Source: Armatimonadota bacterium (GTDB lineage: Bacteria > Sysuimicrobiota > Sysuimicrobiia > Sysuimicrobiales > Sysuimicrobiaceae). Taken from it: 64,000 nucleotides of DNA. The notes beneath the pieces were generated by a model. It did not search any database. It had not been told where the DNA came from and was given only the letters and a program-made list of their open reading frames with translations. Made by a program: the position numbers and the translations under genes. The stretch covers positions 121,861 to 185,860 of the forward strand of contig JAVKGX010000003.1 in the NCBI GenBank assembly GCA_031432545.1. Reading direction: 5' to 3'. This document shows, piece by piece, positions 1 to 64,000 of the stretch (positions are counted from its first letter, which is position 1; each line of letters starts with the position of its first letter).

Positions 1-59
1 CAGTAGGGCTTGGCGTCAGCTTCCGGATTGAAGCGCTTGATGCGGACGATGGTCTCCAT
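1..59 (-). CDS. sdhB: Succinate dehydrogenase iron-sulfur subunit, N-terminal fragment
   Basis: Partial gene: only the first 19 codons are in the window and the rest runs off the left edge. The reading starts with ATG at base 59 and gives METIVRIKRFNPEADAKPY, which matches the N-terminal ferredoxin-like domain of SdhB/FrdB proteins (the 'R-F-N-P-E' beta strand). It begins 5 bp after the sdhA stop codon, so it is the next gene of the same operon and would carry electrons from SdhA to the quinone site in SdhCD. The cysteine motifs lie outside the window, so the call rests on the N-terminus plus position. Confidence 0.75.
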   Translation of the reverse strand, partial: METIVRIKRFNPEADAKPY

Positions 60-64
60 GGGAT

Positions 65-1792
65 CTAGTACTTCCTCTCCTTTGGCTGGTATTTCGTGAT
101 CGTCACCGGTTTGTACCTGAAGTCGTGCTGTCCACGCTCGCGCCGGTAGATGAGCACGTGCTTGAGCCAGTTCTCGTCGTCGCGGTTGGGATGGTCCTCA
201 CGGTAGTGCGCGCCCCGGCTCTCCGTGCGGTGCAGACAACTGGCCACAGTGGCTTCGGCCAGGTCCAGGAGGAACCCCAGCTCGAGGGCCTCGACGAGGT
301 CGGTGTTGAAACGCCGGCCGCGGTCGTCCAGCCGCACCCGCCCGAACCGTTCCTGCAGCGTGAGCACGGTGTCCATCGCATGTTGTAGGCTGGAGGCGGT
401 GCGGAACACCGAAGCGTTCTCCATCATCTCTGCCTGCAGCGCATCCCGGATCGGTGCCGCCGTCTCTCCGTCGGTCCGCGCCCGCAGCGCGTCGATCTGC
501 GCCTGCGCCCGACCTACGGGGTCTTCGCGCACGACCGGGGGATCGGCGCCTTGTATGTAGCGAGCCATGTGGCGGCCTGCTCGGCGTCCGAACACGAGGA
601 TGTCCACCAGCGAGTTCGTGCCCAGCCGGTTGGCGCCGTGCACGGAGACGCACGCGCACTCGCCGGCCGCGTACAGCCCACCCACCGGTATGCCGCGTTC
701 GTCGGCGATGACCTGCGCGTCGTTGTTGGTGGGGATGCCGCCCATGGCGTAGTGCGCCGTCGGCTGGATGGGGACCGGCTCGGTCGCAGGGTCGATCCCC
801 AGGTAGGTGCGCACGAAGTCGGTGATGTCGGGCAGCTTGGTGTCCAGGACCTCCCTGCCCAGGTGCCGGAAGTCCAGGTGCACGTAGTCCGTGCCGTCGA
901 TCCCGCGCCCTTCACGGACCTCCAGGTAGATGCAGCGGGAGATGATGTCGCGCGGTGCCAGCTCCAGCAGCGTCGGCGTGTAGCGCTCCATGAACCGCTC
1001 ACCGTGGCGGTTGATCAGGTACGCGCCCTCGCCGCGCGCCGCCTCCGACAGCAGGATCCCCAGGCGGTAGATCCCCGTCGGGTGAAACTGGAAGAACTCC
1101 ATGTCCATCAGCGGGATGCCGCGCCGCCAGGCGATCGCCACACCGTCGCCGGTCAGTGCGTGGGCGTTGCTCGTGACCTTGTACATCCGCCCGAAGCCAC
1201 CGGTGGCGAGCAACACGGCGCGGGCCCAAAAGACGTGCAGCATCCCCGAGTCGATCTCGTAGGCGACGACGCCAGCGCAGCGCCCGTCCTCGATGAGCAG
1301 GTCAACCATCTGGAATTCGTCGAAGAACGCGACGTCGTTGCGCAGGCACTGCTGGTACAGAGTCTGCAGGATCATGTGACCGGTGCGGTCGGCGGCATGG
1401 CACGCCCGGCGGACGGGGCCCTCACCGAAGTTGCGCGTGTGGCCGCCGAACCGGCGCTGGGCGATCCGACCGTCGGGCGTGCGGTCGAACGGCAGGCCCC
1501 AGTGTTCCAGTTCGTAGACGGTTTCGATGGCCTCCTGGCACATCTGCTCGGCGGCGTCCTGGTCAACCAGGTAGTCGCCGCCCTTGATGGTGTCGAAGGT
1601 GTGCCACTCCGGTTGGTCTTCTTCCAAGTTGCCCAGCGCGGCGCCGATGCCGCCCTGCGCGGCACCGGTGTGCGAGCGTGTCGGATACAACTTGCTGAGG
1701 ACCGCGACCCGGCGGCCCCGCAGTTCCAGTGCCGCGCGCAGCCCGGCTCCCCCGGCGCCGACGATCACCGCGTCGAAGGTGTGCTCAATCAT
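65..1792 (-). CDS. sdhA: Succinate dehydrogenase flavoprotein subunit (complex II type)
   Basis: Oxidises succinate to fumarate on covalently bound FAD and passes electrons to SdhB at the cytoplasmic face of complex II. The 575-aa length is normal for SdhA. The dinucleotide motif VGAGGAGLRA is at residues 11-20, and the FAD-linking histidine is H41 in the segment RSHTGAAQGG. The HPTG active-site segment and the HGANRLGTNSL C-terminal FAD/substrate motif are present. The sequence resembles the SdhA of Gram-positive and Thermus-like bacteria and differs clearly from the second flavoprotein gene in this operon (3644-5386), which is of the E. coli FrdA type. It overlaps the upstream 118-aa gene by 8 bp, so translational coupling is likely. 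Confidence 0.95.
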   Translation of the reverse strand: MIEHTFDAVIVGAGGAGLRAALELRGRRVAVLSKLYPTRSHTGAAQGGIGAALGNLEEDQPEWHTFDTIKGGDYLVDQDAAEQMCQEAIETVYELEHWGLPFDRTPDGRIAQRRFGGHTRNFGEGPVRRACHAADRTGHMILQTLYQQCLRNDVAFFDEFQMVDLLIEDGRCAGVVAYEIDSGMLHVFWARAVLLATGGFGRMYKVTSNAHALTGDGVAIAWRRGIPLMDMEFFQFHPTGIYRLGILLSEAARGEGAYLINRHGERFMERYTPTLLELAPRDIISRCIYLEVREGRGIDGTDYVHLDFRHLGREVLDTKLPDITDFVRTYLGIDPATEPVPIQPTAHYAMGGIPTNNDAQVIADERGIPVGGLYAAGECACVSVHGANRLGTNSLVDILVFGRRAGRHMARYIQGADPPVVREDPVGRAQAQIDALRARTDGETAAPIRDALQAEMMENASVFRTASSLQHAMDTVLTLQERFGRVRLDDRGRRFNTDLVEALELGFLLDLAEATVASCLHRTESRGAHYREDHPNRDDENWLKHVLIYRRERGQHDFRYKPVTITKYQPKERKY

Positions 1793-2141
1793 CGGTGACG
1801 GGCCGCTGCGGTTCGAAGTCGAGATAGCGCAGGACCGTGTGGTCGGTGATGGAGTCGAACCAGCGGCGCCGCAACTCCTCCCCCTCCGCGGACATCAGCC
1901 AGCGCCGGAAGTTCGCGGCCGCCTGCTCGCCCACCCAGAACGCCTCGTTGAGATACTTGGGGCGGCGGACCGGCTTCGGTTGTTCGTAGCTGCCCTCGAA
2001 CCCGTCCACGAACACCCACGTCTTGCGGCCGATGCACCCGAAGCGCCGGGTGACCTCGTCGAGGCGCCCATCCAGCCACTCGACGAAGGATGTCTCGTCG
2101 ACTCCAGGTTTCACGTTGTATGCGTGGATCACACGCAGCAT
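1785..2141 (-). CDS. Conserved-looking small protein of unknown function within the frd/sdh operon
   Basis: A 118-aa soluble protein without signal peptide or membrane segment, starting MLRVIHAYNV. I do not recognise the family. The predicted pattern is strand (residues 2-12), helix (17-35), strand (about 42-47, KTWVFVDG), a Pro/Arg-rich loop, a helix rich in Trp/Arg (75-95) and a final strand (HTVLRYLDFE). This would suit a ferredoxin-like alpha/beta fold such as the dimeric alpha-beta barrel proteins, but that is inference. It lies between frdD and sdhA, 28 bp after frdD, and overlaps sdhA by 8 bp. It is therefore certainly co-transcribed with complex II genes and could be an assembly, redox or ligand-sensing accessory. 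No CxxC or other metal motif is visible. Confidence 0.8.
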   Translation of the reverse strand: MLRVIHAYNVKPGVDETSFVEWLDGRLDEVTRRFGCIGRKTWVFVDGFEGSYEQPKPVRRPKYLNEAFWVGEQAAANFRRWLMSAEGEELRRRWFDSITDHTVLRYLDFEPQRPVTDD

Positions 2142-2169
2142 ACCCGTCCCCTCCTTCTTGCCCGAAGTG

Positions 2170-2514
2170 TCACAGGCGCGCGAGAACGACCGCCGCTGCC
2201 GCGACGATGCCGACGGCCGTACCGTAGCACGCGAACGCCACCGGCACCCAGGAGGCCTTGAGGTGCAATCCCTCGGTGAGCGTGTAGCGGAACCGATGCG
2301 CCCAGTGCAGCATCCACGACGCCACGACCGCGAACACGTAGGCGCGGCCCACCGGATGGGCGACGAGTTCGACGGCCCGCTCGTAGGCGAGCGCGTCGCG
2401 CGTCCAGCCGGCGGCTACGCCGACCCCCGTGAGCAGGACGTGGACTGGCAGCAACAGCGCCGCCACCGTGCCGCCGGCCGCGAACAGGAGCCACCACAGG
2501 GGCTCGCTGCGCAT
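2170..2514 (-). CDS. frdD: Fumarate reductase membrane anchor subunit D
   Basis: A 114-aa membrane anchor of quinol:fumarate reductase. Three hydrophobic segments are visible (about residues 7-32, 55-70 and 88-112). The stretches FAAGGTVAALLLPVHVLLTG, then DALAYERAVEL, then HPVGRAYVF align by eye with E. coli FrdD (GAGGMW..., ALSYERV..., FIGRVFLF), including the spacing. With FrdC it would anchor FrdAB and form the menaquinol site; E. coli-type FrdCD has no haem. The gene follows frdC with only 3 bp between them (frdC stop at 2518, frdD start at 2514). Confidence 0.87.
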   Translation of the reverse strand: MRSEPLWWLLFAAGGTVAALLLPVHVLLTGVGVAAGWTRDALAYERAVELVAHPVGRAYVFAVVASWMLHWAHRFRYTLTEGLHLKASWVPVAFACYGTAVGIVAAAAVVLARL

Positions 2515-2517
2515 CCG

Positions 2518-2901
2518 CTACCGCCCCAGCACGATCCGGGCCACGACCGCCGAGACGATGGCCCACACCGCGTAGTTGGCCCCGACGACCGCCGCGTCCG
2601 GTACCCGGTGCCGTCCCAACCGCACCGTCATCGCCTTGGGGGCGAGCGCGAACCACGTGACCGAGTGGTACAGCGCGGCCGCCAGCCCCAGGGCGTGGAA
2701 GACGGCCATCCCGGGCGCACCCAGAAACGCCAGGTACGCTTCGTAGGCGGTGGGTCCTCGTACCAGCCGGTCGACCAGGATCAGCAGCAAGACCGCGTAC
2801 GTACCGACAAACAGGCTCGTAAGTTCTCGCACGACGAACAGCACGTACGACCGCCGTTCGGTCCACCAGAGGAAGCGCACGGGTCTGCGGTAGCCCGTCA
2901 T
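2518..2901 (-). CDS. frdC: Fumarate reductase membrane anchor subunit C
   Basis: A 127-aa anchor with three transmembrane segments. The stretch [20 protein letters not shown] and the later [19 protein letters not shown] match the E. coli FrdC pattern (WWKKLPFYRFYMLREGTAV; AALLHTKTWFELAPKAANI), including the family-typical 'TWF-LAPKA' turn. The start is the ATG at 2901, which overlaps the frdB stop in a 4-bp ATGA junction. A much longer open frame continues upstream in the same phase but is only antisense-like shadow of frdB and frdA. FrdC and FrdD share the quinol site. Confidence 0.88.
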
Positions 2902-3647
2902 CTTCGCCCCCACGGCACGAGCACGTCGCGGGCCCACTGCAGGGCGCTGTGCAGCTTCAGCCGCTGGATCGCACCCGCAGGATCGACGTGCTTGGGGCAG
3001 ACGGTTGTGCACTCGCCCACCAGCGTGCAGTCCCACACGCCGTCCGGTCCGGCCACGACCTCGCGCCGCGCCTTGCGTCCCTGGTCGCGGGAGTCGAGAT
3101 CGTAGCGCGCGGCCAGCGCCAACGCCGCCGGGCCCAAAAAGCGCGGCTCCAGGGCATACACGGGGCATGCGGAGTAGCAGAGCATGCAGTTGATGCACAT
3201 GCTGAACTGCCGGTAGTCCTCCAGCTGTTCGGGCGTCTGGAGGTGCTCGGAGCTCTCGGGGTCGGGATCCCGCCGGATGAGCCACGGCTTGACGCGTGGG
3301 AGCTTGTCCATGAAGTCGCCGATGTCGACGACCAGATCGCGCGCAATGGGGAAGTTCGCGAGGGGCTCCACCCAGATCGTCCTCGGATGGAACTCGCGCA
3401 AGAACGTGGCGCACGACAGTCGCGGCGTGCGGTCGATCATCATGCCGCAGCTGCCGCACACGCCCATCCGACACGACCAGCGGTAGGTCAGACTGCCGTC
3501 GACCTGGTCCTTGATGTAGTTGAGCGCGTCCAGCACCACCCAGTCCTCGCGGTAGGGCACCTGGTAGGTCTGGAAGTAGGGGCTGGCGTCGCGGCCGGGG
3601 TGGTAGCGGAGGACGCGGAGCTCGGCGGTCGGGCGGGCCATCGTCAA
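2898..3647 (-). CDS. frdB: Fumarate reductase iron-sulfur subunit
   Basis: A 249-aa electron-transfer subunit linking FrdCD quinol oxidation to FrdA. The plant-type [2Fe-2S] ligands are C59, C64, C67 and C79 (motif [10 protein letters not shown] plus a later Cys). The second domain carries C151/C154/C157 then C161 ([12 protein letters not shown]), with C207, C213 and C217 completing the [4Fe-4S] and [3Fe-4S] sites, as in E. coli FrdB. The gene overlaps frdA by 4 bp and frdC by 4 bp, so the frdABC block is tightly coupled. Confidence 0.95.
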
Positions 3648-5386
3648 CCTCCGTAGACGCGCTCGGCCGGCGGCCAGCGCGTGATGACCACGTCCAGGTA
3701 TTCGACCCTCGGCTCCCCGTCGCCGCGATAGGCGAGCGTGTGGCGACAGAAGCGCGCGTCGTCACGCTCGGGATGGTCGGTCCGCTGATGGGAGCCCCGC
3801 GATTCGGTACGCGCGAGCGCCGAGTGCGCCACACACTGTGCGACGTCCAGCATGAAGTCGAGTTCGAGCGCGGCCACCAACTCGGTGTTGAACGCGAGCG
3901 TGCGATCGTCGAGCCGGATGCGGTGGAAGCGCTGGCGCAAATCACGCAGCCGATCGCACGTGGCCCGCAGCGATGCATCGTCCCGGTAGATGCCGCATCC
4001 CGATTCCATGGCATCCTGCATCTCGGTGCGGATGCTGGCAATGCGCTGGTCGCCGCCGTCCTTGCGCAGGAAGTCTCTCTGGATGCGATGCTCCTCGTCC
4101 AGTGCCAGCGCGGTCAGCGGGTTGGGACTTGGGGGTGGGCTCTCCCGAGCATGGGCCGCCGCCGCCCGGCCGGCACGGGCGCCGAACACCAGGCACTCGG
4201 GCAAGGAGTTCGATCCCAACCGGTTCGCGCCGTTGATGCTGACGCAGGCGACTTCACCCGCCGCGTACAGGCCCGGCATCGGTGTGGCCCCATGCTTGTC
4301 CGTGTGAACTCCGCCCATCATGTAGTGGACCACCGGGCGCACAGGGATGGGTTCGTGCACCGGGTCAATCCCGGCGTAGTTGCGCGCAAGCTCGCGGACG
4401 AAGGGCAGCTTCTCGTTGATGCGTCGCTCTCCCAGGTGGCGGATGTCGAGGTGGACGACATCGCCGTAGGGTCCTGCGATCGTGCGGCCCTTGCGCATCT
4501 CGTGTACGAACGCCTGCGACAGCTTGTCGCGCGGGCCGAGCTCCATGGCCCGCAGACGCGGCCACGGCTCGGGCGGGCCGAGGCCGTAGTCCGCTAGGTA
4601 TCGGTAGCCGTCCTTGTTGACGAGGATGCCCCCCTCGCCGCGCGCGGCTTCCGTGATCAGGATGCCCGTGCCCGGCAGACCCGTGGGGTGGTACTGCACG
4701 AACTCCATGTCCTTCAGAGGGACCCCGGCGCGGTAGGCCAGCGCCATGCCGTCCCCCGTCACGATCGCGCCGTTGGTCGTGAACGGGTAGATGCGGCCGG
4801 CGCCGCCGGTGCAGAGGATCACGGCCCGGGCGGCGATGAGGTACAGGCGGCCGGTGGCGAGTTCGATCGCCACCGCTCCCCGGCACCGGCCGTCCTCGAC
4901 GAGCAGGGTGGTGACGAACCACTCGTCGTACCGCCGGAGTGCCTGGTAGCGGAGGCTGGTCTGGAACAGGGTGTGCAGGAGGTGGAAGCCGGTCTTGTCG
5001 GCTGCGAACCAAGTGCGCTCGATCTTCATCCCGCCGAACGGCCGGACGGCGACGTGTCCGTCGGGCTCGCGGCTCCACGGGCATCCCCAGTGCTCCAGCC
5101 GCAGCAACTCCTCTGGGCACTCCCGCACGAATTCCTCGACCGCGTCCTGGTCGGCGAGCCAGTCCGAACCGGTGATCGTGTCCTCGATGTGTGCCTCGAA
5201 GGTGTCGTTGGGCTTGATCACCGCCGCGGCGCCGCCCTCGGCGGAGACCGTGTGGCTGCGCATCGGATAGACCTTCGACAGCAGGGCGACGTCGAGGGCA
5301 GGGTCGGCTTCCGCCGCGGCGATCGCCGCGCGCAGCCCGGCCGCGCCACCCCCGATGATCAGGATATCGTGCTCGAGGATGTCCAT
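3644..5386 (-). CDS. frdA: Fumarate reductase flavoprotein subunit (E. coli FrdA type)
   Basis: A 580-aa flavoprotein that reduces fumarate to succinate (reversible in principle). The start chosen is ATG 5386, giving [20 protein letters not shown]; an upstream in-frame extension has no homology. The covalent-FAD histidine is H45 in [14 protein letters not shown]. Several stretches are nearly identical to E. coli FrdA rather than to Sdh[53 protein letters not shown] and the motif around [10 protein letters not shown]. This shows that two different complex II flavoproteins are encoded in one operon. It follows sdhD by 121 nt, the largest gap in the operon, so an internal promoter is possible, but I found no convincing one. 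Confidence 0.94.
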
Positions 5387-5507
5387 GATCCGTCTCAGTC
5401 GGCCCTCCGCCCTCGGCGATTGGCGGTGCCCGGGACGATCGTAGAGCCTTGGGCTGCGAAAGCCGCCTGCCGTCGACGGCGCTCGCCCGTGCGGTCGCTG
5501 CCGACTC

Positions 5508-5882
5508 CTACGGCCCCGGCTGGAACGTAAACAGCACCAGGGCACCCAACGTGCCGAACACCAGGCCCAGCGTCCCGATCGTGGCGTTCCAAAACAATCG
5601 CCACCTGGGCGATCGGGTGTAGTCCGAGACGATGCCCCGAAGCCCGTTCAGGCCGTGGGTGAGCGCCAGCACCAGGATCAACAGATCGTAGACGCGCCAC
5701 AACGGCGTCGCGAACCGCTGGGCGACGAAGTCGAAGTCGATCGTGTCGGTGCTGTTGAGGATGTGCATGATGTACAGGTGCCCCAGCACCAGTCCGATCA
5801 GCAGCACCGCTGAGACGCGCATGTACAGCCACGACAGCCACTCCCAGCCGTTGGGTCGCGCTCGCGCCACCGGATACGTCAT
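5508..5882 (-). CDS. sdhD: Succinate dehydrogenase membrane anchor subunit D
   Basis: A 124-aa, three-helix anchor of succinate dehydrogenase. The conserved histidines are in the first helix (GHLYIMH) and the typical motif [16 protein letters not shown] is in the second, where the His and the D-Y pair are haem/quinone-site residues in the family. It starts 23 bp after the sdhC stop. In the operon it is separated from its expected catalytic partners sdhA and sdhB by the whole frdABCD block and one small gene. Confidence 0.88.
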
Positions 5883-5904
5883 CGTTTCGCTCCAGGCTCA
5901 CGCC

Positions 5905-6255
5905 TCACTTGAACATCGGGCGCAGCATCAGGAATGCGACCGGGGTCATCAGCGCCGCGTAGGCCGCCGCGCCCACCCAGAACATCCTGCGATACCATCG
6001 GGTTGCCCGCGGGAACAAATCGAGGATCATGATGATGACCCCGTTGCCGGCGTGGTAGACGACGGCGGCCACGAGCAGGAACTCCAGGGGTTTGAACCAC
6101 GGCTGGCGGTACAGCTCGATGGCCTTGTTGTAGGCTTCCGGGCCGTACATCAGCATGGCCGTCTCGACGATGTGCATGAACAGGAACAGCAGGATCGCCA
6201 CACCCGTGATCCGGTGCAGCACCCACGCCAGCATCCCAGGTCCACCTCGGTACAT
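5905..6255 (-). CDS. sdhC: Succinate dehydrogenase cytochrome b556 subunit
   Basis: A 116-aa membrane subunit. The N-terminal signature WVLHRITGVAI with the H-R pair and the following FLFMHI are typical of SdhC quinone-site residues. A second-helix histidine (YHAGNGV) is the expected haem b ligand. There are three membrane helices. ATG 6255 is preceded by a good GGAGG ribosome site 5 nt upstream. It lies 30 bp downstream of the GntR regulator, so the regulator and sdh genes are probably one transcript. Confidence 0.88.
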   Translation of the reverse strand: MYRGGPGMLAWVLHRITGVAILLFLFMHIVETAMLMYGPEAYNKAIELYRQPWFKPLEFLLVAAVVYHAGNGVIIMILDLFPRATRWYRRMFWVGAAAYAALMTPVAFLMLRPMFK

Positions 6256-6285
6256 GACGACCTCCGCCTCGCTCGCCTCTGCCCA

Positions 6286-6993
6286 CTACCGATCGTGGAG
6301 TTGCCTTTCGATGTCCTCGCGCATGTCCTCCATGTGGCGGTGCATCACGCCTCGGGCGAGCGCTTCGTCCCGCATGCGGATCGCTTCTACGATAGCCTGG
6401 TGAAACTCCTGCGCCTTGTGGGGACTGGTGGGGGCACGCCCGGTCGCCTCGCGGCTCTGCAGCCATATCTCGTTGAGCGTGCGCACGATGGAGACGAGCA
6501 CCGGATTCCGGGTCGCCTCCGCGATGAGCCGATGAAACAGCAGATCGGTCTCGAGATCGGCCTTACCCTCAGCCAGCTCCCGTTCGCGGCGGTTCAACAG
6601 GTCCTGCATCTGGTCGAGGTCGTCCTGGGTCGCCTGGTGGACCGCCAGCGCCACGATCTCTTCCTCGACGATCCGTCTCGCCTGAAGAAGATCGAGGAGG
6701 AACTGCCGCTCGGGCAGCAGCGCCCACACTGCGGGATCCACGGGCGCGTGGGCGGACCGGATGAACGTACCGTCTCCCGAGCGGACCTCGACCAGTCCCA
6801 TTGCGTTGAGGACCCGCAACGCCTCACGCACCGAGGCCCGGCTGACGCTGAGGGTCTCGGCGAGTTCCCTCTCCGGGGGGAGGCGGTCGCCGGGTTGCAG
6901 GTGGCGGTCGGCTATCAGTTCCTGAATCTGGCGGACGATGTCCTCGTAGATCCGGCGGTGGCGGACAGGCTGGAAGACGGGCGTCTGCGCCAT
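6286..6993 (-). CDS. FadR/GntR-family transcriptional regulator (FCD domain)
   Basis: A 235-aa DNA-binding regulator. The winged helix spans about residues 12-78, with PGDRLPPERELAETLSVSR and SRASVREALRVL as the recognition helix. The C-terminal all-helical FCD ligand domain spans about residues 95-220, with the metal/ligand positions typical of the subfamily (D...H..., then H...H near MHRHMED). FCD regulators usually bind small carboxylates or acyl-CoA. It is the first gene of the sdh/frd transcript, and a FadR/PdhR-type operator lies 17 bp upstream of its start. Autoregulation and control of the whole respiratory operon by a central-metabolism ligand is a reasonable inference; the ligand is unknown. 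Confidence 0.92.
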   Translation of the reverse strand: MAQTPVFQPVRHRRIYEDIVRQIQELIADRHLQPGDRLPPERELAETLSVSRASVREALRVLNAMGLVEVRSGDGTFIRSAHAPVDPAVWALLPERQFLLDLLQARRIVEEEIVALAVHQATQDDLDQMQDLLNRRERELAEGKADLETDLLFHRLIAEATRNPVLVSIVRTLNEIWLQSREATGRAPTSPHKAQEFHQAIVEAIRMRDEALARGVMHRHMEDMREDIERQLHDR

Positions 6994-7009
6994 TGGCCTG
7001 GTGGTCTGC

Positions 7010-7020
7010 TGGTCTGACCA
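7010..7020. promoter_or_regulatory. FadR/PdhR-type operator TGGTCTGACCA
   Basis: A perfect 11-bp palindrome with the TGGT-N3-ACCA core bound by FadR/PdhR-like GntR proteins (the E. coli FadR core is TGGTCNGACCA). A second half-site TGGTCTG lies directly upstream at 7002-7008. It falls on the predicted transcription start of the divergent minus-strand operon, where bound regulator would block initiation. It is about 50 bp upstream of the icd -35 box. Confidence 0.7.
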
Positions 7021-7022
7021 AA

Positions 7023-7051
7023 CCGTAGATCGACTCCGACCCCGTTGTCAA
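7023..7051 (-). promoter_or_regulatory. Candidate promoter of the gntR-sdh-frd operon
   Basis: On the minus strand a perfect -35 TTGACA (7051-7046) is followed after 17 bp by a weak -10, CTACGG (7028-7023). Initiation would be near 7016, inside the operator, giving a ~23-nt leader to the gntR ATG at 6993. The poor -10 lowers confidence. Confidence 0.45.
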
Positions 7052-7070
7052 GCAGTACCTGGTACCGGGT

Positions 7071-7099
7071 TTGCCCCGCGCTTCGCGTCGGGTTACACT
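7071..7099 (+). promoter_or_regulatory. Sigma-70-type promoter of the icd-mdh-sucCD operon
   Basis: TTGCCC (7071-7076), 17-bp spacer, TACACT (7094-7099). The predicted start near 7106 leaves a ~50-nt leader to the icd ATG at 7158, with the ribosome site AAGGAG at 7144-7149. Confidence 0.6.
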
Positions 7100-7157
7100 G
7101 ACGTTCGCCGGTCCCGTCGGCCTCCGCATACCCCGTTTGACAGAAGGAGCCCCTCAG

Positions 7158-8402
7158 ATGCTGAGTCTGGAAAGGCTGGCCCCACCGACAGAAGGTCGCC
7201 GGATCGAGATCATAGACGGCAGACTCGTCGTCCCCGACGACCCGATCATCCCCTTCATCGAGGGAGACGGCACCGGCCCGGACATCTGGCGTGCTACGCG
7301 CCGCATCCTCGACACCGCGGTCCAGCGCGCGTACGGAGGCAAGCGGCGCATCGTGTGGTTCGAAGTATTCGCCGGAGAGAAGGCCAACGACCAATTCGGG
7401 GACTGGCTGCCGGCCGACACCCTGCGGGCGTTCGAGCACTACGTCGTGGGAATCAAAGGGCCGCTGACGACGCCCGTCGGCGGCGGGTTCCGCTCGCTGA
7501 ACGTCGCGCTCCGTCAGCTCCTGGACCTGTACGCCTGCATCCGGCCGGTGCGCTGGTTCGAGGGCGTGCCCTCTCCCGTCAGGCACCCCGAACGGGTCGA
7601 CATGGTCGTCTTCCGGGAGAACACCGAGGACATCTACCGTGGAATCGAGTGGCCGGCCGGCTCCGAGGAGGCCAACCGGATCATCGACTGGCTGCGCGCC
7701 GAGTTCGGGGTGCAGGTGCGGCCCGGCTCGGCGATCGGCGTCAAGCCGATGAGCGAGTTCGGAACCAAGCGCCTGGTACGCAAGGCGATCCGGTACGCCC
7801 TGGAGCGCAACCGTCGCAACGTCACGCTCGTGCACAAGGGCAACATCATGAAGTACACGGAAGGCGCGTTCCGCGACTGGGGGTACGAGGTCGCGCGCGA
7901 GGAGTTCGGCAACCGCACGATCTCCTGGGACGAAGTCTTACGCGACTACGGCGGGAAGGTTCCCCAAGGGCGGTTGCTCATCCAGGACTACATCGCCGAC
8001 GTCACGTTCCAGCATGTGCTGACGCGCCCCCAGGACATCGACGTGATCGCCACCGGCAACCTCAACGGCGACTACCTCTCCGACGCGATCGCCGCACAGG
8101 TCGGCGGGATCGGGATGGCCCCGGGGGCCAACGTCGGGGATTTCCACGCCGTCTTCGAGGCCACCCATGGGACCGCGCCGAAGTACGCGAACCTGGACAA
8201 GGTCAACCCGGGATCCCTGACGCTGTCGGGGGTCATGATGCTCGAGTACCTGGGCTGGCAAGAAGCCGCCGACCTGGTGATCGCCGGGCTGGAGCGCACG
8301 TTCCGCAAGAAGGTGGTGACGTACGACCTGGCACGGTTGATGGATGGGGCCCGCGAGGTCCGGACGAGTGAGTTCGCCACCGAAGTGATCGAAAACATGT
8401 GA
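7158..8402 (+). CDS. icd: NADP-dependent isocitrate dehydrogenase
   Basis: Converts isocitrate to 2-oxoglutarate with NADP+. The 414-aa length is close to E. coli Icd (416 aa). The start at ATG 7158 is supported by AAGGAG 8 nt upstream; an in-frame GTG at 7071 would place the start in the promoter. The substrate loop [17 protein letters not shown] keeps the serine that is phosphorylated in enterics. The coenzyme loop [17 protein letters not shown] keeps the Lys-Tyr pair that selects NADP. It is first in a TCA-cycle operon with mdh, sucC, a HIT gene and sucD, divergent from the sdh/frd operon. Confidence 0.96.
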
Positions 8403-8415
8403 GGAGGCATCCGCA

Positions 8416-9351
8416 ATGCCGCTTGGACGCCCGAAGATCTCGATCGTCGGCGCGGGCACCGTGGGGACGGCCGCGGCCCACTGGCTCGCCTCGCATCACC
8501 TCGGGGACATCGTCCTGACCGACATCGTGGAGGGACTCCCCCAGGGCAAGGCCCTCGACATCCTGCAGGCCGGGCCGATCGCCGGTTTCGACTGCCGGCT
8601 GATGGGTTCGAACGACTACGCCGACACGGCGAACTCCGATGTGGTCATCGTGACTGCCGGGGTTCCCCGAAAGCCTGGCATGACGCGCGAGGAGCTGCTG
8701 GACACCAACGCCGGCATCGTGCGCGGCGTCGTCGAGCAGGTGGTGCCCCGATCCCCGGACGCCGTCTACATCATCCTGACCAACCCCCTGGACGCGATGA
8801 CCTACGTCGCCTACCGGGCGTCGGGGCTTCCGCGCGAGCGCGTGATCGGCCAGAGCGGGGCGTTGGACAGCACCCGGTTCCGGGCCCTTTTGGCGATGGA
8901 GATCGGCGTGTCGGTCCGCGACGTCGACGCGATGGTGATCGGCGCCCACACCGACAAGGACATGGTGCCCCTGGCGTCGTTGGCCAGCGTGCGCGGCATG
9001 CCGGTCTCGCGATTGCTCCCACCGGAGCGGCTGGAGGCCATCGTCGCCCGTACCCGGCGGGCGGGGGCGGAGATCACCGAGTTGATGAAGGCGAGCGGGT
9101 TCACGGCGGCCGGCGCGGCCCTGTGCGAGATGACCGAGGCGATCGTGCGCGACCGCAAACGCGTGATCCCCTGCTGCTTCTACCTCGACGGGGAGTACGG
9201 TGAGCGTGACGTCTGCGTCGGGGTGCCGGTGGTGCTGGGCGCCGGCGGGGTCGAGCGGGTGCTCGAACTCCCTCTGTCGGACCCGGAGCGAACTGCCTTC
9301 CGGGCATCGGTCGCCGCCATACGGGAGCTGCTCGGGGGCGTGAGGGTCTAG
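8416..9351 (+). CDS. mdh: Malate dehydrogenase (lactate-dehydrogenase-like type)
   Basis: Interconverts malate and oxaloacetate with NAD(H). It is 311 aa, with GAGGAGG upstream of ATG 8416. The Rossmann motif VGAGTVGTAAA is at the N-terminus. The substrate loop VPRKPGMTREELL carries the arginines that mark malate rather than lactate specificity, and TNPLDAMTYVAY and the GQSGALDSTRFR block are family hallmarks. The usual catalytic-histidine motif GGHGD-x-MVP reads GAHTDKDMVPL here: the His and Asp are kept, but there is an extra residue before MVP. It lies 13 bp after icd. Confidence 0.93.
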   Translation: MPLGRPKISIVGAGTVGTAAAHWLASHHLGDIVLTDIVEGLPQGKALDILQAGPIAGFDCRLMGSNDYADTANSDVVIVTAGVPRKPGMTREELLDTNAGIVRGVVEQVVPRSPDAVYIILTNPLDAMTYVAYRASGLPRERVIGQSGALDSTRFRALLAMEIGVSVRDVDAMVIGAHTDKDMVPLASLASVRGMPVSRLLPPERLEAIVARTRRAGAEITELMKASGFTAAGAALCEMTEAIVRDRKRVIPCCFYLDGEYGERDVCVGVPVVLGAGGVERVLELPLSDPERTAFRASVAAIRELLGGVRV

Positions 9352-9420
9352 AGTCTGCGCGGAGGTGGCGCAGCGGCACGCGCCGGGAAGTATGTGCTGC
9401 GAGCGAGGTGGCTTGATCCC

Positions 9421-10521
9421 ATGAAGCTGCACGAGTACCAGGCCAAGGAGTGGTTCCGCACGTACGGGATCCCCGTCCAGAACGGTACGGTAGTCGAACG
9501 GGCTGAACAGGTCGGCGATGTCGGCCTCGCCTACCCTGTGGTCGTCAAGGCGCAGGTGATGGTCGGCGGACGCGGCAAGGCGGGCGGCATCCGACTCGCC
9601 AGGACGCCGCAGGAGGCGCAGGAGGCGGCACAGGAGATCCTCGGCATGGAGATCAAGGGCGAAGTCGTCCGCAAGGTTCTCGTGGCGGAGGCCGCCAACA
9701 TCGAACGCGAATACTACCTCGCCTTCACGGTGGACCGTTCGGCGCGCCGCCTGGTCTGTGTCGCCTCGGCCTTTGGCGGCGTCGACATCGAGGAGGTGGC
9801 GCGCGCGACCCCCGAGGCGATCGTCAGGCTCCACGTGGACCCGCTGTTTGGGTTCCATCCGTTCCATGCGCGGTCGGTGGGTCGCCGACTGGGCTTCGGT
9901 GGGCCGGCTCTGGTGCAGTTCACCCAGATCGCGCACGCGCTGTACCGGCTGTGCGCCGAGAGGGACGCCGAGCTGGCGGAGATCAACCCCCTGGCTGTCG
10001 CCGACGGGAAGTTGGTGGCGGTGGACGCGAAGCTGATCGTCGACGACAATGCCCTCCACCGCCATCAGGACCTGCCCGACAACGAGGAGCTAAGCGAGCT
10101 GGAACGGCTGGCCCGTCAAAACGACCTCTCCTACGTCGAACTGGACGGCGACATCGCGATTATCGGCAACGGGGCAGGGCTGGTGATGGCGACGTTGGAT
10201 ATGATCGCGCACTTCGGGGGGCGGCCGGCGAACTTCCTCGACATCGGTGGGGGGGCGTCGACCGAGAACATGCGCCAGGCGATCGACATCGTCCTGCGCA
10301 AGCCCGGCGTTCGGTCGCTGTTCATCAACGTCTTCGGCGGCATCACTCGCTGCGACGACATCGCCCGTGGGATCGTCGCCTCACGCCCTCCGGTGCCCGC
10401 GAGCATCCGGCTGGTAGGCACCAACGAGGAGGAGGGACGGCGCATCCTGCGCGAAGCAGGGATTTCGGCGTTCGTGGATCCGGAGGAAGCAGCCCGGGAG
10501 GCCGTACGGCTGGCGTCGTAA
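9421..10521 (+). CDS. sucC: Succinyl-CoA synthetase beta subunit
   Basis: The ATP-grasp subunit of succinyl-CoA synthetase, which makes succinate, CoA and a nucleoside triphosphate. It is 366 aa. ATG 9421 gives the canonical MKLHEYQAKE start and has GAGGTGG 9 nt upstream; a GTG 27 nt earlier has no homology. Family motifs include VVVKAQVMVGGRGKAGGI (nucleotide-binding), AEINPLAV (metal ligands) and INVFGGITRCDDIA near the C-terminus. It is separated from sucD by a HIT-family gene, which is unusual because sucC and sucD are normally adjacent. Confidence 0.96.
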   Translation: MKLHEYQAKEWFRTYGIPVQNGTVVERAEQVGDVGLAYPVVVKAQVMVGGRGKAGGIRLARTPQEAQEAAQEILGMEIKGEVVRKVLVAEAANIEREYYLAFTVDRSARRLVCVASAFGGVDIEEVARATPEAIVRLHVDPLFGFHPFHARSVGRRLGFGGPALVQFTQIAHALYRLCAERDAELAEINPLAVADGKLVAVDAKLIVDDNALHRHQDLPDNEELSELERLARQNDLSYVELDGDIAIIGNGAGLVMATLDMIAHFGGRPANFLDIGGGASTENMRQAIDIVLRKPGVRSLFINVFGGITRCDDIARGIVASRPPVPASIRLVGTNEEEGRRILREAGISAFVDPEEAAREAVRLAS

Positions 10522-10554
10522 ACGCCGGCGTCACGGGCGATGGAGGGCCGCGCC

Positions 10555-10968
10555 GTGGAGTGCGTGTTCTGCAAGATCGCAGCCGGTGAGTTGCCGTCGA
10601 CGAAGGTCTACGAAGACGAACGGGTGCTTGCGTTCATGGACATCAACCCGCTCAACGACGGGCATCTGCTCGTCGTCCCCAAGCGGCATGCCTCCACGCT
10701 GTGGGACCTGGAGGTGGAGGAGGCGGAAGCGGTGGCGCGCGCGGCCAAGCGCATCGCCGACGCGATCCGCGTTGCGCTGCAGCCCGACGGCCTGACGGTG
10801 AACCAGGCAAACGGCCGTGCTGCCCACCAGGTCGTCCCTCACTACCATGTTCACCTGATCCCCCGGTGGAGCGGGGACGGCAAGGGGTTCGACTGGGAGC
10901 TGGTACCCGGCGACATGCAGAGGATCCGGGAAGTCGGGGAGAAGATACGACGGGCGATCAACGGCTAG
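10555..10968 (+). CDS. HIT-family nucleotide hydrolase/transferase
   Basis: A 137-aa Hint/HIT-type protein acting on adenosine phosphoramidates or similar nucleotides. The catalytic triad motif HYHVHLIPR (H-x-H-x-H) is near residues 95-103, and the N-terminal CVFCKIAAGELPS is typical. Start: GTG 10555 is preceded by GGAGGG at 10542-10547 (7-nt spacing) and gives the family-typical M-E-C-V-F-C start. ATG 10540, 15 nt earlier, has no ribosome site. The gene sits between sucC and sucD in the same direction, so it is co-expressed with succinyl-CoA synthetase. Confidence 0.92.
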   Translation: MECVFCKIAAGELPSTKVYEDERVLAFMDINPLNDGHLLVVPKRHASTLWDLEVEEAEAVARAAKRIADAIRVALQPDGLTVNQANGRAAHQVVPHYHVHLIPRWSGDGKGFDWELVPGDMQRIREVGEKIRRAING

Positions 10969-11020
10969 CCGTCGCTGATCGGTTTCCGGCGCCGCGCGAC
11001 CGCCGTCTTCGGAGGTTCCC

Positions 11021-11887
11021 TTGGCGATACTGGTCGACGAGCACACGAAGGTGCTGGTGATGGGCATCACCGGCCACCAGGGTCAGTTCCACACCGCCCG
11101 CATGCTGGAGTTCGGCACCCAGGTGGTGGCGGGCGTCACGCCTGGCAAGGGCGGCACGAGCGTGCACGAGGTCCCCGTCTTCGACACGGTCGAGGAAGCG
11201 GTACAGCACACCGATGCGAACGCGGCGTGCCTGTTCGTGCCCGCCCCCTTCGCCAAGGACGCGGCGTTGGAGTGCATCGCTGCGCGCCTGGATCCCGTCG
11301 TGGTGATCACGGAGCACATCCCGGTCCACGATGCGATCCTGGTGGTCGACGCCGCCCGCCGCCAGGGCGTGCGCGTCGTCGGGCCGAACTGCCCGGGTGT
11401 AACCTCCCCCGGCCGCTGCAAGATCGGGATCATGCCCGGCCACCTGTTCCGCCCCGGGCCGGTAGGCCTGCTGTCGCGCTCCGGTACGCTGACCTACGAG
11501 ATCGTCGCGGGCCTGACGGCGGCAGGGATCGGCCAGTCCACCGCCGTCGGGATGGGCGGCGATCCGGTGATCGGCCTGACGTTCGTCGAGATCTTGGAGG
11601 CGTTCGAGAACGACCCGCAGACGTCGGCGATCGTGCTGGTCGGTGAGATTGGGGGGGCCGCGGAGGAAGAGGCGGCGGCCTACATCCGCGAGCGGGTCCG
11701 CAAGCCGGTGGTGGCCTACGTCGCCGGGCGGACCGCACCTGCGGGCAAACGCATGGGGCACGCCGGCGCGGTGATCTCGGGTACCGAGGGCACGGCGGCG
11801 GGCAAGGTCTCGGCACTGCAGGCCGCGGGCGTCCGGGTGGCAGAGCTGCCCACCCATGTGGCAAAGCTCGTCGCGGAGGTCGTGTAA
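11021..11887 (+). CDS. sucD: Succinyl-CoA synthetase alpha subunit
   Basis: A 288-aa CoA-binding and phosphohistidine subunit. It has an N-terminal CoA-binding Rossmann domain ([16 protein letters not shown]), [13 protein letters not shown], and [11 protein letters not shown]. The active-site histidine segment is GHAGAVISG near residue 245. The start is an unusual TTG at 11021 with GGAGG 5 nt upstream. This completes the enzyme with sucC at 9421-10521. Confidence 0.96.
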
Positions 11888-11928
11888 AAGTGGCCCGGCC
11901 GGTGGCTGAGGTCCGATCGGAGACGAGC

Positions 11929-12267
11929 ATGGGCATTCTCATCCGGTTCGCGATCACCGGCCTGTCGCTGTGGCTTGCGACGCAGATCTATCCGGCGGCC
12001 TTTCGGCTTGCCGACGCGCAGACCGCCGTGCTCGCGGCGGTCGTCCTGGGCCTGGCCAACGCCTTCATCCGGCCGGTGGTGTTGGTGGTGACGCTTCCCT
12101 TGAACCTGGTGACGCTGGGGCTGTTCACGCTGGTGGCGAACACGCTGATGGTCTACATCGTCGTGTGGCTGTTGGGCATCCCCCACGGGGGCTTCCTGTC
12201 GATGTTTGTGGTCTCGCTGCTCGTGACCCTGATCAGCGTCGTGCTCTCGCGGGTCGTGACGTCTTGA
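11929..12267 (+). CDS. Small membrane protein of the phage-holin-4/YvlD type
   Basis: A 112-aa protein with four hydrophobic helices (about residues 4-22, 30-50, 55-75 and 85-108). The pattern LANAFIRPVVLVVTLPLNLVT-LGLF is characteristic of the YvlD/'phage holin family 4' membrane proteins, a common chromosomal family not confined to phage. The start ATG 11929 has GGAGA about 6 nt upstream; an in-frame GTG at 11890 lacks a ribosome site. It lies between sucD and rapZ. Its function is not established. Confidence 0.8.
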   Translation: MGILIRFAITGLSLWLATQIYPAAFRLADAQTAVLAAVVLGLANAFIRPVVLVVTLPLNLVTLGLFTLVANTLMVYIVVWLLGIPHGGFLSMFVVSLLVTLISVVLSRVVTS

Positions 12268-13190
12268 CACCTCGCGCCGTGACCCCACAGCCCGAACCCC
12301 GAACGCGCAAACCGCCGCCAGCTGCCGATCTGCCCTTCGTCGTCATCACGGGGCTGTCAGGGGCGGGCAAGTCCCACGCTGCCCACGTCTTCGAGGACAT
12401 GGGCTTCTTCTGCGTCGACAACCTGCCGCCGGCGCTGGTTCCGCGCTTTGCGGAGCTCGTGATGCGCGCCCACGACCGGTTCGAGGGCGTCGCGCTGGTG
12501 ATCGACGTCCGCAGCGGCGAGTTCTTCGACGCGATCCCCGACGCCCTGCGGTTTTTGGATTCCCGCGGCATCCGCTACCAGATCCTCTTTCTGGATGCGT
12601 CGGACGAAGCCCTCGTGCGCCGGTTCAAGGAGACGCGCCGCAAGCACCCGCTGACTCCCACCGGCTCCGTACCCGAGGGGATTCGCGCAGAGCGCCGCCG
12701 GCTGGAGGCGATCCGCGAGCGGGCAGACAAGGTGATCGACACGACCCAGATGACGCCCCAGATGCTGCGCGACGAGATCCGCGCCCTGTTCGCGCCGTCT
12801 GGCGAGACGTCGAAAACGTTGGGGATCGGCGTTGTTTCCTTTGGGTACAAGCACGGCGTGCCGACCGACGCAGATCTGGTGTTCGACGTTCGGTTCCTGC
12901 CCAATCCGCACTACGTCGAAGCGCTGCGGGCGCGGCCGGGAACCGACGAGGAGGTCCGCCGGTACGTCATGCGCTGGCCCCAAGCGCAGGGGTTCCGGCA
13001 GCGGCTGGAGGAGATGGTCTCGTTCTTGCTTCCACAGTTCGTCGCGGAGGGCAAGTCGCACCTGACGATCGCCATCGGGTGCACCGGAGGGCGGCACCGG
13101 TCGGTCGTGTTCGCGCAGGAACTGGTCACGTTCCTACGTGCGCAGGGATACGAGGCGCACGTGCGGCACCGGGACATCGAGAAGGAGTGA
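12264..13190 (+). CDS. rapZ: RNase adapter / nucleotide-binding protein RapZ (YvcJ)
   Basis: A P-loop protein of about 308 aa. Walker A is GLSGAGKS, followed by AHVFEDMGFFCVDNLPP. The C-terminal domain has SFGYKHGVPTDADLVFDVRF and the sugar-phosphate-binding-type motif IGCTGGRHRSVV. In enterics RapZ controls glucosamine-6-phosphate synthase; in Gram-positives YvcJ affects competence and cell-wall metabolism. The start is uncertain. TTG 12264 overlaps the previous stop and GTG 12279 is the alternative; neither has a clear ribosome site. It is followed 6 bp later by yvcK, the classical neighbour; the third usual gene, whiA, is absent. Confidence 0.93.
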   Translation: MTPRAVTPQPEPRTRKPPPAADLPFVVITGLSGAGKSHAAHVFEDMGFFCVDNLPPALVPRFAELVMRAHDRFEGVALVIDVRSGEFFDAIPDALRFLDSRGIRYQILFLDASDEALVRRFKETRRKHPLTPTGSVPEGIRAERRRLEAIRERADKVIDTTQMTPQMLRDEIRALFAPSGETSKTLGIGVVSFGYKHGVPTDADLVFDVRFLPNPHYVEALRARPGTDEEVRRYVMRWPQAQGFRQRLEEMVSFLLPQFVAEGKSHLTIAIGCTGGRHRSVVFAQELVTFLRAQGYEAHVRHRDIEKE

Positions 13191-13196
13191 GGTAGT

Positions 13197-14552
13197 GTGA
13201 TCCGGGCCCTCGTCCAACGGACCCGCCAACTGGCCAAGTGGCTGGTACCGGGCATCCGCGTCAAGCGCTACGTGGCGTTGGTGTTCGTGGGCGTATCGCT
13301 CGTCGCCGTCGGCGCCATCCTGCTCGCCGACGTGGTCACCGTCGGCGTCGCGCAGGTCCTGTACGCCATCGTCAGAGCGGCACTGTGGGTGTCGGGGGGC
13401 GAACGGTGGGGTTTGGTCGGCGCCGGCGCACTGCTGATCGCACTGGGCGTCTACTGCGTGTTCCTCGGACTGCGGGCGACGGTGCGGTCGGTCGCCGGAT
13501 TGTTCCTACCGCGCGGCGACCACCGATTGGCGGAGTTGATGGTCCAGCGCCGCGCCCTGGGGCGCGGGCCGCGGGTGGTCGCGCTGGGCGGCGGTACGGG
13601 TCTTTCCACGCTGCTGCGCGGCCTGAAGCGTTACACGATGTCGCTGACGGCGGTGGTCACCGTCTTCGACGACGGCGGCAGTTCCGGGCGGCTGCGGCGA
13701 GAACTGGGCATCCTCCCTCCGGGCGACATCAACGACTGTCTGGTCGCCCTCGCCGAGGCCGAGCCACTGATGACCCGGTTGTTCGAGTATCGCTTCGATC
13801 GGGGCGACCTGCGGGGGCACTCCTTTGGCAACCTGTTCTTGGCGAGCATGATGGGTGTGGGTGGCGATCTGGTGTCGGCGGTCCGGCTGGCCAGCCGAGT
13901 GCTCGCCATCCGGGGCCAGGTCCTGCCCGCCACGGTGGACAACATCGTGCTGTGCGCGGAGTTCCTCGACGGGACGACCGCCGAGGGTGAGTCGGCGATC
14001 CCGGCTGCCCGCAAGGCGATCCGCCGTGTCTATCTGAAACCTGCCGACGCGCGAGCGGTGCCCGAAGTGCTCGACGCGATCACCCACGCCGACCTCATCT
14101 TGCTGGGACCCGGCAGCCTGTTCACCTCGGTGCTGCCGAACCTGCTCGTCACCGGCATCGGCGATGCTCTGCGCCGCGCCGAAGCACCGGTGGTCCAGAT
14201 CGTCAACGTCATGACCCAGCCGGGCGAGACCGACGGGTTCCGCGCGTCGGACCACGTGCGGGCCGTCGTCGAGCACGCGGGGCCCATCGTCCGCGCCGCG
14301 ATCGTCAACGACCAGATGCCACGCAACGCCGTGCTCCTGCAGCGCTACCGCGGCGAGGGGGCCGTACCCGTCGAGCCGGATCTGGACCGCATCCGGCAGA
14401 TGGGCCTGGTGCCGTTCGCGTACGGGCTCATCAGCGAAACCGAACTGGTGCGCCACAATCCGACGAGCTTGGCCGAAGCGGTACTCGATGTGCTCGATCG
14501 CCTGTCCGGCGCCCGGCGCCGCGTCGCCCGCGTCAGCGTCATCAACCCATGA
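13197..14552 (+). CDS. yvcK: Gluconeogenesis/cell-wall factor YvcK (CofD-like), with N-terminal membrane segments
   Basis: A 451-aa protein. Residues about 20-95 form two hydrophobic segments not found in the shorter B. subtilis YvcK. From about residue 118 the CofD-like UDP-sugar-binding domain begins with VVALGGGTGLSTLLRGLK, followed by TVFDDGGSSGRLR, PPGDINDCLVALA, GHSFGNLFLASM and GPGSLFTSVLPNLLV. YvcK proteins bind UDP-GlcNAc and are needed for cell-wall precursor allocation on gluconeogenic carbon. The start is GTG 13197 next to the rapZ stop. The membrane extension suggests it is membrane-tethered. Confidence 0.92.
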   Translation: MIRALVQRTRQLAKWLVPGIRVKRYVALVFVGVSLVAVGAILLADVVTVGVAQVLYAIVRAALWVSGGERWGLVGAGALLIALGVYCVFLGLRATVRSVAGLFLPRGDHRLAELMVQRRALGRGPRVVALGGGTGLSTLLRGLKRYTMSLTAVVTVFDDGGSSGRLRRELGILPPGDINDCLVALAEAEPLMTRLFEYRFDRGDLRGHSFGNLFLASMMGVGGDLVSAVRLASRVLAIRGQVLPATVDNIVLCAEFLDGTTAEGESAIPAARKAIRRVYLKPADARAVPEVLDAITHADLILLGPGSLFTSVLPNLLVTGIGDALRRAEAPVVQIVNVMTQPGETDGFRASDHVRAVVEHAGPIVRAAIVNDQMPRNAVLLQRYRGEGAVPVEPDLDRIRQMGLVPFAYGLISETELVRHNPTSLAEAVLDVLDRLSGARRRVARVSVINP

Positions 14553-14581
14553 TCGGGATCCGGCCAGTAGGTTTTGGGGCA

Positions 14582-14673
14582 CAAGACGCGAAACGCTATC
14601 GCCGAGGGTGTGCATCGTGGCGCCGAAGGCGCGTCTTGGGCCAGAGTCGAGCAGGATGAACGTCATTCGACTC
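14582..14673. other. Two consecutive inverted repeats between yvcK and the MFS-SPOR gene
   Basis: CAAGACGCG (14582-14590) pairs perfectly with CGCGTCTTG (14630-14638), with a small internal CGCC-gaa-GGCG hairpin in the loop. GAGTCGA (14644-14650) then pairs with TCGACTC (14667-14673). There is no T-tract, so a classical terminator is unlikely; it could be an RNA structure in the leader of the downstream gene. Confidence 0.4.
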
Positions 14674-14693
14674 GGCCGGCAGGGAGCCGGGGC

Positions 14694-16508
14694 ATGACCG
14701 AGCCCAGAGCCCGACCGAGGGTCTTCCAGGCGCTGCTGTGGCTGCCTCAGAACCGCAACCTCTTCGTGTTTTGGACCGGGCAGGTGGTGTCCAACTTCGG
14801 CGACCGGGTGCACTGGCTGGTTGTCGGCCTGCTGGTCATCGAACTCACCGGATCGGCCCTCCAGACCGGCCTGTACTACGCGCTGACCGTCATCCCCGAG
14901 GTCTTGTTGGGCTTCCTCGCGGGCGTGGTTGCCGACCGCGCCAACCGAAGGGCGCTGATGGCTTCCATGGACTTCGTGCGGGTGGGCCTGGTGGCGACAA
15001 TTCCCCTGATGGCTGCCGCGGGTTTCCTGCGCGTGGAGTACCTGTATGGCGTCGTGGTCGCGCTGGCCGTATGCAACGTCTTCTTCGATACCGCTTCCGG
15101 TGCGTTCATCCCCCAGATCGTCCCCAAGGAAGACCTGCCGGCGGCCAACAGTGCGCTTCTGCTGGCGGTGCAGAGCGCGATGCTGCTGGGGCCACTGGCG
15201 GGCGGGTCGCTGGCCGCGACGCTGGGGCTGGCGAACAGCCTGTGGATCACGAGCGGCGGATACCTCGTCTCGGCGACGGCGATGCTGCTGGTGCGTACGA
15301 CGCAACCGGCGTCCACCGAGGCGGACCGACGAGGCGTGCGCGACGACTTGGCCGAGGGGTTGCGGTACGCGTTGTCGCATCCTGCAGTCCGGGCGATCTC
15401 GTTCAAGTCTTTGGGCGCAAACCTGGCACTGGGCGCCTCGATCACCATGGCCATGTTCCACTTCCGCCATAACGTCGGCCTGGACACGCCCGCCATGGGT
15501 GCCGCCTTCAGCGCGGCCGGTGCGGCGGCGATCGCCGGAGCCGCCACCGGCGCAGCACTGGGGCGGCGGTTGGGAATCGCGCGCGCCGGAACCATGGCCA
15601 GCTACCTGGAGGTCGCCGGCATGGTCGTGCTGGCGTCCGTCGCCTCGTTCTGGGGACTGGCAGTTGGCTACGTGATGATCGGGTTCGGTGTCTCGGTCGC
15701 CAACGTCAACTACAGCGCGGCGCGCCAAACGGTCGTCTCCCCAGAGATGCAGGGTCGTGCGTGGGCCTTCGAGCGGACCGTCAGCCTGGCCTCCTTCCCG
15801 ATCGGAACGTTGGCGGCCGGGGTGGTGGCGGAACTCACCTCCCCGCAGCTGGTCTTCCTGGCGGCCGCTGTTGTCGTGTTCGTCGCCGCCACGTACGCCT
15901 GGTACGGCGGCCTGCGCGACGCCTTTGCAGGCCCTGCACAGCGCCCGCAAGAGGACGCGGTCCATGTACCTGCCGCGTCCCCGCACAGCGAGCGCGCACG
16001 CCCGTGGCGGTGGCGCGCGGTCTTGGTGGCGGTGTTCGCATCCGGTGTGGCGATCGGGTTCGCCTTGGGGGCGACGCTGTCCAGCCGTATGCCGTCACCC
16101 ACGGTGGCGACGACCGGGTCCCCTCCCGTCGCGGCGGCTCGGTCACCGGATTCGCCCACTCCTGTCCCGGGTGCCTGGACGCCCGCGCCGCCGTCCCCGG
16201 GCCTGGTGGCGTCCACACCCGAGCCGTCGCCGACCGCCACCACGCCGGCGGTGCAGCCGGCCGCGATCCCCGCGCCCGCGACGGCCTCCGCACTGTACGC
16301 CGCCCAGGTTGGCGCGTACCGGGATCGCGCCAACGCCGAAGCCGTTGCCGCCCGTCTCCACGAGCTCGGCTACTCGCCGGCGGTGCGCGGCGCGGGGGGC
16401 TGGTACCGGGTCACCGTCGGCGAGTTCGACTCACCCGGACCGGCGCAGCGCCTCGTGCTTGAGTTGCGCGACCGGGGGTTCGAGGCGTTCGTGCGACGAA
16501 TCCGTTGA
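14694..16508 (+). CDS. Major facilitator superfamily transporter fused to a C-terminal SPOR domain
   Basis: A 604-aa chimera. Residues about 1-420 are a 12-helix MFS_3-type permease: FWTGQVVSNFGDRVHWLVVG at helix 1 and the loop motif GVVADRANRRALMASMD between helices 2 and 3. An extra helix follows at about 440-463 (WRAVLVAVFASGVAIGFALG), then a 70-residue Pro/Thr/Ala-rich linker (about 464-532). The SPOR domain occupies 533-604 (AAQVGAYRDRANAEAVAARL, then GWYRVTVGEF). SPOR domains bind denuded septal peptidoglycan; the 13th helix places the domain outside the membrane, as needed. The substrate of the permease is unknown. ATG 14694 was chosen with GGGAG upstream. I know of no standard family with this architecture. 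Confidence 0.85.
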   Translation: MTEPRARPRVFQALLWLPQNRNLFVFWTGQVVSNFGDRVHWLVVGLLVIELTGSALQTGLYYALTVIPEVLLGFLAGVVADRANRRALMASMDFVRVGLVATIPLMAAAGFLRVEYLYGVVVALAVCNVFFDTASGAFIPQIVPKEDLPAANSALLLAVQSAMLLGPLAGGSLAATLGLANSLWITSGGYLVSATAMLLVRTTQPASTEADRRGVRDDLAEGLRYALSHPAVRAISFKSLGANLALGASITMAMFHFRHNVGLDTPAMGAAFSAAGAAAIAGAATGAALGRRLGIARAGTMASYLEVAGMVVLASVASFWGLAVGYVMIGFGVSVANVNYSAARQTVVSPEMQGRAWAFERTVSLASFPIGTLAAGVVAELTSPQLVFLAAAVVVFVAATYAWYGGLRDAFAGPAQRPQEDAVHVPAASPHSERARPWRWRAVLVAVFASGVAIGFALGATLSSRMPSPTVATTGSPPVAAARSPDSPTPVPGAWTPAPPSPGLVASTPEPSPTATTPAVQPAAIPAPATASALYAAQVGAYRDRANAEAVAARLHELGYSPAVRGAGGWYRVTVGEFDSPGPAQRLVLELRDRGFEAFVRRIR

Positions 16509-16538
16509 GCCTTCGCACGGCACCGCCGGCCGCCCGTA

Positions 16539-16568
16539 TTGACACCCCGCGCGATCGATCCGTATGAT
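16539..16568 (+). promoter_or_regulatory. Strong sigma-70-type promoter of the nuo membrane-arm operon
   Basis: Perfect -35 TTGACA (16539-16544), 18-bp spacer, near-perfect -10 TATGAT (16563-16568). Transcription would start near 16575, about 260 nt before the nuoA start codon. This is the best promoter match I found in the window. Confidence 0.75.
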
Positions 16569-16574
16569 GCGTCT

Positions 16575-16836
16575 GGGCCGCCGTGGGCTGAAAGTCAGAT
16601 CTGGCGCGGCATGCGGCGGTTCGCAGATCGGTTCCTTCGCCGTTGGGAACTCCCGATTCTTTGTGGGCGGTCAACGCTCCCTGCCCTGAGGCCGGCGTGG
16701 TTACAGACGAGCGCGTTGGACGGAAGGGATCGGCGCGCGCGATCGCTAAGAGTGGTCATGGGCCGGCCACGGGTGGTCGGCCGCCGCATCCGGCCAACGG
16801 GCGGTAGAGCGCCCTGACAGCTCAGCGGAGGTTGTG
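16575..16836 (+). promoter_or_regulatory. Long untranslated leader of the nuo operon
   Basis: About 260 nt without a credible coding region between the promoter and nuoA. Possible structures are GATCTG...CAGATC around 16597-16629 and a 9-bp hairpin GGCCGGCCA-cggg-TGGTCGGCC (16761-16782, one G-U pair). A small GAGC...GCTC stem ends just before the GGAGG ribosome site. No known riboswitch class is recognisable. It may have a regulatory role or simply a distal start site. Confidence 0.35.
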
Positions 16837-17193
16837 GTGCCCCTTGACTGGGTGTATGTGGCCGTGTTCGCGCTCGTCGGCGCCGCCATGGCAGCCCTCC
16901 CGCTGGCCATCGTTTGGCTGATCGCCCCCCGCAGCCAGTACCCGCAGAAGTTGTTGGCCTACGAATCTGGGATCGTCCCGTTCGGGGAGGCGTGGTCACA
17001 GGTCAACATCCGCTACTACCTGTTCGCATTGATCTTCCTCTTGTTCGACGTTGAGGTGATGTACATCTATCCCTGGGCCGTGGTGCTGCGCAGCTTGGGC
17101 ATGCAGGCGTTCGTGGCGATGGCGATCTTCCTCGTGTTGCTGTTCGTCGGACTGCTCTACGAGTGGAAGAAGGGAGCGCTGGAGTGGGTCTAG
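16837..17193 (+). CDS. nuoA: NADH-quinone oxidoreductase subunit A
   Basis: A 118-aa small membrane subunit of complex I with three helices. Hallmarks are KLLAYESGIVPFGEAWSQV, NIRYYLFALIFLLFDVEVMY and the tail EWKKGALEW. Start: two adjacent GTG codons (16834 and 16837). GGAGG at 16827-16831 is better spaced for 16837 (5 nt), so that is chosen. It is followed directly, with a 10-bp overlap, by nuoH; the usual nuoB, C, D, E, F and G are missing here. Confidence 0.93.
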   Translation: MPLDWVYVAVFALVGAAMAALPLAIVWLIAPRSQYPQKLLAYESGIVPFGEAWSQVNIRYYLFALIFLLFDVEVMYIYPWAVVLRSLGMQAFVAMAIFLVLLFVGLLYEWKKGALEWV

Positions 17194-18200
17194 GACAGGT
17201 CCTGGACGCGCTCTGGCGGATCGACCTCGTCCGCGCCCTGGTCGCGGTGGTGGTGGTCTTTACCTTCATCGCCGTCTTCGTGGCGATGTTTTTGGTCTTG
17301 ATGGAGCGAAAGGTCAGCGCCTGGATCCAGGCACGGATCGGGCCCAAGCACGTGGGGCCGCACGGAACCCTGCAGACCTTGGCCGATACGATCAAGCTGT
17401 TGCAGAAGGAGAACATCGTGCCCGCGCGGGCCGACGTGCTCCTGTTCTCCGTTGCGCCGGTCCTCGTGGCGGTCAGCGGGCTGCTGGCCTACGTGGTGTT
17501 GCCGTGGGGTCCGGGCGTGATCGTGCGCGATTTGAACGTGGGCCTGGTGTATTTCGCCGCGGTGCTGTCGGTCGGCGTCGTCGGGGTGCTGGTCGGCGGG
17601 TGGGCATCGAACAACAAGTACGCGCTGCTGGGTGGTTTACGGTCGGCGGCGCAGATGGTGTCCTACGAGATCCCGCTGGGGCTGGCGATCGCGACGATGG
17701 CAATCCTCACCGGGACGCTGTCGACCGTGCGCATCGTCGAGGCGCAACCGTATCCCTGGTACCTGTACCCCTTTGTGGCGATCAACGCGCTGGTGTTCCT
17801 GACCGCGGCGACGGCCGAGACCAACCGCATCCCGTTCGACCTGCCGGAGGCGGAGTCCGAACTGGTCGCCGGATACTTCTCGGAGTACACGGGCATGCGG
17901 TTCGCGCTCTTTCAGCTGGGCGAGTACGGTTCGCTGTTCGCGAGCTCCGCGCTGTTCGTCACGATGTTCCTCGGCGGCTGGCGTGGCCCGTTCGACCTGC
18001 CGCTGGTCGGACCGGTGGCCAGCGGCGTGTTCTGGTTCCTGTTGAAGAGCTACGCGATCGTGTTCTTCCTGATGTGGGTGCGCTGGACTTATCCACGCTT
18101 TCGGATCGACCAGCTGTTGAACCTTGCGTGGAAGATCTTGATCCCCGTGGGGCTGGTGAACCTGCTGATCGTCGGCTTTTTGGTGGCCCGGTGGGGGTGA
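17184..18200 (+). CDS. nuoH: NADH-quinone oxidoreductase subunit H
   Basis: A 338-aa subunit with eight or nine membrane helices that forms the quinone chamber between the peripheral and membrane arms. Signature stretches are MERKVSAWIQARIGPKHVGP, LADTIKLLQKENIVP, SAAQMVSYEIPLGLA, and the acidic loop ETNRIPFDLPEAESELVAGY. The start is GTG 17184, with AGGGAG 7-8 nt upstream inside the end of nuoA. All residues of the quinone-loop motif are visible, so the subunit looks functional. Confidence 0.95.
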   Translation: MGLGQVLDALWRIDLVRALVAVVVVFTFIAVFVAMFLVLMERKVSAWIQARIGPKHVGPHGTLQTLADTIKLLQKENIVPARADVLLFSVAPVLVAVSGLLAYVVLPWGPGVIVRDLNVGLVYFAAVLSVGVVGVLVGGWASNNKYALLGGLRSAAQMVSYEIPLGLAIATMAILTGTLSTVRIVEAQPYPWYLYPFVAINALVFLTAATAETNRIPFDLPEAESELVAGYFSEYTGMRFALFQLGEYGSLFASSALFVTMFLGGWRGPFDLPLVGPVASGVFWFLLKSYAIVFFLMWVRWTYPRFRIDQLLNLAWKILIPVGLVNLLIVGFLVARWG

Positions 18201-18212
18201 ACGGGGTGGATC

Positions 18213-18707
18213 GTGTCGGGTGAGGTGGTCGCGTTCTACATCCTCGCGGGCATGATCCTCGCCGGCGCACTCATCGTGGTCAACGCGCGCAACATCGTCC
18301 ACGCGGCGGTGTCGCTGATTCCTGTGCTGCTTGGCGTGGCAGGGCTGTACGTGCTGCTGCACGCCGAGTTCGTGGCGGTCGTCCAGATCCTCATCTACGC
18401 CGGGGCGATTACGGTTCTCATCCTGTTCGTGGTGCTGCTGACCGAGGGCGCGACCGGCATCCGTCGGCGCCAGCGCAACGAACAGGTCCCGATGGCCCTG
18501 GCGGCGTCGGGTGTGCTGGCCGCCCTGTTGCTGTGGCTGTACGCACGTACGAGTTGGCCCATGGGGGCCGCACCGCCCCCCGCCTACAACCCCGGCGCGG
18601 TGGGCGAGAGCCTGTTCGGTCCGTACGTCCTGGTCTTCGAGGTCGTCGGCATCGTCATCCTGGCGGCGCTGGTCGGCGCCATCGTCGTGGCGAGGCGCGA
18701 GGCATGA
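18213..18707 (+). CDS. nuoJ: NADH-quinone oxidoreductase subunit J
   Basis: A 164-aa membrane subunit with five helices. NARNIVHAAVSLIPVLLGVAG and the pi-bulge helix VVQILIYAGAITVLILFVVLL are typical. The start is GTG 18213, 12 bp after nuoH. The nuoI gene (two [4Fe-4S] clusters), which normally sits between nuoH and nuoJ, is not there. Confidence 0.94.
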   Translation: MSGEVVAFYILAGMILAGALIVVNARNIVHAAVSLIPVLLGVAGLYVLLHAEFVAVVQILIYAGAITVLILFVVLLTEGATGIRRRQRNEQVPMALAASGVLAALLLWLYARTSWPMGAAPPPAYNPGAVGESLFGPYVLVFEVVGIVILAALVGAIVVARREA

Positions 18708-19012
18708 TCGGCCTCAACCACTACCTGGTCGTCGGCGCACTGCTGTTCGCGATCGGGATGTACGGGGTCCTCACGCGGCGCAACGCGGTTGCCATCCTCA
18801 TGGGGATCGAGTTGATCCTCAACGCGGCCAACATCAACTTCGTCGCGTTCACGAAATTCGTCTCGCCGACGTTTGTCGCCGGCCACATCGCGGCACTGGT
18901 CATCATCACCCTGGCCGCCTGCGAGGCGGTCGTCGGACTGGCGCTGATCCTCAACCTCTACCGGCAGCGTGAGACGATCCAGGTCGACGAGATCAACATC
19001 ATGAAGTGGTAA
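18704..19012 (+). CDS. nuoK: NADH-quinone oxidoreductase subunit K
   Basis: A 102-aa subunit with three helices. The conserved glutamates of the antiporter-like channel are visible in LMGIELILNAANINFVAF and LAACEAVVGLALI. ATG 18704 overlaps the nuoJ stop (ATGA), indicating translational coupling. Confidence 0.95.
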   Translation: MIGLNHYLVVGALLFAIGMYGVLTRRNAVAILMGIELILNAANINFVAFTKFVSPTFVAGHIAALVIITLAACEAVVGLALILNLYRQRETIQVDEINIMKW

Positions 19013-19014
19013 CG

Positions 19015-21096
19015 ATGGGCGCCCTCGCTTGGCTGATCCCGCTGTTTCCGCTGGCTGCCTACGCCGTCCTGATCTTCCGGGGCCGCGCCCTGGGTGACCG
19101 CGCGGCCTTCGTGGCGATCGGAGCGATGTCGGTCTCGACCCTGTTGGCGCTGGCGATCCTGGGCGCGAAGGTCTTCGGCGCCCCGGATTTCGTATGGCGT
19201 GCCGCCTGGGCGGTGGGTGGAGATCGCGAGATCACGATCGGGTTCACGGTGGACAACCTGTCGGCGATCATGACCGCCATGGTCACGTTCGTCGGCACCC
19301 TGATCTTTGTCTACTCGGTCGGTTACATGCACGGAGATCCTTACTACAGTCGCTTCTTCGCTTTCCTGTCGCTGTTCTGCTTCGGGATGCTCACGATGGT
19401 CCTGGCCAACAGCTTCCTGCTGATGCTGATCGGCTGGGAGATCATCGGGCTGTGCTCGTACCTGTTGATCGGGTTCTACTTCCGCCGGAAGTCGGCCAAT
19501 GCGGCGCAGATCAAGGCGTTCATGACCACGCGCGTGGGAGACTTCCTGATGCTGATCGGCATCATGATGGTCTTCTGGCAGTTTGGTACCGTCGACTACC
19601 ACGCGGTGTTCGACGCGATCCGCAAGGGAGGCGAAGGTGCGGCGCGGACGGTGGCGTTGGGAGGCTGGCAGATCCCGCTGGTCACGCTCACAGCGTTGAT
19701 GATCTTCGGCGGCCCGATCGGCAAGAGCGGGCAGTTTCCCCTGCACGTGTGGTTGCCGGACGCGATGGAGGGTCCGACGCCCGTCAGCGCCCTGATCCAC
19801 GCGGCGACGATGGTGGCCGCCGGCGTCTACCTGGTGGGGCGAGCGTACCCGCTGTTCTTCTTTACGCCGCATCACGAGGCGCTGCTGTTCGTGGCATGGA
19901 TCGGCACGATTACGGCGCTGATGGCAGGACTGATTGCGCTGGCGCAGGACGACATCAAGCGCATCCTCGCGTACTCGACGATCAGCCAGCTGGGTTTCAT
20001 GATGGCGGGACTCGGGGTCCTGGGCTACGCGGCCGGTCTGTTTCATCTGCTGACGCACGCTTTCTTCAAGGCGCTGTTGTTTTTGGGCGCCGGCAGCGTG
20101 ATCCACTCGGTGCACACGAACAACATCAAGGAGATGGGCGGGCTGCGCCGCCACATGCCGGTCACCTTTTGGACGTTCGCCGCGGGTTTTTTGGCGCTCG
20201 TGGGAATCTTTCCGTTCGCGGGCTTTTGGAGCAAGGACGAGATCCTACTCGAGGCGTTTCACCACAACCCGGCGATCTACTACGCGCTGACGGCCGGGGC
20301 GTTTCTCACCGCGCTGTACATGTCGCGGCTGATGGCCTACACGTTCTTCGGGGCGTACCGAGGCACGAAGCACCCCGAGTCGGACCCCTGGCTCCCGGAG
20401 GACTACGGCCGGCACTCTTCGCTCCACGGCCCATCCCCCATGGGGCACGGGGCGACGTCCGGTGAGCACCGTCCCCACGAGAGCCCGCGCGTAATGACGG
20501 CGCCGCTCGTCGTGCTCGCAGCCTGCTCGCTCGTCGTCGGGTTTGTCGGTGCCCCCGGGACGTGGGAAAAGGGTTCGTGGATCCACCACTTCCTGGAGTT
20601 CGAGGGGTTTAAGGCGGCCGGGATCGAAGCGCCGGCGTTCTCGTGGCCACTGGCGCTGCGGTCCCTGGCCGCGGCGCTGGCAGGGGTGGGCGTCGCGTGG
20701 GTCGTCTACGGCCTGCGGGTGGTCACCAGCGACCGCATCCGCGCCTGGACGGGCCCCCTGTACGGATTCTTGCGCAACCGCATGTACTTCGACCATGCAT
20801 ACGGCCTCGTCTTCGTGCGCGGCGGCCTCGCACTGGCCAGTTTGGTGCGGATCTTCGACGAGCGTGTCGTCGACGGCATCGTGAACTTCGTCGGCTACCT
20901 GATCGTGGGCATCAGCCGGATCCACCGTTTCTTTGATACCTATGTGGTGGACGGCCTGGTCAATCTGATCGGAGTGCTGACGCGCTGGATCGGCCTGGGG
21001 CTCCGCTACGTGCAGACGGGCCGCGTATACAACTACATCCTCGTGGTGGCCGTGGGCTTGACCGTCGTCGTGATCGTGGGCCTGTGGCGACTGTAG
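19015..21096 (+). CDS. nuoL: NADH-quinone oxidoreductase subunit L
   Basis: A 693-aa antiporter-like proton pump at the distal end of the membrane arm. Signatures are IGWEIIGLCSYLLIGFYF, GPIGKSGQFPLHVWLPDAME, PTPVSALIHAATMVAAGVYL, and STISQLGFMMAGLG. The C-terminal lateral helix region is present (long tail after residue about 500). ATG 19015 is used; the in-frame GTG at 19006 overlaps the nuoK tail. A histidine- and proline-rich cytosolic loop lies near residues 470-495. Confidence 0.95.
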   Translation: MGALAWLIPLFPLAAYAVLIFRGRALGDRAAFVAIGAMSVSTLLALAILGAKVFGAPDFVWRAAWAVGGDREITIGFTVDNLSAIMTAMVTFVGTLIFVYSVGYMHGDPYYSRFFAFLSLFCFGMLTMVLANSFLLMLIGWEIIGLCSYLLIGFYFRRKSANAAQIKAFMTTRVGDFLMLIGIMMVFWQFGTVDYHAVFDAIRKGGEGAARTVALGGWQIPLVTLTALMIFGGPIGKSGQFPLHVWLPDAMEGPTPVSALIHAATMVAAGVYLVGRAYPLFFFTPHHEALLFVAWIGTITALMAGLIALAQDDIKRILAYSTISQLGFMMAGLGVLGYAAGLFHLLTHAFFKALLFLGAGSVIHSVHTNNIKEMGGLRRHMPVTFWTFAAGFLALVGIFPFAGFWSKDEILLEAFHHNPAIYYALTAGAFLTALYMSRLMAYTFFGAYRGTKHPESDPWLPEDYGRHSSLHGPSPMGHGATSGEHRPHESPRVMTAPLVVLAACSLVVGFVGAPGTWEKGSWIHHFLEFEGFKAAGIEAPAFSWPLALRSLAAALAGVGVAWVVYGLRVVTSDRIRAWTGPLYGFLRNRMYFDHAYGLVFVRGGLALASLVRIFDERVVDGIVNFVGYLIVGISRIHRFFDTYVVDGLVNLIGVLTRWIGLGLRYVQTGRVYNYILVVAVGLTVVVIVGLWRL

Positions 21097-21177
21097 CCGG
21101 TCGCGGGTCGAGGAACGGGGTTTGAGGATGCGGTTGGGAGGAAGTGTGCAGGAGATCGCAGCCGAGGAGCCGCGCGC

Positions 21178-22686
21178 ATGCCGATTTTGACCATCACGTT
21201 GTTTTTGCCGTTGCTGGGTGCGTTGGTGGTGCTGTTCTGGCCCAGGGACGATCACGCGAGGATCCGCCGGTTGACACTGGGCTTTTCGATCGCGACGTTC
21301 GTGGCGTCGCTGCTCATCCTCACACAGTTCTCGTTCGGCCAGCGCGGACTGCAGCTGATCGAGCAGGCACCGTGGATCCCGTTCGTCGGCATCCAGTACA
21401 AGGTCGGCGTCGACGGCATGAGCGTGGCGCTGGCGATCATGACGGCGCTGCTGACGGTGATCTCCGTCGTGTACTCCTTCCGCGAGAATCATCGCGTAAA
21501 AGAGTACAATCTGCTGTTTCTGATCCTGGCAACCGGGATGCTCGGCGTCTTCTTCGCGCTGGATTTCTTCCTCTTCTACGTCTTCTGGGAGCTGACGCTG
21601 GTCCCGATGTACTTTCTCATCGGCATCTGGGGAGGGCCGAGGCGGGAGTATGCGGCGATCAAGTTCTTCCTGTACACGCTGGTCGGGTCGTTGGCGATGC
21701 TGCTCGGCATCCTCCTCCTGTACTTCAACCTGCCGCCCGACGGGCGTACGTTCGACGTGGTGCGGATCATCGAGGCCAAGCCCCTGATGGACAAGGGGCT
21801 GGTAGCCCAGCTCGCGTTTTGGGGATTCTTCCTGTCGTTTGCGATCAAAGTGCCGATGTGGCCCTTCCACACGTGGTTGCCGGATGCGCACGTGGAGGCA
21901 CCGACGGCGGGATCGGTGATCCTGGCGGCGGTTCTGCTGAAGCTGGGCACGTACGGGTTCGTGCGGTTCAGCCTGCCGATCTTTCCCGATGTGTTCGCCC
22001 AGCATGCGTGGTTCATCGCCGTCCTGGGCGTCATTGGGGTGATCTACGGTGCCCTCGTGGCAATGGCGCAGACCGACCTGAAGAAGCTCGTCGCGTACTC
22101 CTCGGTCAACCACATGGGCTATGTGATGCTGGCGATCGCGGCGGCGGCCGCCGCGTACGGACGCCCCGAGCTGGCGAACGCGGCGGCCACGGCGCTGAAC
22201 GGCGCGACGATGGAGATGCTCGCGCACGGCGTGATCACCGGCGCCCTGTTCTTGATCGTGGGCGTCATCTATGACGACCGCACGCACACGCGGGGTGTGG
22301 ACGACTTCGGGGGCCTGTGGGCGGTGCTGCCGAAGTACGGAGCCGTCACGATCACCGCCATGTTCGCCTCCCTGGGCCTTCCCGGACTAATGGGTTTCGT
22401 CGCGGAGTTTCTGATCTTCGTCGGCGCGTTCAGCATCTTCCCGATCCTCACCGCCCTCTCGGCGCTGGGCATCATCATCACCGCGGCGTTCTTTCTGTGG
22501 ACGATCCAGCGGATCTTCTTGGGGTCGATCAACCCGAAGTGGGCGAATCTGCCGGACCTGGATCGCCGTGAGTCGTGGTCGTTGGTGCCGCTGGTGGTCC
22601 TGATGATCGTCTTCGGCGTGTATCCGAAGCCGCTGCTGGAACTGATCAACCTGACGTCCAGCCACGTCGTGGCGATGTTGCGATGA
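21178..22686 (+). CDS. nuoM: NADH-quinone oxidoreductase subunit M
   Basis: A 502-aa antiporter-like proton-pumping subunit with about 14 helices. Signatures are VFWELTLVPMYFLIGIWGG, FAIKVPMWPFHTWLPDAHVE, APTAGSVILAAVLLKLGTYG, and SSVNHMGYVMLAIA. It follows nuoL after 81 nt of non-coding sequence and overlaps nuoN by 4 bp. Channel glutamate and lysine positions look intact. Confidence 0.95.
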   Translation: MPILTITLFLPLLGALVVLFWPRDDHARIRRLTLGFSIATFVASLLILTQFSFGQRGLQLIEQAPWIPFVGIQYKVGVDGMSVALAIMTALLTVISVVYSFRENHRVKEYNLLFLILATGMLGVFFALDFFLFYVFWELTLVPMYFLIGIWGGPRREYAAIKFFLYTLVGSLAMLLGILLLYFNLPPDGRTFDVVRIIEAKPLMDKGLVAQLAFWGFFLSFAIKVPMWPFHTWLPDAHVEAPTAGSVILAAVLLKLGTYGFVRFSLPIFPDVFAQHAWFIAVLGVIGVIYGALVAMAQTDLKKLVAYSSVNHMGYVMLAIAAAAAAYGRPELANAAATALNGATMEMLAHGVITGALFLIVGVIYDDRTHTRGVDDFGGLWAVLPKYGAVTITAMFASLGLPGLMGFVAEFLIFVGAFSIFPILTALSALGIIITAAFFLWTIQRIFLGSINPKWANLPDLDRRESWSLVPLVVLMIVFGVYPKPLLELINLTSSHVVAMLR

Positions 22687-24137
22687 ACCCCGCCGACCTC
22701 CGCTGGATCGTCCCCGAGATGGTCGTAGCCGGCCTGGCGGTCGTCCTGCTCGTGGCCGATGTGTTCCTGCCCAAGGAACACAAGCGGCTGGTGGGCACCT
22801 TCGCCCTGCTGGGGCTGATCCCGGCGGTCGTCGCCTCCGGCCTGCTGCTGGGAACCCTTCGTGCCGCCGGCCTGGACGGCGTCCGCATCTTCGCCGACAC
22901 CTACACCGTCGACACGTTCGCCGTGTACTTCAAGTTCATCGCGCTGATCGCGACGGCGCTGGTGATCCTCGTCGGCATGGACTACTTCCCCGGGCGGACG
23001 GCCTACGTGGCCGAGACCCACGTGATGCTCGTGTTCACCTGTTTGGGCTTGATGCTTATGGCGGGGGCGTCCGACCTGATTCTGCTGCTGCTGAGCATCG
23101 AGTTCGTCTCGCTGGCCTCCTACCTGCTGGCCGGGTACCTGAAGGCGGACCCCAAGAGCAACGAGGCGGGTGCCAAGTACTTCCTGTACGGGGCGGCGAC
23201 GACCGGCGTGATGTTCTACGGTTTCTCGCTGCTGTATGGCCTGACCGGTTCCATGAGCCTGTATCACATCGCCGATCGGCTGGGGGAGGCCGGGCCGCTG
23301 GCCTACGCCGCGGTTGCGATGGTGCTGGTGGGCTTTGGGTTCAAGATCTCGATGGTGCCCTTCCACCAGTGGACCCCGGACGTCTACGAAGGCGCACCGA
23401 CGCCGGTCACGGCGTACTTTTCGGTCGGACCCAAGGCCGCCGGTTTCGCCGTCCTGCTGCGGACGCTGGTCGTCGCCATACCGACCCCGCAGATCGATTG
23501 GACATTGCTGATCGCCGTCCTGGCCGCGCTGTCGATGACGGTCGGCAACCTGCTGGCGCTGGTGCAGCGCAACATGAAACGCATGCTCGCCTACTCCAGC
23601 ATCTCCCACGCCGGCTTTTTGCTGATCGGCGTCGCGGCCTGGGAGTCGGCGTGGGCGCGGCCGGGCCTGCTCGTCTACCTGCTGGCCTACCTGTTCACGA
23701 ACCTGGGAGCGTTCTTCGCCGCGATCGTCGCCGCGGAGGCGACCGGCTCCGACGAGATCCCCGACCACGCCGGGCTCAGCCGCCGCGCGCCCTGGGTCGC
23801 CTTCGCCATGGCGGTCTTCATGCTGTCGCTGACCGGGATACCGCCTACGGCGGGGTTCTTCGGAAAATTCTATCTGTTCGCCGCGGCGGTGGACGGCGGG
23901 TTGCTCTGGCTGGCGGTCGTCGGTGTCGTCAACAGCGTGGTTTCTCTGTATTACTACGTGGGGGTCATCCGGGCGATGTACCTGATGCCTCCCCCGGTGG
24001 CGGCTCCCGTCACGGAGACGCCCGGACTGCGGGCGGGGCTGGCGGTCGCCCTGACCGGGACGCTCGTCATCGGCCTGTACCCGCAGCCGTTCTTGCTGCT
24101 CATAGACTCCGCGAGACGACTGTTGGCCGGCCCCTGA
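22683..24137 (+). CDS. nuoN: NADH-quinone oxidoreductase subunit N
   Basis: A 484-aa antiporter-like subunit, last gene of the nuo cluster. ATG 22683 overlaps the nuoM stop (ATGA). Signatures are LLSIEFVSLASYLLAGYLKA, GFGFKISMVPFHQWTPDVYE, APTPVTAYFSVGPKAAGFAV, YSSISHAGFLLIGVA, and LTGIPPTAGFFGKFYLFA. With A, H, J, K, L and M it completes the full set of seven membrane subunits. Confidence 0.95.
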   Translation: MNPADLRWIVPEMVVAGLAVVLLVADVFLPKEHKRLVGTFALLGLIPAVVASGLLLGTLRAAGLDGVRIFADTYTVDTFAVYFKFIALIATALVILVGMDYFPGRTAYVAETHVMLVFTCLGLMLMAGASDLILLLLSIEFVSLASYLLAGYLKADPKSNEAGAKYFLYGAATTGVMFYGFSLLYGLTGSMSLYHIADRLGEAGPLAYAAVAMVLVGFGFKISMVPFHQWTPDVYEGAPTPVTAYFSVGPKAAGFAVLLRTLVVAIPTPQIDWTLLIAVLAALSMTVGNLLALVQRNMKRMLAYSSISHAGFLLIGVAAWESAWARPGLLVYLLAYLFTNLGAFFAAIVAAEATGSDEIPDHAGLSRRAPWVAFAMAVFMLSLTGIPPTAGFFGKFYLFAAAVDGGLLWLAVVGVVNSVVSLYYYVGVIRAMYLMPPPVAAPVTETPGLRAGLAVALTGTLVIGLYPQPFLLLIDSARRLLAGP

Positions 24138-24296
24138 CCGACCCTGGATTCCGGGGGGCTTTGCTGGTAGGATGAGGGGAGGAAGCGGTACCCTGACGCC
24201 GGGGGCGGTGGGCGGGGGCCGCTTCTCGCATGGTCAGGCCTTCCCCAACCGACAGCACAGCCGAGTATCCTGGGATCGGAGTTCGGAGGCACCGCC

Positions 24297-24668
24297 ATGG
24301 CAGAGGGCCGCGCGCACCAGTCCAGGCCGAACATCTTGCAGTTGATCGCCCAGAGGGAACAGGAGCTCGAACAGCAACTCGCCCAGGCCAAAGCGGAGGC
24401 CGAGCGGATCGTCGCCGAAGCGCACGCGGAGGCCGAGCGGATCCGCGAGCGCGCGCGCCGGCAGGTCGCTGAACTCCAGCGCGAAGCGGAGCGGCGCGGC
24501 CGCGAGGAGGCACGGGCGATCGAAGAGGAGGTCGTGCGGCGCGCGCAGGAGGAGGCCGAGCGCATTCGCGAGCGCGCGCAGGAACGGTTCGAGGAAGCCG
24601 TGCGTACGGTCGTGCAGGCGGTGCTGCGCGGGCTCGACGAGCAGGCGGCCGAGCGCGGCGACGGGTGA
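24297..24668 (+). CDS. atpH: V/A-type ATPase peripheral stalk subunit G/H
   Basis: A 123-aa protein that is almost entirely charged coiled coil (residues about 15-115, repeating A-E-A-E-R-I and R-E-R-A patterns). It forms the peripheral stalk heterodimer with subunit E. It is the first gene of a nine-gene operon whose order G/H-I-K-E-C-F-A-B-D equals that of Thermus. Coiled-coil sequence alone would not prove the function; position does. ATG 24297 follows 159 nt after nuoN. That gap holds no gene, and I saw no convincing promoter in it. Confidence 0.85.
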   Translation: MAEGRAHQSRPNILQLIAQREQELEQQLAQAKAEAERIVAEAHAEAERIRERARRQVAELQREAERRGREEARAIEEEVVRRAQEEAERIRERAQERFEEAVRTVVQAVLRGLDEQAAERGDG

Positions 24669-24708
24669 GGGCGTTGGGCGGACGCGCGCCCGAGCGGGTG
24701 GTGATCGG

Positions 24709-26706
24709 ATGATCGTAGAAATGAGCCGGGTGATCGTCCTGGGTCCCAAGCGTCTGCTGGGACAGGTGACGGAGGCGATCCAGCGGGTGGGCGTGATGCA
24801 CGTCGACCGCGTCGAAGCGGAAGAGGTCCCCTCCGTCCGGCCGTTGGAGCCCGGCAGCGAAGAGGAAGCCCGCCGCCGGCAGCTGGAGGCGCTGTCGTCC
24901 CGCGTCGGGGGACTGCTGGCCCTGCTGCCGCGCGTCGGGGGGGAGCAGGAGATCCCGGATCTGTCCGGGCGGAGCCTCGAGGAGGTCGAGGCACTGCTCG
25001 AGCCGATCGAGCGCGAGGCCCGGGATCTCACCCGGCGCCGCCTGGAGGCGGAAGAAGAGAGGGAGCTGATCGCGGCCTACGAGAACGCGGTGCGGGTCCT
25101 GTCTCCCCTGCTGGGCGCACTGTCGGACAGCAAGCACTTCGAGACGTACGGCTTCGTGCTGAAGGGCAAGGCTCTGGACGCCGTCGCCGGCCTGCATAAG
25201 GAGCTCAACCGGCTGACCGAAGGCCGCGTCGAGGTGGTCAGCCGGCAGGTCGACGAGCGCCACGTCGGCGTCGTGGTAGCCTTCCACCGGCGCGACGCGG
25301 AAGCCGTGCGGTCGTTTCTTCAGCGGGCCAGCATCAGCGAGTTGCGGCTGCCGGCGAAGTTCGTAGGCCGGCCGGCGGCGGAGGCCATCCAGGAGATGGA
25401 GCGCCGGCGCCAGGCGCTCCCGCAGGAGATCGCCGAACTCGCACGTCTGCTGGAAGGCCTGAGCCGGCGTGCCCGGGCCACGGTCCAGGCGATCGAGGCG
25501 TATGTGCGCGACGAACTCGGCAAGCTCCAGGTCCTGCCACGCTTTGCGCAGTCGCGCTACACCTTCATCGTCCACGGGTGGGTGCCCACGCAGAAGGTGG
25601 GGCAGCTGCGCGGGGTGCTGCACCGGCAGTTCGGCGACGAGATCGTCGTTTACGACGCGCCTGCAGATCCCCACGACCACCACGAGGCCGCGCGTGTGCC
25701 GGTCATCCTGCAGAACCCGCCCTGGGCACAGCCGTTCACCCTCCTGCTGGGGCTGTTCAAGCCGCCCCGGTACGGGTACCTGGACCCGACGATCTGGGTG
25801 GCGATCTTCTTTCCCATTTTCATCGGGATGGTGATCGGGGATGCCGCCTACGGCCTGCTGTTCTTCTGGATGGGTTGGGGGTTGCGTAAGCGCGCGCGGG
25901 CCGGGGTCCCGCTGGGAGGTACGCCCCCCCGCGACCTCGCGGATCGGATCTTCCGCCTGCTCAACATCCGGATCGCTCCGCCTACCCTGGATGCGATCTC
26001 CTGGGTCGTGCGCGTCTGCGCGGCGTGGGTGATCCTGTTCGGTGTGCTGTACGGTGAATTTTTCGGCAACCTGATCGAACACCACTTCCACCTCGAGCCA
26101 ATCTTCAACCGCGTCCACAACACCGACGCGTTTTTGCGGCTGATCTTCGGCTTCGGGATCGTACAGGTGTTCTTCGGCCTGGGGCTGCACATGCTCGGCG
26201 CCTTGCGGCACCGCAACTGGTTCCACACGCTGGAGGCGCTGGCGCTGGCCGCGGGCGGCGCGGCCCTGCTCGTGTTCTTGGCCGCGCGCGGAGGGTTCTT
26301 CCCGGCGGAGTTTGCGCCGGTGGCCGGGCTGCTGGCGCTGGCGTTCGGGATCATGTTTGTGGCGGTGTTCTTCGTCCGGGCCGGGTCGGTGCTGGAGAAG
26401 ACGCTGTTGCCGCTGGAGTCGTTCTCGGCGCTCGGCCACATCCTCTCCTACGCGCGATTGTTCGCCCTCGGGCTGGCCGCGGCGCTGCTGGCCAACGTGG
26501 CCAACGAGCTCGGTGGCCAGGCGGGGCCGCTGATCGTGGGCATCTTCTTTGGCATCTTCATCCAGTTGTTCTTTGTGCTGCTGACCCTGATCGGGCACGT
26601 CATCCAGCCGGCCCGTCTCAACTGGGTCGAGTTCTTCACAAAGTTCAAGTACCATTCCGAGACCGGCGAGAAGTACCAACCATTCCAACGTGCGGGAGGT
26701 GAGTAG
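24709..26706 (+). CDS. atpI: V/A-type ATPase membrane subunit I (subunit a)
   Basis: A 665-aa stator subunit providing the ion half-channels. The N-terminal soluble half (residues about 1-330) has the family start MSRVIVLGPKRLLGQVTEAI and coiled-coil stretches. The C-terminal half has seven or eight helices, beginning near PTIWVAIFFPIFIGMVIGDA and including GVLYGEFFGNLIEH and [19 protein letters not shown] with the essential arginine. It ends at 26706, directly before the K subunit start. Confidence 0.94.
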   Translation: MIVEMSRVIVLGPKRLLGQVTEAIQRVGVMHVDRVEAEEVPSVRPLEPGSEEEARRRQLEALSSRVGGLLALLPRVGGEQEIPDLSGRSLEEVEALLEPIEREARDLTRRRLEAEEERELIAAYENAVRVLSPLLGALSDSKHFETYGFVLKGKALDAVAGLHKELNRLTEGRVEVVSRQVDERHVGVVVAFHRRDAEAVRSFLQRASISELRLPAKFVGRPAAEAIQEMERRRQALPQEIAELARLLEGLSRRARATVQAIEAYVRDELGKLQVLPRFAQSRYTFIVHGWVPTQKVGQLRGVLHRQFGDEIVVYDAPADPHDHHEAARVPVILQNPPWAQPFTLLLGLFKPPRYGYLDPTIWVAIFFPIFIGMVIGDAAYGLLFFWMGWGLRKRARAGVPLGGTPPRDLADRIFRLLNIRIAPPTLDAISWVVRVCAAWVILFGVLYGEFFGNLIEHHFHLEPIFNRVHNTDAFLRLIFGFGIVQVFFGLGLHMLGALRHRNWFHTLEALALAAGGAALLVFLAARGGFFPAEFAPVAGLLALAFGIMFVAVFFVRAGSVLEKTLLPLESFSALGHILSYARLFALGLAAALLANVANELGGQAGPLIVGIFFGIFIQLFFVLLTLIGHVIQPARLNWVEFFTKFKYHSETGEKYQPFQRAGGE

Positions 26707-26707
26707 G

Positions 26708-27028
26708 TTGAAGCGAGCGTTGTTCGTCGTGGTCGTCGCGCTCACGGTGGTGGCGGTGGTGGCGAGTGGGGCGCTGGCGGCCGAGGCACCTGCGGCGCCG
26801 GGGGCAACGGGGCTGAACGCCGGCCTGCTGGGGATCGCCGCGGCGCTGGCGGTGGCGTTCGGCGCGGTCGGCACGGCGTGGGCCCAGTCACGGATCGGAT
26901 CGGCCGCTGCTGGCGCCATGGCGGAGCGCCCGGAGATCGGCGGTCTGATGCTGGTCTTTTTGGCGCTGCCCGAGACGATGATCATCCTCGGGTTCCTGGT
27001 GGCGTTCTTCTTGATCGGCAAGATCTAG
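26708..27028 (+). CDS. atpK: V/A-type ATPase rotor ring subunit K/L
   Basis: A 106-aa c-ring subunit. The start is TTG 26708, chosen because GGAGG lies 8 nt upstream (26695-26699); an earlier in-frame GTG at 26690 has no ribosome site. The N-terminal 25-30 residues form a cleavable-looking signal peptide (ALFVVVVALTVVAVVASGALA), as in Thermus. A two-helix hairpin follows. The ion-binding glutamate is in the second helix, FLALPETMIILGF, resembling the proton-type Thermus ring (LLLPETLVIFG). Confidence 0.92.
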   Translation: MKRALFVVVVALTVVAVVASGALAAEAPAAPGATGLNAGLLGIAAALAVAFGAVGTAWAQSRIGSAAAGAMAERPEIGGLMLVFLALPETMIILGFLVAFFLIGKI

Positions 27029-27155
27029 GCCGAAACGGAGCGAGCCGGGGGGACGCGCGTTGCCGCCGGCGGGCTCCCCGGGCGGATCCGGCAGGTGATC
27101 CGCCGCGAATCGTCACACGCCGCCGCAGACGGGATGCCCTGGGAGAGGGTACGCA

Positions 27156-27761
27156 ATGGCGACGGCAACGGAAGCGAGGACGGGCATGGACTCTGAACTG
27201 ATCGCGCTCCTCGAGCAGGAAGCGAATGCCGAGCGCGAACGGATCCTCACCGAGGCCCGACGGCGCGCCCAGAAGATCGTCGAGGACGCTCAGGCCGCTG
27301 CGGACGAGCAGATCGCGTCCCAGCGGCGCCGCGTCGACGCCGAGGTGGAGGCCGCGCGTGTGCGCGCGCGCGGGACGAGCAACCTGCGCGCGGCCTCGGT
27401 CCTGCTCCAGGCGAAGGACGAGACGATCGCATCGGTCTTCGCCGCCGCCGAGCGCGAGTTGGATCGGATCGCGTCTGATCGCCAGACGTACGAGCGCATC
27501 CTGGGGCGACTGCTCGCGGAGGCGGCGGAGGGCGTCGGCGGCCCCGTCGTCGAGTGCGCGGAAGAGGACGTGGCGGCCGTGCAGGAGACGGCGCGTCAGC
27601 TGGGTCTTGACGCAGAGGTCCGCCCGTCCCGTGACCTCCGTCGCGGCGTCCGCGTCCGCAGCGTGGACGGTCGCTTCGTGGTGGAGAACACCCTGCGCTC
27701 GCGGCTGGAGCGTGCGAAGGCGGTGCTCGTCGCTCAGGTCGCCGAACTCCTATGGGGCTAG
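27156..27761 (+). CDS. atpE: V/A-type ATPase peripheral stalk subunit E
   Basis: A 201-aa protein. The N-terminal half is a coiled coil (residues about 12-85) that pairs with subunit G/H. The C-terminal globular domain ends with the family-typical DLRRGVRVRSVDGRFVVENT and LRSRLERAKAVLVAQVAELL. ATG 27156 has GGGAGAGGG upstream; ATG 27186 is an alternative start. A 127-nt non-coding gap separates it from the K subunit. Confidence 0.9.
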   Translation: MATATEARTGMDSELIALLEQEANAERERILTEARRRAQKIVEDAQAAADEQIASQRRRVDAEVEAARVRARGTSNLRAASVLLQAKDETIASVFAAAERELDRIASDRQTYERILGRLLAEAAEGVGGPVVECAEEDVAAVQETARQLGLDAEVRPSRDLRRGVRVRSVDGRFVVENTLRSRLERAKAVLVAQVAELLWG

Positions 27762-27767
27762 CCCGGG

Positions 27768-28796
27768 ATGCCGGACGACTTCGGGTACATCAACGCACGG
27801 GTCAAGGGCATGCGGTCCCGGTTGTTGCTGCCCGGCCGGATAGAGGAACTGCTGGCGCTGCCCGACCTCGACGGCTTGCTGGCGGCGCTGGGCAACACGC
27901 CCTATGGGCCCGAACTGCAAGAAGCCCTGACGCGCTATCAGGGCATCCGCGCCGTGGACGAAGCGCTGATGCAGCACTTCCAGAAGAACGTGCGCCGGAT
28001 CCTCTCGTTCGCCGAGGGCAGGGCCAGGCAGCTGATCGAAGTCGTGTTGATGGACTGGGACCTCCACAACCTGCGTGCCGTTCTGCGGGCCAAGCACGCC
28101 GGCCGCAACCCGGAGGAGGTCACCGAGAACCTGGTGCCCGCTGGCCAGCTGACCGAGGTGCGCCTGCGCGAACTCGCCCAGCAGCCCGACGTCGCGGCGA
28201 TCGCCTCCACACTGTCGACGTGGGGACACCCGCTGGCGGAGGCGCTGGTGGAGGGGCTGCGGGACTACCAGGAGACGAAGGACCTATTGGCGCTGGAACT
28301 CGGACTGGACCGCCACTACTTCGAGTGGGCGCTGCGGATGGCACGCGGATCCGGTCGCAGTGAGAGCGTCGTGCGCGAGATCGTCCAGATGGAGATCGAT
28401 CACACCAACGTCAAGACGGCGCTGAAACTGCAGCGGATCCCGGACCTGCCGCGTGAGGACAGGCGCCGTTTCTTCCTCCCGGGTGGGGCCGTGGTCTCAC
28501 CGGAGGTATTTTTGAACCTGGCCGATCCGCAGACGGCGGAGTGGGGCACCCGGGAGCTGCGCGCCCGCGGCATCCATCCGGAGGGCAGCACGATTGCCGA
28601 CCAGGAGCGGTCGTTGGACGAGGAGTACGCGCGGCATCTGGCGCGCCTGTACCTGGGCGACCCGCTGGCCATCGACGTGGTGATCGGGTTTGTCGCGATG
28701 CTGTACAGCGAGATCCGCAACCTGCGGCTGATCGCCCGCAGCAAGGTGCTGGGCATCCCCCGCGACGTCGTGCGCAGGGAGATGGCCCTTGTGTAG
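27768..28796 (+). CDS. atpC: V/A-type ATPase subunit C (rotor cap, subunit d)
   Basis: A 342-aa helical funnel protein linking the central shaft to the membrane ring. It begins DFGYINARVKGMRSRLL and ends RNLRLIARSKVLGIPRDVV, both typical of the subunit C/d family, which has three similar helical lobes. It starts 6 bp after subunit E. Confidence 0.92.
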   Translation: MPDDFGYINARVKGMRSRLLLPGRIEELLALPDLDGLLAALGNTPYGPELQEALTRYQGIRAVDEALMQHFQKNVRRILSFAEGRARQLIEVVLMDWDLHNLRAVLRAKHAGRNPEEVTENLVPAGQLTEVRLRELAQQPDVAAIASTLSTWGHPLAEALVEGLRDYQETKDLLALELGLDRHYFEWALRMARGSGRSESVVREIVQMEIDHTNVKTALKLQRIPDLPREDRRRFFLPGGAVVSPEVFLNLADPQTAEWGTRELRARGIHPEGSTIADQERSLDEEYARHLARLYLGDPLAIDVVIGFVAMLYSEIRNLRLIARSKVLGIPRDVVRREMALV

Positions 28797-28832
28797 GAAC
28801 GCGATGAGCGATCAGCCCGCACCAGGCACCTC

Positions 28833-29153
28833 ATGGCCACCCGGATCGCGATCCTGACCGATCCCGAGACCGCCACCGGTTTCCGGCTGGCCGGCGTCGA
28901 GGTCTTTGAGGCGGACACGCCGCAGGCGGCGCTGGAAATTCTGCGCAGCCTGATGTCCGGGGACTACGGCCTGGTCGCGGTCAACGAAGCGCTGCTGGCG
29001 GGGACGGAAGACGAGCGGGCCCGCCTGATGCGCGGCCGCGACATGCCGATCCTCGTGCCGTTCCCGGCCCCGAAGGCCCAGCTCGAGTCCGGGGAGGAGT
29101 ACATCGCCCGGCTGGTCAAGGAGAACATCGGGTTCTACGTGAAGCTGAAGTAG
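28833..29153 (+). CDS. atpF: V/A-type ATPase subunit F
   Basis: A 106-aa Rossmann-like shaft subunit that modulates ATPase activity. The start MATRIAILTDPETATGFRLA and the following GVEVFEAD match the family, as does the C-terminal EEYIARLVKENIGFYVKL. It is located between subunits C and A as in Thermus. Confidence 0.92.
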   Translation: MATRIAILTDPETATGFRLAGVEVFEADTPQAALEILRSLMSGDYGLVAVNEALLAGTEDERARLMRGRDMPILVPFPAPKAQLESGEEYIARLVKENIGFYVKLK

Positions 29154-29171
29154 GACGAGGGAGGGTACACC

Positions 29172-30944
29172 ATGGCCAGCGCTGGCCGAATCGTCAAGAT
29201 CTCCGGCCCGGCGGTGATCGCCGAGGGGATTCCCGGGGCACGGATGTACGACATCGTGAAGGTCGGGCAAGAGGGGCTGCTCGGCGAGATCATCCGCCTC
29301 GACGGCCCGACGGCGTTCGTCCAGGTCTACGAGGACACCTCGGGCCTATACGTCGGCGAGCCGGTCGTGTCCACGGGCGGACCGCTGATGGTCGAGCTCG
29401 GCCCCGGGATGTTGAACGCGATCTACGACGGCGTCCAGCGCCCGCTGAACGTCATCCAAGAGCGCGAGCAAACCCCCTTCATCCGCCGCGGTGTGGTCGT
29501 CCACAGCATCGATCGGGAGCGCACGTGGGAGTTTGAGCCGGGGGTAGCACCCGGTGACGAGGTCGGCCCCGGGGACGTGCTGGGCACCGTAAGGGAGTTC
29601 ACGTTCACGCACCGCATCCTCGTCCCGCCAGACCACCGCGGGGGCCGGATCGCCGACGTCCGGGCCGGTTCGTACACGGTCGAGGCACCCGTCGTCCGGT
29701 TCGAGGACGGATCCACACTCAGTATGCTGCACCGGTGGCCTGTGCGGCAGCCGCGGCCCGTCCGGCGCAAACTCGATCCACGCGAGCCGTTCCTGACTGG
29801 CCAGCGGATCTTCGACGTGCTGTTCCCGATTGCGATGGGCGGGACGGCGGCGATCCCGGGTCCGTTCGGATCCGGGAAGACCGTCATGCAGCAGTCGCTC
29901 GCCAAGTGGGGCAACGCGCAGGTGATCGTCTACGTCGGGTGCGGAGAGCGCGGAAACGAGATGACCGACGTCCTGGTCGAATTCCCGGAACTCGAAGACC
30001 CGCTCACCGGCCGTCCTTTGATGGAGCGCACCATCCTCGTCGCGAACACGTCGAACATGCCGGTGGCCGCCCGCGAGGCCTCGATCTACGTCGGCGTGAC
30101 GATGGCCGAGTACTTCCGGGACCAGGGCTATTCGGTGGCGCTGATGGCCGACTCCACGAGCCGCTGGGCCGAAGCGCTGCGGGAGATCTCCTCGCGTCTG
30201 GAGGAGATGCCCGCCGAGGAAGGCTACCCGCCCTATTTGGCCGCGAAGCTGGCGGCGTTCTACGAGCGGGCCGGCCGCGCCGTGCTCGTCGGGAAGCCCG
30301 AGCGCAACGGATCGATCACGATCATCGGCGCCGTCTCCCCGCCGGGCGGCGACCTGTCCGAGCCGGTCACCCAGTCGACGCTGAGGATCGTGGGCACGTT
30401 CTGGTCGCTGGACGCCAGCCTGGCCAACCGCCGGCACTTCCCGGCGATCAACTGGAACCGCTCGTACAGCCTGTACGCGGTCGGGTTGGAGCGCTGGTAT
30501 CGGGAGAACGTAGCCGAGGACTTCGTCGAAGCCCGCAACGAGATCTCCGCGCTGCTGGCGCGGGAGGCGGAGCTGCTCGAGATCGTCCAGCTCGTCGGTC
30601 CCGACGCGCTGCAGGACGAGCAGCGTCTGGTGGTCGAGGTCGGGAAGATGATCCGCGAGGACTTCCTGCAGCAGTCGGCCTACTCGGACGTAGACGCCTA
30701 CTGCCCGCCCGAGAAGTCCTACGGCATGGCCAAGGTGATCCTCGCCTTCTACCACGCCGCCTCCGATGCGCTGCGCCGCGGGGCGATGACGATCGACGAT
30801 CTGCTCAACCTGCCGCTGCAGGCGGAGATCGCGCGGCTGAAGGAAGTGAGGCGCGAAGACTGGGAAGCCCGCTATACGGACATCATGAACCGGATCCCGC
30901 AGGCGTTCGGGGCGGCGGTCCCCGCGGCGGCGACGGGGGCATGA
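29172..30944 (+). CDS. atpA: V/A-type ATPase catalytic subunit A
   Basis: A 590-aa catalytic subunit. It has an N-terminal beta barrel, the non-homologous bulge region (residues about 115-190), Walker [10 protein letters not shown] near residue 236, the catalytic glutamate region [13 protein letters not shown] and Walker B-type [16 protein letters not shown]. Length and motifs match the Thermus A subunit. It starts 18 bp after subunit F. Confidence 0.97.
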
Positions 30945-30956
30945 GGGAGGCCGGCG

Positions 30957-32381
30957 ATGGAACTGGCGACGAAACGGTATCAGTCCCTCAGCTACATCTC
31001 GGGTCCGCTGCTGTTCGTGGAAGGTGCGCGCGACCTCTCCTACGGCGCGATCGTCAACATCCACGTCGGAGACGGCAGCGTGCGCGGCGGCCAGGTGATC
31101 GAGGTGTCCGAGAAGACCGCGGTCATCCAGGTGTTCGAGGAAACCCGCGGGCTGGACCTGGCGACGACCTCGATCAGCCTCCGCGAGGACGTGGCCCGCA
31201 TCGGCGTCAGCCGTGAGATGATCGGCCGCCGGTTCAACGGGCTCGGGGAGCCGATCGACGGCCTGCCGCCGATCATCCCAGAAAAGCGCGTTCCCGTGAT
31301 CGGTTCGCCCATCAACCCGGTGGCGCGCGAGAAGCCCGCGGAGTTCATCCAGACCGGGATCAGCACGATCGACGGCCTGAACACGTTGGTGCGGGGGCAG
31401 AAGTTGCCCATCTTCTCGGGATCGGGCCTGCCGGGCAATGAGATCGCCGCGCAGATCGCGCGGCAGGCGAAGGTCCCCGGACAAGAAGAGGCGTTCGCCG
31501 TCGTGTTCGCCGCGATGGGGATCACGCAGCGCGAAGCCTCGTTCTTCATCGAGGAGTTCGAGTCCACGGGTGCGCTGAGCCGTTCGGTGGTGTTCATGAA
31601 CCTGGCCGACGATCCAACGATCGAACGGCTGATGACGCCGCGCGTGGCGCTGACGACCGCGGAGTACCTCGCGTTCGAGCTGGACACCCACGTGCTGGTG
31701 ATCCTCACGGACATGACAAACTACTGCGAGGCGCTGCGCGAGATCGGCGCCGCGCGTGAGGAGATCCCCGGCCGTCGTGGGTATCCCGGGTACATGTACA
31801 CCGACCTGGCCACGATCTACGAACGGGCGGGCAAGATCCGCGGGAAGAAGGGGTCGATCACCCAGATCCCGATCCTGTCGATGCCCGACGACGACATCAC
31901 CCACCCGATCCCAGACCTCACCGGCTACATCACCGAGGGGCAGATCCTGTTGAGCCGGGGGCTGCACCGCCAGGGCATCTATCCGCCGATCACGCCCCCG
32001 GGATCCCTGTCACGGCTGATGAACAACGGGATCGGAAAGGGCCGGACGCGGGAGGACCACAAGCAGGTCTCCGACCAGCTCTACTCCGCCTACGCGAACG
32101 GGCTGGACCTGCGGCGGCTGGTGGCGATCATCGGCGAGGAAGCTCTGACCGACCTGGACCGGCTGTACCTGAAGTTCGCCGAAGAGTTCGAGCGCGTCTT
32201 CATCGGTCAGGGCAACACGGACCGGTCGATCGAGGAGACGCTGACGCTGGGATGGGGGCTGCTGTCGGTGTTCCCCAAGACCGAGCTCAAGCGGTTGAGC
32301 CAGGATCACATCAACAAGTACTATGGTGCGGCGATGGAGGAGATCTGGGGCCGAAAGGGAGATCGGTTGAGTCAGATGTGA
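30957..32381 (+). CDS. atpB: V/A-type ATPase non-catalytic subunit B
   Basis: A 474-aa subunit paired with A in the hexamer. As expected for B it lacks a true P-loop ([18 protein letters not shown] replaces it). Nucleotide-site arginine region [20 protein letters not shown] and the [20 protein letters not shown] block are present. It starts 12 bp after subunit A. Confidence 0.97.
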
Positions 32382-32457
32382 GCGAGCAGCCCCGGCGAGA
32401 CGCCGTGGCGGCCGACGTCGAAGCGAGGAAGTCCCGGTACGGGCTCCGGACAGATTG

Positions 32458-33102
32458 ATGCAGACGCTGAGTCCCACCCGCATGAACCTGCTGCAGCGCA
32501 AGAACCAGTTGCGCATCGCGCGGCAGGGCGTCGATCTGCTCAAGCGCAAGCGGGACGCGTTGGTGGCGGACTTCTTCAACGTGGTGCGCCAGGCGCTGGC
32601 CGCGCGCGAGCGGCTGAACGCGGCGTGCGAGAAGGCCTACGTCGTGCTGAGCCTGGCCAAGGCGGTCGAGGGGCGGCAGGCACTGGAGGCCGCGTCGATG
32701 GCGGACAGCCGGCGGCTGCTGGTGAACGTCGAGATCCACAACATCTGGGGAATCAAGGTGCCGGAAGTGCGTGCCCCGGAAGTCCGTCGGCCGGTGCTGG
32801 AACGCGGGATGAACCCCGCGGCGGTGAGCGCCCGCACCATCGAGAGCGCTGACAACTTCGAGGAAGTGGTGGCCGCGATCCTCGAGGTGGCCAGCACGGA
32901 GATCAAGCTGCGCAAGATCGGCGAGGAGATCAAGAAGACCACTCGTCGCGTCAACGCGCTGGAGCAAATCGTGATCCCGCGCATCCAGGTGGAGATCCGT
33001 TACATCAACGACGTGCTGGAGCAGCGGGCCCGCGAGGATGTCTTCCGGCTGAAGCGCATCAAGAAGAAGCTGGAAGCCAAACACGCAGCGGCCAGCCCGT
33101 GA
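32458..33102 (+). CDS. atpD: V/A-type ATPase central shaft subunit D
   Basis: A 214-aa coiled-coil shaft. Typical N-terminal motif SPTRMNLLQRKNQLRIARQG and C-terminal RRVNALEQIVIPRIQVEIRY are present. ATG 32458 directly follows a TTG in frame; either could be used. It is the last gene of the ATPase operon. Confidence 0.95.
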   Translation: MQTLSPTRMNLLQRKNQLRIARQGVDLLKRKRDALVADFFNVVRQALAARERLNAACEKAYVVLSLAKAVEGRQALEAASMADSRRLLVNVEIHNIWGIKVPEVRAPEVRRPVLERGMNPAAVSARTIESADNFEEVVAAILEVASTEIKLRKIGEEIKKTTRRVNALEQIVIPRIQVEIRYINDVLEQRAREDVFRLKRIKKKLEAKHAAASP

Positions 33103-33169
33103 GCGAGCAGCGGCGGACGCCACACGGGGGGCGGAGTGCCCGACCAGCGCTTCTCCTCGACCACCCCCG

Positions 33170-33175
33170 TATACT
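33170..33175 (+). promoter_or_regulatory. -10 box (TATACT) placed for leaderless transcription
   Basis: TATACT lies only 6 nt before GTG 33182. Initiation 6-7 nt after the box would begin at the start codon itself, giving a leaderless mRNA. There is no good -35 at 16-18 bp and no Shine-Dalgarno for the gene. Confidence 0.45.
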
Positions 33176-33181
33176 GGAACC

Positions 33182-33919
33182 GTGATGCGGCGCCTCCCCT
33201 TCACGCGCCTGCAAATTGTCCTCACCGCGGTGCTGCTGGCCGCGGGATTCCTGGTGGCCTGGCAGCTCCGGATCGAGAACCTGGTCCGCCGGGAGCTGCG
33301 CATCTCCTCTCAGCGCCTGGAAGAGCTGGCGTTCCTGCTGGAAGAACAGGCCCGTTACCGCGAGCGGCTGGAGGCCGAAATTGCCAGCCTGCGGGATCAG
33401 CTCGCGGCCTACGAGGACGCTGCGGCCCGCGACCAGGGGGCGTTGCTCCAGGTGCGCCGACAGCTGCGGGCGCTGCGGCTTCAGGCGGGACTGGAAGCAG
33501 TTGCGGGTCCGGGCGTGGTGGTCGAGATGCGCGACAGCCTGCGGCCGCTGCAGCCGGGAGACGACCCCAACCTTACGATCATCCACTATACGGACATACA
33601 CGCGGTCGTCGCCGCGCTGTGGGCCGCCGGCGCCGAGGCCGTGGCGTTGAACGGCGAACGCATCGTCGCCAGCACGGGCCTGAGCTGTGTGGGCACGACC
33701 ATCCTGTGCAACGCGAAACGCATCGCTCCTCCGTACGTCGTCACGGCGATCGGCGACCCGGGAAAACTCTACGAGGCCCTGACGGGCCCCGGCAGCCCCG
33801 TGCGTCTGCTGCGGGCCTTCGACTTCCCGGTCCAGGTCACACGGGCGCGGCGGCTGGTGGTGCCTGCGTACCGCGGCGGCTTCCGCTTCTCGCACGTCAG
33901 ACCCGATACGAGCGACTGA
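33182..33919 (+). CDS. DUF881-family protein
   Basis: A 245-aa protein with one N-terminal membrane helix (residues about 10-30), a coiled coil (about 40-90) and the DUF881 domain (about 95-235): GPGVVVEMRDS, IHYTDIHAVVAALWAAGAEA, ALNGERIVASTGLSCVGTTI and PPYVVTAIGD. The active side would be extracytoplasmic. DUF881 genes usually sit with the small basic protein gene sbp, as here, often near division genes; the biochemical role is unknown. The start is GTG 33182 (ATG 33185 next), apparently leaderless. Confidence 0.9.
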   Translation: MMRRLPFTRLQIVLTAVLLAAGFLVAWQLRIENLVRRELRISSQRLEELAFLLEEQARYRERLEAEIASLRDQLAAYEDAAARDQGALLQVRRQLRALRLQAGLEAVAGPGVVVEMRDSLRPLQPGDDPNLTIIHYTDIHAVVAALWAAGAEAVALNGERIVASTGLSCVGTTILCNAKRIAPPYVVTAIGDPGKLYEALTGPGSPVRLLRAFDFPVQVTRARRLVVPAYRGGFRFSHVRPDTSD

Positions 33920-33940
33920 CTTCCTGCCGGGGGTGTCGTC

Positions 33941-34315
33941 ATGTGGCTACCTCTCGTCGGCCTGATCGCAGGTGTTCTGCTCGGGCTCCTCGTGGGCATC
34001 GAGATTCCGCTGGGCTTCGTCAAGTACACGGCCATCGCCGTGCTCGCGGCCCTGGACACGATCCTCGGTGGGGTGCGGGCACAGCTGGAGAAGCGGTTCG
34101 ATCTGATGGTGTTCACAAGCGGATTCCTCGTGAACACCTCGTTCGCCGCGCTGCTGACCGCGATCGGGGACCTGCTCGGGGTGGACATCTACCTGGGGGC
34201 GGTGATCGTGTTCAGCATGCGGATCTTCGACAACGTGAGCTACGTCCGCCGGGACCTGCTGCGCCCGTACACGCGTGAGGGTGGGGCGGCAGCGCAGACT
34301 GCGGTGGACGGCTGA
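33941..34315 (+). CDS. sbp: Small basic family protein Sbp (DUF1290)
   Basis: A 124-aa membrane protein with three or four helices. Characteristic stretches are [35 protein letters not shown] and FIxTGF-like [20 protein letters not shown], then [15 protein letters not shown]. It is the standard partner of DUF881 in Gram-positive genomes. It is followed by a small hairpin ACGGG-cgt-CCCGT-TT (34319-34333) that might be a weak terminator. Confidence 0.9.
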
Positions 34316-34365
34316 TCTACGGGCGTCCCGTTTCACGGGTGGCCAACGGCAGGAGGAGGATTCCG

Positions 34366-35379
34366 ATGGCGGTGCGTGTGGGCATCAACGGCTTTGGAAG
34401 GATCGGACGGCAGGCGCTGAAGGCGATGCGTGAGCGCGCCCGGGGCGTCGTGCAGGTCGTGGCGGTTAACGATCTGGTCGACGCCGAGATGAACGCGCAC
34501 CTGTTCAAGTACGACACCAACTACGGGATGTATCCGGGCAGCGTGGAGGTGCGCGACGGGGCCATCGTCATCGACGGAGACGAGATCCGGGTGTTCGCCC
34601 AGCGCGACCCGGCAGCCGTCCCGTGGCGCGACGTGGGCGTGGAACTCGTCGTGGAGTCGACCGGACTGTTCACCGACGCGAACCGGGCGCGGGGGCACAT
34701 CGAGGCCGGAGCGAAGAGGGTCATCATCTCCGCGCCGGCCAAGAACGAGGATCTGACGATCGTGCTGGGCGTCAACGAGGACCGGTACGATCCCAGCCGC
34801 CACCGCATCGTCTCGAACGCGTCCTGCACGACGAACGGGCTCGCGCCGGTGGCGCGCGTGCTGTACGAGGAGTTCGGGATCGACAAGGGCGTGCTGACGA
34901 CCGTCCACGCCTACACGAACACGCAGCGGCTTCTGGACCTGGCGGCGGCGGACCCGCGTGATGCGCGCGCCGCCCCGATGAACATCGTCCCGTCGGAGAC
35001 GGGCGCGGCCAAGGCCGTAGGGCTGGTGATCCCGGAGCTGCAGGGCAAGTTCACGGGGATGGCCTTCCGGGTTCCCGTGTCCACCGTCTCGGTGATCGAC
35101 TTCACGGCGGTGACCCGGCGGGACGTCGACAAGGCGACGGTGAATGAGACGATGAAGCGCTGGTCCGAGGAGAAGTTGCGAGGGATCCTCGCGTACACCG
35201 AGGAGCCGCTGGTGAGCAGCGACCTGAAGGGGAACGAACACTCGTCGATCTTCAGCGCGATGGACACGCTGGTCGTGGGCGGCAACCTGGTCAAGGTGAT
35301 CGCGTGGTACGACAACGAGTGGGGGTACGCATGTCGGGTGGCGGACCTGGCACGATACATGGCGGAGAGAGGGGTGTAG
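34366..35379 (+). CDS. gap: Glyceraldehyde-3-phosphate dehydrogenase
   Basis: A 337-aa glycolytic enzyme making 1,3-bisphosphoglycerate. ATG 34366 gives [16 protein letters not shown], and AGGAGGAGGA lies just upstream. The catalytic cysteine is in [13 protein letters not shown], and the active-site histidine region [10 protein letters not shown] and [20 protein letters not shown] are present. First of the gap-pgk-tpiA glycolytic operon. Confidence 0.97.
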
Positions 35380-35419
35380 CGGCCGCCCCCCTGCGCCTGG
35401 CAGCATTTGTGCAACGGAG

Positions 35420-36628
35420 ATGACGAAGAAGACCGTCCGGGACGTAGACGTCCGCGGCAGGCGGGTCCTGGTGCGGGTGGATTTCAACGTTCCGCTGGAC
35501 GACAGAGGAACGATCACCGACGACCGCCGGATCCGCGAAGCGCTGCCGACGATTCGCCACCTGCTCGATGCAGGCGCTGCGGTCATCCTCATGTCGCACC
35601 TGGGGCGTCCGAAGGGCAAGGTGGTCGAGTCGTTGCGGCTGCGCCCGGTGGGCCGTCGCCTCGCCGAGCTGCTGGGGCGGTCCGTGGCGACGCTGGGCGA
35701 CTGCGTCGGCGAGGAGGTCGAGGGTGCCGTCGCCCGCATGGAGCCCGGGGACGTCGTGCTGCTGGAGAACCTCCGGTTCCATCCCGAAGAGGAGGCGAAC
35801 GACCCAAAGTTCGCTGCACGCCTCGCACGGTTGGGCGACCTGTACGTCAACGATGCGTTCGGGACCGCCCACCGGGCCCACGCGTCGACGGTCGGGGTCG
35901 CGCGGTACCTCCCCGCGGTCGCCGGGCTGCTGATGGACAAGGAGATTCGTTTCCTCAGCCGCGTACTCGAAAGCCCCGACCGTCCGCTCGTGGCCGTCCT
36001 GGGGGGCAAGAAGGTGTCTGACAAGATCGGGGTCGTGCGTAACCTCCTGACGCTGGCCGATAGCGTCCTGATCGGAGGTGGGATGGCCTACACGTTCTTG
36101 CGGGCGCAGGGGCACAGGGTGGGCGCCTCGCTCCTGGAGGAAGACAGAGTCGCGCTGGCGGCGGAGTTGCTGGAGCAAGCGCAACGCTCGGGCGTCGAGC
36201 TGCTGCTGCCCTCCGACGTCGTGGTGGCCGACCGGTTGGCCCCCGAGGCGCGGACCCAGGTCGTCTCCGCCGACGCCATCCCGGACGGGTGGATCGGCCT
36301 GGACATCGGCCCGCAGACCGCGCGCCGCTTCGCGCAGATCGTTCGGGGCGCCGGCCTGGTCGTCTGGAATGGACCCATGGGTGTCTTCGAAATGCAGCCG
36401 TTCGCAGCCGGCACGCGCGCGATCGCCGAGGCGGTGGCGGAGTGCGGGGGAACCGTGATCGTCGGCGGGGGGGACTCCGCGGCGGCACTCGAGCAGTTCG
36501 GCCTCGCCGATCGGGTGGACCACATCAGCACCGGTGGCGGGGCCTCCCTGGAGTTTCTCGAGGGCAGGCAGCTGCCCGGGATCGCCGTCCTGCAAGACGA
36601 CGACGCCCCACCGGACGACGGGGAGTAG
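35420..36628 (+). CDS. pgk: Phosphoglycerate kinase
   Basis: A 402-aa two-domain kinase making ATP from 1,3-bisphosphoglycerate. Motifs are [65 protein letters not shown] and the nucleotide-binding [13 protein letters not shown]. It starts 40 bp after gap. The C-terminal tail is unusually acidic ([10 protein letters not shown]). Confidence 0.97.
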
Positions 36629-36631
36629 CGG

Positions 36632-37405
36632 ATGCGGGCGCGCCTACCCCTCATCGCCGCGAACTGGAAGATGCACAAGACTGCCGGCGAGGCGCACGCC
36701 TTCTGCGATGTCGCGCTCCCGCGGTTGCTCGCGCTGACCGACGACGTGGAGGTGGCGCTGTGCCCCCCGTTCACGGCCCTGCACGCGGTCGCAGAGCGCG
36801 TTCGGGCGACACCGGTCCGCCTGGGGGCGCAGGACCTCCACTGGGAGCGGGCGGGTGCGTTCACAGGGGAGGTGTCCGGTCCGATGCTCGTCGCCGCCGG
36901 CTGCACGTACGTGATCGTGGGGCACTCGGAGCGGCGCGAGCTGTTCGCAGAGACCGACGATCGGGTGCGGCGGAAGGTGAGGGCGGCCTTCGACGCGGGG
37001 CTGGTGCCCATCCTGTGCGTCGGCGAGACGCTTCGGGAGCGCCAGGACCGCCTCACCGAGGAGCGGATCGCCGCACAGCTGGCCGAGGGAACCGCGTCCA
37101 TCACGTCCGAGGAGGCCGCACGGTTGGTCATCGCCTACGAGCCGGTCTGGGCGATCGGCACCGGCCGTGCCGCCACCCCCGAAGACGCGCGCCGCGTCAT
37201 CGGATGGATCCGGGACGTGATGCGCCAGCGCTTCGGCCCGTCGGCGGACCGGATGCGCATCCAGTACGGGGGCAGCGTCAATCCGGACAACGCCGCCGGC
37301 TTCCTGCAGCACCCGGAGATCGACGGGTCGCTGGTCGGCGGCGCGAGCCTGGACCCGGAGGCGTTCGTCCGGATCGTCGAGGCGGCGTTGCCCGCGAGGG
37401 TGTAG
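36632..37405 (+). CDS. tpiA: Triosephosphate isomerase
   Basis: A 257-aa TIM barrel. Catalytic residues are visible: Lys in IAANWKMHK, His in VIVGHSERR, Glu in IAYEPVWAIGTGRAA, and the phosphate loop QYGGSVNPDN. It starts 3 bp after pgk, so it is co-translated with it. Confidence 0.97.
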   Translation: MRARLPLIAANWKMHKTAGEAHAFCDVALPRLLALTDDVEVALCPPFTALHAVAERVRATPVRLGAQDLHWERAGAFTGEVSGPMLVAAGCTYVIVGHSERRELFAETDDRVRRKVRAAFDAGLVPILCVGETLRERQDRLTEERIAAQLAEGTASITSEEAARLVIAYEPVWAIGTGRAATPEDARRVIGWIRDVMRQRFGPSADRMRIQYGGSVNPDNAAGFLQHPEIDGSLVGGASLDPEAFVRIVEAALPARV

Positions 37406-37439
37406 CATCCAGTTGCAGGTCGGCTGCACTTCAGGGGGT

Positions 37440-37468
37440 TTGCCGACGGGGTGGCCGTCTGTTAGCAT
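37440..37468 (+). promoter_or_regulatory. Sigma-70-type promoter upstream of secG
   Basis: TTGCCG (37440-37445), 17-bp spacer, TAGCAT (37463-37468). The start near 37475 lies upstream of the ribosome site at 37492-37499. The in-frame ATG at 37467 overlaps this -10 box, which argues against it as the secG start. Confidence 0.55.
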
Positions 37469-37502
37469 GGCGGAGGTTGTTGACGCCAAACGAGGTGGGA
37501 CT

Positions 37503-37724
37503 TTGGACAGGGCGCTTCTGATCGTGCACTTCGTGCTGGCGGCCACGCTGATCGGGCTGGTCATCCTCCAGGGACCCAAGGGCGAAGGCCTGGGAGCCAT
37601 CGGCGGCAGCGCGCGGCTGTTCCACGGCCCTCGGCCCCGCGAGACGTTTTTCACGCGCACGACGGCCATCTTCTCGGTGCTCTTCGCGCTCAGCGCCATG
37701 TACCTGGCCTTCGTTCCCCGCTGA
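37503..37724 (+). CDS. secG: Preprotein translocase subunit SecG
   Basis: A 73-aa protein with two membrane helices joined by a Gly-rich loop, the SecG layout: ALLIVHFVLAATLIGLVILQ, then GPKGEGLGAIGGSARLF, then a second helix ending AMYLAFVPR. SecG assists SecYE protein export. The TTG start at 37503 is chosen for the ribosome site GAGGTGGG upstream and the promoter position. The gene lies in the classical tpiA-secG-tRNA-Leu order. Confidence 0.88.
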   Translation: MDRALLIVHFVLAATLIGLVILQGPKGEGLGAIGGSARLFHGPRPRETFFTRTTAIFSVLFALSAMYLAFVPR

Positions 37725-37769
37725 TCGAGACATCTCGGACCGTCTGTGGTGCGTGGTCGGTTGGCTCGC

Positions 37770-37775
37770 TATAAT
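37770..37775 (+). promoter_or_regulatory. Consensus -10 box upstream of tRNA-Leu
   Basis: Perfect TATAAT about 46 nt before the tRNA 5' end. No good -35 lies at 16-18 bp spacing, so only the -10 element is claimed. Confidence 0.45.
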
Positions 37776-37820
37776 CCAAAGGCGGAGGTTCGACGAAGAC
37801 GTGGTCGGCCTCCACGTTGT

Positions 37821-37905
37821 GCCCGGATGGCGGAATTGGCAGACGCGCACGTTTGAGGGGCGTGTGGGGAAACCCGTGGGAGTTCGAATCTCCCTCCGGG
37901 CACCA
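37821..37905 (+). tRNA. tRNA-Leu (anticodon GAG), CCA encoded
   Basis: An 85-nt class II tRNA. The 7-bp acceptor GCCCGGA pairs with TCCGGGC, followed by ACCA. The anticodon loop TTGAGGG is closed by CACGT/GCGTG, giving anticodon GAG (codons CUC/CUU). There is a long variable arm as expected for leucine, and the T arm is GGGAG-TTCGAAT-CTCCC. Confidence 0.95.
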
Positions 37906-37939
37906 ACCTTGCGGGGCCGACCCGGCCGACACCCCGCAG

Positions 37940-37957
37940 GCGGACATCCTGGTCCGC
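37940..37957. terminator. Weak hairpin between the convergent tRNA-Leu and ABC permease genes
   Basis: GCGGAC-atcctg-GTCCGC followed by TT on the plus strand. The 6-bp perfect stem lies between converging transcripts. The T-tract is almost absent, so this is a tentative call. Confidence 0.3.
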
Positions 37958-37970
37958 TTCCGATCTCCGG

Positions 37971-38846
37971 CTAGTCCGACGGGTATGGCAGGCCTAGGGC
38001 TTCGGGCTTCGCCAAGCCCCACCGCGTGCGAAACCACGGTGTGGAGATGATCGTCAGGATCAAAATCGTCGTCACGAAGGGGACCGCGCGCCAGACGTAG
38101 CGGGAGAAGACGCCGGGCAGGACGAGTTCGGGACTCAGCGACAGCTGCCACATCGTGCCGAACAGAACTGACCCCACGAGCAGGATCCACGGGTTCCACA
38201 TCGCAAAGAACACCAGGGCGAGGCTCACGAACCCCCATCCGCCGAGGAAGTTGTAGTTCCACACCGGGTTGTACGACAGCGTGTAGGCGGCTCCCGCCAG
38301 TCCACCCAGGGCGCCCCCGACGAGCGTGCACCCGTAGCGGGTGAGCGCGACGTTGATCCCCGAAGCGGCCGCGGCGGCGGGGTTTTCCCCCACGGATCGG
38401 ATGGCGAGCCCAAGACCCGTTCGGAACAGTACGAACCAGGCGACGCAGACCAGCGCCACCGCCAGGTACGGGAACGGCGAAAGCCCCCCGATCGTGGAGA
38501 TGCGCTCCATGCCCAACGGTCCGGTGTAGGGGTTGCCGATGTACGTGGTGAGGCCGAAGCTCAAAATCCAAAGGCCCATCCCGCTCACGACCTGGTCGCC
38601 GCGCAACGTTACGGAGACGAAGGCATGCACCAGCCCCAGCAGCGCTCCGACCGCGACCCCGGCGGCCAGTCCGAGCCCGTGGTCGCCCGCAGTCTGGGCG
38701 ACGATGAACCCCAGCGTGCCGCCGAACAGCATCACGCCCTCCAGGCCGACGTTCAGCACACCGGATCGCTGGTTGGTCGTCTCGCCCAGGGCCGCCAGCA
38801 GGAAGATCGCCGACGCTTCCAGGCTGCGCAGAAGCAGTTCCGACAT
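37971..38846 (-). CDS. BMP-type ABC importer, second permease (system 1)
   Basis: A 291-aa integral membrane permease of the branched-chain/nucleoside-type family (YufQ/NupQ- and RfuD-like). The N-terminal stretch GVLNVGLEGVMLFGGTLGF is the family signature, and GLAIRSVGENPAAAAASGIN is the coupling-loop region contacting the ATPase. ATG 38846 has GGAG upstream. It is the last gene of system 1 (SBP-ATPase-permease-permease). The substrate is most likely a nucleoside or nucleobase, by family. Confidence 0.9.
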   Translation of the reverse strand: MSELLLRSLEASAIFLLAALGETTNQRSGVLNVGLEGVMLFGGTLGFIVAQTAGDHGLGLAAGVAVGALLGLVHAFVSVTLRGDQVVSGMGLWILSFGLTTYIGNPYTGPLGMERISTIGGLSPFPYLAVALVCVAWFVLFRTGLGLAIRSVGENPAAAAASGINVALTRYGCTLVGGALGGLAGAAYTLSYNPVWNYNFLGGWGFVSLALVFFAMWNPWILLVGSVLFGTMWQLSLSPELVLPGVFSRYVWRAVPFVTTILILTIISTPWFRTRWGLAKPEALGLPYPSD

Positions 38847-38856
38847 GCCTCGCTCC

Positions 38857-39966
38857 TCACGCGTGCTCGGCGGTCGACTCCGCAAGCGCCGGGGCGGCCT
38901 GCGCCCGCGGGCGCAGCCGGAGCCGGTCGAGGAAGTGAGACGCCACGAACGTCACCATGAGCAGCCCCAGCATCGCGTAGTCGACGCCGAACGGCAGGTG
39001 CAGCGCGCCCTGGGCGAAGCGGCCGCCCAGCGACAGCCCGGCGAACAGCACCGCGACCGGGACCGCGCCCAGCGCGCTGCCGCGGGCGATCAACGCGCAG
39101 ATGATGCCGTAGAAAGCCAGGTCGCCGTAGTAACCGTAGTTGGTGGGGATCTTGTACAGACCGGGCACGGCCGCGAAGTAGTGGTAGCCGGCGAGCCCGG
39201 CGAAGGCGCCTCCGGTCGCGAACACCCAGACGGAGACGCGCAGCGGGCTGATCCCCCCGTACCGGGCGGCGGGAGGGCTGTGGCCGAAGGCCCGGACCCT
39301 GTAACCGGCGGCTGTCCGGGCGAACAGCCAGTCCAGCACGGCCGCGCCGGCCAGCGCGACCAGCGCGGTGATCGGCACACCGGCCATCAGGGGTGCGCGC
39401 AGCGTCTCGGGCAAAGCGAAGCTCTCGCCCTCCGCCGTGGCGCTCATGAAGGGGCCGCCCTCCTTGATGAAATCGGAAACCAGCCAGAAAAGGATCGAGT
39501 TCAGCATCATCGTCACGAGGATCTCGTTCACCTGGAGGCGGGCACGCAGCACGCCGGTGAGGGCGGCCAGTGCGGCTCCGGCGGCGGCCGCCGCGACAAC
39601 CATCAGGACGACGTATCCGGTGCCGGGTGTGAAGGTGGACGCCGGGTCATGGACTCCCAGCGCGAACGGCACCGCGAAGGCCCCCAAACTGCCGGCGAAG
39701 ACCTGCCCGGGCAGACCGATGTTCCACAGCCCGCCGCGCAGCGGGATCAAGAAGGCGAACGTGCACAGGACGAGGTAGATCGCCCGGTGAAGGGTGGCCA
39801 CGAATCCATGCAAGTTGGCGAACGCATACGAGAAGATCATGCGGTACGCGGCGAGGACGCCGCCTTCAGCCGGCAAAAACAAAAGAGCCGACAGCGCCAG
39901 TGCCAGCAGGATGGCAGCCGCGGGGCCCACCAGAGCCCGCGTGATGCCGCGTGCTGTCCCTTCCAC
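38857..39966 (-). CDS. BMP-type ABC importer, first permease (system 1)
   Basis: A 369-aa permease (YufP/NupP-like). Signatures are IPLRGGLWNIGLPGQVFAGS, LQVNEILVTMMLNSILFWLV and GYRVRAFGHSPPAARYGGIS (coupling loop). The start is GTG 39966, sharing a base with the stop of the upstream ATPase gene (TAGTG). It pairs with the permease at 37971-38846. Confidence 0.9.
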   Translation of the reverse strand: MEGTARGITRALVGPAAAILLALALSALLFLPAEGGVLAAYRMIFSYAFANLHGFVATLHRAIYLVLCTFAFLIPLRGGLWNIGLPGQVFAGSLGAFAVPFALGVHDPASTFTPGTGYVVLMVVAAAAAGAALAALTGVLRARLQVNEILVTMMLNSILFWLVSDFIKEGGPFMSATAEGESFALPETLRAPLMAGVPITALVALAGAAVLDWLFARTAAGYRVRAFGHSPPAARYGGISPLRVSVWVFATGGAFAGLAGYHYFAAVPGLYKIPTNYGYYGDLAFYGIICALIARGSALGAVPVAVLFAGLSLGGRFAQGALHLPFGVDYAMLGLLMVTFVASHFLDRLRLRPRAQAAPALAESTAEHA

Positions 39967-41516
39967 TAGACCGCCTCCGCCGGCTGCAGGCCGGCCATCA
40001 TCGCACCGACGGTCTGCGGCGTCACCTGGTCCCGCGGGAGTACGGCGACGAAGCGCCCCTCGTACATGGGCGCAACACGGTCGGCCACGGAGAGGATCTC
40101 GTCGAGGTCTTCGGAGATCAGCAGAACCGCGGCGCCCCGCGCTCGGGCTTCGAGGAGCTTGGCGCGCACGAATGCGGCGGCCTCCACATCCAGACCCTGC
40201 GTGGGCAGGTGCGCTACGATGCACCGCGGCTCGCGCGACAGCACGCGGCCGAGGATCAGTTTCTGGAGGTTCCCGCCGGACAGGTGCTGCGCGCGGACTT
40301 TCGTGTGCGGCGCACGGATGTCGAACGTCGACATGATCCGCGCCGTCAGTTGTTCCAGCACCGTCGGGTCGAGCAGGCCGCGGCGGCAGACCCTGCCGTC
40401 AAAGTGATAGTTGAGCGCGGTGTTCTCCACCAGCGAGAAGGCTCCGACGGAGCCCACGGTCGACCGCTCGGCCGGGACGTAACCCATGCCGATCCGCCAG
40501 CGGTCCAAGGGCCCAAGACCCGTGATGTCGCGACCGGCGAAGACCACCTTCCCCGAGGCAACGGGCCGCAGTCCGGCGAGGACCTGGGCCAGTTCATCCT
40601 GTCCGTTGCCGGTCACACCGGCGACGCCGAGGATCTCGCCCTCGCGCAGGTCGAAGGACATCCCGCGGATCGCGAGCGTCCCTCGGTCGCCGTACGCGGA
40701 GAGATCCTCCACTGACAGGAGCACGCGGTCCCCGGGGGCCTGCGGATGCGCATCCCGCGCCGGCACGTCATGTCCGATCATGTGGACGACCAGGTCGTGT
40801 TCGGTCGCATCCGCGGTGCGCAGGCGTGCGACCACCCTGCCCGCCCGCAGGACGGTGATGGAGTCGGCGGCGCGCATGACGATCGGCAGCTTGTGGGTCA
40901 CGAGCAGGACCGTCACACCGTGCTCACGCACCAAGACATCGAGTGCGGCAAGCAACGTCTCCACCTCGGGGGGCGTGAGCGTAGCCGTCGGTTCATCGAG
41001 GATCAGAATCGCTGCCTGGCGGTACAGCGCCTTGAGGATCTCCACCCACTGCTTTTCTCCCTCGGAGAGCTGCCAGATCTTGGCGTCCAGATCGACGCGG
41101 AGTCGGTAGCGCGCGCACAGCGCTTCCACCTCCCGCCGCACGGATCGCAGGTCCAGCAGCCCCCGCGCGCGGGGATGCCCGAGCACGATGTTCTCCAGCA
41201 CGTTGTGGGCGGTGACGAGGCGGCGGGTCTGGTGCACCATGCCGATCCCGGCGTCCAGCGCATCGTGGGCCGACCGGAAGTGCACCCTCCTGCCTCGCAG
41301 GTAGATCTCGCCTCCGTCCGGCTCCACCAGACCGAACAGGACGTTCATCAACGTCGTCTTGCCCGCTCCGTTCTGTCCGAGGACGGCGTGCACCTCACCG
41401 GCACGGACCTCCAGATCGACGCGGTCGAGGGCGAGCACGCCGGGAAAGCGCTTCACAATCCCTCGCGCCGCGAGGATCACGTCGGGCGGGGAACCGTCAG
41501 GCGTCGGCTGCGGCAT
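39966..41516 (-). CDS. BMP-type ABC importer, double ATP-binding protein (system 1)
   Basis: A 516-aa protein with two fused nucleotide-binding domains (RbsA/YufO type). The first has Walker A GQNGAGKTT, signature LSEGEKQ and Walker B ILILDEPTATLTP. The second has a degenerate Walker A (GVTGNGQDE) and LSGGNLQKLILGR with a non-canonical Walker B (CIVAHLPTQGLD), normal for this class, in which one site is hydrolytically weak. ATG 41516 is used; TTG 41543 is an alternative. Confidence 0.93.
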   Translation of the reverse strand: MPQPTPDGSPPDVILAARGIVKRFPGVLALDRVDLEVRAGEVHAVLGQNGAGKTTLMNVLFGLVEPDGGEIYLRGRRVHFRSAHDALDAGIGMVHQTRRLVTAHNVLENIVLGHPRARGLLDLRSVRREVEALCARYRLRVDLDAKIWQLSEGEKQWVEILKALYRQAAILILDEPTATLTPPEVETLLAALDVLVREHGVTVLLVTHKLPIVMRAADSITVLRAGRVVARLRTADATEHDLVVHMIGHDVPARDAHPQAPGDRVLLSVEDLSAYGDRGTLAIRGMSFDLREGEILGVAGVTGNGQDELAQVLAGLRPVASGKVVFAGRDITGLGPLDRWRIGMGYVPAERSTVGSVGAFSLVENTALNYHFDGRVCRRGLLDPTVLEQLTARIMSTFDIRAPHTKVRAQHLSGGNLQKLILGRVLSREPRCIVAHLPTQGLDVEAAAFVRAKLLEARARGAAVLLISEDLDEILSVADRVAPMYEGRFVAVLPRDQVTPQTVGAMMAGLQPAEAV

Positions 41517-41616
41517 TGCGGACGCGGTGCCCTGCGGGCGCAAACGTGCGGCGAGGACAGCCCTGCGTGTCCGGGGCTGTCCCCGCCCGCCGCGCTGCCG
41601 TCCTCGCGGGACGGGC

Positions 41617-42861
41617 TCACCTCAAGATGGTAATGCCGTTCAGATCGAAGTTGAACTGCGACAGCAGCCACTCGTCGGTCGGCATCACACCGGCTCTCTT
41701 CACGACAGTGCCCTTGGGAGGGATCGGGGTGCCGCGCAGGGCCAGTCCCGTGCCGTTGCTCACGAGCGCGTGTGCCTGGAACGGGTCCCACTCACCGCGC
41801 ATCATCTGCTGGCGCCGCTGCGTCACGAGCCGGAGGATCGAGGCCGGGATCATCGGACGGGCTCTGGGGCTGATCGCGTCGACGCCGACCCGCCGGTTGT
41901 TCATGATGTCCACGGCGGAGACGACCGTCCCGTCCGCTAGCGTCATCGTGTCCCGCATGCCCAGATACAACAGGTTGCGCGGGTTGCGGTTGCCCGCCAG
42001 GTAGTCCCGGACCATTCGGTCGTAGATCACTTCCCAACGCGTGTCGAACGAGACCGCGACCGTGTTGGTGTCGGACCACCCGTAGAAACCCACGATGTCC
42101 ATGTCCTTGCCGACGAACCAGATCCGCCGCTCCTGGGCGACGTCCAGCGGCGATCCGGAGTCGGTCTGCTGGGTGAGCACGTCCACGCGCTGCTGGCTGA
42201 CCAGCGCCCGCGCCACGTCGCGCTCCTCGGTCGGCTTGTACCAGTCGCCGACGTACTTCACGTAGACGTTGATGCGTTTGTTCAGGGTGCGGGCGGCGTC
42301 CTGCACGCCCAGGAAGAAACCGGCAGTGCGGCGGATGACCTGGATGTTCGGGAAGGCCGATACGATACCGATGTTGCCGGTACGGGTGAGCGCGCCCGCG
42401 ATCAGGCCCTCGAGGTACAGCGCCTGATACTGGCGGGGGAAGTAGCGGATGAAGTTGCGCTTGCGGCTGACGTCGCTGGCCACCACCGAGCCGAAGTAGA
42501 CGTTGGGGTACCGGTCCGCGATCTCTCCCAGCGGCAGCCCCATGAACTCAGCGTTGCCCACCACGATGCCAGCACCCTGGCGGATGAGTGCCTCCGCGAA
42601 GGGCACCGTCGAGTCGGGAGCCACCTCCTCACGGTACACGTACCGCACGTTGGGGTACTTCTGTGCGATCCTCTGCCCGGCGCGGTGGTGGGCGCCGGAC
42701 CACGTGGTGCCGCGGATCACGCTGAAGTGCAAGATCGCCAGCGTCGTCTGCTGCTGCGGGGCGGCGAGCGTGGAGGTGAACTGCGCGGATCCGACCAGGA
42801 GGCCGAGCACCACCAGGAGTGCAGCTCCCCGGAACCACGACGATCGGAGCGGACACGGCAT
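41617..42861 (-). CDS. BMP-family substrate-binding protein (system 1)
   Basis: A 414-aa exported binding protein. The N-terminal signal peptide spans about residues 1-33 (hydrophobic core ALLVVLGLLVGSA, cleavage near TLAAP) and has no lipobox cysteine, unlike most BMP proteins and unlike the second one in this window. Family features are AEALIRQGAGIVVGNAEFMG, YPNVYFGSVVASD, ALYLEGLIAGALTRTGNIGI and the long C-terminal lobe. First gene of the system 1 operon, divergent from fdrA. Confidence 0.88.
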   Translation of the reverse strand: MPCPLRSSWFRGAALLVVLGLLVGSAQFTSTLAAPQQQTTLAILHFSVIRGTTWSGAHHRAGQRIAQKYPNVRYVYREEVAPDSTVPFAEALIRQGAGIVVGNAEFMGLPLGEIADRYPNVYFGSVVASDVSRKRNFIRYFPRQYQALYLEGLIAGALTRTGNIGIVSAFPNIQVIRRTAGFFLGVQDAARTLNKRINVYVKYVGDWYKPTEERDVARALVSQQRVDVLTQQTDSGSPLDVAQERRIWFVGKDMDIVGFYGWSDTNTVAVSFDTRWEVIYDRMVRDYLAGNRNPRNLLYLGMRDTMTLADGTVVSAVDIMNNRRVGVDAISPRARPMIPASILRLVTQRRQQMMRGEWDPFQAHALVSNGTGLALRGTPIPPKGTVVKRAGVMPTDEWLLSQFNFDLNGITILR

Positions 42862-43016
42862 GCGATCTTCCCCCCTCTGCGGCGGAATGTGATGCCTTGG
42901 GTTTCGCGCGGGGGGTGCGCGATTCCTCCGTCACGTGTCTTCCCGACGCTGGAAACCGCACGCCGCGGTCGGGGACGGCAGGGAGGGCCCATCCGGGCAG
43001 GGAAACAGTAGGCGAC

Positions 43017-44777
43017 ATGGTGGTCCGTGCAGTCCTGCGAAAGGGCAGCTACCACGACTCGGTGTCTTTGATGCAGGCCCAGCGCGCCCTCCGCGACCTG
43101 CCCGGCGTCGAGGAGGCGGGGATCGTGATGGGGACGCCCGCCAACCTGGAGATGCTGCGGGCCGCTAGCCTGGACGCGCCGGAGCTGGCTCGGGCGGGAC
43201 CCGACGACTTGGTCGTGGTGGTGCGCGCGCACACCGAGGCGGCGGCCCTCGACGCGTTAGGCCGGATCGACGCGCTGCTGACCCGCCGCCCCTCGGCGGG
43301 CGGTGAGGAGTACCTGCCCAAGAGCATCCGGACGGCGCGGGCGACCCTCGAGGGCGCCAACCTGGCGCTCGTGTCGGTGCCCGGCCGGTTCGCCGCCCCG
43401 GTCGCGGAGGAGGCGCTGCGCGAGGGGCTGCACGTCATGGTGTTCAGTGACAACGTGCCGGTCGACGACGAGGTGCGGCTGAAGGCGCTGGCTGCCCAGC
43501 GCGGGTTGTTGGTGATGGGGCCGGACTGTGGGACGGCGCTCATAGGGGGCGTCGGCCTGGGGTTCGCCAACGCCGTTCGGCGCGGACCGGTGGGGATCGT
43601 CGCCGCTTCGGGAACGGGGCTGCAGGAGGTCAGCTCGTTGCTGCACCGGTGGGGCAGCGGTGTCTCGCATGCCCTCGGCACCGGCGGACGAGACCTGTCT
43701 GATCGCGTCGGCGGCGCCGCGTTCGAGGCGGGGTTGGCGGCGCTCGCTGCGGACGAGCGGACGCGCGTCATCGTCCTGCTGTCGAAGCCGCCGTCCGCCG
43801 AGGTGGCCGGGCGTGTGCTGGCAATGGCCGCCGGATGCGGGAAACCGGTCGTCGTCAACTTCCTCGGCGCCGCCGGACGTCCTCCGGTCGGAGACGTACA
43901 CTTTGCGACCACGCTGCACGACGCCGCGGCGATGGCCGCCGCGCTTGGCGGGGTTCGTGTGCCGGAGCCGGAGGAGTCGGCGCTGCCGGCGCTGGAGGCG
44001 TTCCGCTCGGCGCCGGGTGCGCGGTGGATCCGCGGTCTGTACAGCGGCGGGACCCTTTGTGCCGAAGCGCAGGTGGTGGTGCGCGACCACGTAGGTCCGG
44101 TGTGGTCCAATGCGCCCTTGGAGCTCCAGTGGCGTCTGGACGACCCGCTGCGCAGCCGGGAGCACACGGTCGTCGACTTGGGCGCAGACGAGTTCACCGT
44201 AGGGCGGCTGCACCCCATGCTCGACCCGGAGGTGCGCAACAGACGGATCGTCGAGGAGGCGGCCGACCCCGAGGTGGCAGTCGTGCTGCTGGACGTCGTG
44301 CTCGGATACGGCGCGCACCCCGACCCCGCGGGCGAAGTCGCCTCGGCGGTGGAGGAGGCCCAGCGGAAGGCGGACCGGCGGGTGGTGTTCGTGGCGTCGG
44401 TGTGCGGGACGGACGCCGACCCGCAGGGACACACAGCGCAGATCACGGTCCTGCGCGAGGCCGGCGTGCACGTCGAGGAGACCAACGCGCGGGCGGCGCG
44501 GTTCGCCGGCCGCGTTGCGGAGGCTGTGGGGGCGCGCACCGGCGATGCCCCGCCGCTTGCAGCGCTGCATGCCACCCAGGGTTCCGCGACGGTGCCGCGC
44601 GTGTCCGATGCGATCCAGCGGTTGTTGCGCGACGGGCCGCGCGTGGTGAATGTCGGCTTGGCGCTGTTCGAGCAGAGCCTGCGGGCCCAAGGGACGCCCG
44701 TCGTCTCGGTAGACTGGCGCCCGCCCGCCGGGGGCGACGCGGAGATGATGAACCTGCTGGCGAAACTGGGAGGGTGA
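43017..44777 (+). CDS. allF: FdrA/AllF family protein (oxamate carbamoyltransferase subunit)
   Basis: A 586-aa homologue of E. coli FdrA (555 aa). It has an N-terminal domain (LRKGSYHDSVSLMQAQRALR, GIVMGTPANLEMLR) and then a SucD-like CoA-binding/ligase module (MGPDCGTALIGGVGLGFANA, VAASGTGLQEVSSLLHRWG, SHALGTGGRDLSD). Established knowledge: E. coli fdrA, ylbE and ylbF were shown to encode the oxamate carbamoyltransferase (AllF, AllG, AllH) of allantoin breakdown. The next gene here is the ylbE homologue; no ylbF homologue is seen. ATG 43017 is chosen where homology starts; upstream in-frame codons are antisense to the BMP gene. Confidence 0.88.
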   Translation: MVVRAVLRKGSYHDSVSLMQAQRALRDLPGVEEAGIVMGTPANLEMLRAASLDAPELARAGPDDLVVVVRAHTEAAALDALGRIDALLTRRPSAGGEEYLPKSIRTARATLEGANLALVSVPGRFAAPVAEEALREGLHVMVFSDNVPVDDEVRLKALAAQRGLLVMGPDCGTALIGGVGLGFANAVRRGPVGIVAASGTGLQEVSSLLHRWGSGVSHALGTGGRDLSDRVGGAAFEAGLAALAADERTRVIVLLSKPPSAEVAGRVLAMAAGCGKPVVVNFLGAAGRPPVGDVHFATTLHDAAAMAAALGGVRVPEPEESALPALEAFRSAPGARWIRGLYSGGTLCAEAQVVVRDHVGPVWSNAPLELQWRLDDPLRSREHTVVDLGADEFTVGRLHPMLDPEVRNRRIVEEAADPEVAVVLLDVVLGYGAHPDPAGEVASAVEEAQRKADRRVVFVASVCGTDADPQGHTAQITVLREAGVHVEETNARAARFAGRVAEAVGARTGDAPPLAALHATQGSATVPRVSDAIQRLLRDGPRVVNVGLALFEQSLRAQGTPVVSVDWRPPAGGDAEMMNLLAKLGG

Positions 44778-44787
44778 CAGGGATCCC

Positions 44788-46029
44788 ATGGACATCGACG
44801 CGGCCAACGAAACCGCCGTGCGCAGGGTGCTGGACGCGCACCCCGTCCTCGTCGGAGTGGGGCGTGCCCTGGACGTCGTTCCGGGCATGCGCCCCAATCT
44901 GTTGCTCCACGCCGGGCCCCCAATTCCGTGGGACCGGATGTCGGGCCCGCTGCGCGGGGCGGTGATCGGTGCGTTGCTGTACGAAGGGCTCGCCCGTGAT
45001 GCCGAGCACGCCCAATACCTGGCCGCCTCAGGCGAGATCGAGTTCGAACCCTGCCACCACCACGCCGCCGTCGGTCCGATGGCCGGGGTGACGTCGGCCT
45101 CGATGCCCGTGTACATCGTGGAGAACCGCGCGCACGGCAACCGCGCATACTCCAATCTCAACGAGGGCTACGGCAAGGTCCTGCGCTACGGAGCCTACAG
45201 CGCGGACGTGCTCGACCGGCTCCGGTGGATCAACGAGCGGCTCGCGCCTGCAATCGGCCGCGCCCTGGAGCTTGCGGGCGGGCTGGACATGAAGGCGACG
45301 ATCGCCCGGCAGTTGACGATGGGCGACGAGGGCCACAACCGCAACATCGCAGGCTCGGCAATGTTCGCACGGATGCTGGCCCCGCACCTGGCAAGAGCCG
45401 ACCTGGATGCACAGACACTGCACGACGTGCTGCGCTACCTGGCGGACAACGATCTGGCGATCCTCAACCCCGTGATGGCGGCGTGCAAGGCGACGATGGA
45501 CGCCGCCCACGGCATTGAGGGCAGCACGCTGGTCACCTGCATGGCCCGCAACGGCACGGATTTCGGGATCCGCGTCTCGGGTCTGGGAGACAGGTGGTTC
45601 ACCGCGCCGGCCGACATCCCCAAGGGCCTGTACTTCCCCGGATTCCGGGAGGAAGACGCCAACCCCGACATCGGCGACTCGACGATCACCGAGACCGCGG
45701 GCATCGGCGCGTTCGCGATGGCCGCCGCGCCGGCGATCGTCAAGTTCGTGGGCGGGTCGCCGCGCGATGCGTTCGCCGCAACGATGGAGATGTACGAGAT
45801 CACGTTGGCCGAAAACCCGGCGTTTGGGATCCCGCAACTCGACTTTCGGGGGACGCCGACCGGCATCGACATCCGCAAGGTCGTGCGCACCGGCCTCACA
45901 CCGCGCATCAACACCGGCATCGCCCACCGCGACGCCGGTGTGGGGCAGGTGGGCGCCGGGCTCGTTCGGGCGCCGATCGCGTGCTTCGAACAGGCCGTAC
46001 GGACCATGGCGCACCTCGCGTCGCGTTAG
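44788..46029 (+). CDS. allG: DUF1116 family protein, YlbE/AllG-like (oxamate carbamoyltransferase subunit)
   Basis: A 413-aa protein, similar in length to E. coli YlbE (about 420 aa). Family stretches are RGAVIGALLYEGLARDAEHA, CHHHAAVGPMAGVTSASMPV, RQLTMGDEGHNRNIAGSAMF and ARNGTDFGIRVSGLGDRWF. It starts 10 bp after allF. By the E. coli precedent the pair acts in oxalurate to oxamate plus carbamoyl phosphate conversion, but this normally needs AllH as well, so the exact reaction here is inferred. Between its stop and the convergent permease lies only a small CCACG...CGTGG hairpin. Confidence 0.87.
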   Translation: MDIDAANETAVRRVLDAHPVLVGVGRALDVVPGMRPNLLLHAGPPIPWDRMSGPLRGAVIGALLYEGLARDAEHAQYLAASGEIEFEPCHHHAAVGPMAGVTSASMPVYIVENRAHGNRAYSNLNEGYGKVLRYGAYSADVLDRLRWINERLAPAIGRALELAGGLDMKATIARQLTMGDEGHNRNIAGSAMFARMLAPHLARADLDAQTLHDVLRYLADNDLAILNPVMAACKATMDAAHGIEGSTLVTCMARNGTDFGIRVSGLGDRWFTAPADIPKGLYFPGFREEDANPDIGDSTITETAGIGAFAMAAAPAIVKFVGGSPRDAFAATMEMYEITLAENPAFGIPQLDFRGTPTGIDIRKVVRTGLTPRINTGIAHRDAGVGQVGAGLVRAPIACFEQAVRTMAHLASR

Positions 46030-46083
46030 GCCACCTGGTGGGAGTCACCGCCCGCCCACGGACCGGGACGTGGAGGTAGAGCC

Positions 46084-47022
46084 CTAGGCCATCGTTCGGC
46101 TCTCCCGGTCGTAGTTCTGGCCCAGCGCCGCGGGAGCGCGGACGCGCTGGAAGGCGAAGACCATGACGAAGATCGTGGCGACGTAGGGAAGCATGAGGAC
46201 GAACTGGTAGGCGATCCCCACGCCCGTGACCTGTACGCGGAACGACAGGACTTCCACCGCGGCGAAGAACAGCGATCCTGCCAGGATCCAATCCGGCCTC
46301 CACCCTCCGAAGAACGTGAGCACGATCGCCAGCCATCCCCGTCCCCGCACCATTCCCTCGGTGAACGTCCCCGTGAAGACCATCGGCAGGTACGCTCCGG
46401 CCAGCCCCATCAACGCCGCACCGAGGATCGTGGTCGCGTAGCGCATGAGCGCCACGTTTACGCCCAGGCTGTCGGCTGCCATCGGATTCTCCCCGACCGC
46501 GCGCAGGTTTTGCCCCAGGCGGGTGCGGTACAGCCCATACCAGAACAGCAGCGAGAGCACCACGGCCGCGTACACCAACACGTTCTGCCGGAACAGGATC
46601 GGGCCCAGGACGGGGATGTCGCCCAGCCCCGGCAGGTGGATCTCCGGGAGGGTGGGGATCCGTGGCGGGGTAAGCGTGACGCCGATGGTGAGTTTGTACA
46701 GCAATGTCGACAGCGCGACGCCGATGAAGAACAGAGCCAGGCCGACGACGAACTGGTTCAATCGCAGGGTGGTCGTGAAGGAGGCCAGCACCAGCCCGAA
46801 GAGCGCACCGGTGAGGGCGGCCAAGGCGAGTCCGTACCCGATGCTCCCCCACGCGTAGGCCACCAGAAAGCCCACGGATGCACCTACGAGCATGATGCCT
46901 TCCTGCGCGACGTTGAAAACCCCCGTGCGCCCACCCAGCATGGTTCCCTGCGCGGCGAGCACGTAAGGCACCAGCGTCAGCATCACGAGTCGAGCGAAGA
47001 GCACGAAGCCGCCGTCCACCAC
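46084..47022 (-). CDS. BMP-type ABC importer, second permease (system 2)
   Basis: A 312-aa permease with the signature GVFNVAQEGIMLVGASVGFL and the coupling loop GQNLRAVGENPMAADSLGVN. The start is GTG 47022, 5 bp after the preceding permease stop; a further GTG follows in frame. It is the last gene of the second importer, encoded in the same order as system 1 but divergent in sequence. Confidence 0.9.
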   Translation of the reverse strand: MVDGGFVLFARLVMLTLVPYVLAAQGTMLGGRTGVFNVAQEGIMLVGASVGFLVAYAWGSIGYGLALAALTGALFGLVLASFTTTLRLNQFVVGLALFFIGVALSTLLYKLTIGVTLTPPRIPTLPEIHLPGLGDIPVLGPILFRQNVLVYAAVVLSLLFWYGLYRTRLGQNLRAVGENPMAADSLGVNVALMRYATTILGAALMGLAGAYLPMVFTGTFTEGMVRGRGWLAIVLTFFGGWRPDWILAGSLFFAAVEVLSFRVQVTGVGIAYQFVLMLPYVATIFVMVFAFQRVRAPAALGQNYDRESRTMA

Positions 47023-47027
47023 GTTCC

Positions 47028-48077
47028 CTACCGCCTCCGCACGACGTCCGAGAGCAGCACGAAGATCAGGACCAGGGCCTGGACGATAAATCCGATCTCG
47101 ACGGGGACGCCCATCGTCCGCTGCAGGGCGCTGGCGCCCACGTCGAGCACCGCGATGAAGAACGCCACGAACGGCACGGCCGCGTTGTTGCCCTTGGCGA
47201 TCAGACCGACGATGATTCCCAGCAGCAGGAAGTTCGACTGCATGCCCTCGATCAATCTGTGGTGTACGCCGCTGACTTCGATCGCGCCCGACAGGCCGGC
47301 CAGAGCACCTCCCAACACGAGCGAGGACAGGAAGACGCGCCGGACGGCGATTCCGTACACGCTGGCCGCACGGGGATTCGCGCCCGTGGCGACCAGTTCG
47401 TAGCCGCCTACGGTCCGCCGCACGTAGAAGTGGACCAGCACCGCTGCGCCAAGCGCGAGCAGGACACCCGCGTGCACGGGCGGTCGCACGACCAGCAGCG
47501 GCATCCACGCGCCGGCCCCGACTGCGACGGTGGTGGGGTGTCCCGCGGCGCGGTCGGGCCAGATCTCGGTCGCGACGTAGTCGATCAGACCGAACGAGAC
47601 GAAGTTCATCAGGACCGTCGTCAGGATCTCGTTGATGCCGAATCGGTACAGCAGCCAGGCCGGCAGTGCGGCCCAAAGGGCACCGAACAGGATACCCGCG
47701 GCAACGGCCGCCGGCAGGAGAAACGCGGCGTGCAGGTCGGCGAGGGCGATGCCGACCGCCGCGGCGCCAATCGCCCCGACGATGAGTTGCCCCTCGCCGC
47801 CGATGTTGAACTTCCGGGCGGTGAGGGGGAGCGTGAAAGCGAGCGCCTGGAGCAGCAGCGGGGCGAACTTCACCAGCGTCTGGGCGAAACTGAAAGGCGT
47901 GCGAAAGGACGTCAGCAGGATCGTAGCGTAGGCCCGGCCGACGTCGAAGCCGAGGGCCGCCAGGAAGACGCCGGCGGCGGCGAACGCGGCGGCCACGGCG
48001 AGCGCATAGGGGAGCGCTCGCGCGAGCAGGCGCGCGACCACACGGGGCAGAGCGGCACGTTCAGCCAACGGAGGCAA
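47028..48077 (-). CDS. BMP-type ABC importer, first permease (system 2)
   Basis: A 349-aa permease (YufP-like). Signatures are LTARKFNIGGEGQLIVGAIG, FGINEILTTVLMNFVSFGLI and GYELVATGANPRAASVYGIA. The TTG start at 48077 overlaps the ATPase stop by 17 bp; another in-frame TTG lies at 48068, and which is used is unclear. Confidence 0.88.
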   Translation of the reverse strand: MPPLAERAALPRVVARLLARALPYALAVAAAFAAAGVFLAALGFDVGRAYATILLTSFRTPFSFAQTLVKFAPLLLQALAFTLPLTARKFNIGGEGQLIVGAIGAAAVGIALADLHAAFLLPAAVAAGILFGALWAALPAWLLYRFGINEILTTVLMNFVSFGLIDYVATEIWPDRAAGHPTTVAVGAGAWMPLLVVRPPVHAGVLLALGAAVLVHFYVRRTVGGYELVATGANPRAASVYGIAVRRVFLSSLVLGGALAGLSGAIEVSGVHHRLIEGMQSNFLLLGIIVGLIAKGNNAAVPFVAFFIAVLDVGASALQRTMGVPVEIGFIVQALVLIFVLLSDVVRRR

Positions 48078-49632
48078 CCCCGCCCATCATCGCCCCGATC
48101 TCGTAGCGGTCGAACCGGTCCCGCGGCAGGGTTCCGACGACGCGGCCCCGGTAGAGGACCGCGATGCGGTCGCACAGCAGCAGCAACTCGTCGAGGTCCT
48201 CGGAGGCGAGCAGGACGCCCGCCCCCTGCGCACGGAGGTCGAGCAGCTTTCGGTAGACGAACTCCGTGGACACGATGTCCAGACCGCGCGTCGGGTTGTG
48301 GGCGATCAGCAACCGGCAGGGATGGGAGAACGCACGCGCGAGCAGGATCCGCTGGATGTTCCCACCAGACAATCTGCCGGCGCGCTCGCCGTGGCTGGGT
48401 GTGCGGATGCCGTACTCCCGGATCAGTCTGCGGGCCACGCGCGCCGCCGCCCGAGGGTCAAACAGCGCTCCGCGGCTGTACGGCGGGTGCCGGTGGAAGC
48501 CCAAGATCAGGTTGTCCGCGACGCTCGCGTCCGGGAGGAACCCGTCGTGCAGCCGATCCTCGGGGATGTAGGCCACCCCTCGGTCGAGCAGCGACCGCGT
48601 GTCGGCGCCGGTGACGTCGGTGTGATCGATCCACACCCGGCCGGCCGCCGCAGGGCGCAGACCGATGAAACACTCGACGAGTTCCCGCTGGCCGTTGCCG
48701 GCCACCCCGGCGATGCCGAGGATCTCGCCCGCGCCGACCCGGAGGTCACAGTCATCGACGCGCGCGGCGCCGGTCTCGTCCAGAACACGAAGACCCTCGA
48801 CACGGAGGACCGGTGTGCCGGCGCTGCCGCCACCTCGCCCGTTCCGTCCTTCGCCGGCGAACAGCAGGCTCGTGCGCACGTCCAGCTCCTCGCCGACCAT
48901 CGCACGCACCAGCGTCTGGTCGTCCGTTCCGGCGGGCGCGCCCGCCAGGACGGTGCGGCCGTGCCGCATCACCGAGATGCGGTCGCAGACCGCGCGAACC
49001 TCGCGGATCTTGTGGGTAATGAAGACGACGCTCATTCCCTCGTCGACGATCGCCCGCAAGGACCCGAACAACGCATCCACTTCCTGCGGCGTGAGGTTCG
49101 TCGTCGGTTCGTCGAGGATCAGCACTCGTGATCCCCGGTACAGGGCCTTGAGGATCTCCACGCGCTGCCGCGCGCCCACGGGGAGATCGGCGACGCGGGC
49201 CAGCAGATCCACTGTCAGACCGTAGCGCCCGGCCAGGTCCCGGACGCGGGCGGCATCCCGCGCCGGGTCGGTCCGCAGGGGGTTGTCGACAGGCGTGCCC
49301 AGCGTGATGTTCTCGACCACGGTGTAGGTTTCCACCTGCAGGAAGTGCTGGTGCACCATGCCGATGCCGTAGCGCAGCGCGTCTCGCGGGGCACGGATCT
49401 CGACCGGGCGTCCGTCGACTTCGATCGTGCCGGCGTCCGCCCGGTACAGCCCGTAGAGGATGTTCATCAGGGTGGTCTTGCCGGCGCCGTTGCCGCCCAG
49501 GAGACCGTGGATCTCGCCGGGCGGAAGCGCAAAGTGCGCACCGTCGAGGGCGACCACCGGGCCGAAGGCCTTGTGCACGTCCCGCATCGCGACCAGCGCC
49601 GCGGCCTGCGCAGCAAAGCCGCGTTCGCTCAT
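48061..49632 (-). CDS. BMP-type ABC importer, double ATP-binding protein (system 2)
   Basis: A 523-aa fused nucleotide-binding protein. The first half has Walker A GGNGAGKTT, the Q-loop region MVHQHFLQVETYTV, the degenerate signature LPVGARQRVEIL and Walker B LILDEPTTNLTP. The second half has GVAGNGQRELVECFIGLRP, AYIPEDRLHDGFLPD and LSGGNIQRILLAR. ATG 49632 overlaps the stop of the binding-protein gene by 4 bp (ATGA). A longer open frame upstream is only a shadow of that gene. Confidence 0.93.
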   Translation of the reverse strand: MSERGFAAQAAALVAMRDVHKAFGPVVALDGAHFALPPGEIHGLLGGNGAGKTTLMNILYGLYRADAGTIEVDGRPVEIRAPRDALRYGIGMVHQHFLQVETYTVVENITLGTPVDNPLRTDPARDAARVRDLAGRYGLTVDLLARVADLPVGARQRVEILKALYRGSRVLILDEPTTNLTPQEVDALFGSLRAIVDEGMSVVFITHKIREVRAVCDRISVMRHGRTVLAGAPAGTDDQTLVRAMVGEELDVRTSLLFAGEGRNGRGGGSAGTPVLRVEGLRVLDETGAARVDDCDLRVGAGEILGIAGVAGNGQRELVECFIGLRPAAAGRVWIDHTDVTGADTRSLLDRGVAYIPEDRLHDGFLPDASVADNLILGFHRHPPYSRGALFDPRAAARVARRLIREYGIRTPSHGERAGRLSGGNIQRILLARAFSHPCRLLIAHNPTRGLDIVSTEFVYRKLLDLRAQGAGVLLASEDLDELLLLCDRIAVLYRGRVVGTLPRDRFDRYEIGAMMGGVASVG

Positions 49633-50630
49633 CGGATCGGTGTGCTGTCCTTCGTCACCTGGATGCGACCCGCTTCGAGCTCTCCCGAAATCCGACGCAT
49701 CTGTTCCTCCAGTTCCGGTGGCGCGTTGCGCAACGGGAACTGCAGCGCGACGCCGGTGTCGAACCCGAGCGGGTAGTAGCCTCCGGTCTCGCCGGCGCGG
49801 ATCCTGTCGAGGATCGCCCGCAGGGGCCCCGCGAAATCGTAGAGCACCGATGTCACGTACTGGTCGGGCGCGAACTCCGACTTGTCGGTGTACTTCGCCG
49901 TCACCCAGACCCGACGCGGCGCGGCCTTCGCCGCTTCGAACACACCGAGCATACCGAGGTTCAGCGACCCGACGAGCACGTCGACGCCGTCGGCGATCAG
50001 CGCGTCGGCGACCTGGCGCGCCTTCGTGGGGTCGTTGAAGTCCCCGGCCCACACCGTGCGCAGGTCGACGTTGAGACCGGCATCGCGGATGGCCTGCCGC
50101 ATCGCGTGAACCTCGGCGTAGGAGAACGGCAGCGCCAGCCCGCCGATGTAGCCCACGCGTCCGGTCTGCGTCAGGCGGGCGGCCAGCGCGCCGATGGCGT
50201 AGAAGCCTACCTGGAAGTTTCGGTCGATGATCCACAGGTTGGGCGGTGCGCCCTCGACGGGTGCATCGGTCTCCCCTATGAAGTAGACGTTGGGGAACTC
50301 CTCGGCGAGCTTCTGGGTCTGGCTGATGAACTGCCCGCCGTGCGTCCAGATGACGTTGAACCCCTGGTCGACGTACTCGCGCATCACGCGCTCGACGTCG
50401 GGGACAGCGACCCTCTCGGAGTGAGCGATCTGCACGCCCTGTTCCTTCGCGACCTCCTGGAGGGCAACGTATCCGAGGGCGTTGTAGTCGGCGTCCGTGA
50501 CGACGCCAGGGAAGATTGCCGCGACTTTGAGTTCCACGGTGGGCGTCTGAGCGGCGCGCGGGGTGCACTGCGCGGTGAGCAGGGTTGCGGCGAGGAGCAA
50601 TGCCAATCCCCAAGCCGGATGTCGCTGCAT
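49629..50630 (-). CDS. BMP-family substrate-binding lipoprotein (system 2)
   Basis: A 333-aa lipoprotein. The signal peptide ends in the lipobox LTAQC, with lipidated Cys22. The BMP/PnrA fold is visible: VELKVAAIFPGVVTDADYNA, FNVIWTHGGQFISQTQKLAE, VYFIGETDAPVEG, and DALIADGVDVLVGSLNLGM. ATG 50630 has GGGAGG upstream (the in-frame upstream extension is excluded). First gene of the system 2 operon. The ligand is likely a purine nucleoside or related compound by family, not proven. Confidence 0.92.
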   Translation of the reverse strand: MQRHPAWGLALLLAATLLTAQCTPRAAQTPTVELKVAAIFPGVVTDADYNALGYVALQEVAKEQGVQIAHSERVAVPDVERVMREYVDQGFNVIWTHGGQFISQTQKLAEEFPNVYFIGETDAPVEGAPPNLWIIDRNFQVGFYAIGALAARLTQTGRVGYIGGLALPFSYAEVHAMRQAIRDAGLNVDLRTVWAGDFNDPTKARQVADALIADGVDVLVGSLNLGMLGVFEAAKAAPRRVWVTAKYTDKSEFAPDQYVTSVLYDFAGPLRAILDRIRAGETGGYYPLGFDTGVALQFPLRNAPPELEEQMRRISGELEAGRIQVTKDSTPIR

Positions 50631-50668
50631 CGGCCGTTCCTCCCATGTACTGTGTTGGCTGCAGCGCC

Positions 50669-50697
50669 AGTATAGGGTCACGTCCGGGCTGCCGCAA
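50669..50697 (-). promoter_or_regulatory. Sigma-70-type promoter of the BMP importer 2 operon
   Basis: On the minus strand TTGCGG (50697-50692), 17-bp spacer, TATACT (50674-50669). The start near 50662 leaves a ~32-nt leader with the GGGAGG ribosome site. The rest of the 50631-50848 gap shows no gene. Confidence 0.6.
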
Positions 50698-50848
50698 CGG
50701 CTTTGGGGCAGGCCGTGCGCGGACCGTGGAGAATCCAATAACCGTCGAACTGTCGGCCCTGACCCCCAACCCTGTCACCACATGGTGAGGGCGGTGCGGC
50801 CGGGGGAGTGCGGCTCCGCGCAGTCACCTTTACCGAAGGGAGGTTGGA

Positions 50849-51367
50849 ATGGAGCGCTTCGTGACGATCTGGTTGCACGTGGTCGCGGCCGCGGTGCTGG
50901 TAGGCGGCGGGGTGGTGCTCGCCCTGGCGGTGCTGCCGTACGCCCGCCGGCTCCAGGACACGGAACGCGCCGCGCTCGTGGAAGGGGTGGGCAGACGTCT
51001 TCGCGCTGTGACGTGGCTGGCAATCCTCGTGCTGTTCGTCACCGGCCTGTACCAGCTGCACCTGCGCGGCCTTCCGGTCACGGCGATCTTCCAGCCGGAC
51101 GCGATCCCCGGGCGGTTCGGACAGGCGCTGGCCTGGAAACTGCTCTTGTTCTGGCTGTTGGTGTTGCTGAACCTGTTCCACGACTTCTATTTCGGCCCGC
51201 GCGCGTTGCGCCTGGTCCGGGAAGCTTACGGGGCGCGGGCTGACCAGCGCGCCGATCTGCTGGCCCGGGCCGACCGTCTGCGTCGCACGTCGGGATGGAT
51301 CGGCCGGCTGAGTGCGTTGATCGCGATGGTGATCCTTTACTTTGCGGTGATCCTGGCACGATCGTGA
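50849..51367 (+). CDS. CopD-like four-helix membrane protein
   Basis: A 172-aa integral membrane protein with four helices (about residues 5-32, 53-72, 95-118 and 150-170). The first helix pattern FVTIWLHVVAAAVLVGGGVV and the third ALAWKLLLFWLLVLLNLFHD resemble CopD-domain (copper/haem-associated) proteins, with His in helices 1 and 3. The function is undefined. ATG 50849 is preceded by GGGAGG. It ends 5 bp before the accDA start, so the two are probably one transcript. Confidence 0.72.
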   Translation: MERFVTIWLHVVAAAVLVGGGVVLALAVLPYARRLQDTERAALVEGVGRRLRAVTWLAILVLFVTGLYQLHLRGLPVTAIFQPDAIPGRFGQALAWKLLLFWLLVLLNLFHDFYFGPRALRLVREAYGARADQRADLLARADRLRRTSGWIGRLSALIAMVILYFAVILARS

Positions 51368-51372
51368 GGGGA

Positions 51373-53127
51373 ATGGTGGCCGACGAGCGCACGACCTGCC
51401 ATCGCTGTGGAACGGAGCTGGACGCGGACGCGTTGAGGGCCAGGTTGTACGTTTGCCCGCGATGCGGCACCTACCTGCCGATGCCTGCCCGTGAGCGTAT
51501 CGAACAGATGTGCGACCTGCGCTCGTTCCGAGAGTTCGACCGCGGCCTGGTGTCGGTCGACCCGTTGCACTTCGCCGACAGCCGTCCTTACCGTCAGCGG
51601 TTGGCGGAGGCAAGAGAGCGGACGGGCCTGCGTGAGGCCGTCGTCACCGGCGAAGGGACGCTGGACGGCCAGCGGTTCGTGCTCGTGGTCTTGGACTTCG
51701 CCTTCCTCGGGGGCAGCATGGGGTCGGCGGTGGGCGAGAAGGTGGCGCGCGCGTTCGAGCGTGCGACCCGCAGGCGGCTTCCGGTGATCGCGGTGACCAC
51801 TTCCGGCGGGGCGCGGATGCAGGAGGGCATCCTCTCGCTGCTGCAGATGGCCAAAACCACAACGGCGGTCGCCGATCACGACCGGGCCGGCCTGCCCTAC
51901 ATCGTCCTGCTTGCCAACCCGACGTTCGGCGGCGTGGCCGCGTCGTTCGGGGCGCTGGGCGACGTGATCGTCGCCGAACCCGGGGCGCTGGTCGGCTTCG
52001 TCGGACCGCGTGTCGTCGAGATGATCCTCGGTGAGCGGGCGCCGGAGGAGATGTACCGCGCAGAGACGTTGCTGGCGAACGGCATGGTGGATATGATCCT
52101 CGCGCGGCCGGACCAGCGGCACGTGTTGTCTTCGCTGCTGCACCACCTGCGCCGCGGTGCGCCCACCCGTACCCCGCGCGCAGCGCTACCAACGGGGGCG
52201 TACGCGGAGGCGATGTCCGCCTGGGAGACGGTGCAAATCGCGCGTCGGCACGGCCGTCCGACCGCCGTCGACTATCTGGGGGGCCTGTTCGACGAGTTCC
52301 TGGAACTGCACGGGGACCGCGCACTCGGCGACGATCCCGCGATTGTAGGCGGGTTGGCCCAACTCGACGGGCAGAGCATCGTGGTGGTGGCCCAGGAGCG
52401 CGGGCGGACATCCGAGGAGCAAGCAGCGAGACGCCGTGGTATGGCCTATCCAGAGGGATACCGTAAGGCTCGCCGCCTGATGCGCCTGGCGGAGAAGTTC
52501 GACCTGCCCCTGGTGACACTGATCGACACGCCGGGAGCGCACCCCGGCCCGGAGTCCGAGCGGCGAGGCATCGCGGGAGCACTGGCGGAATGCCTAGCCG
52601 CGATGAGCTCGATCCGGGTACCGACGATTGGCGCCGTGATCGGAGAAGGTGGCAGCGGCGGCGCGCTGGCGCTGGCCACGGCTGACCGCGTCCTGATGCT
52701 GGAGCACGCGATCTACTCGGTGATCTCGCCCGAAGGCGCGGCGGCGATCCTGTACCGCGACCCCGCGCGCGCACCGCAGGTGGCCGATGCACTCCGGCTC
52801 ACGGCACAGGATCTGTTCTCGCTCGGCGTGGTCGACCGGGTCGTCCCCGAGCCGCCCGGTGGTGCCCACGTCCAGCCGGCGGTAGCGGTGCGCCTCCTGC
52901 GGGATCACCTTGTGGACGCCCTGCGCGAACTCCGTGCGCTGCCCCGGCACCGGCGGATGCGCGACCGCTACCGCCGCTACCGCCACATCGGGAAGGTGGG
53001 TTCGTACTGGAGGCTGGTGCTGGACGAGCGGACCCGGGAAGTGCGCAACGTCCTGGCGCGCCACCTGCGCAGGTCGGCACCCGCTGTCGGAGCCGAGCCC
53101 ACGCCCCAGGAGGGCGGTACCGGCTGA
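51373..53127 (+). CDS. accDA: Acetyl-CoA carboxylase carboxyltransferase, fused beta-alpha subunits
   Basis: A 584-aa single-chain carboxyltransferase making malonyl-CoA (or a related acyl product). Residues 1-280 are AccD-like: zinc ribbon C9/C12/C28/C31, then VLVVLDFAFLGGSMGSAVGE, TTSGGARMQEGILSLLQM and LANPTFGGVAASFGALGDV. Residues about 290-560 are AccA-like: ARRHGRPTAVDYLGGLFDEF, ELHGDRALGDDPAIVGGLA, TLIDTPGAHPGPESERRG and VIGEGGSGGALALATADRV. In E. coli these are two proteins of about 304 and 319 aa. accB and accC are not in the window. The C-terminal tail is Arg-rich. Fused accDA genes are known in some lineages. Confidence 0.94.
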   Translation: MVADERTTCHRCGTELDADALRARLYVCPRCGTYLPMPARERIEQMCDLRSFREFDRGLVSVDPLHFADSRPYRQRLAEARERTGLREAVVTGEGTLDGQRFVLVVLDFAFLGGSMGSAVGEKVARAFERATRRRLPVIAVTTSGGARMQEGILSLLQMAKTTTAVADHDRAGLPYIVLLANPTFGGVAASFGALGDVIVAEPGALVGFVGPRVVEMILGERAPEEMYRAETLLANGMVDMILARPDQRHVLSSLLHHLRRGAPTRTPRAALPTGAYAEAMSAWETVQIARRHGRPTAVDYLGGLFDEFLELHGDRALGDDPAIVGGLAQLDGQSIVVVAQERGRTSEEQAARRRGMAYPEGYRKARRLMRLAEKFDLPLVTLIDTPGAHPGPESERRGIAGALAECLAAMSSIRVPTIGAVIGEGGSGGALALATADRVLMLEHAIYSVISPEGAAAILYRDPARAPQVADALRLTAQDLFSLGVVDRVVPEPPGGAHVQPAVAVRLLRDHLVDALRELRALPRHRRMRDRYRRYRHIGKVGSYWRLVLDERTREVRNVLARHLRRSAPAVGAEPTPQEGGTG

Positions 53128-53212
53128 TCTGCGCCGCCGAACCGCACGTGCAGTGGCCGACGGCCAGGCGCGCCCGCTCCCTGTGCGGGCATGGGATTGA
53201 GGTAGGGGACCC

Positions 53213-54034
53213 CTAGGATGCGGTCTGCACCGCCCCGTCCACGACCACCACGACACCAGACGCTCGTGCCTGCTCCTCGGCGTCGGGGCTGAGGCGTGTC
53301 CCTGCCACCGCCGCCAGCACCTTGGCCTGTAGGGCCCGTCCGAGGATCTCCGACCTCTGTGCCGCTCGCTCCACGTCGCGGACGTCGACGACCGCGGACA
53401 CCTCGGCGACGAGGTAGACCTGCCCGCTGTCCCGAAGTCCGGTGACCAGGACATCGAAGCCCAGCACGTCGGCGCGCTCTTCGGGAGTGATGCGGCCCGC
53501 TTCGACCGCATCGTCCAGGAGGTCGCCAGCTTGCTGGTGGTCCAGCACACGGATCCGGCGCAGAAGTCGCTGGAAGTAGGATGCTGCTCTCTCCCGGTAC
53601 CGCCTCTCTAGGCTGTCGCCCTTGAGGTCTCCGACATCGACCTTGAGTCCGGCGACGTCGACCTTCAGTGCTCCGACGTCTTTCTTGAGCCCTGCGACTT
53701 CCACCTTGAGATCGGCGACCTCCGAGGTCAGCCGGGCCAGTGCTTGCTCTGTACGTTTCTGGGCCTGTACGAGTTCTTCGACACGCTGCTCGGTACGCTT
53801 CTGGGCCTCGGTGAGTTCTTCGACGCGTTGTTCTGTACGTTTCTGGGCCTGTGCGAGTTCTTCGACACGCTGCTCGGTGCGTTTCTGAGCTTCGGCCAGC
53901 TCGCGCACCACAAACGGGAGCTGCAGCACCTCCTCTCCCAGCAGAGACGCGCGCAGGGCACCCTTCCACTCCGGGTGCTGCTCAAGCAGCCGGATCAAAT
54001 CCTGCAGATCCCCGACGACAAACGGCATGGCCAA
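53213..54034 (-). CDS. Coiled-coil protein with PD-(D/E)XK-like C-terminal domain
   Basis: A 273-aa protein. After an N-terminal cap (residues 1-46) comes a four-fold 14-residue repeat with core [13 protein letters not shown] (about 47-100). A second coiled coil built on a 7-residue pattern L-K-x-D-V-x-x follows (about 105-140). The C-terminal domain (about 145-273) has [18 protein letters not shown] and later helices and strands that fit the nuclease-fold pattern D...(E)xS, inferred by eye. Similar 'DUF3782-like' proteins occur in Cyanobacteria and thermophiles without defined function. It lies convergent to accDA. Confidence 0.75.
53745..53912. repeat. Four tandem 42-bp coding repeats
   Basis: Units begin at 53745, 53787, 53829 and 53871. 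Units 1-3 match at most positions, and the last degenerates in its second half. They encode the 14-residue coiled-coil repeats of the gene on the minus strand. A whole-codon, two-heptad period keeps frame and coiled-coil register when copy number changes. Confidence 0.9.
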
Positions 54035-54074
54035 ACCATTCTAGCAGGCGAACCCGCCTGGCGTGCGGGGCCGC

Positions 54075-54599
54075 TCAAAGCAACCCCGCACGCCGCCGCA
54101 GCGCAGCCGACCACGCGCGCTCGACGGCTTCTTGGGGTGTCTGCGCGCGGACGATTGGGTCCTGGTCCAGCCCCTCCCGCTCGATCCTCCAGGTGCGAAG
54201 CCCGATGACGGGTGTACCCATTCGCAGCGCGTAGGCGATCTCCGACAGCGTGCCGTACCAGCCGCCGACCGCGATCAATGCCTCGGAAGCCCGCGCGACG
54301 ATGACGTTGCGCCCTTCGCCCATGCCGGTGGGGACCGGGATCGTCACGTGAGGGTTCGCGCCTTCGGCGGTGGGCGTGGGCAGGATGCCCACGACGATGC
54401 CGCCCGCCTCGGCAGCGCCCCGAGAGACGGCTTCCATCACGCCGCCCATCCCGCCGCAGACGACTACGCCCCCGCGCCGAGCGACCTCTCGCCCGACCGC
54501 GTGCGCCGCCTCCTGCAGGTCGGGTGCGGCTTCCCGCTCGCCTACGACTCCGATGCGAACCGGCCGGACCACTCGGCTCGCGGAGACCGCACCCACCAC
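54075..54599 (-). CDS. LOG/Rossmann-fold nucleotide-binding protein (TIGR00725-like)
   Basis: A 174-aa protein of the SLOG superfamily. Motifs are RIGVVGEREA, GGVVVCGGMGGVMEAVSRGA and the GGxGT-x-x-E site as AVGGWYGTLSEIAYAL. Members include molybdenum-cofactor-carrier-like proteins and cytokinin phosphoribohydrolases; the P-G-G-x-G-T of true LOG enzymes is altered (V-G-G-W-Y-G-T). It starts 4 bp after the permease gene, so it is the last gene of the codA-codB transcript. A nucleotide- or base-related role is plausible. Confidence 0.82.
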   Translation of the reverse strand: MVGAVSASRVVRPVRIGVVGEREAAPDLQEAAHAVGREVARRGGVVVCGGMGGVMEAVSRGAAEAGGIVVGILPTPTAEGANPHVTIPVPTGMGEGRNVIVARASEALIAVGGWYGTLSEIAYALRMGTPVIGLRTWRIEREGLDQDPIVRAQTPQEAVERAWSAALRRRAGLL

Positions 54600-54603
54600 C
54601 GCC

Positions 54604-55911
54604 CTAAACGTACTCCGCCCGCGGGTCGACTTCGTGTTCGCTGCCCAGCCGCGCGGCGAACAGACCCTGAAGCACCAGGTGTGCCACCATCGCGACGACG
54701 ACGCCGTTCACGGGCGGAATACCCGGCAGGTACTTCGCCGCCAGTCCTCCCAGTACGTAGGCGATGACCGCGGTCCAGCGGACCGGCACGAAGGTGACGT
54801 ACTCCATGCGCGGCAGCCTGCGCTTCCACACGAACAGGTAGTCGGCGATGATGACGCCGCCCAGCGGCGGGATGAACGTGCCCATGGCGATCATCCACGG
54901 GATGAGCAGGTTGTACGCGCCGGTGAGCGCGAAGATCGTGCCGATGACCGCGCCGATCAGGATGAACGGCCGTTTGTTGTTGACGTTGAACGCCTCGGCG
55001 CCGGCGACGCCGAAGGCGTAGGCCGCGTTGTCGTTCGTCGTCCACAGGTTCAGCGCCAGGAACAGAACGCCCCACAGCAGCAGGCCCTGCGCGGCGAGAA
55101 CATCCGCGAGGTCTGGCTTCTGGTAGACGGCCCCACCGATCGCCCCGAACAGGAACATCAAGCCGTTGGCGACCATGAAGGCGGTGAGAGCCGCGGTGAA
55201 GGCGATGGTCGGCGTACGGGCGAACCGGCCCCAGTTGGGGGCCTGCGTGCCGCCGCTGGCGAAACTGCCGACGATCACCGTCATCGCCGCGGCGAGCGTC
55301 ATCGTTTCGGTCGGTGTCTTGGCCGCGATCGACGCCAGGCCGCCGCCGTCGCGCAGCGCGATCGCCATCGACCAGAACCCCAGGATGGTCATCAGCGGTA
55401 CGCCGATGTAGCTGAGCTTTTCCATCCCGCGGTACCCGAAGTACGCGGTCGCCGCGTGCAGCGTGCCCCACAGGATCATCATCGGCGCTGTCCAGCTCTC
55501 AGGCAGGTTCAGCGCGCGCACGAAGGGAACCGCCATGAACGCGACCGTGACCCCGAACCAGCCGACCTGCGTTCCGCCAAGCAGCAGATCGGCCCACTTG
55601 GCGCCGTACCGTCCCAGGGTGTAACGGCTGAGCAGGACGGTGGTCAGGCCGGACCGCGCGGCGATCCCGGCCAGCGTCGCGACGTACAGCCCGAGCAGAA
55701 GATTCCCGATCAACAAGACCAACAGCAGCTGCCCGAACGGGTACGCCGCGCCGAGCTGCGCTCCGGCGAACATCGTGCCGGAGAAGAACGTGAAGCCGAC
55801 CAGCACCGCGGTCACCGATACCAGCCCCTTGCGCGCCTCCACGGGAACGTGCTCGAGCGGGTAGTCGGGATCCCGCGCCGCGGGTTGCAGAGCCACTGCC
55901 TCTTGCGCCAT
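54604..55911 (-). CDS. codB: NCS1-family cytosine/purine permease
   Basis: A 435-aa, 12-helix importer of nucleobases or related rings (cytosine, hydantoins, allantoin) by family. Characteristic stretches are DYPLEHVPVEARKGLVS at the N-terminus, GTMFAGAQLGAAYPFGQ, TQAPNWGRFARTPTIAF and LNLWTTNDNAAYAFGVAG. It follows the deaminase gene after 87 bp. The neighbouring amidohydrolase argues for cytosine-like substrates, but the exact base is not determined by the sequence. Confidence 0.9.
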   Translation of the reverse strand: MAQEAVALQPAARDPDYPLEHVPVEARKGLVSVTAVLVGFTFFSGTMFAGAQLGAAYPFGQLLLVLLIGNLLLGLYVATLAGIAARSGLTTVLLSRYTLGRYGAKWADLLLGGTQVGWFGVTVAFMAVPFVRALNLPESWTAPMMILWGTLHAATAYFGYRGMEKLSYIGVPLMTILGFWSMAIALRDGGGLASIAAKTPTETMTLAAAMTVIVGSFASGGTQAPNWGRFARTPTIAFTAALTAFMVANGLMFLFGAIGGAVYQKPDLADVLAAQGLLLWGVLFLALNLWTTNDNAAYAFGVAGAEAFNVNNKRPFILIGAVIGTIFALTGAYNLLIPWMIAMGTFIPPLGGVIIADYLFVWKRRLPRMEYVTFVPVRWTAVIAYVLGGLAAKYLPGIPPVNGVVVAMVAHLVLQGLFAARLGSEHEVDPRAEYV

Positions 55912-55998
55912 GCCACCACCCCCCCTTGGTCAAGGTAGAACTGCCCGTGCCTGCCCTCTCCTCCAAGCTTCGTCCGCGCGCGAGGATCGGAGGGCCGA

Positions 55999-57270
55999 TC
56001 AACCGGTGAAGCGAACTTCCTCCTCGGTGCCGTCGAGCGCGACCACGGACCGGGCTGGTTCCGTCCTCGCCACGACCCGACCGTTGGCCACCACGTAGCG
56101 GCGCGCCGCCATCGTCCGAACGACGTCGAACTCCGTCTCGGCGTCAAACACCACGAAATCGGCGCGGGCGCCGGGCCGGATGCGGTGGTCTCCTCCCAGG
56201 CCGAAGCAGTCACCGGCGCGCGTCGTGACCATCGCCAGTGTCTCGGCAATCTCTTCGTAGCCGGACATGTGGCCGTAGTGCACCAGCACGAAGGCCGCCT
56301 GCAGGGGGTCGCCGACACCCAGCGGGTACCAGGGGTCCATGATCGAGTCGTGACCGATCGCGACGTTGATCCCGTTGGCCAGCAGTTCCTTGATGCGGGT
56401 GAACCCGCGACGGACGGGGTAGCCGTCGAAGCGTCCCTGCAGCACCGAGTTGTCCAGCGGGTTGGTGACGAAGTGCACGCCGGCGTGGCGGATCCACCGG
56501 ATCAGGCGGTAGGCGTAGGCGTTGTTGTACGAGTGCATCGCGGTCGTGTGGCTGGCGGTGACACGGCCCTGCAACCCCAGGCGGACCGTCTCCGCGCACA
56601 GCACCTCCAGGAACCGGGACTGTTCGTCGTCGGTCTCGTCGCAGTGCAGGTCCGCCAGCAGGCCCTGCTCGGCAGCCAGCGCCAGCGCGAACTTTACGTC
56701 GCGTTCGCCGTACTCGCGCGTCCACTCGTAGTGCGGGATGCCGCCGACGACGTCGGCACCCAGTCGCACCGCCTCCCGCATCAGGTGCTCCCCTTCAGGG
56801 AACGAGTAAATGCCCTGCTGCGGGAAGGCGACGACCTGGAGCCGGATGGTGGGGGCCACCTCCCGGCGGACTTCGAGCAGTGCCCGCAGCGCGGTGAGGT
56901 CCGGGTCACAGACGTCGACGTGTGTGCGGACGTGCGTGACGCCGTGGGCGAGCATCCAGCGGATCGCGCGGTGCGCGCGCTCCTTGACGTCGGCGTGGGT
57001 CAGCGTCCGAACGCGCTCGCTCCAGATCTCGATGCCCTCGAACAGCGACCCGGTCCGGTTGTAACGCGGTTGCCCGACGGTGAGGACGGCGTCCAGGTGG
57101 ATGTGTGTCTCGACGAGGGAGGGAGTGACGAGCCGGCCGCCGGCATCGATCTCGACGACTGCCCGGTCGCCGATCCGCGGCGCGATCTCGGCGATGCGCT
57201 CGCCGCGGACGCCAATGTCCACAAGATCACCGTCGCCCCGCAGCCGGGCGCGGCGCACGATGAGGTCCAA
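55999..57270 (-). CDS. codA: Cytosine deaminase-like amidohydrolase
   Basis: A 423-aa metal-dependent hydrolase. Metal ligands are H56 and H58 (ETHIHLD), the histidine in LADLHCDETDD, SHTTAMHSYNN and the aspartate in GHDSIMDPWYPLG. The whole pattern matches the CodA group. It would deaminate cytosine (or isocytosine-, creatinine- or triazine-type rings). The TTG start at 57270 has only a G-rich stretch upstream. Head of the codA-codB-LOG transcript; the 202-bp divergent gap to the next gene holds no clear promoter. Confidence 0.9.
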   Translation of the reverse strand: MDLIVRRARLRGDGDLVDIGVRGERIAEIAPRIGDRAVVEIDAGGRLVTPSLVETHIHLDAVLTVGQPRYNRTGSLFEGIEIWSERVRTLTHADVKERAHRAIRWMLAHGVTHVRTHVDVCDPDLTALRALLEVRREVAPTIRLQVVAFPQQGIYSFPEGEHLMREAVRLGADVVGGIPHYEWTREYGERDVKFALALAAEQGLLADLHCDETDDEQSRFLEVLCAETVRLGLQGRVTASHTTAMHSYNNAYAYRLIRWIRHAGVHFVTNPLDNSVLQGRFDGYPVRRGFTRIKELLANGINVAIGHDSIMDPWYPLGVGDPLQAAFVLVHYGHMSGYEEIAETLAMVTTRAGDCFGLGGDHRIRPGARADFVVFDAETEFDVVRTMAARRYVVANGRVVARTEPARSVVALDGTEEEVRFTG

Positions 57271-57472
57271 GCCCCCCCCGGATGTCCCGTGGATGCACGG
57301 GGATTCGCCCCCGCCGGCTGGAAATCCTCTCGGCCCGAGTGCCGATCTCCCGAGTTTCGGACCCTCCCGCGATCGTCCCTTGCTCCGTGGGACATAGGGT
57401 GAGGGCCGTCATCGCAGGACATCCAGCCCGCGCCGACGTACTCTATGAAACACTCCCCGCAGGAGGTGCTCG

Positions 57473-58309
57473 ATGGCCTTCGACCTCTACGACCTGCGCG
57501 ACTGCCGGGTCCTGGACCTGTCCCAGAACTTCAGCGTCGACTCGCCACCGTTCGCCTATTACGACGGGCCGACCATCAAGTGGGTCAAGAAGATCGCCTT
57601 CGAAGGCGTGAACGCCCAGCACATCTCCACGACCAACCACATCGCCACCCACCTCGACTCGCCGCTGCATTTCTACGACCCCGGGCCCGACGTCTCCGGG
57701 ATCCCGATCGAGCGGCTCGTGGGTCCGGCGTGCGTCGTGGATTTGCAGCAGTTCGGAATCGGCGACTACGACATCTACGGACCCCGCCACTTCGAAGAGT
57801 GGGAGCGCAAGCACAACATCAGGATCGAACCCGACGACATCCTCGTGATCCACACCGGCTACCACGCCTACTACAACGAGGACTGGTCGCCGCACACGAG
57901 GGAGTATCACCCGGACGCCGGCCCGGATCTGCCGCGTTCGTTTTTGCGTCACCCGGGCCCGCGCGCGGAGTTCTGCGAGTGGGTGCTGGACCGCAAGATT
58001 CGGTGGATGGCGGTCGACGCGATCTCCACCGACCATCCGTTCAACACCAAGGTGCGCGACGCCCGGCGCGACCTGATCCCGGTGGTCGAGCAGAAGATCG
58101 GCATGAGCATGGACGAGGCCTTCCCCTGGCCGCGCGACTACCAGGCGACGCACACGATGCTGTTCCCCAAAGGCGTGTTCCACCTGGAGAACATCGGTGG
58201 GCACATCGACCTGGTCCTCAACAAGCGGGTGTGGGTCGGCGCGTTCCCGTTCCGTTTCAAGGGAGGCGAGGCCGCCTTCTGCCGGTTCGTGGCGTTCGTG
58301 AGAAAGTAG
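57473..58309 (+). CDS. Cyclase-family metal-dependent hydrolase (kynurenine-formamidase-like)
   Basis: A 278-aa protein of the cyclase family (PF04199). The metal-binding motif reads TNHIATHLDSPLHF (H-x3-H-x-D-x-P-x-H variant), with further ligand regions IHTGYHAYYNEDW and VDAISTDHPFN. Family members hydrolyse formamides, isatin and cyclic amides. ATG 57473 has AGGAGG upstream. It precedes a CoA-transferase gene by 37 bp in the same direction, so the two form an operon divergent from codA. The substrate is unknown. Confidence 0.88.
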   Translation: MAFDLYDLRDCRVLDLSQNFSVDSPPFAYYDGPTIKWVKKIAFEGVNAQHISTTNHIATHLDSPLHFYDPGPDVSGIPIERLVGPACVVDLQQFGIGDYDIYGPRHFEEWERKHNIRIEPDDILVIHTGYHAYYNEDWSPHTREYHPDAGPDLPRSFLRHPGPRAEFCEWVLDRKIRWMAVDAISTDHPFNTKVRDARRDLIPVVEQKIGMSMDEAFPWPRDYQATHTMLFPKGVFHLENIGGHIDLVLNKRVWVGAFPFRFKGGEAAFCRFVAFVRK

Positions 58310-58346
58310 GGGGGCCGTCGTCACCGAAAGGAGGATTCTACGTCCG

Positions 58347-59528
58347 GTGCGACCGCTCGACGACCTGTTCGTAGTCGACCTCACGCGCGCGCTCGCGGGC
58401 CCGTACTGCACCATGATGCTGGCGGACCTCGGTGCCCGCGTTGTCAAGATCGAGACCCCGGACGGTGGGGACGACACACGCGGATGGGGCCCGCCGTTCC
58501 TCGAGGGGGAGAGCGCCTACTTCATGAGCGTGAACCGCAACAAGGAGTCGGTGACGCTCAACCTGAAGCACCCGCGCGCGATCGAAGTCCTCCACCGCCT
58601 GCTCGAGCGCGCTGATGTCCTCGTCGAGAACTTCCGCCCGGGCGTGATGGAACGCTTCGGGTTGGCCTACGCGCAGCTGCGCGAACGCTACCCGCGCCTG
58701 GTGTACTGTTCGATCTCCGGCTTCGGCCAGGACGGTCCCTACCGCGAGCGGCCGGCCTACGACCTGATCCTGCAGGGCATGGGCGGGTTGATGGGGATCA
58801 CCGGCGAGGAGGATGGGCCGCCGGTGAAAGTGGGCGTGGCGGTCGCCGACATCTGCGCGGGCATGTTCGCCGCCTACGGCATCCTCGCCGCTTTGCGCGT
58901 GCGCGAGCGTACCGGCCGCGGCCAGTGGCTGGACGTCGCCATGCTGGACGGCCAGATCGCGTGGCTCACCTACGCGGCCGCCAACTACTTCGCGACCGGC
59001 CAGGACCCCAAGCGCCTGGGATCCGCGCATCCCAACCTGGCACCCTACCAGGCGTTCCGCACGGCCGACGGCTACCTGAACGTGGCGGTCGGCAGCGAGG
59101 CGATCTGGCGGCGGTTCTGCGAGGTCGTCGCTCCCGAACTCGCCGATGACGAGCGCTTTCGCACCAACCCGGATCGCGTGCGCAACCGCGACGTCCTCAT
59201 CCCCGTGCTCGAAGCGCACTTCATGCGTCGGACGACCGCGCAGTGGGCACGGACGCTGGACGACGCCGGCGTACCGAACGGCCCGATCTACACGATCCGC
59301 GAGGTGTTTGCCGACCCGCAGACGCTGCACCGCCAGATGAAGGTGACCATCTCTCATCCCACGGCGGGAGAGATCAGCGTGACCGGTGTCCCGCTGAAGT
59401 TTTCCGACACCCCCGGCGACGTCCGCGCGGCTCCCCCGACCCTGGGTCAGCACACCGCCGCGGTCCTGGAAGAGCTCGGCTACTCCGCGCAGGACATCGC
59501 GCGCCTGCGAGGCGAAGGCGCCGTCTGA
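58347..59528 (+). CDS. Class III CoA-transferase (CaiB/BaiF family)
   Basis: A 393-aa CoA-transferase moving CoA between carboxylic acids. Motifs are [73 protein letters not shown] and the catalytic aspartate in [19 protein letters not shown] 58347 follows an AAAGGAGG site at 58327-58334, with a rather long 12-nt gap. It probably acts with the upstream cyclase-family enzyme; the substrate is unknown. Confidence 0.92.
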
Positions 59529-59529
59529 G

Positions 59530-60016
59530 ACGGCTGCCCTCACTTCGCTGCTGGAGCCGCTCCCACACCAGATCACCGCGGTGTACGAGGCCATGCTCCC
59601 ACGTCAGCCCCTGAGGTTCCTCCTGGCGGACGACGCCGGCGCGGGAAAGACGATCATGGCCGGGCTGCTCATCAAAGAGGTCCTGGTGCGTGGGGACGTC
59701 CGCCGCTGCCTGGTGGTGTGCCCCGGGAGCCTGGTGGAGCAGTGGCAGGACGAGCTCCAGCAGCGTTTCCAGCTCCCCTTTGAGATCACCACCAACGACA
59801 AGCTGGAAACGGCGCGGACCGGCAACTGGTTCCTGGAAAACCACCTCGTGATCGCGCGGCTTGGACAAGTCCGCCCGCGACGAGGCCGTGCAGGCGAAGC
59901 TCGCAGCCCCCGAGTGCCGGTGGGACATGGTCGTGGTGGACGAGGCCCATAAGATGTCCGCCACGTTCTTCGGTGAGGAGGTCAGGTACACGAAGCGATA
60001 CAGGCTCGGCCAGCTC
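59530..60016 (+). pseudogene. Remnant of a SNF2-type defence-associated helicase (N-terminal fragment, frameshifted)
   Basis: The frame opening at about 59530 reads [40 protein letters not shown] (Walker A), and [20 protein letters not shown]. At 59861-59862 one extra base shifts the frame. The homology resumes with [33 protein letters not shown] (DEAH box) and RYTKRYRLGQL, then stops. Only about 160 residues of a protein normally near 1000 aa remain. Such helicases belong to multi-gene phage-defence loci (DISARM-like/DUF499-DUF1156 type). No independent start with a ribosome site is evident. Confidence 0.8.
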
Positions 60017-60300
60017 TGGGACCCCGAGCAGGACCGCCGGTTTACGGTCTGGGAGGCCACCCACCACTTGCTGCGCGTGTACTGGCACAAAAAGCCGGGG
60101 GCCAGGCTACGGCAGGCCTCTTGCGGAAGCTGGGCTCCCGCGGGGACGTGGCCCGCGAGCTCGCGTACCGGCTGTACAGCGTCTGCGAGAGGCGCCGCTG
60201 GTCCCGGGAGGCCCAGGCCTACAACGCCCTGGTCCTCGGCTGGCCGGAACTCGCCCGGCTGGCCCGGGAGCGCGTGGTCGTTACCGGCCCGTTGTTTGGG
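60017..60300 (+). pseudogene. C-terminal remnant of a DUF1156-type DNA methyltransferase
   Basis: Directly after the helicase fragment the same frame reads DPEQDRRFTVWEATHHLLRV. After a second frameshift near 60095-60110 it continues LLRKLGSRGDVARELAYRLY, SVCERRRWSREAQAYNALVL and GWPELARLARE. This resembles the C-terminus of DUF1156 methyltransferases as I recall it, not a helicase. The join suggests a deletion that fused the two genes. The family assignment is from memory and should be treated as moderate. Confidence 0.55.
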
Positions 60301-60382
60301 GGCGGGAGACCTGATGGACTGATGAGGGAAGGTCGTTGCGTGGGATGTTCAGGGTGGCTCGAAGGAGGAAAGGAGCGTAGCC

Positions 60383-60589
60383 ATGAGACAGGTCGTCTTG
60401 TATCCCGGCGAGGACGGCTACTGGGTGGCAGAGTGTCCGAGCCTTCCGGGTTGTGTGAGCCAGGGGAGGACAAGGGAAGAGGCAATTGCCAACGTTCGAG
60501 AAGCGATCCAGGCCTACGTTGGGGCGCTCGAGGATGACGGGCTGCCCGTCCCACCGGAGCGGTTCGAAGCCGTCGTGGTAGTGGTGTGA
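60383..60589 (+). CDS. hicB: HicB-family antitoxin
   Basis: A 68-aa antitoxin with the partial RNase H-like HicB fold: VVLYPGEDGYWVAECPSLPG, CVSQGRTREEAIANVREAIQ. It neutralises HicA. ATG 60383 has AAGGAGG and AGGAG sites upstream. It overlaps hicA by 4 bp. Intact, although embedded among decayed genes. It lacks the extra C-terminal DNA-binding domain, so autoregulation would need another factor. Confidence 0.93.
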   Translation: MRQVVLYPGEDGYWVAECPSLPGCVSQGRTREEAIANVREAIQAYVGALEDDGLPVPPERFEAVVVVV

Positions 60590-60807
60590 GCAAGCTCCCG
60601 CGTGTTTCCGGGCGTGACTGCGTCCGGGCCCTGGAGCGAGCCGGCTTCTACCGCAGGCGGCATACAGGCAGTCATATCGTCATGCGGAGGGACGATCCGT
60701 TCGCGCAGGTAGTGGTGCCGGATCACGACGAACTCGACCGCGGTACCTTGCGGGCGATCTTACGGCACGCGGGGCTCAGTGTGGAAGAGCTCCTGCGGCT
60801 TCTTTGA
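60586..60807 (+). CDS. hicA: HicA-family mRNA interferase toxin
   Basis: A 73-aa double-stranded-RNA-binding-like toxin that cleaves mRNA. The catalytic histidine is H30 in the segment RRHTGSHIVMRR, and the N-terminal LPRVSGRDCVRALERAGFY and C-terminal LRAILRHAGLSVEEL are typical. The start is GTG 60586 within the hicB stop region. The order antitoxin-toxin is the reverse of E. coli hicAB but common. Confidence 0.93.
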   Translation: MSKLPRVSGRDCVRALERAGFYRRRHTGSHIVMRRDDPFAQVVVPDHDELDRGTLRAILRHAGLSVEELLRLL

Positions 60808-60837
60808 AGGGGACCGTGACGACGGGGGGCCAGGTCG

Positions 60838-61275
60838 CTACCGGGGGATGCGGGCGGAGAGCAGGTGTCGCTGCCGGATGCCGACCCTCCAGGGCTGCTG
60901 GTGAAGCCCGAGGTCGCACGCGGGCGGCTCGATGCCGAGCAGCGGCGTGAGGGTCAGGACGCCTAGACCGCGCCCGCCCCCGCCGGCCCGACCGGCGTTC
61001 AGCCTACGACAACCGCCGCGCCACCACCTGTCACTGCGCTTCCGCGTCGATTCCACGGAAGCGTGAGTCTCGACCCCCTCCGCGCCGGCGCTGACGCTGG
61101 CAAGATCGCCCAAGAGGTAGTTGCGCATCTCGCCGGCCTGCCGGGAGCCCAGCTTCGGGTAACCCTGGAAATCGAGGCGACCGTGCCCGCAGGTGTGCCC
61201 GAACACGTCGTGCGCACGGTCACCGAGAACAGCCGCACGCTGAGGTTCTCCACCAGCGGCTTCGAGAGCGAGTGA
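60838..61275 (+). pseudogene. C-terminal remnant of a DUF499-type ATPase
   Basis: In one frame with an internal stop at 60964 the region reads LLVKPEVARGRLDAEQRREG, stop, a Pro/Ala/Thr linker, then ALPRRFHGSVSLDPLRAGAD, KIAQEVVAHLAGLPGAQLRV and TLEIEATVPAGVPEHVVRTV ending ENSRTLRF. The last stretches match the conserved C-terminal segment of DUF499 ATPases found in methyltransferase/helicase defence loci. The original protein is about 1000 aa, so this is a relic. The remaining bases to 61391 show no gene. Confidence 0.65.
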
Positions 61276-61391
61276 AGCGAGTGAGTCGAGGGAAGGGCAC
61301 GCAACTGCTCTTCACGGTGTCAGCGGTGTCGTGTCGGGTGCTTCTGAGGGCTGCGGTCGGGACTCCCGGCCGCGGTCGGGGGCCGAGCCGA

Positions 61392-62945
61392 CTAGGCGCC
61401 GAGCGGGATCGGGACGCCGGTTTGGGGCAGCACGACGTCAGTGCCCCGGAAGAGGTTGAGGAAGTCCGCCGGTCGCGCGGTGTGCACCGGGATGACACGA
61501 CGCGGCCCGATCTCCTCGATGAGGTCGCGCAGTTCCGGTCCGCTGATGTGGCCCGAGGCGTGGTAGGGCGACGGTAAGTCGGTCAGGCCGACCGGCGTCA
61601 GACCGAAGCGCACAAGCCAGTTGCGCAGCCGCTGCATCTCGAACTGCTGCTCCTCGTCGTGGGGTTCGCTGGCCGAGTAGATCCAGATCCCTCCCACGGG
61701 GTCGATGTCGATCAGTTCCGTGATGTCGAAGAACGACATACACAGGAGGTAGTCTCCCGGGTGAGCGTTGACGTGCGCTGCGGTGACGTGGTCGGGATAG
61801 CGGTGGCGCACGAACTTCACCCAGGTCTGCGGCTTCAGCAGGGCGCGGCGGTAAATGGTGAGCGCAGGTTCGGTGACCGGTGTGGGGATCGCGGGATCGA
61901 CGACGTGCATCGCGGCGAGCATGTAGGCGTCTTTTTCCGTGACGGCCAGTCGTCGGCCTGTGCGGCGCGCGATCTCCAGGAAGATCAGCAGCCGCTCGAC
62001 GTTGCGCGGGCCGAAGTCCGCCACGACGAACTCGCCATGGGCGTCCTGCACCGTGCGAAGGCACGCCTCCATCACTTCTTCCTCAGTTGGGCCCGGGCCG
62101 CGGTCGACGTTGGTGCCCTCGCACACCAGCGCGACCGGATCGAGGGCGCGAGCTTCCCGCACGAAGGCATCGGTGAGTGCACGGTCGCGGCCGTGGCGGC
62201 GCAGGTCACCGGTGTAGACGACCCATCCGGAGGAGGTCTCGACCGCGACGGCCGCCGAGCCGTGGATGGAGTGGTCGACGGGCAAGAAGCGCACCCGCAG
62301 GCCGGCGATGCGGTCGGCGACGCGCAGGGTCTGGGAGGGGAAGTACCGTCCGCGCGGCGCGGAGGGAGGTAGATTCCAAAATCGCTCCGGGTCGGCGGGC
62401 ACCTCGTCGGTCAGTAGGTACGGCCGCCGCTGGAACGGGAAGTCCCGCGCCGGTAAGGCCCCCAGCGTCCCCTCGTCCGTGGCCTGCTTGGGGATCGCAT
62501 AGCAAACCTCCCCTTCGAACTGGTGGGCGCCGCAGTCCTGGATCGCCTTGCACAGGTAGGCCGTCATCGCCGTGCAGACGATGGGGACGAACGGGTCCAA
62601 GAACGAGATGTACCCGCAGTGGTCCAGGTGGGCGTGCGACAGCAGCACCGCGTCTGCGCGGCACTCGCGGAAGTGGGAGAAGCGGCCCGCCCGGTCCCAG
62701 ACTCGGCCGTCGGGGTCTTCCATGTCGGCGCGGTAGATGCCGCGCAGCGGCGGCAGCAGCCCCATCTGGACCAAATCGAGCAAACCCGTGCGAGAGCGCG
62801 GGGCGAGGAACTCTTCGAAGTAGAGGTTGCGCGCGTGGAAGGACGCCCCGAAGTCCAGCCACAGCGAGGCGTCGCCGTCCTCCAGGAGGATCTTGTTGCC
62901 GCCGATGGTGTCGGTGCCGTCGTAGACGGTGATGGTGGCCGGCAA
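61392..62945 (-). CDS. Beta-CASP metallo-beta-lactamase hydrolase (RNase J-like)
   Basis: A 517-aa metal-dependent nuclease-type protein. Metal motifs are HAHLDHCG at residues 104-111, VDHSIHGS, and YTGDLRRHG. The beta-CASP insert spans about residues 240-420 with the CEGTNVDRG and VADFGPRNVERLL motifs. It is followed by HASGHIS and the final VIPVHTARP, matching RNase J/CPSF-like enzymes. The TTG start at 62945 is chosen for GGAG 6 nt upstream; the much longer frame upstream covers the EamA region antiparallel to nothing and lacks homology. It is shorter than RNase J (about 555 aa) and lacks its usual C-terminal domain. The target is unknown. Confidence 0.87.
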   Translation of the reverse strand: MPATITVYDGTDTIGGNKILLEDGDASLWLDFGASFHARNLYFEEFLAPRSRTGLLDLVQMGLLPPLRGIYRADMEDPDGRVWDRAGRFSHFRECRADAVLLSHAHLDHCGYISFLDPFVPIVCTAMTAYLCKAIQDCGAHQFEGEVCYAIPKQATDEGTLGALPARDFPFQRRPYLLTDEVPADPERFWNLPPSAPRGRYFPSQTLRVADRIAGLRVRFLPVDHSIHGSAAVAVETSSGWVVYTGDLRRHGRDRALTDAFVREARALDPVALVCEGTNVDRGPGPTEEEVMEACLRTVQDAHGEFVVADFGPRNVERLLIFLEIARRTGRRLAVTEKDAYMLAAMHVVDPAIPTPVTEPALTIYRRALLKPQTWVKFVRHRYPDHVTAAHVNAHPGDYLLCMSFFDITELIDIDPVGGIWIYSASEPHDEEQQFEMQRLRNWLVRFGLTPVGLTDLPSPYHASGHISGPELRDLIEEIGPRRVIPVHTARPADFLNLFRGTDVVLPQTGVPIPLGA

Positions 62946-63061
62946 GGCAAGCTCCAGACCCGACCGTGAAGATCTGGGTTCGGCGGGCGGGCTGGCGCAC
63001 CTGCCGCTGTCTGAAACATCCTCCCGGCAGTACCGACCCTCGGAGGCCGGGCAGGCTCGAG

Positions 63062-63960
63062 TCAATCCGGAGCCGGTAGGGCGGTGGCCCTTTCGGCTGC
63101 GACCTGGGTCCACGCCACGGCGAGCACGATCAGCACCCCGCCGGCGACCTGCCGGACGTTCAGCCACTCCTCCAGCACCGCGTAGGCCACGAACGCGGCG
63201 ACAACCGGCTCCAACGTCGCTGTCAGCCCTGCGCGGCTGGGCGAGACGAAGCGCAGCCCATACAAGAACAGCTCGAACGGCAGCACAGTCGCCAGCACGG
63301 CCAGGTGGGCGAACAGCAACCACTGCGAGGGTGTGTATGGTTGCAGCCACGCTGTGTGCGGCGGCACGCCGAGGCTCCAAACGACTGCGCCGGACAGCAG
63401 CGCCAAGACCAGAGTCCCCCACTGGTCGGCGCGCGCCACCCGTCGCCGCGCGAGCAGCGTGTAGGTCGCGAACAAAGCGGCCGAGGCTAGACCCCACGCG
63501 ATGCCCGCCGGCGTGGCCACCAGCCCTACGGGACCGACGACCAGCAGGTATGAGCCGGTGACCGCGAGTGCGACCGCGCCGGTGCGCGCGAACGTCAAAG
63601 GGGTTCGCGATCCACCAAGCGCGCCCACAGCACCAGCAGGATCGGCGCCAGCTACTGCAGGAAGATCGCCGTCGCCACGTTGGTGAGGTTGATCGCGGCG
63701 TAGTAGGCGAACTGGGTGAACGCGAGCACCAAGCCCAGGACGAAGATCGGCCCGCGGCTGGCCCAGGCCTGGCGCAGCGCATGCCGGCGGAACGCCAGGA
63801 GGTAGGCCAGCCCGACGACCGCGGCGCCCGTCAGACGGATCTCGATGAGGACATGCGGGGGGATCTGCTCGTTGAACAGGGCCTTGGCGACCACACCGGA
63901 GACCCCCCACAGCGACGCCGCCGCGATGACGGCGAGGTATCTTCGGGTTTGGTCCTGCAT
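63062..63960 (-). pseudogene. EamA/DMT-family transporter, disrupted
   Basis: A ten-helix drug/metabolite transporter in pieces. The first 102 codons (from ATG 63960) give AVIAAASLWGVSGVVAKALF and end NVATAIFLQ at an amber stop (63652-63654). The same frame continues LAPILLVLWARLVDREPL, and about 50 nt later the frame shifts near 63598-63605. The second EamA repeat is then open to 63062 (GIAWGLASAALFATYTLLAR, VVAAFVAYAVLEEWLNVRQV). Two lesions within 55 nt point either to a young pseudogene or to a local sequence error. Confidence 0.8.
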
Positions 63961-64000
63961 CGGAGTGCGCGTGCCCCGGCCCGCCCCGGCGCTCGCGGAG

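Follow-up and report, generated by a model that had tools for sequence, protein, structure and literature searches.

The window, i.e., the whole 64,000-nucleotide stretch of DNA analysed here, begins with a minus-strand gene row in the order GntR-sdhC-sdhD-[frdA-frdB-frdC-frdD-orf118]-sdhA-sdhB, in which the genes of a fumarate reductase (FRD) and a small gene, orf118, are nested inside those of a succinate dehydrogenase (SDH). SDH and FRD are textbook opposites and are normally encoded in separate, oppositely regulated operons. The features of the row, in gene order, are:

6286..6993, minus strand: GntR regulator gene with an FCD domain (Pfam PF00392, 78 bits; PF07729, 88 bits)
5905..6255, minus strand: sdhC, membrane anchor (PF01127, 60 bits; best structure match 6lum_C, M. 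smegmatis Sdh2 SdhC, 95 bits)
5508..5882, minus strand: sdhD, membrane anchor (PF01127, 46 bits; TIGR02968, 43 bits; 6lum_D, 80 bits)
5387..5507, minus strand: sdhD-frdA gap of 121 bp, the probable left-junction zone of an acquired block
3644..5386, minus strand: frdA, fumarate reductase flavoprotein, E. coli type (TIGR01176, 959 bits; 1kf6_A, 770 bits)
2898..3641, minus strand: frdB, iron-sulfur subunit (NF009051, 346 bits; 1kf6_B, 275 bits)
2518..2901, minus strand: frdC, heme-less anchor (PF02300, 124 bits; 1kf6_C, 57 bits)
2170..2514, minus strand: frdD, heme-less anchor (PF02313, 84 bits; 1kf6_D, 44 bits)
1785..2141, minus strand: orf118, conserved 118-aa protein, a predicted dimeric alpha/beta-barrel
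65..1792, minus strand: sdhA, succinate dehydrogenase flavoprotein (TIGR01816, 852 bits; 6lum_A, 770 bits)
1..59, minus strand: start of sdhB, 19 codons inside the window (6lum_B, 332 bits)

Gene calls together with Pfam and NCBIfam profiles confirmed the gene order, strand and completeness described in an earlier note on this DNA. Two features on which that note was silent are that sdhB extends past the window edge, its full length lying in the contig (L003:13222-13920, 232 aa), and that the GntR/FCD gene directly precedes sdhC as the first gene of the row, with its stop codon 30 bp ahead of sdhC. A GntR gene also lies ahead of sdhCDAB in the sister genomes of the window's family (f1). Adjacent genes overlap or are separated by gaps of 2-30 bp, except for the 121 bp between sdhD and frdA; the start of frdC overlaps the stop of frdB (ATGA), and the 3′ end of orf118 overlaps the start of sdhA by 8 bp. 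Terminator-like sites were not found in the gaps of the row, and the 121-bp gap contains no consensus sigma-70 promoter or terminator, which is weak evidence. From the overlaps and the spacing, it is plausible that all of the genes are carried on one transcript.

All four outer subunits match the chains of M. smegmatis Sdh2 (PDB 6lum), with SdhA passing the NCBIfam profile TIGR01816 (852 bits vs. a cut-off of 727) and carrying a Gln in the FAD-proximal motif HTGAAQGG. The four axial heme-ligand histidines known from the M. smegmatis enzyme (PMC7447783) are all kept, i.e., H28 and H68 of SdhC and H35 and H76 of SdhD. On these matches, the outer enzyme is a complete type A, diheme, mycobacterial Sdh2-like succinate:menaquinone reductase, and the likeness to M. 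smegmatis Sdh2 extends to the C-D-A-B gene order seen in sister genomes. However, the C-D and A-B pairs of the window are split by ~3.7 kb of inserted genes, and M. smegmatis Glu-D86, a proposed proton entry near the distal quinone site that does not define type A, is replaced by Gln55 of SdhD. The residue at this position varies across the phylum, so that coupling of the window SDH to the membrane potential is uncertain. In the same comparison, no SdhF gene was identified here.

The four inner subunits match chains A-D of E. coli fumarate reductase (PDB 1kf6). FrdA and FrdB pass their NCBIfam profiles (TIGR01176, 959 bits vs. a cut-off of 933; NF009051, 346 bits vs. 333), while FrdC and FrdD score above the Pfam cut-offs but below the NCBIfam equivalog cut-offs. 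The FAD-proximal motif of FrdA, HTVSAEGG, carries a Glu. Assignment of the inner A subunit as L-aspartate oxidase was rejected, given its 959 bits with TIGR01176 vs. 385 bits with nadB. Judged by sequence, the inner enzyme is a complete type D, heme-less, E. coli-type quinol:fumarate reductase, sharing with E. coli FrdABCD the A-B-C-D order, the four subunits, the Glu motif and the heme-less anchors. In contrast to the E. coli genes, which form a separate operon, the window's frdABCD lies inside an sdh operon, and relatives of the window FRD often occur in TCA gene clusters as the sole complex II. The FrdA-type inner and SdhA-type outer A subunits and the complete anchors described earlier were thus borne out by profile and structure-sequence matches, by which the row encodes two complete, structurally distinct complex II enzymes rather than one hybrid.

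The earlier note had the two enzymes working with different quinones, which is not supported for the window genome: MenB is present above its cut-off, a genomic indication of menaquinone, and a search found MqnA/D to be absent. A heme-copper oxidase subunit I is also encoded in the genome; an aerobic oxidase in a phylum with a single order would be compatible with Sysuimicrobiota/CSP1-3 (PMC11604079), a tentative lead. The menaquinone organism M. tuberculosis likewise combines an Sdh2-type SDH with a four-subunit FRD, and the roles of the two overlap (PMC9426501). However, the M. tuberculosis Sdh1, Sdh2 and Frd lie at separate loci (Rv0249c-Rv0247c, Rv3316-Rv3319, Rv1552-Rv1555), whereas the window holds its enzymes in one gene row.

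The product of orf118 gave no sequence match in Pfam, NCBIfam or the PDB. Its AF2 model (pLDDT 72, pTM 0.64) was matched by Foldseek to barrel proteins (E 5e-5 to 1e-3, TM about 0.6) without a sequence match, and it is predicted to be a dimeric alpha/beta-barrel (beta-alpha-beta-beta-alpha-beta) of no known family. The gene was found only in the four genomes with the nested arrangement; beyond these, none was detected in 386 genomes except for a weak match with an internal stop in one of them (G034). Its product would be translationally coupled to sdhA and probably acts as an accessory that is required only when the two enzymes are present together.

The nested core is present in 4 of the 43 genomes of the phylum, namely the window genome and three genomes of another family (f5) belonging to the same order, in which the gene order is the same with fumC added; gene-order comparison thus upheld the conservation of the arrangement in relatives. 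Two of the f5 genomes, G020 (one 3.15-Mb contig) and G035, read sdhCD-fumC-frdABCD-orf118-sdhAB, and the third, G038, reads sdhD-frdABCD-fumC-orf118-sdhAB. A genome of the same genus as G038, G014, has sdhCD-fumC-sdhAB without frd; the f1 sisters of the window genome have a plain sdhCDAB; and several families of the phylum have FRD. The single-enzyme clusters sdhCD-fumC-sdhAB and GntR-fumC-frdABCD occupy the same place as the window row, divergent from icd-mdh-sucCD, but hold one enzyme and no orf118, whereas the window row holds both enzymes. Among the about 465 genomes searched, the nested core was found nowhere else, i.e., neither in 386 genomes outside the phylum nor in the 82-genome phylum of G232, among hits listed at E ≤ 1e-125, a limit at which a very divergent SdhA could be missed. 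Likewise, no report of nested frd/sdh operons was found in the literature searched, whose coverage excludes most subscription journals.

Phylogenetic analysis gave different affiliations for different parts of the row. The window SdhA falls inside the f5 clade with a support of 99/99, and its grouping with its own family was rejected (AU p=9e-7). In contrast, sdhB from aa 106 onward groups with its own family (97/98), with the f5 grouping rejected at p=0.007; the 3′ half of sdhB looks native, and the 5′ half is ambiguous to f5-like. sdhC and sdhD alone group with their own family (87/88), where the f5 grouping was not rejected (p=0.107). Discriminating columns gave the same picture, with sdhD 6:0 for the own family, sdhA 22:2 for f5, and sdhB 9:1 for the own family, the one f5 column being close to its start. 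The FrdABCD sets of the four nested genomes form one clade (95/94), and pN/pS values of 0.24-0.66 (window vs. the other nested genomes) indicate purifying selection on all of the genes. By these affiliations the window operon is a mosaic, with an f5-type sdhA and native-looking sdhCD and sdhB 3′ half, suggesting that a frdABCD-orf118-sdhA block was probably brought in by recombination and that its right edge probably lies inside sdhB. sdhAB and frdAB do not fall together as a single enzyme, in agreement with the insertion of the frd block considered in the earlier note; beyond that note, the incoming unit took the place of sdhA as well and probably of the first part of sdhB. An origin as recent foreign DNA was rejected, since no G+C contrast is seen across the block, so that the transfer was not recent. 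The idea that the 121-bp gap is a remnant of fumC was rejected, as the similarity does not extend past 13 bases, and the genome has an intact fumC at another site (L098:1043-2890). It appears that the nested unit originated only once, when frdABCD and orf118 became inserted between sdhCD and sdhAB of the sister family, close to fumC. Homologous recombination then probably brought frdABCD-orf118-sdhA, together with the 5′ portion of sdhB, into a genome of the window's family and replaced the sdhA of that genome.

An assembly or binning artefact might be suspected of a genome in 21 contigs that is probably a metagenome assembly, but it has a negligible probability and was rejected: three further genomes independently show the same core, one of them on a 3.15-Mb contig, and the window lies inside a 198-kb contig with homogeneous G+C across the block. 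Hybrid complexes, e.g., FrdAB on SdhCD, which the earlier note had allowed for, are very improbable. Co-expression would permit mixing, and FrdA and SdhA are homologous with 48% identity; however, both enzymes come with all four subunits, A to D, of their own structural class, the heme-less FrdCD and the diheme SdhCD match different families, and no subunit is missing or degenerate. The nesting could also be ancestral to the order, being kept in the window genome while the sisters lost frd-orf118 and had their sdhA replaced. The occurrence of FRD in several families of the phylum and of the nested core in two of them would fit such a history, but it is distinctly unlikely, as the window SdhA lies inside rather than beside the f5 clade, the affiliation switches within sdhB as expected of a transferred segment, and the sisters would need a separate replacement with the same end point.

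Taken as a whole, the row is probably best explained as one TCA-cycle operon of mosaic origin that encodes two complex II enzymes, each with its own partners. The FrdA-type sequence does not fix the direction of catalysis, since in 11 other genomes no complex II other than this FRD was found, and its genes there often lie within or beside TCA gene clusters. The idea that the two enzymes work in opposite directions to allow switching between oxic and anoxic conditions is thus unproven. The nested operon could instead be a transitional state in an in-place replacement of complex II, needing no switching function, in which the inserted FRD is the main succinate dehydrogenase of the TCA cycle and SDH has become redundant, with later loss of either SDH (f2, GntR-fumC-frdABCD) or FRD (G014). 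In line with this, f2 genomes have fumC-frdABCD at the equivalent place, divergent from icd-mdh-sucCD and preceded by GntR where that stretch is covered, and no SdhA was found in them; outside the phylum, five genomes with mdh-frdABCD-sucCD or frdABCD-sucCD clusters have no SdhA match (E ≤ 1e-125); and the genus of G038 and G014 has both the nested form and sdhCD-fumC-sdhAB. However, purifying selection acts on all genes of both enzymes across deep divergence, and both enzymes stayed intact when the block was transferred and retained, so that their coexistence looks stable; orf118 is kept only where both occur. Such a replacement is considered unlikely. A further reading, with a low probability, is that a potential-linked diheme SDH and an electroneutral FRD, made from one mRNA and sharing one menaquinone pool, form a succinate/fumarate cycle gated by orf118, a role proposed because orf118 is found only with both enzymes and is translationally coupled to sdhA. 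If so, orf118 would set the net direction, i.e., succinate oxidation, fumarate respiration or controlled dissipation.

Under the preferred reading of one operon with two separate enzymes, both would be translated from one mRNA and each would assemble with its own partners. SDH would pass electrons from succinate to menaquinone during aerobic growth, and FRD, which may be freely reversible, electroneutral and menaquinone-linked, would reduce fumarate when oxygen is short and could also back up succinate oxidation. SDH and FRD would thus be joined in a conserved unit, which was transferred as a recombining segment and took the place of the sdhA of the recipient. Such a unit may serve to test, in nature, whether SDH and FRD require separate regulation, in what way a complex II is displaced by another within a TCA cluster, and whether sharing a quinone pool makes a dedicated small protein, orf118, necessary.

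The minus strand of the window carries, at positions 1–6993, the order GntR/FCD regulator-sdhC-sdhD-frdA-frdB-frdC-frdD-orf118-sdhA-sdhB, with genes overlapping or 2–30 bp apart except for a 121-bp sdhD–frdA gap. No terminator-like site was found in the gaps of this row. The window edge cuts sdhB, which is complete in the contig (G000:C3), at L003:13222-13920. Gene order and curated family scores agree with the earlier note, which described a complete E. coli-type fumarate reductase (FRD) inside a succinate dehydrogenase (SDH) operon.

Family matches of the subunits encoded in the row (window 1–6993, minus strand)
SdhC: PF01127, 60 bits
SdhD: PF01127, 46 bits
FrdA: TIGR01176, 959 bits (cut-off 933)
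FrdB: NF009051, 346 bits (cut-off 333)
FrdC: PF02300, 124 bits
FrdD: PF02313, 84 bits
SdhA: TIGR01816, 852 bits (cut-off 727)

Among solved structures, all four inner subunits score highest with 1kf6, the fumarate reductase of E. coli (bits: A 770, B 275, C 57, D 44), and all four outer subunits with 6lum, the Sdh2 of M. smegmatis (bits: A 770, B 332, C 95, D 80); by sequence, the row encodes two enzymes, not one. The heme ligands of 6lum, His C47, C87, D65 and D107 (PMC7447783), are all kept in the outer enzyme (SdhC H28 and H68; SdhD H35 and H76), which places it in the diheme, menaquinone-reducing type A class; the inner enzyme has heme-less type D anchors, like E. coli fumarate reductase. 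The SDH marker residue Gln-A48 (PMC7447783) corresponds to Gln in SdhA and to Glu in FrdA. Glu-D86, the proposed proton entry in M. smegmatis Sdh2 (PMC7447783), is Gln in the window SdhD, at a position that is variable across the phylum.

In the gene-order comparison proposed in the earlier note, the nested core recurs in three genomes of family f5: G020 and G035 have sdhCD-fumC-frdABCD-orf118-sdhAB, and G038, whose contig begins within sdhD, has sdhD-frdABCD-fumC-orf118-sdhAB. Towards its 3′ end, the G038 sdhA changes reading frame (L049, G038:C18, 5312-7259), through either an assembly frameshift or damage to the gene; if real, G038 may be losing SDH. Sisters in the window's own family f1 (G001–G005) have GntR-sdhC-sdhD-sdhA-sdhB without frd, and G014 and G017 (f5) have sdhCD-fumC-sdhAB. 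Members of family f2 have fumC-frdABCD, with GntR upstream wherever the sequence extends that far; the searches turned up no SdhA in these genomes. Across families, the complex II loci are divergent from icd-mdh-sucC-sucD wherever the contig is long enough. True FrdA (770 bits or more) occurs in 15 of 386 genomes searched; SdhA accompanies it in the four nested genomes and, at E <= 1e-125, in none of the other 11. Rokubacteria-type contigs, and two of these 11 genomes that lie outside the phylum, have frdABCD adjoining sucCD, in some with mdh adjacent. The phylum sample comprised 43 genomes of a single order, and no nested case was found outside the phylum among the genomes searched.

A HIT-family-like gene lies between sucC and sucD (window 10540-10968), as in some f1 genomes (G004, G005). 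The class II fumarase gene of the window's genome is on another contig (L098 1043-2890, G000:C7), apart from the operon, unlike in f5 and f2. In G009, G014, G010 and G018 of the phylum (L060, L062, L063, L064), a third form of complex II occurs, with an FrdA-like subunit (50–55%), anchors resembling Sdh_cyt and a B subunit that is more distant. Second SdhA-like copies occur in G002, G005 and G006.

Sequence searches of Pfam, NCBIfam and the PDB gave no match for orf118. This orf, whose 3′ end overlaps the sdhA start, is 71–80% identical among the four nested genomes and absent from all other genomes searched, bar one weak match with an internal stop. The AlphaFold model, of moderate confidence (pLDDT 72), has a beta-alpha-beta-beta-alpha-beta fold, for which Foldseek returned dimeric alpha/beta-barrel proteins (muconolactone isomerase-type, OAC, YgiN; E 5e-5 to 1e-3). 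Because the linked block descends from one ancestor, this accounts in part for the restriction of orf118 to nested genomes, which by itself is no proof of a role. Elsewhere, a second SdhA-like flavoprotein without sdhBCD (L058, G004:C3, 7352-9510; 61% to the window SdhA) follows a tripartite tricarboxylate transporter-like gene and precedes a small monooxygenase-like barrel protein (ABM-type, by eye), another small barrel protein adjoining an SdhA-like gene.

By protein identity, the window is nearest f1 for icd, mdh, sucCD, GntR, sdhC, sdhD and sdhB (sdhB 80–85% vs. 71–75% with f5); sdhA, by contrast, is nearest f5 (78–80% vs. 71–73% with f1). Window SdhA falls within the f5 clade (support 99/99) and Icd groups with f1 (100/100), as do sdhB from aa 106 (97/98), sdhC+sdhD (87/88 only) and sdhC+sdhD joined to the sdhB 3′ part (98/98), while sdhB aa 1–105 leans weakly to f5 (77/86). 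As the f1/f5 groups were prompted by bit scores seen beforehand, the AU p-values are somewhat optimistic, and they reject window SdhA with f1 (p=9e-7), sdhB from aa 106 with f5 (p=0.007) and sdhC+sdhD plus the sdhB 3′ part with f5 (p=0.006). Columns discriminating f1 from f5 are all six of f1 type in sdhD and 22 f5 to 2 f1 in sdhA; in sdhB, column 43 is f5 and nine columns from 149 on are f1. The simplest reading of these results, among them the A and B subunit trees that the earlier note had proposed as a check on insertion of the frd block, is that a plain sdhCDAB operon gained, by recombination, a frdABCD-orf118-sdhA-5′sdhB segment of f5-like origin, whose right edge lies within the conserved part of sdhB. 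The FrdABCD of the four nested genomes forms one clade (95/94), suggesting that nesting arose once, and the uniform G+C over the block indicates that the recombination was not recent. When the window is compared with the other nested genomes, every gene has a pN/pS of 0.24–0.66, which indicates that both enzymes are kept.

Judged from sequence, the nested sdh/frd operon is real, conserved and mosaic. Its component parts are known enzymes, and no description of the arrangement was found in the literature searched. In the window's genome, MenB and a heme-copper oxidase subunit I are encoded but MqnA/D are absent, and the organism is therefore likely oxygen-respiring and menaquinone-based. The FRD-only f2 genomes (G019, G022, G025, G031, G034; L046, L050, L053) encode a heme-copper oxidase, and neither MenB above cut-off nor MqnA/D was found in them. 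Heme-less type D FRD is electroneutral and reversible, and with menaquinol it would run downhill towards succinate. In air, the diheme SDH would pass succinate electrons to menaquinone, an uphill transfer that probably uses the proton potential (PMC7447783). We infer these enzyme directions, co-transcription and any oxygen switching. M. tuberculosis likewise has several complex II enzymes (Sdh1, Sdh2 and Frd), whose roles overlap and whose loci are separate (PMC9426501); here, a single operon could supply both modes, or a backup.

Follow-up and report, generated by a model that had tools for sequence, protein, structure and literature searches.

Complex I without NuoE, NuoF and NuoG (the N-module) is common, and in cyanobacteria and chloroplasts it is driven by ferredoxin. 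What donates electrons to N-module-free complex I has long been debated, and cells with both NADH-linked and N-module-free versions provide a natural comparison for this question. The donor of a Desulfitobacterium complex I lacking NuoEFG, for example, is unknown and is perhaps ferredoxin (PMC11238625).

Splits of complex I genes have also been published. Salinispora carries, beside a complete nuo operon, partial NDH-1 operon 2, which consists of exactly seven membrane genes (PMC3314556), and a nuoAHJKLMN partial operon also occurs in marine Streptomyces and Kocuria (PMC6676996). A split 2M complex I, in which nuoBCDI stand apart from the membrane genes, is described for Chloroflexi in PMC7117926, which cites Chadwick et al. 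2018. Neither N-module-free complex I nor splits of this kind, known from marine actinomycetes and Chloroflexi, are therefore new in themselves.

The DNA analyzed here comes from phylum CSP1-3, which has 44 genomes in GTDB R220 (PMC11974145) and was named Sysuimicrobiota in PMC11604079. In the main text of the latter paper on the phylum, the term nuo is absent and complex I is mentioned once, so the pair of enzymes considered below, both of which occur in nearly every CSP1-3 genome, appears to be undescribed. We propose, with a probability of roughly 85%, that the genome encodes a second complex I, one of 11 subunits that lacks the N-module: seven nuo genes in this DNA would specify its membrane arm (P-module), and its Q-module (NuoB, D, I and C) would come from a different contig, C8. 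We refer to these two groups of genes as set 2 and to the complete nuoA-N operon of the same genome as set 1. What is new is the fixation of the arrangement throughout the phylum, the gene order B-D-I-C and the constant neighbors of the membrane cluster, yvcK and a V-type ATPase operon.

Set 2 resembles each of the described systems in part. It has the same eleven subunits as the Desulfitobacterium enzyme (PMC11238625), no N-module and ferredoxin as the proposed donor, but is encoded at two loci alongside a full 14-subunit enzyme rather than in one operon. In gene content, its membrane cluster is like those of the actinomycetes, with genes for exactly seven membrane subunits, accompanied by a complete nuoA-N operon (the latter stated for Salinispora); however, the actinomycete clusters have a hypothetical gene between nuoA and nuoH, which overlap here, and are patchily distributed, whereas the present cluster is fixed in its phylum. 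As in the Chloroflexi enzyme, B, C, D and I are encoded away from the membrane subunits, yet that enzyme, being of the 2M type, has a second NuoM, between NuoL and NuoN, and a fused nuoCD, whereas here the cluster has one NuoM and the peripheral genes are in the order B-D-I-C, with C last. The likeness to cyanobacterial and chloroplast NDH-1, compared by core subunits, lies in the lack of NuoEFG and in NuoD, for which the nearest solved structures are those of NdhH from cyanobacteria and chloroplasts. The structures nearest to set 2 NuoH are mitochondrial, followed by chloroplast and cyanobacterial ones, so only NuoD leans towards NDH-1 of the latter two.

The window, i.e., the whole 64,000-nucleotide stretch of DNA that was analyzed, lies within contig C3 of a 2.19-Mb genome (21 contigs, rated 100% complete). 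The cluster and its surroundings contain the following features.

13197-14552, +, yvcK homologue, a constant upstream neighbor and not part of the enzyme (tblastn in related loci and HRbin32)
16539-16568, +, candidate sigma-70-like promoter upstream of nuoA (11/12 matches; weak evidence)
16834 or 16837-17193, +, nuoA (set 2), start GTG at 16834 or 16837 (ORF, NCBIfam NuoA)
17184-18200, +, nuoH (set 2), quinone-site membrane subunit (NCBIfam NuoH above cut-off)
18213-18707, +, nuoJ (set 2) (NCBIfam NuoJ)
18704-19012, +, nuoK (set 2) (NCBIfam NuoK; both membrane Glu motifs present)
19006-21096, +, nuoL (set 2), antiporter-like pump subunit (NCBIfam NDH_I_L above cut-off)
21178-22686, +, nuoM (set 2), antiporter-like pump subunit, single copy (NCBIfam NDH_I_M above cut-off; Glu and Lys motifs)
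22683-24137, +, nuoN (set 2), antiporter-like pump subunit (NCBIfam NuoN above cut-off; Lys motifs)
24297-33102, +, V/A-type ATPase operon (H, I, K, E, C, F, A, B, D), a constant downstream neighbor and not part of the enzyme

An earlier note, made from the letters of the DNA, had described this cluster as exactly the seven membrane subunits A-H-J-K-L-M-N with short overlaps, and the description was borne out: reading of the ORFs at 16834-24137 (+) found 7/7 intact, and NCBIfam assigned each to its named Nuo subunit. The nuoH frame is open from GTG 17163, and its 10-bp overlap with nuoA is counted from GTG 17184; J/K and M/N overlap by ATGA and K/L by 7 bp, while gaps of 12 bp and 81 bp separate H from J and L from M. 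The same note's statement that peripheral subunits are absent, even as remnants, also stood, as the genome's own B, C, D, E, F, G and I proteins, searched against all six frames of the complete window, gave a best E value of 0.17. An assembly break was ruled out as the cause of the split, both loci being internal to their contigs (the membrane cluster in C3 and B-D-I-C in C8), and chance is excluded by the conserved gene order of 20 related genomes. The promoter search found 1 candidate against 0.8 expected in shuffled sequences.

The genome was searched for further nuo genes, a check that the earlier note had proposed, and sets were found on C1 and C8. The locus at C1:443.8-458 kb, when read, proved to be a complete nuoA-N operon of 14 genes, whereas C8:45358-48254 contains, by NCBIfam, only nuoB-D-I-C, i.e., four peripheral genes and none for E, F or G, flanked by murA on one side and a gene for a membrane-anchored SoxC/SorA-like molybdopterin protein on the other. 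NuoD accordingly occurs twice in the genome (C1 and C8), as do NuoA and NuoH, with one adjacent pair in the window and the other pair 6.7 kb apart within the complete operon; the single NuoF is inside that operon. Beyond the complete operon there remain one A, H, J, K, L, M and N in the window and one B, C, D and I on C8, i.e., one each of the subunits of an 11-subunit complex I. None of the E, F and G that a 14-subunit set would include is encoded at either locus. The claim that the peripheral arm is made from another locus thus agrees with the genome, in which the only other B/C/D/I set belongs to the complete operon. It is this gene counting that suggests assembly of the window and C8 products into one complex.

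Directly 3' of the complete operon are FixC- and FixX-like genes of the ETF:quinone oxidoreductase type (L013 36-1689; C1:458036-459689). Such genes adjoin the complete operon in at least four relatives from three families (L170, L175, L176 and L177; FixC in part of L172).

Set 2 of this genome and of most relatives retains the sequence motifs that a working enzyme needs for its N6 and N2 clusters, quinone site and pump channels. The Fe-S ligand motifs of NuoB and NuoI are present in 19-20/20 relatives and in the genome itself, as is the NuoD quinone-site motif GPQHPSTHG (19/20 relatives). NuoA has YESG in 21/21 relatives and FD[VIL]E in 16/21; ERK, QxRxGP and PFDLPEAE are conserved in NuoH; WE..G..SY, GKSxQxP and DIKR are present in NuoL; and the pump Lys/Glu motifs are conserved in most relatives, where some misses of short motifs may reflect loose patterns. 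In several genomes of family f4, set 2 NuoH matches PF00146 in two pieces (G014:C15:33048-34172, G017:C9:87352-88449), which suggests an insertion, specific to this family, in the later part of the protein.

The distribution of the two halves was analyzed in 43 genomes of the phylum from seven families, of which 42 have NuoA and 28 are at least 90% complete. NuoA and NuoH are neighbors, with 36-236 bp between the matches, in 39 of the 42; reading of contig edges raises this to 41/42 by adding G012 (A and H 291 bp apart) and G022, in which NuoH runs off the contig just past NuoA, and the remaining genome, G018, is fragmented. A second NuoA-NuoH pair, 6.3-6.9 kb apart and thus, by coordinates alone, of the full operon type, is also found in 34 genomes. 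Twelve full operons read end to end or nearly so were complete, except that NuoE was under the search cut-off in two. NuoC of the C8 type occurs in 40/43 genomes, including 28/28 of those at least 90% complete, and the order B-D-I-C was seen in 20/20 loci read. No well-assembled genome of the phylum lacks either half. The earlier note had named a split that is standard in the phylum as a reason to abandon its reading; since the split is indeed standard (41/42 genomes with NuoA, seven families), the surprise of a single genome is gone and the observation becomes a trait of the phylum.

The surroundings of the two loci are also conserved. In 20 related loci, as far as each reaches, yvcK stands before the seven-gene cluster and the V-type ATPase operon after it; subunit I of this ATPase is named by NCBIfam, and the location of the operon is shared by every related locus reaching that far. 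The closest named record among the matches listed, Bacterium HR32 (HRbin32; 65-84% identity over the seven proteins), shares the yvcK-nuoAHJKLMN order, and HRBIN32 is a genus of CSP1-3 (PMC12416667). Outside the phylum, NuoA adjoined NuoH in none of the 79 loci listed in an arbitrary scan; a Chloroflexi locus (L116) has the order A-C-H-J-K-L-M-N, with NuoD on another contig. In one genome (G026, L060 12012-19000), the V-type ATPase at the usual position is far more divergent (26-58%) than those of the other genomes and was perhaps replaced in place.

B-D-I-C mostly has SUF iron-sulfur assembly genes upstream and a molybdopterin gene downstream, with ubiE and murA in place of the SUF genes in the window's own family. 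The downstream gene, 3' of nuoC in most families (L014 10521-12188 on C8; L149-L165), encodes a membrane-anchored SoxC/SorA-like molybdopterin oxidoreductase with about 32-55% identity outside the own family. We know of no link between such proteins and complex I. Two genomes have, in addition, a third, distant pair of NuoH-like and NuoC-like proteins (G027:C10:124090-127538 and G029:C12:13861-17404; E about 1e-31 and 1e-6), perhaps from a group 4 hydrogenase-like complex.

The relationship of the two sets was examined with FastTree and midpoint rooting, using an arbitrary sample of loci from outside the phylum. Set 2 was monophyletic (1.0) and outside the 14-subunit clade in both the B+D+I and the H+M+N tree, although its sister group differed between them, whereas set 1 nested within that clade (supports of 0.97-0.99 and 0.955-1.0, respectively). 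L121, a cluster of the 11-subunit type by gene spacing, falls inside the 14-subunit clade. Within the phylum, the trees of the two halves of set 2 shared 6/10 splits, which probably reflects low resolution at deep branches and is not clean support for pairing; we therefore dropped tree congruence as a proof that the halves belong together. Co-occurrence is no test of pairing either, because both halves are present everywhere.

These data bear on three other explanations of the cluster. That it is a spare or decaying duplicate had been the expected conclusion should a complete 14-gene operon be found elsewhere, and such an operon does exist in the genome. However, 7/7 genes of the cluster are intact, its clade is separate and monophyletic, the proteins of the two sets share 34-57% identity, and the cluster has been retained in 41/42 genomes of seven families, all of which makes a spare copy scarcely credible. 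By its sequences, set 2 is instead a distinct paralogue of the 14-subunit set with a B-D-I-C arm of its own. It is also very unlikely that the cluster acts by itself, with no electron-transfer arm, as an Mrp-like ion pump or antiporter. L, M and N are antiporter-like, and a role as a pump in adaptation to the sea is discussed by Penn and Jensen for the partial operon of seven genes in Salinispora (PMC3314556). Here, however, NuoH and NuoA are intact, and these subunits form the quinone site and the connection with the peripheral arm. The cluster includes NuoA, H, J and K, whereas an Mrp-type cluster would have MrpA-G without NuoH or NuoA; a matching B-D-I-C set occurs in every good genome; and a separate Mrp-type cluster is located at C1:90.9-95.3 kb.

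The remaining alternative concerns the N-module. The split set might borrow NuoE, F and G of the complete operon to form a 14-subunit NADH dehydrogenase, in which case both versions would oxidize NADH. A complete NuoEFG is encoded in the same cell, and nuoEFG at a separate locus is known, e.g., in Desulfurobacterium (PMC12724263). On the other hand, the sole E-F-G set is situated in the operon of the other complex, the NuoI proteins of the two sets are only 34% identical, and set 2 branches outside the 14-subunit clade, so we consider this sharing unlikely.

If set 2 is an N-module-free complex I, as we favor, NuoI would be the entry point of electrons, with reduced ferredoxin or a comparable carrier as their most likely source. 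From there they would travel via the N6 clusters and N2 to the NuoD/NuoB/NuoH site, where menaquinone would be reduced, and would power the pumping of ions by L, M and N. The reduced ferredoxin could be supplied, for instance, by two enzymes of the 2-oxoacid:ferredoxin oxidoreductase family, whose genes are both present in the genome. NADH, ferredoxin and F420 had all been suggested as inputs. Ferredoxin appears the most plausible of these; as to NADH, the genome has no second NuoF, and F420 is unlikely, as no FrhB/FpoF-type protein (PF04432), such as an Fpo enzyme would need, had a match in the genome. The phylum would thus have one complex I that is driven by NADH and one that is not obviously so.

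No dedicated donor gene adjoins B-D-I-C. A YumC-like ferredoxin-NADP reductase is encoded near it in several relatives, but was rejected as a dedicated or general partner, being missing in the own genome and in 9/28 good genomes, and the apparently conserved cluster of such neighbors turned out, on full ORF reading, to mix ferredoxin-NADP reductases with lipoamide dehydrogenases.

The earlier note went further and suggested a modular complex I, whose peripheral arm is regulated or exchanged separately. Nothing in the data shows this: the arrangement is constant in 41/42 genomes, and its constancy indicates only that both halves are kept. A broader version, in which two complex I enzymes operate throughout the phylum, one driven by NADH and the other by ferredoxin or another carrier, and independent loci for the arms let the cell alter their ratio or give the input arm another partner, seems rather doubtful to us. 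The split itself shows only that complex I genes can stay stably unlinked along the boundary between the Q-module and the P-module.

Other parts of the window also contain genes of metabolic interest. Genes of the succinate dehydrogenase/fumarate reductase type occupy 65-6255 (-); they encode two flavoprotein subunits, of 575 and 633 aa, but a single Fe-S subunit, together with anchors of both the Sdh_cyt and the FrdD type, and two adjacent enzymes may be represented. At 42819-46029 and 54604-59528 there are genes for an FdrA-like CoA ligase, AllG, a cytosine/purine permease, an amidohydrolase, a cyclase and a CoA transferase, and the presence of BMP-type ABC transporters with these catabolic genes suggests purine or pyrimidine breakdown.
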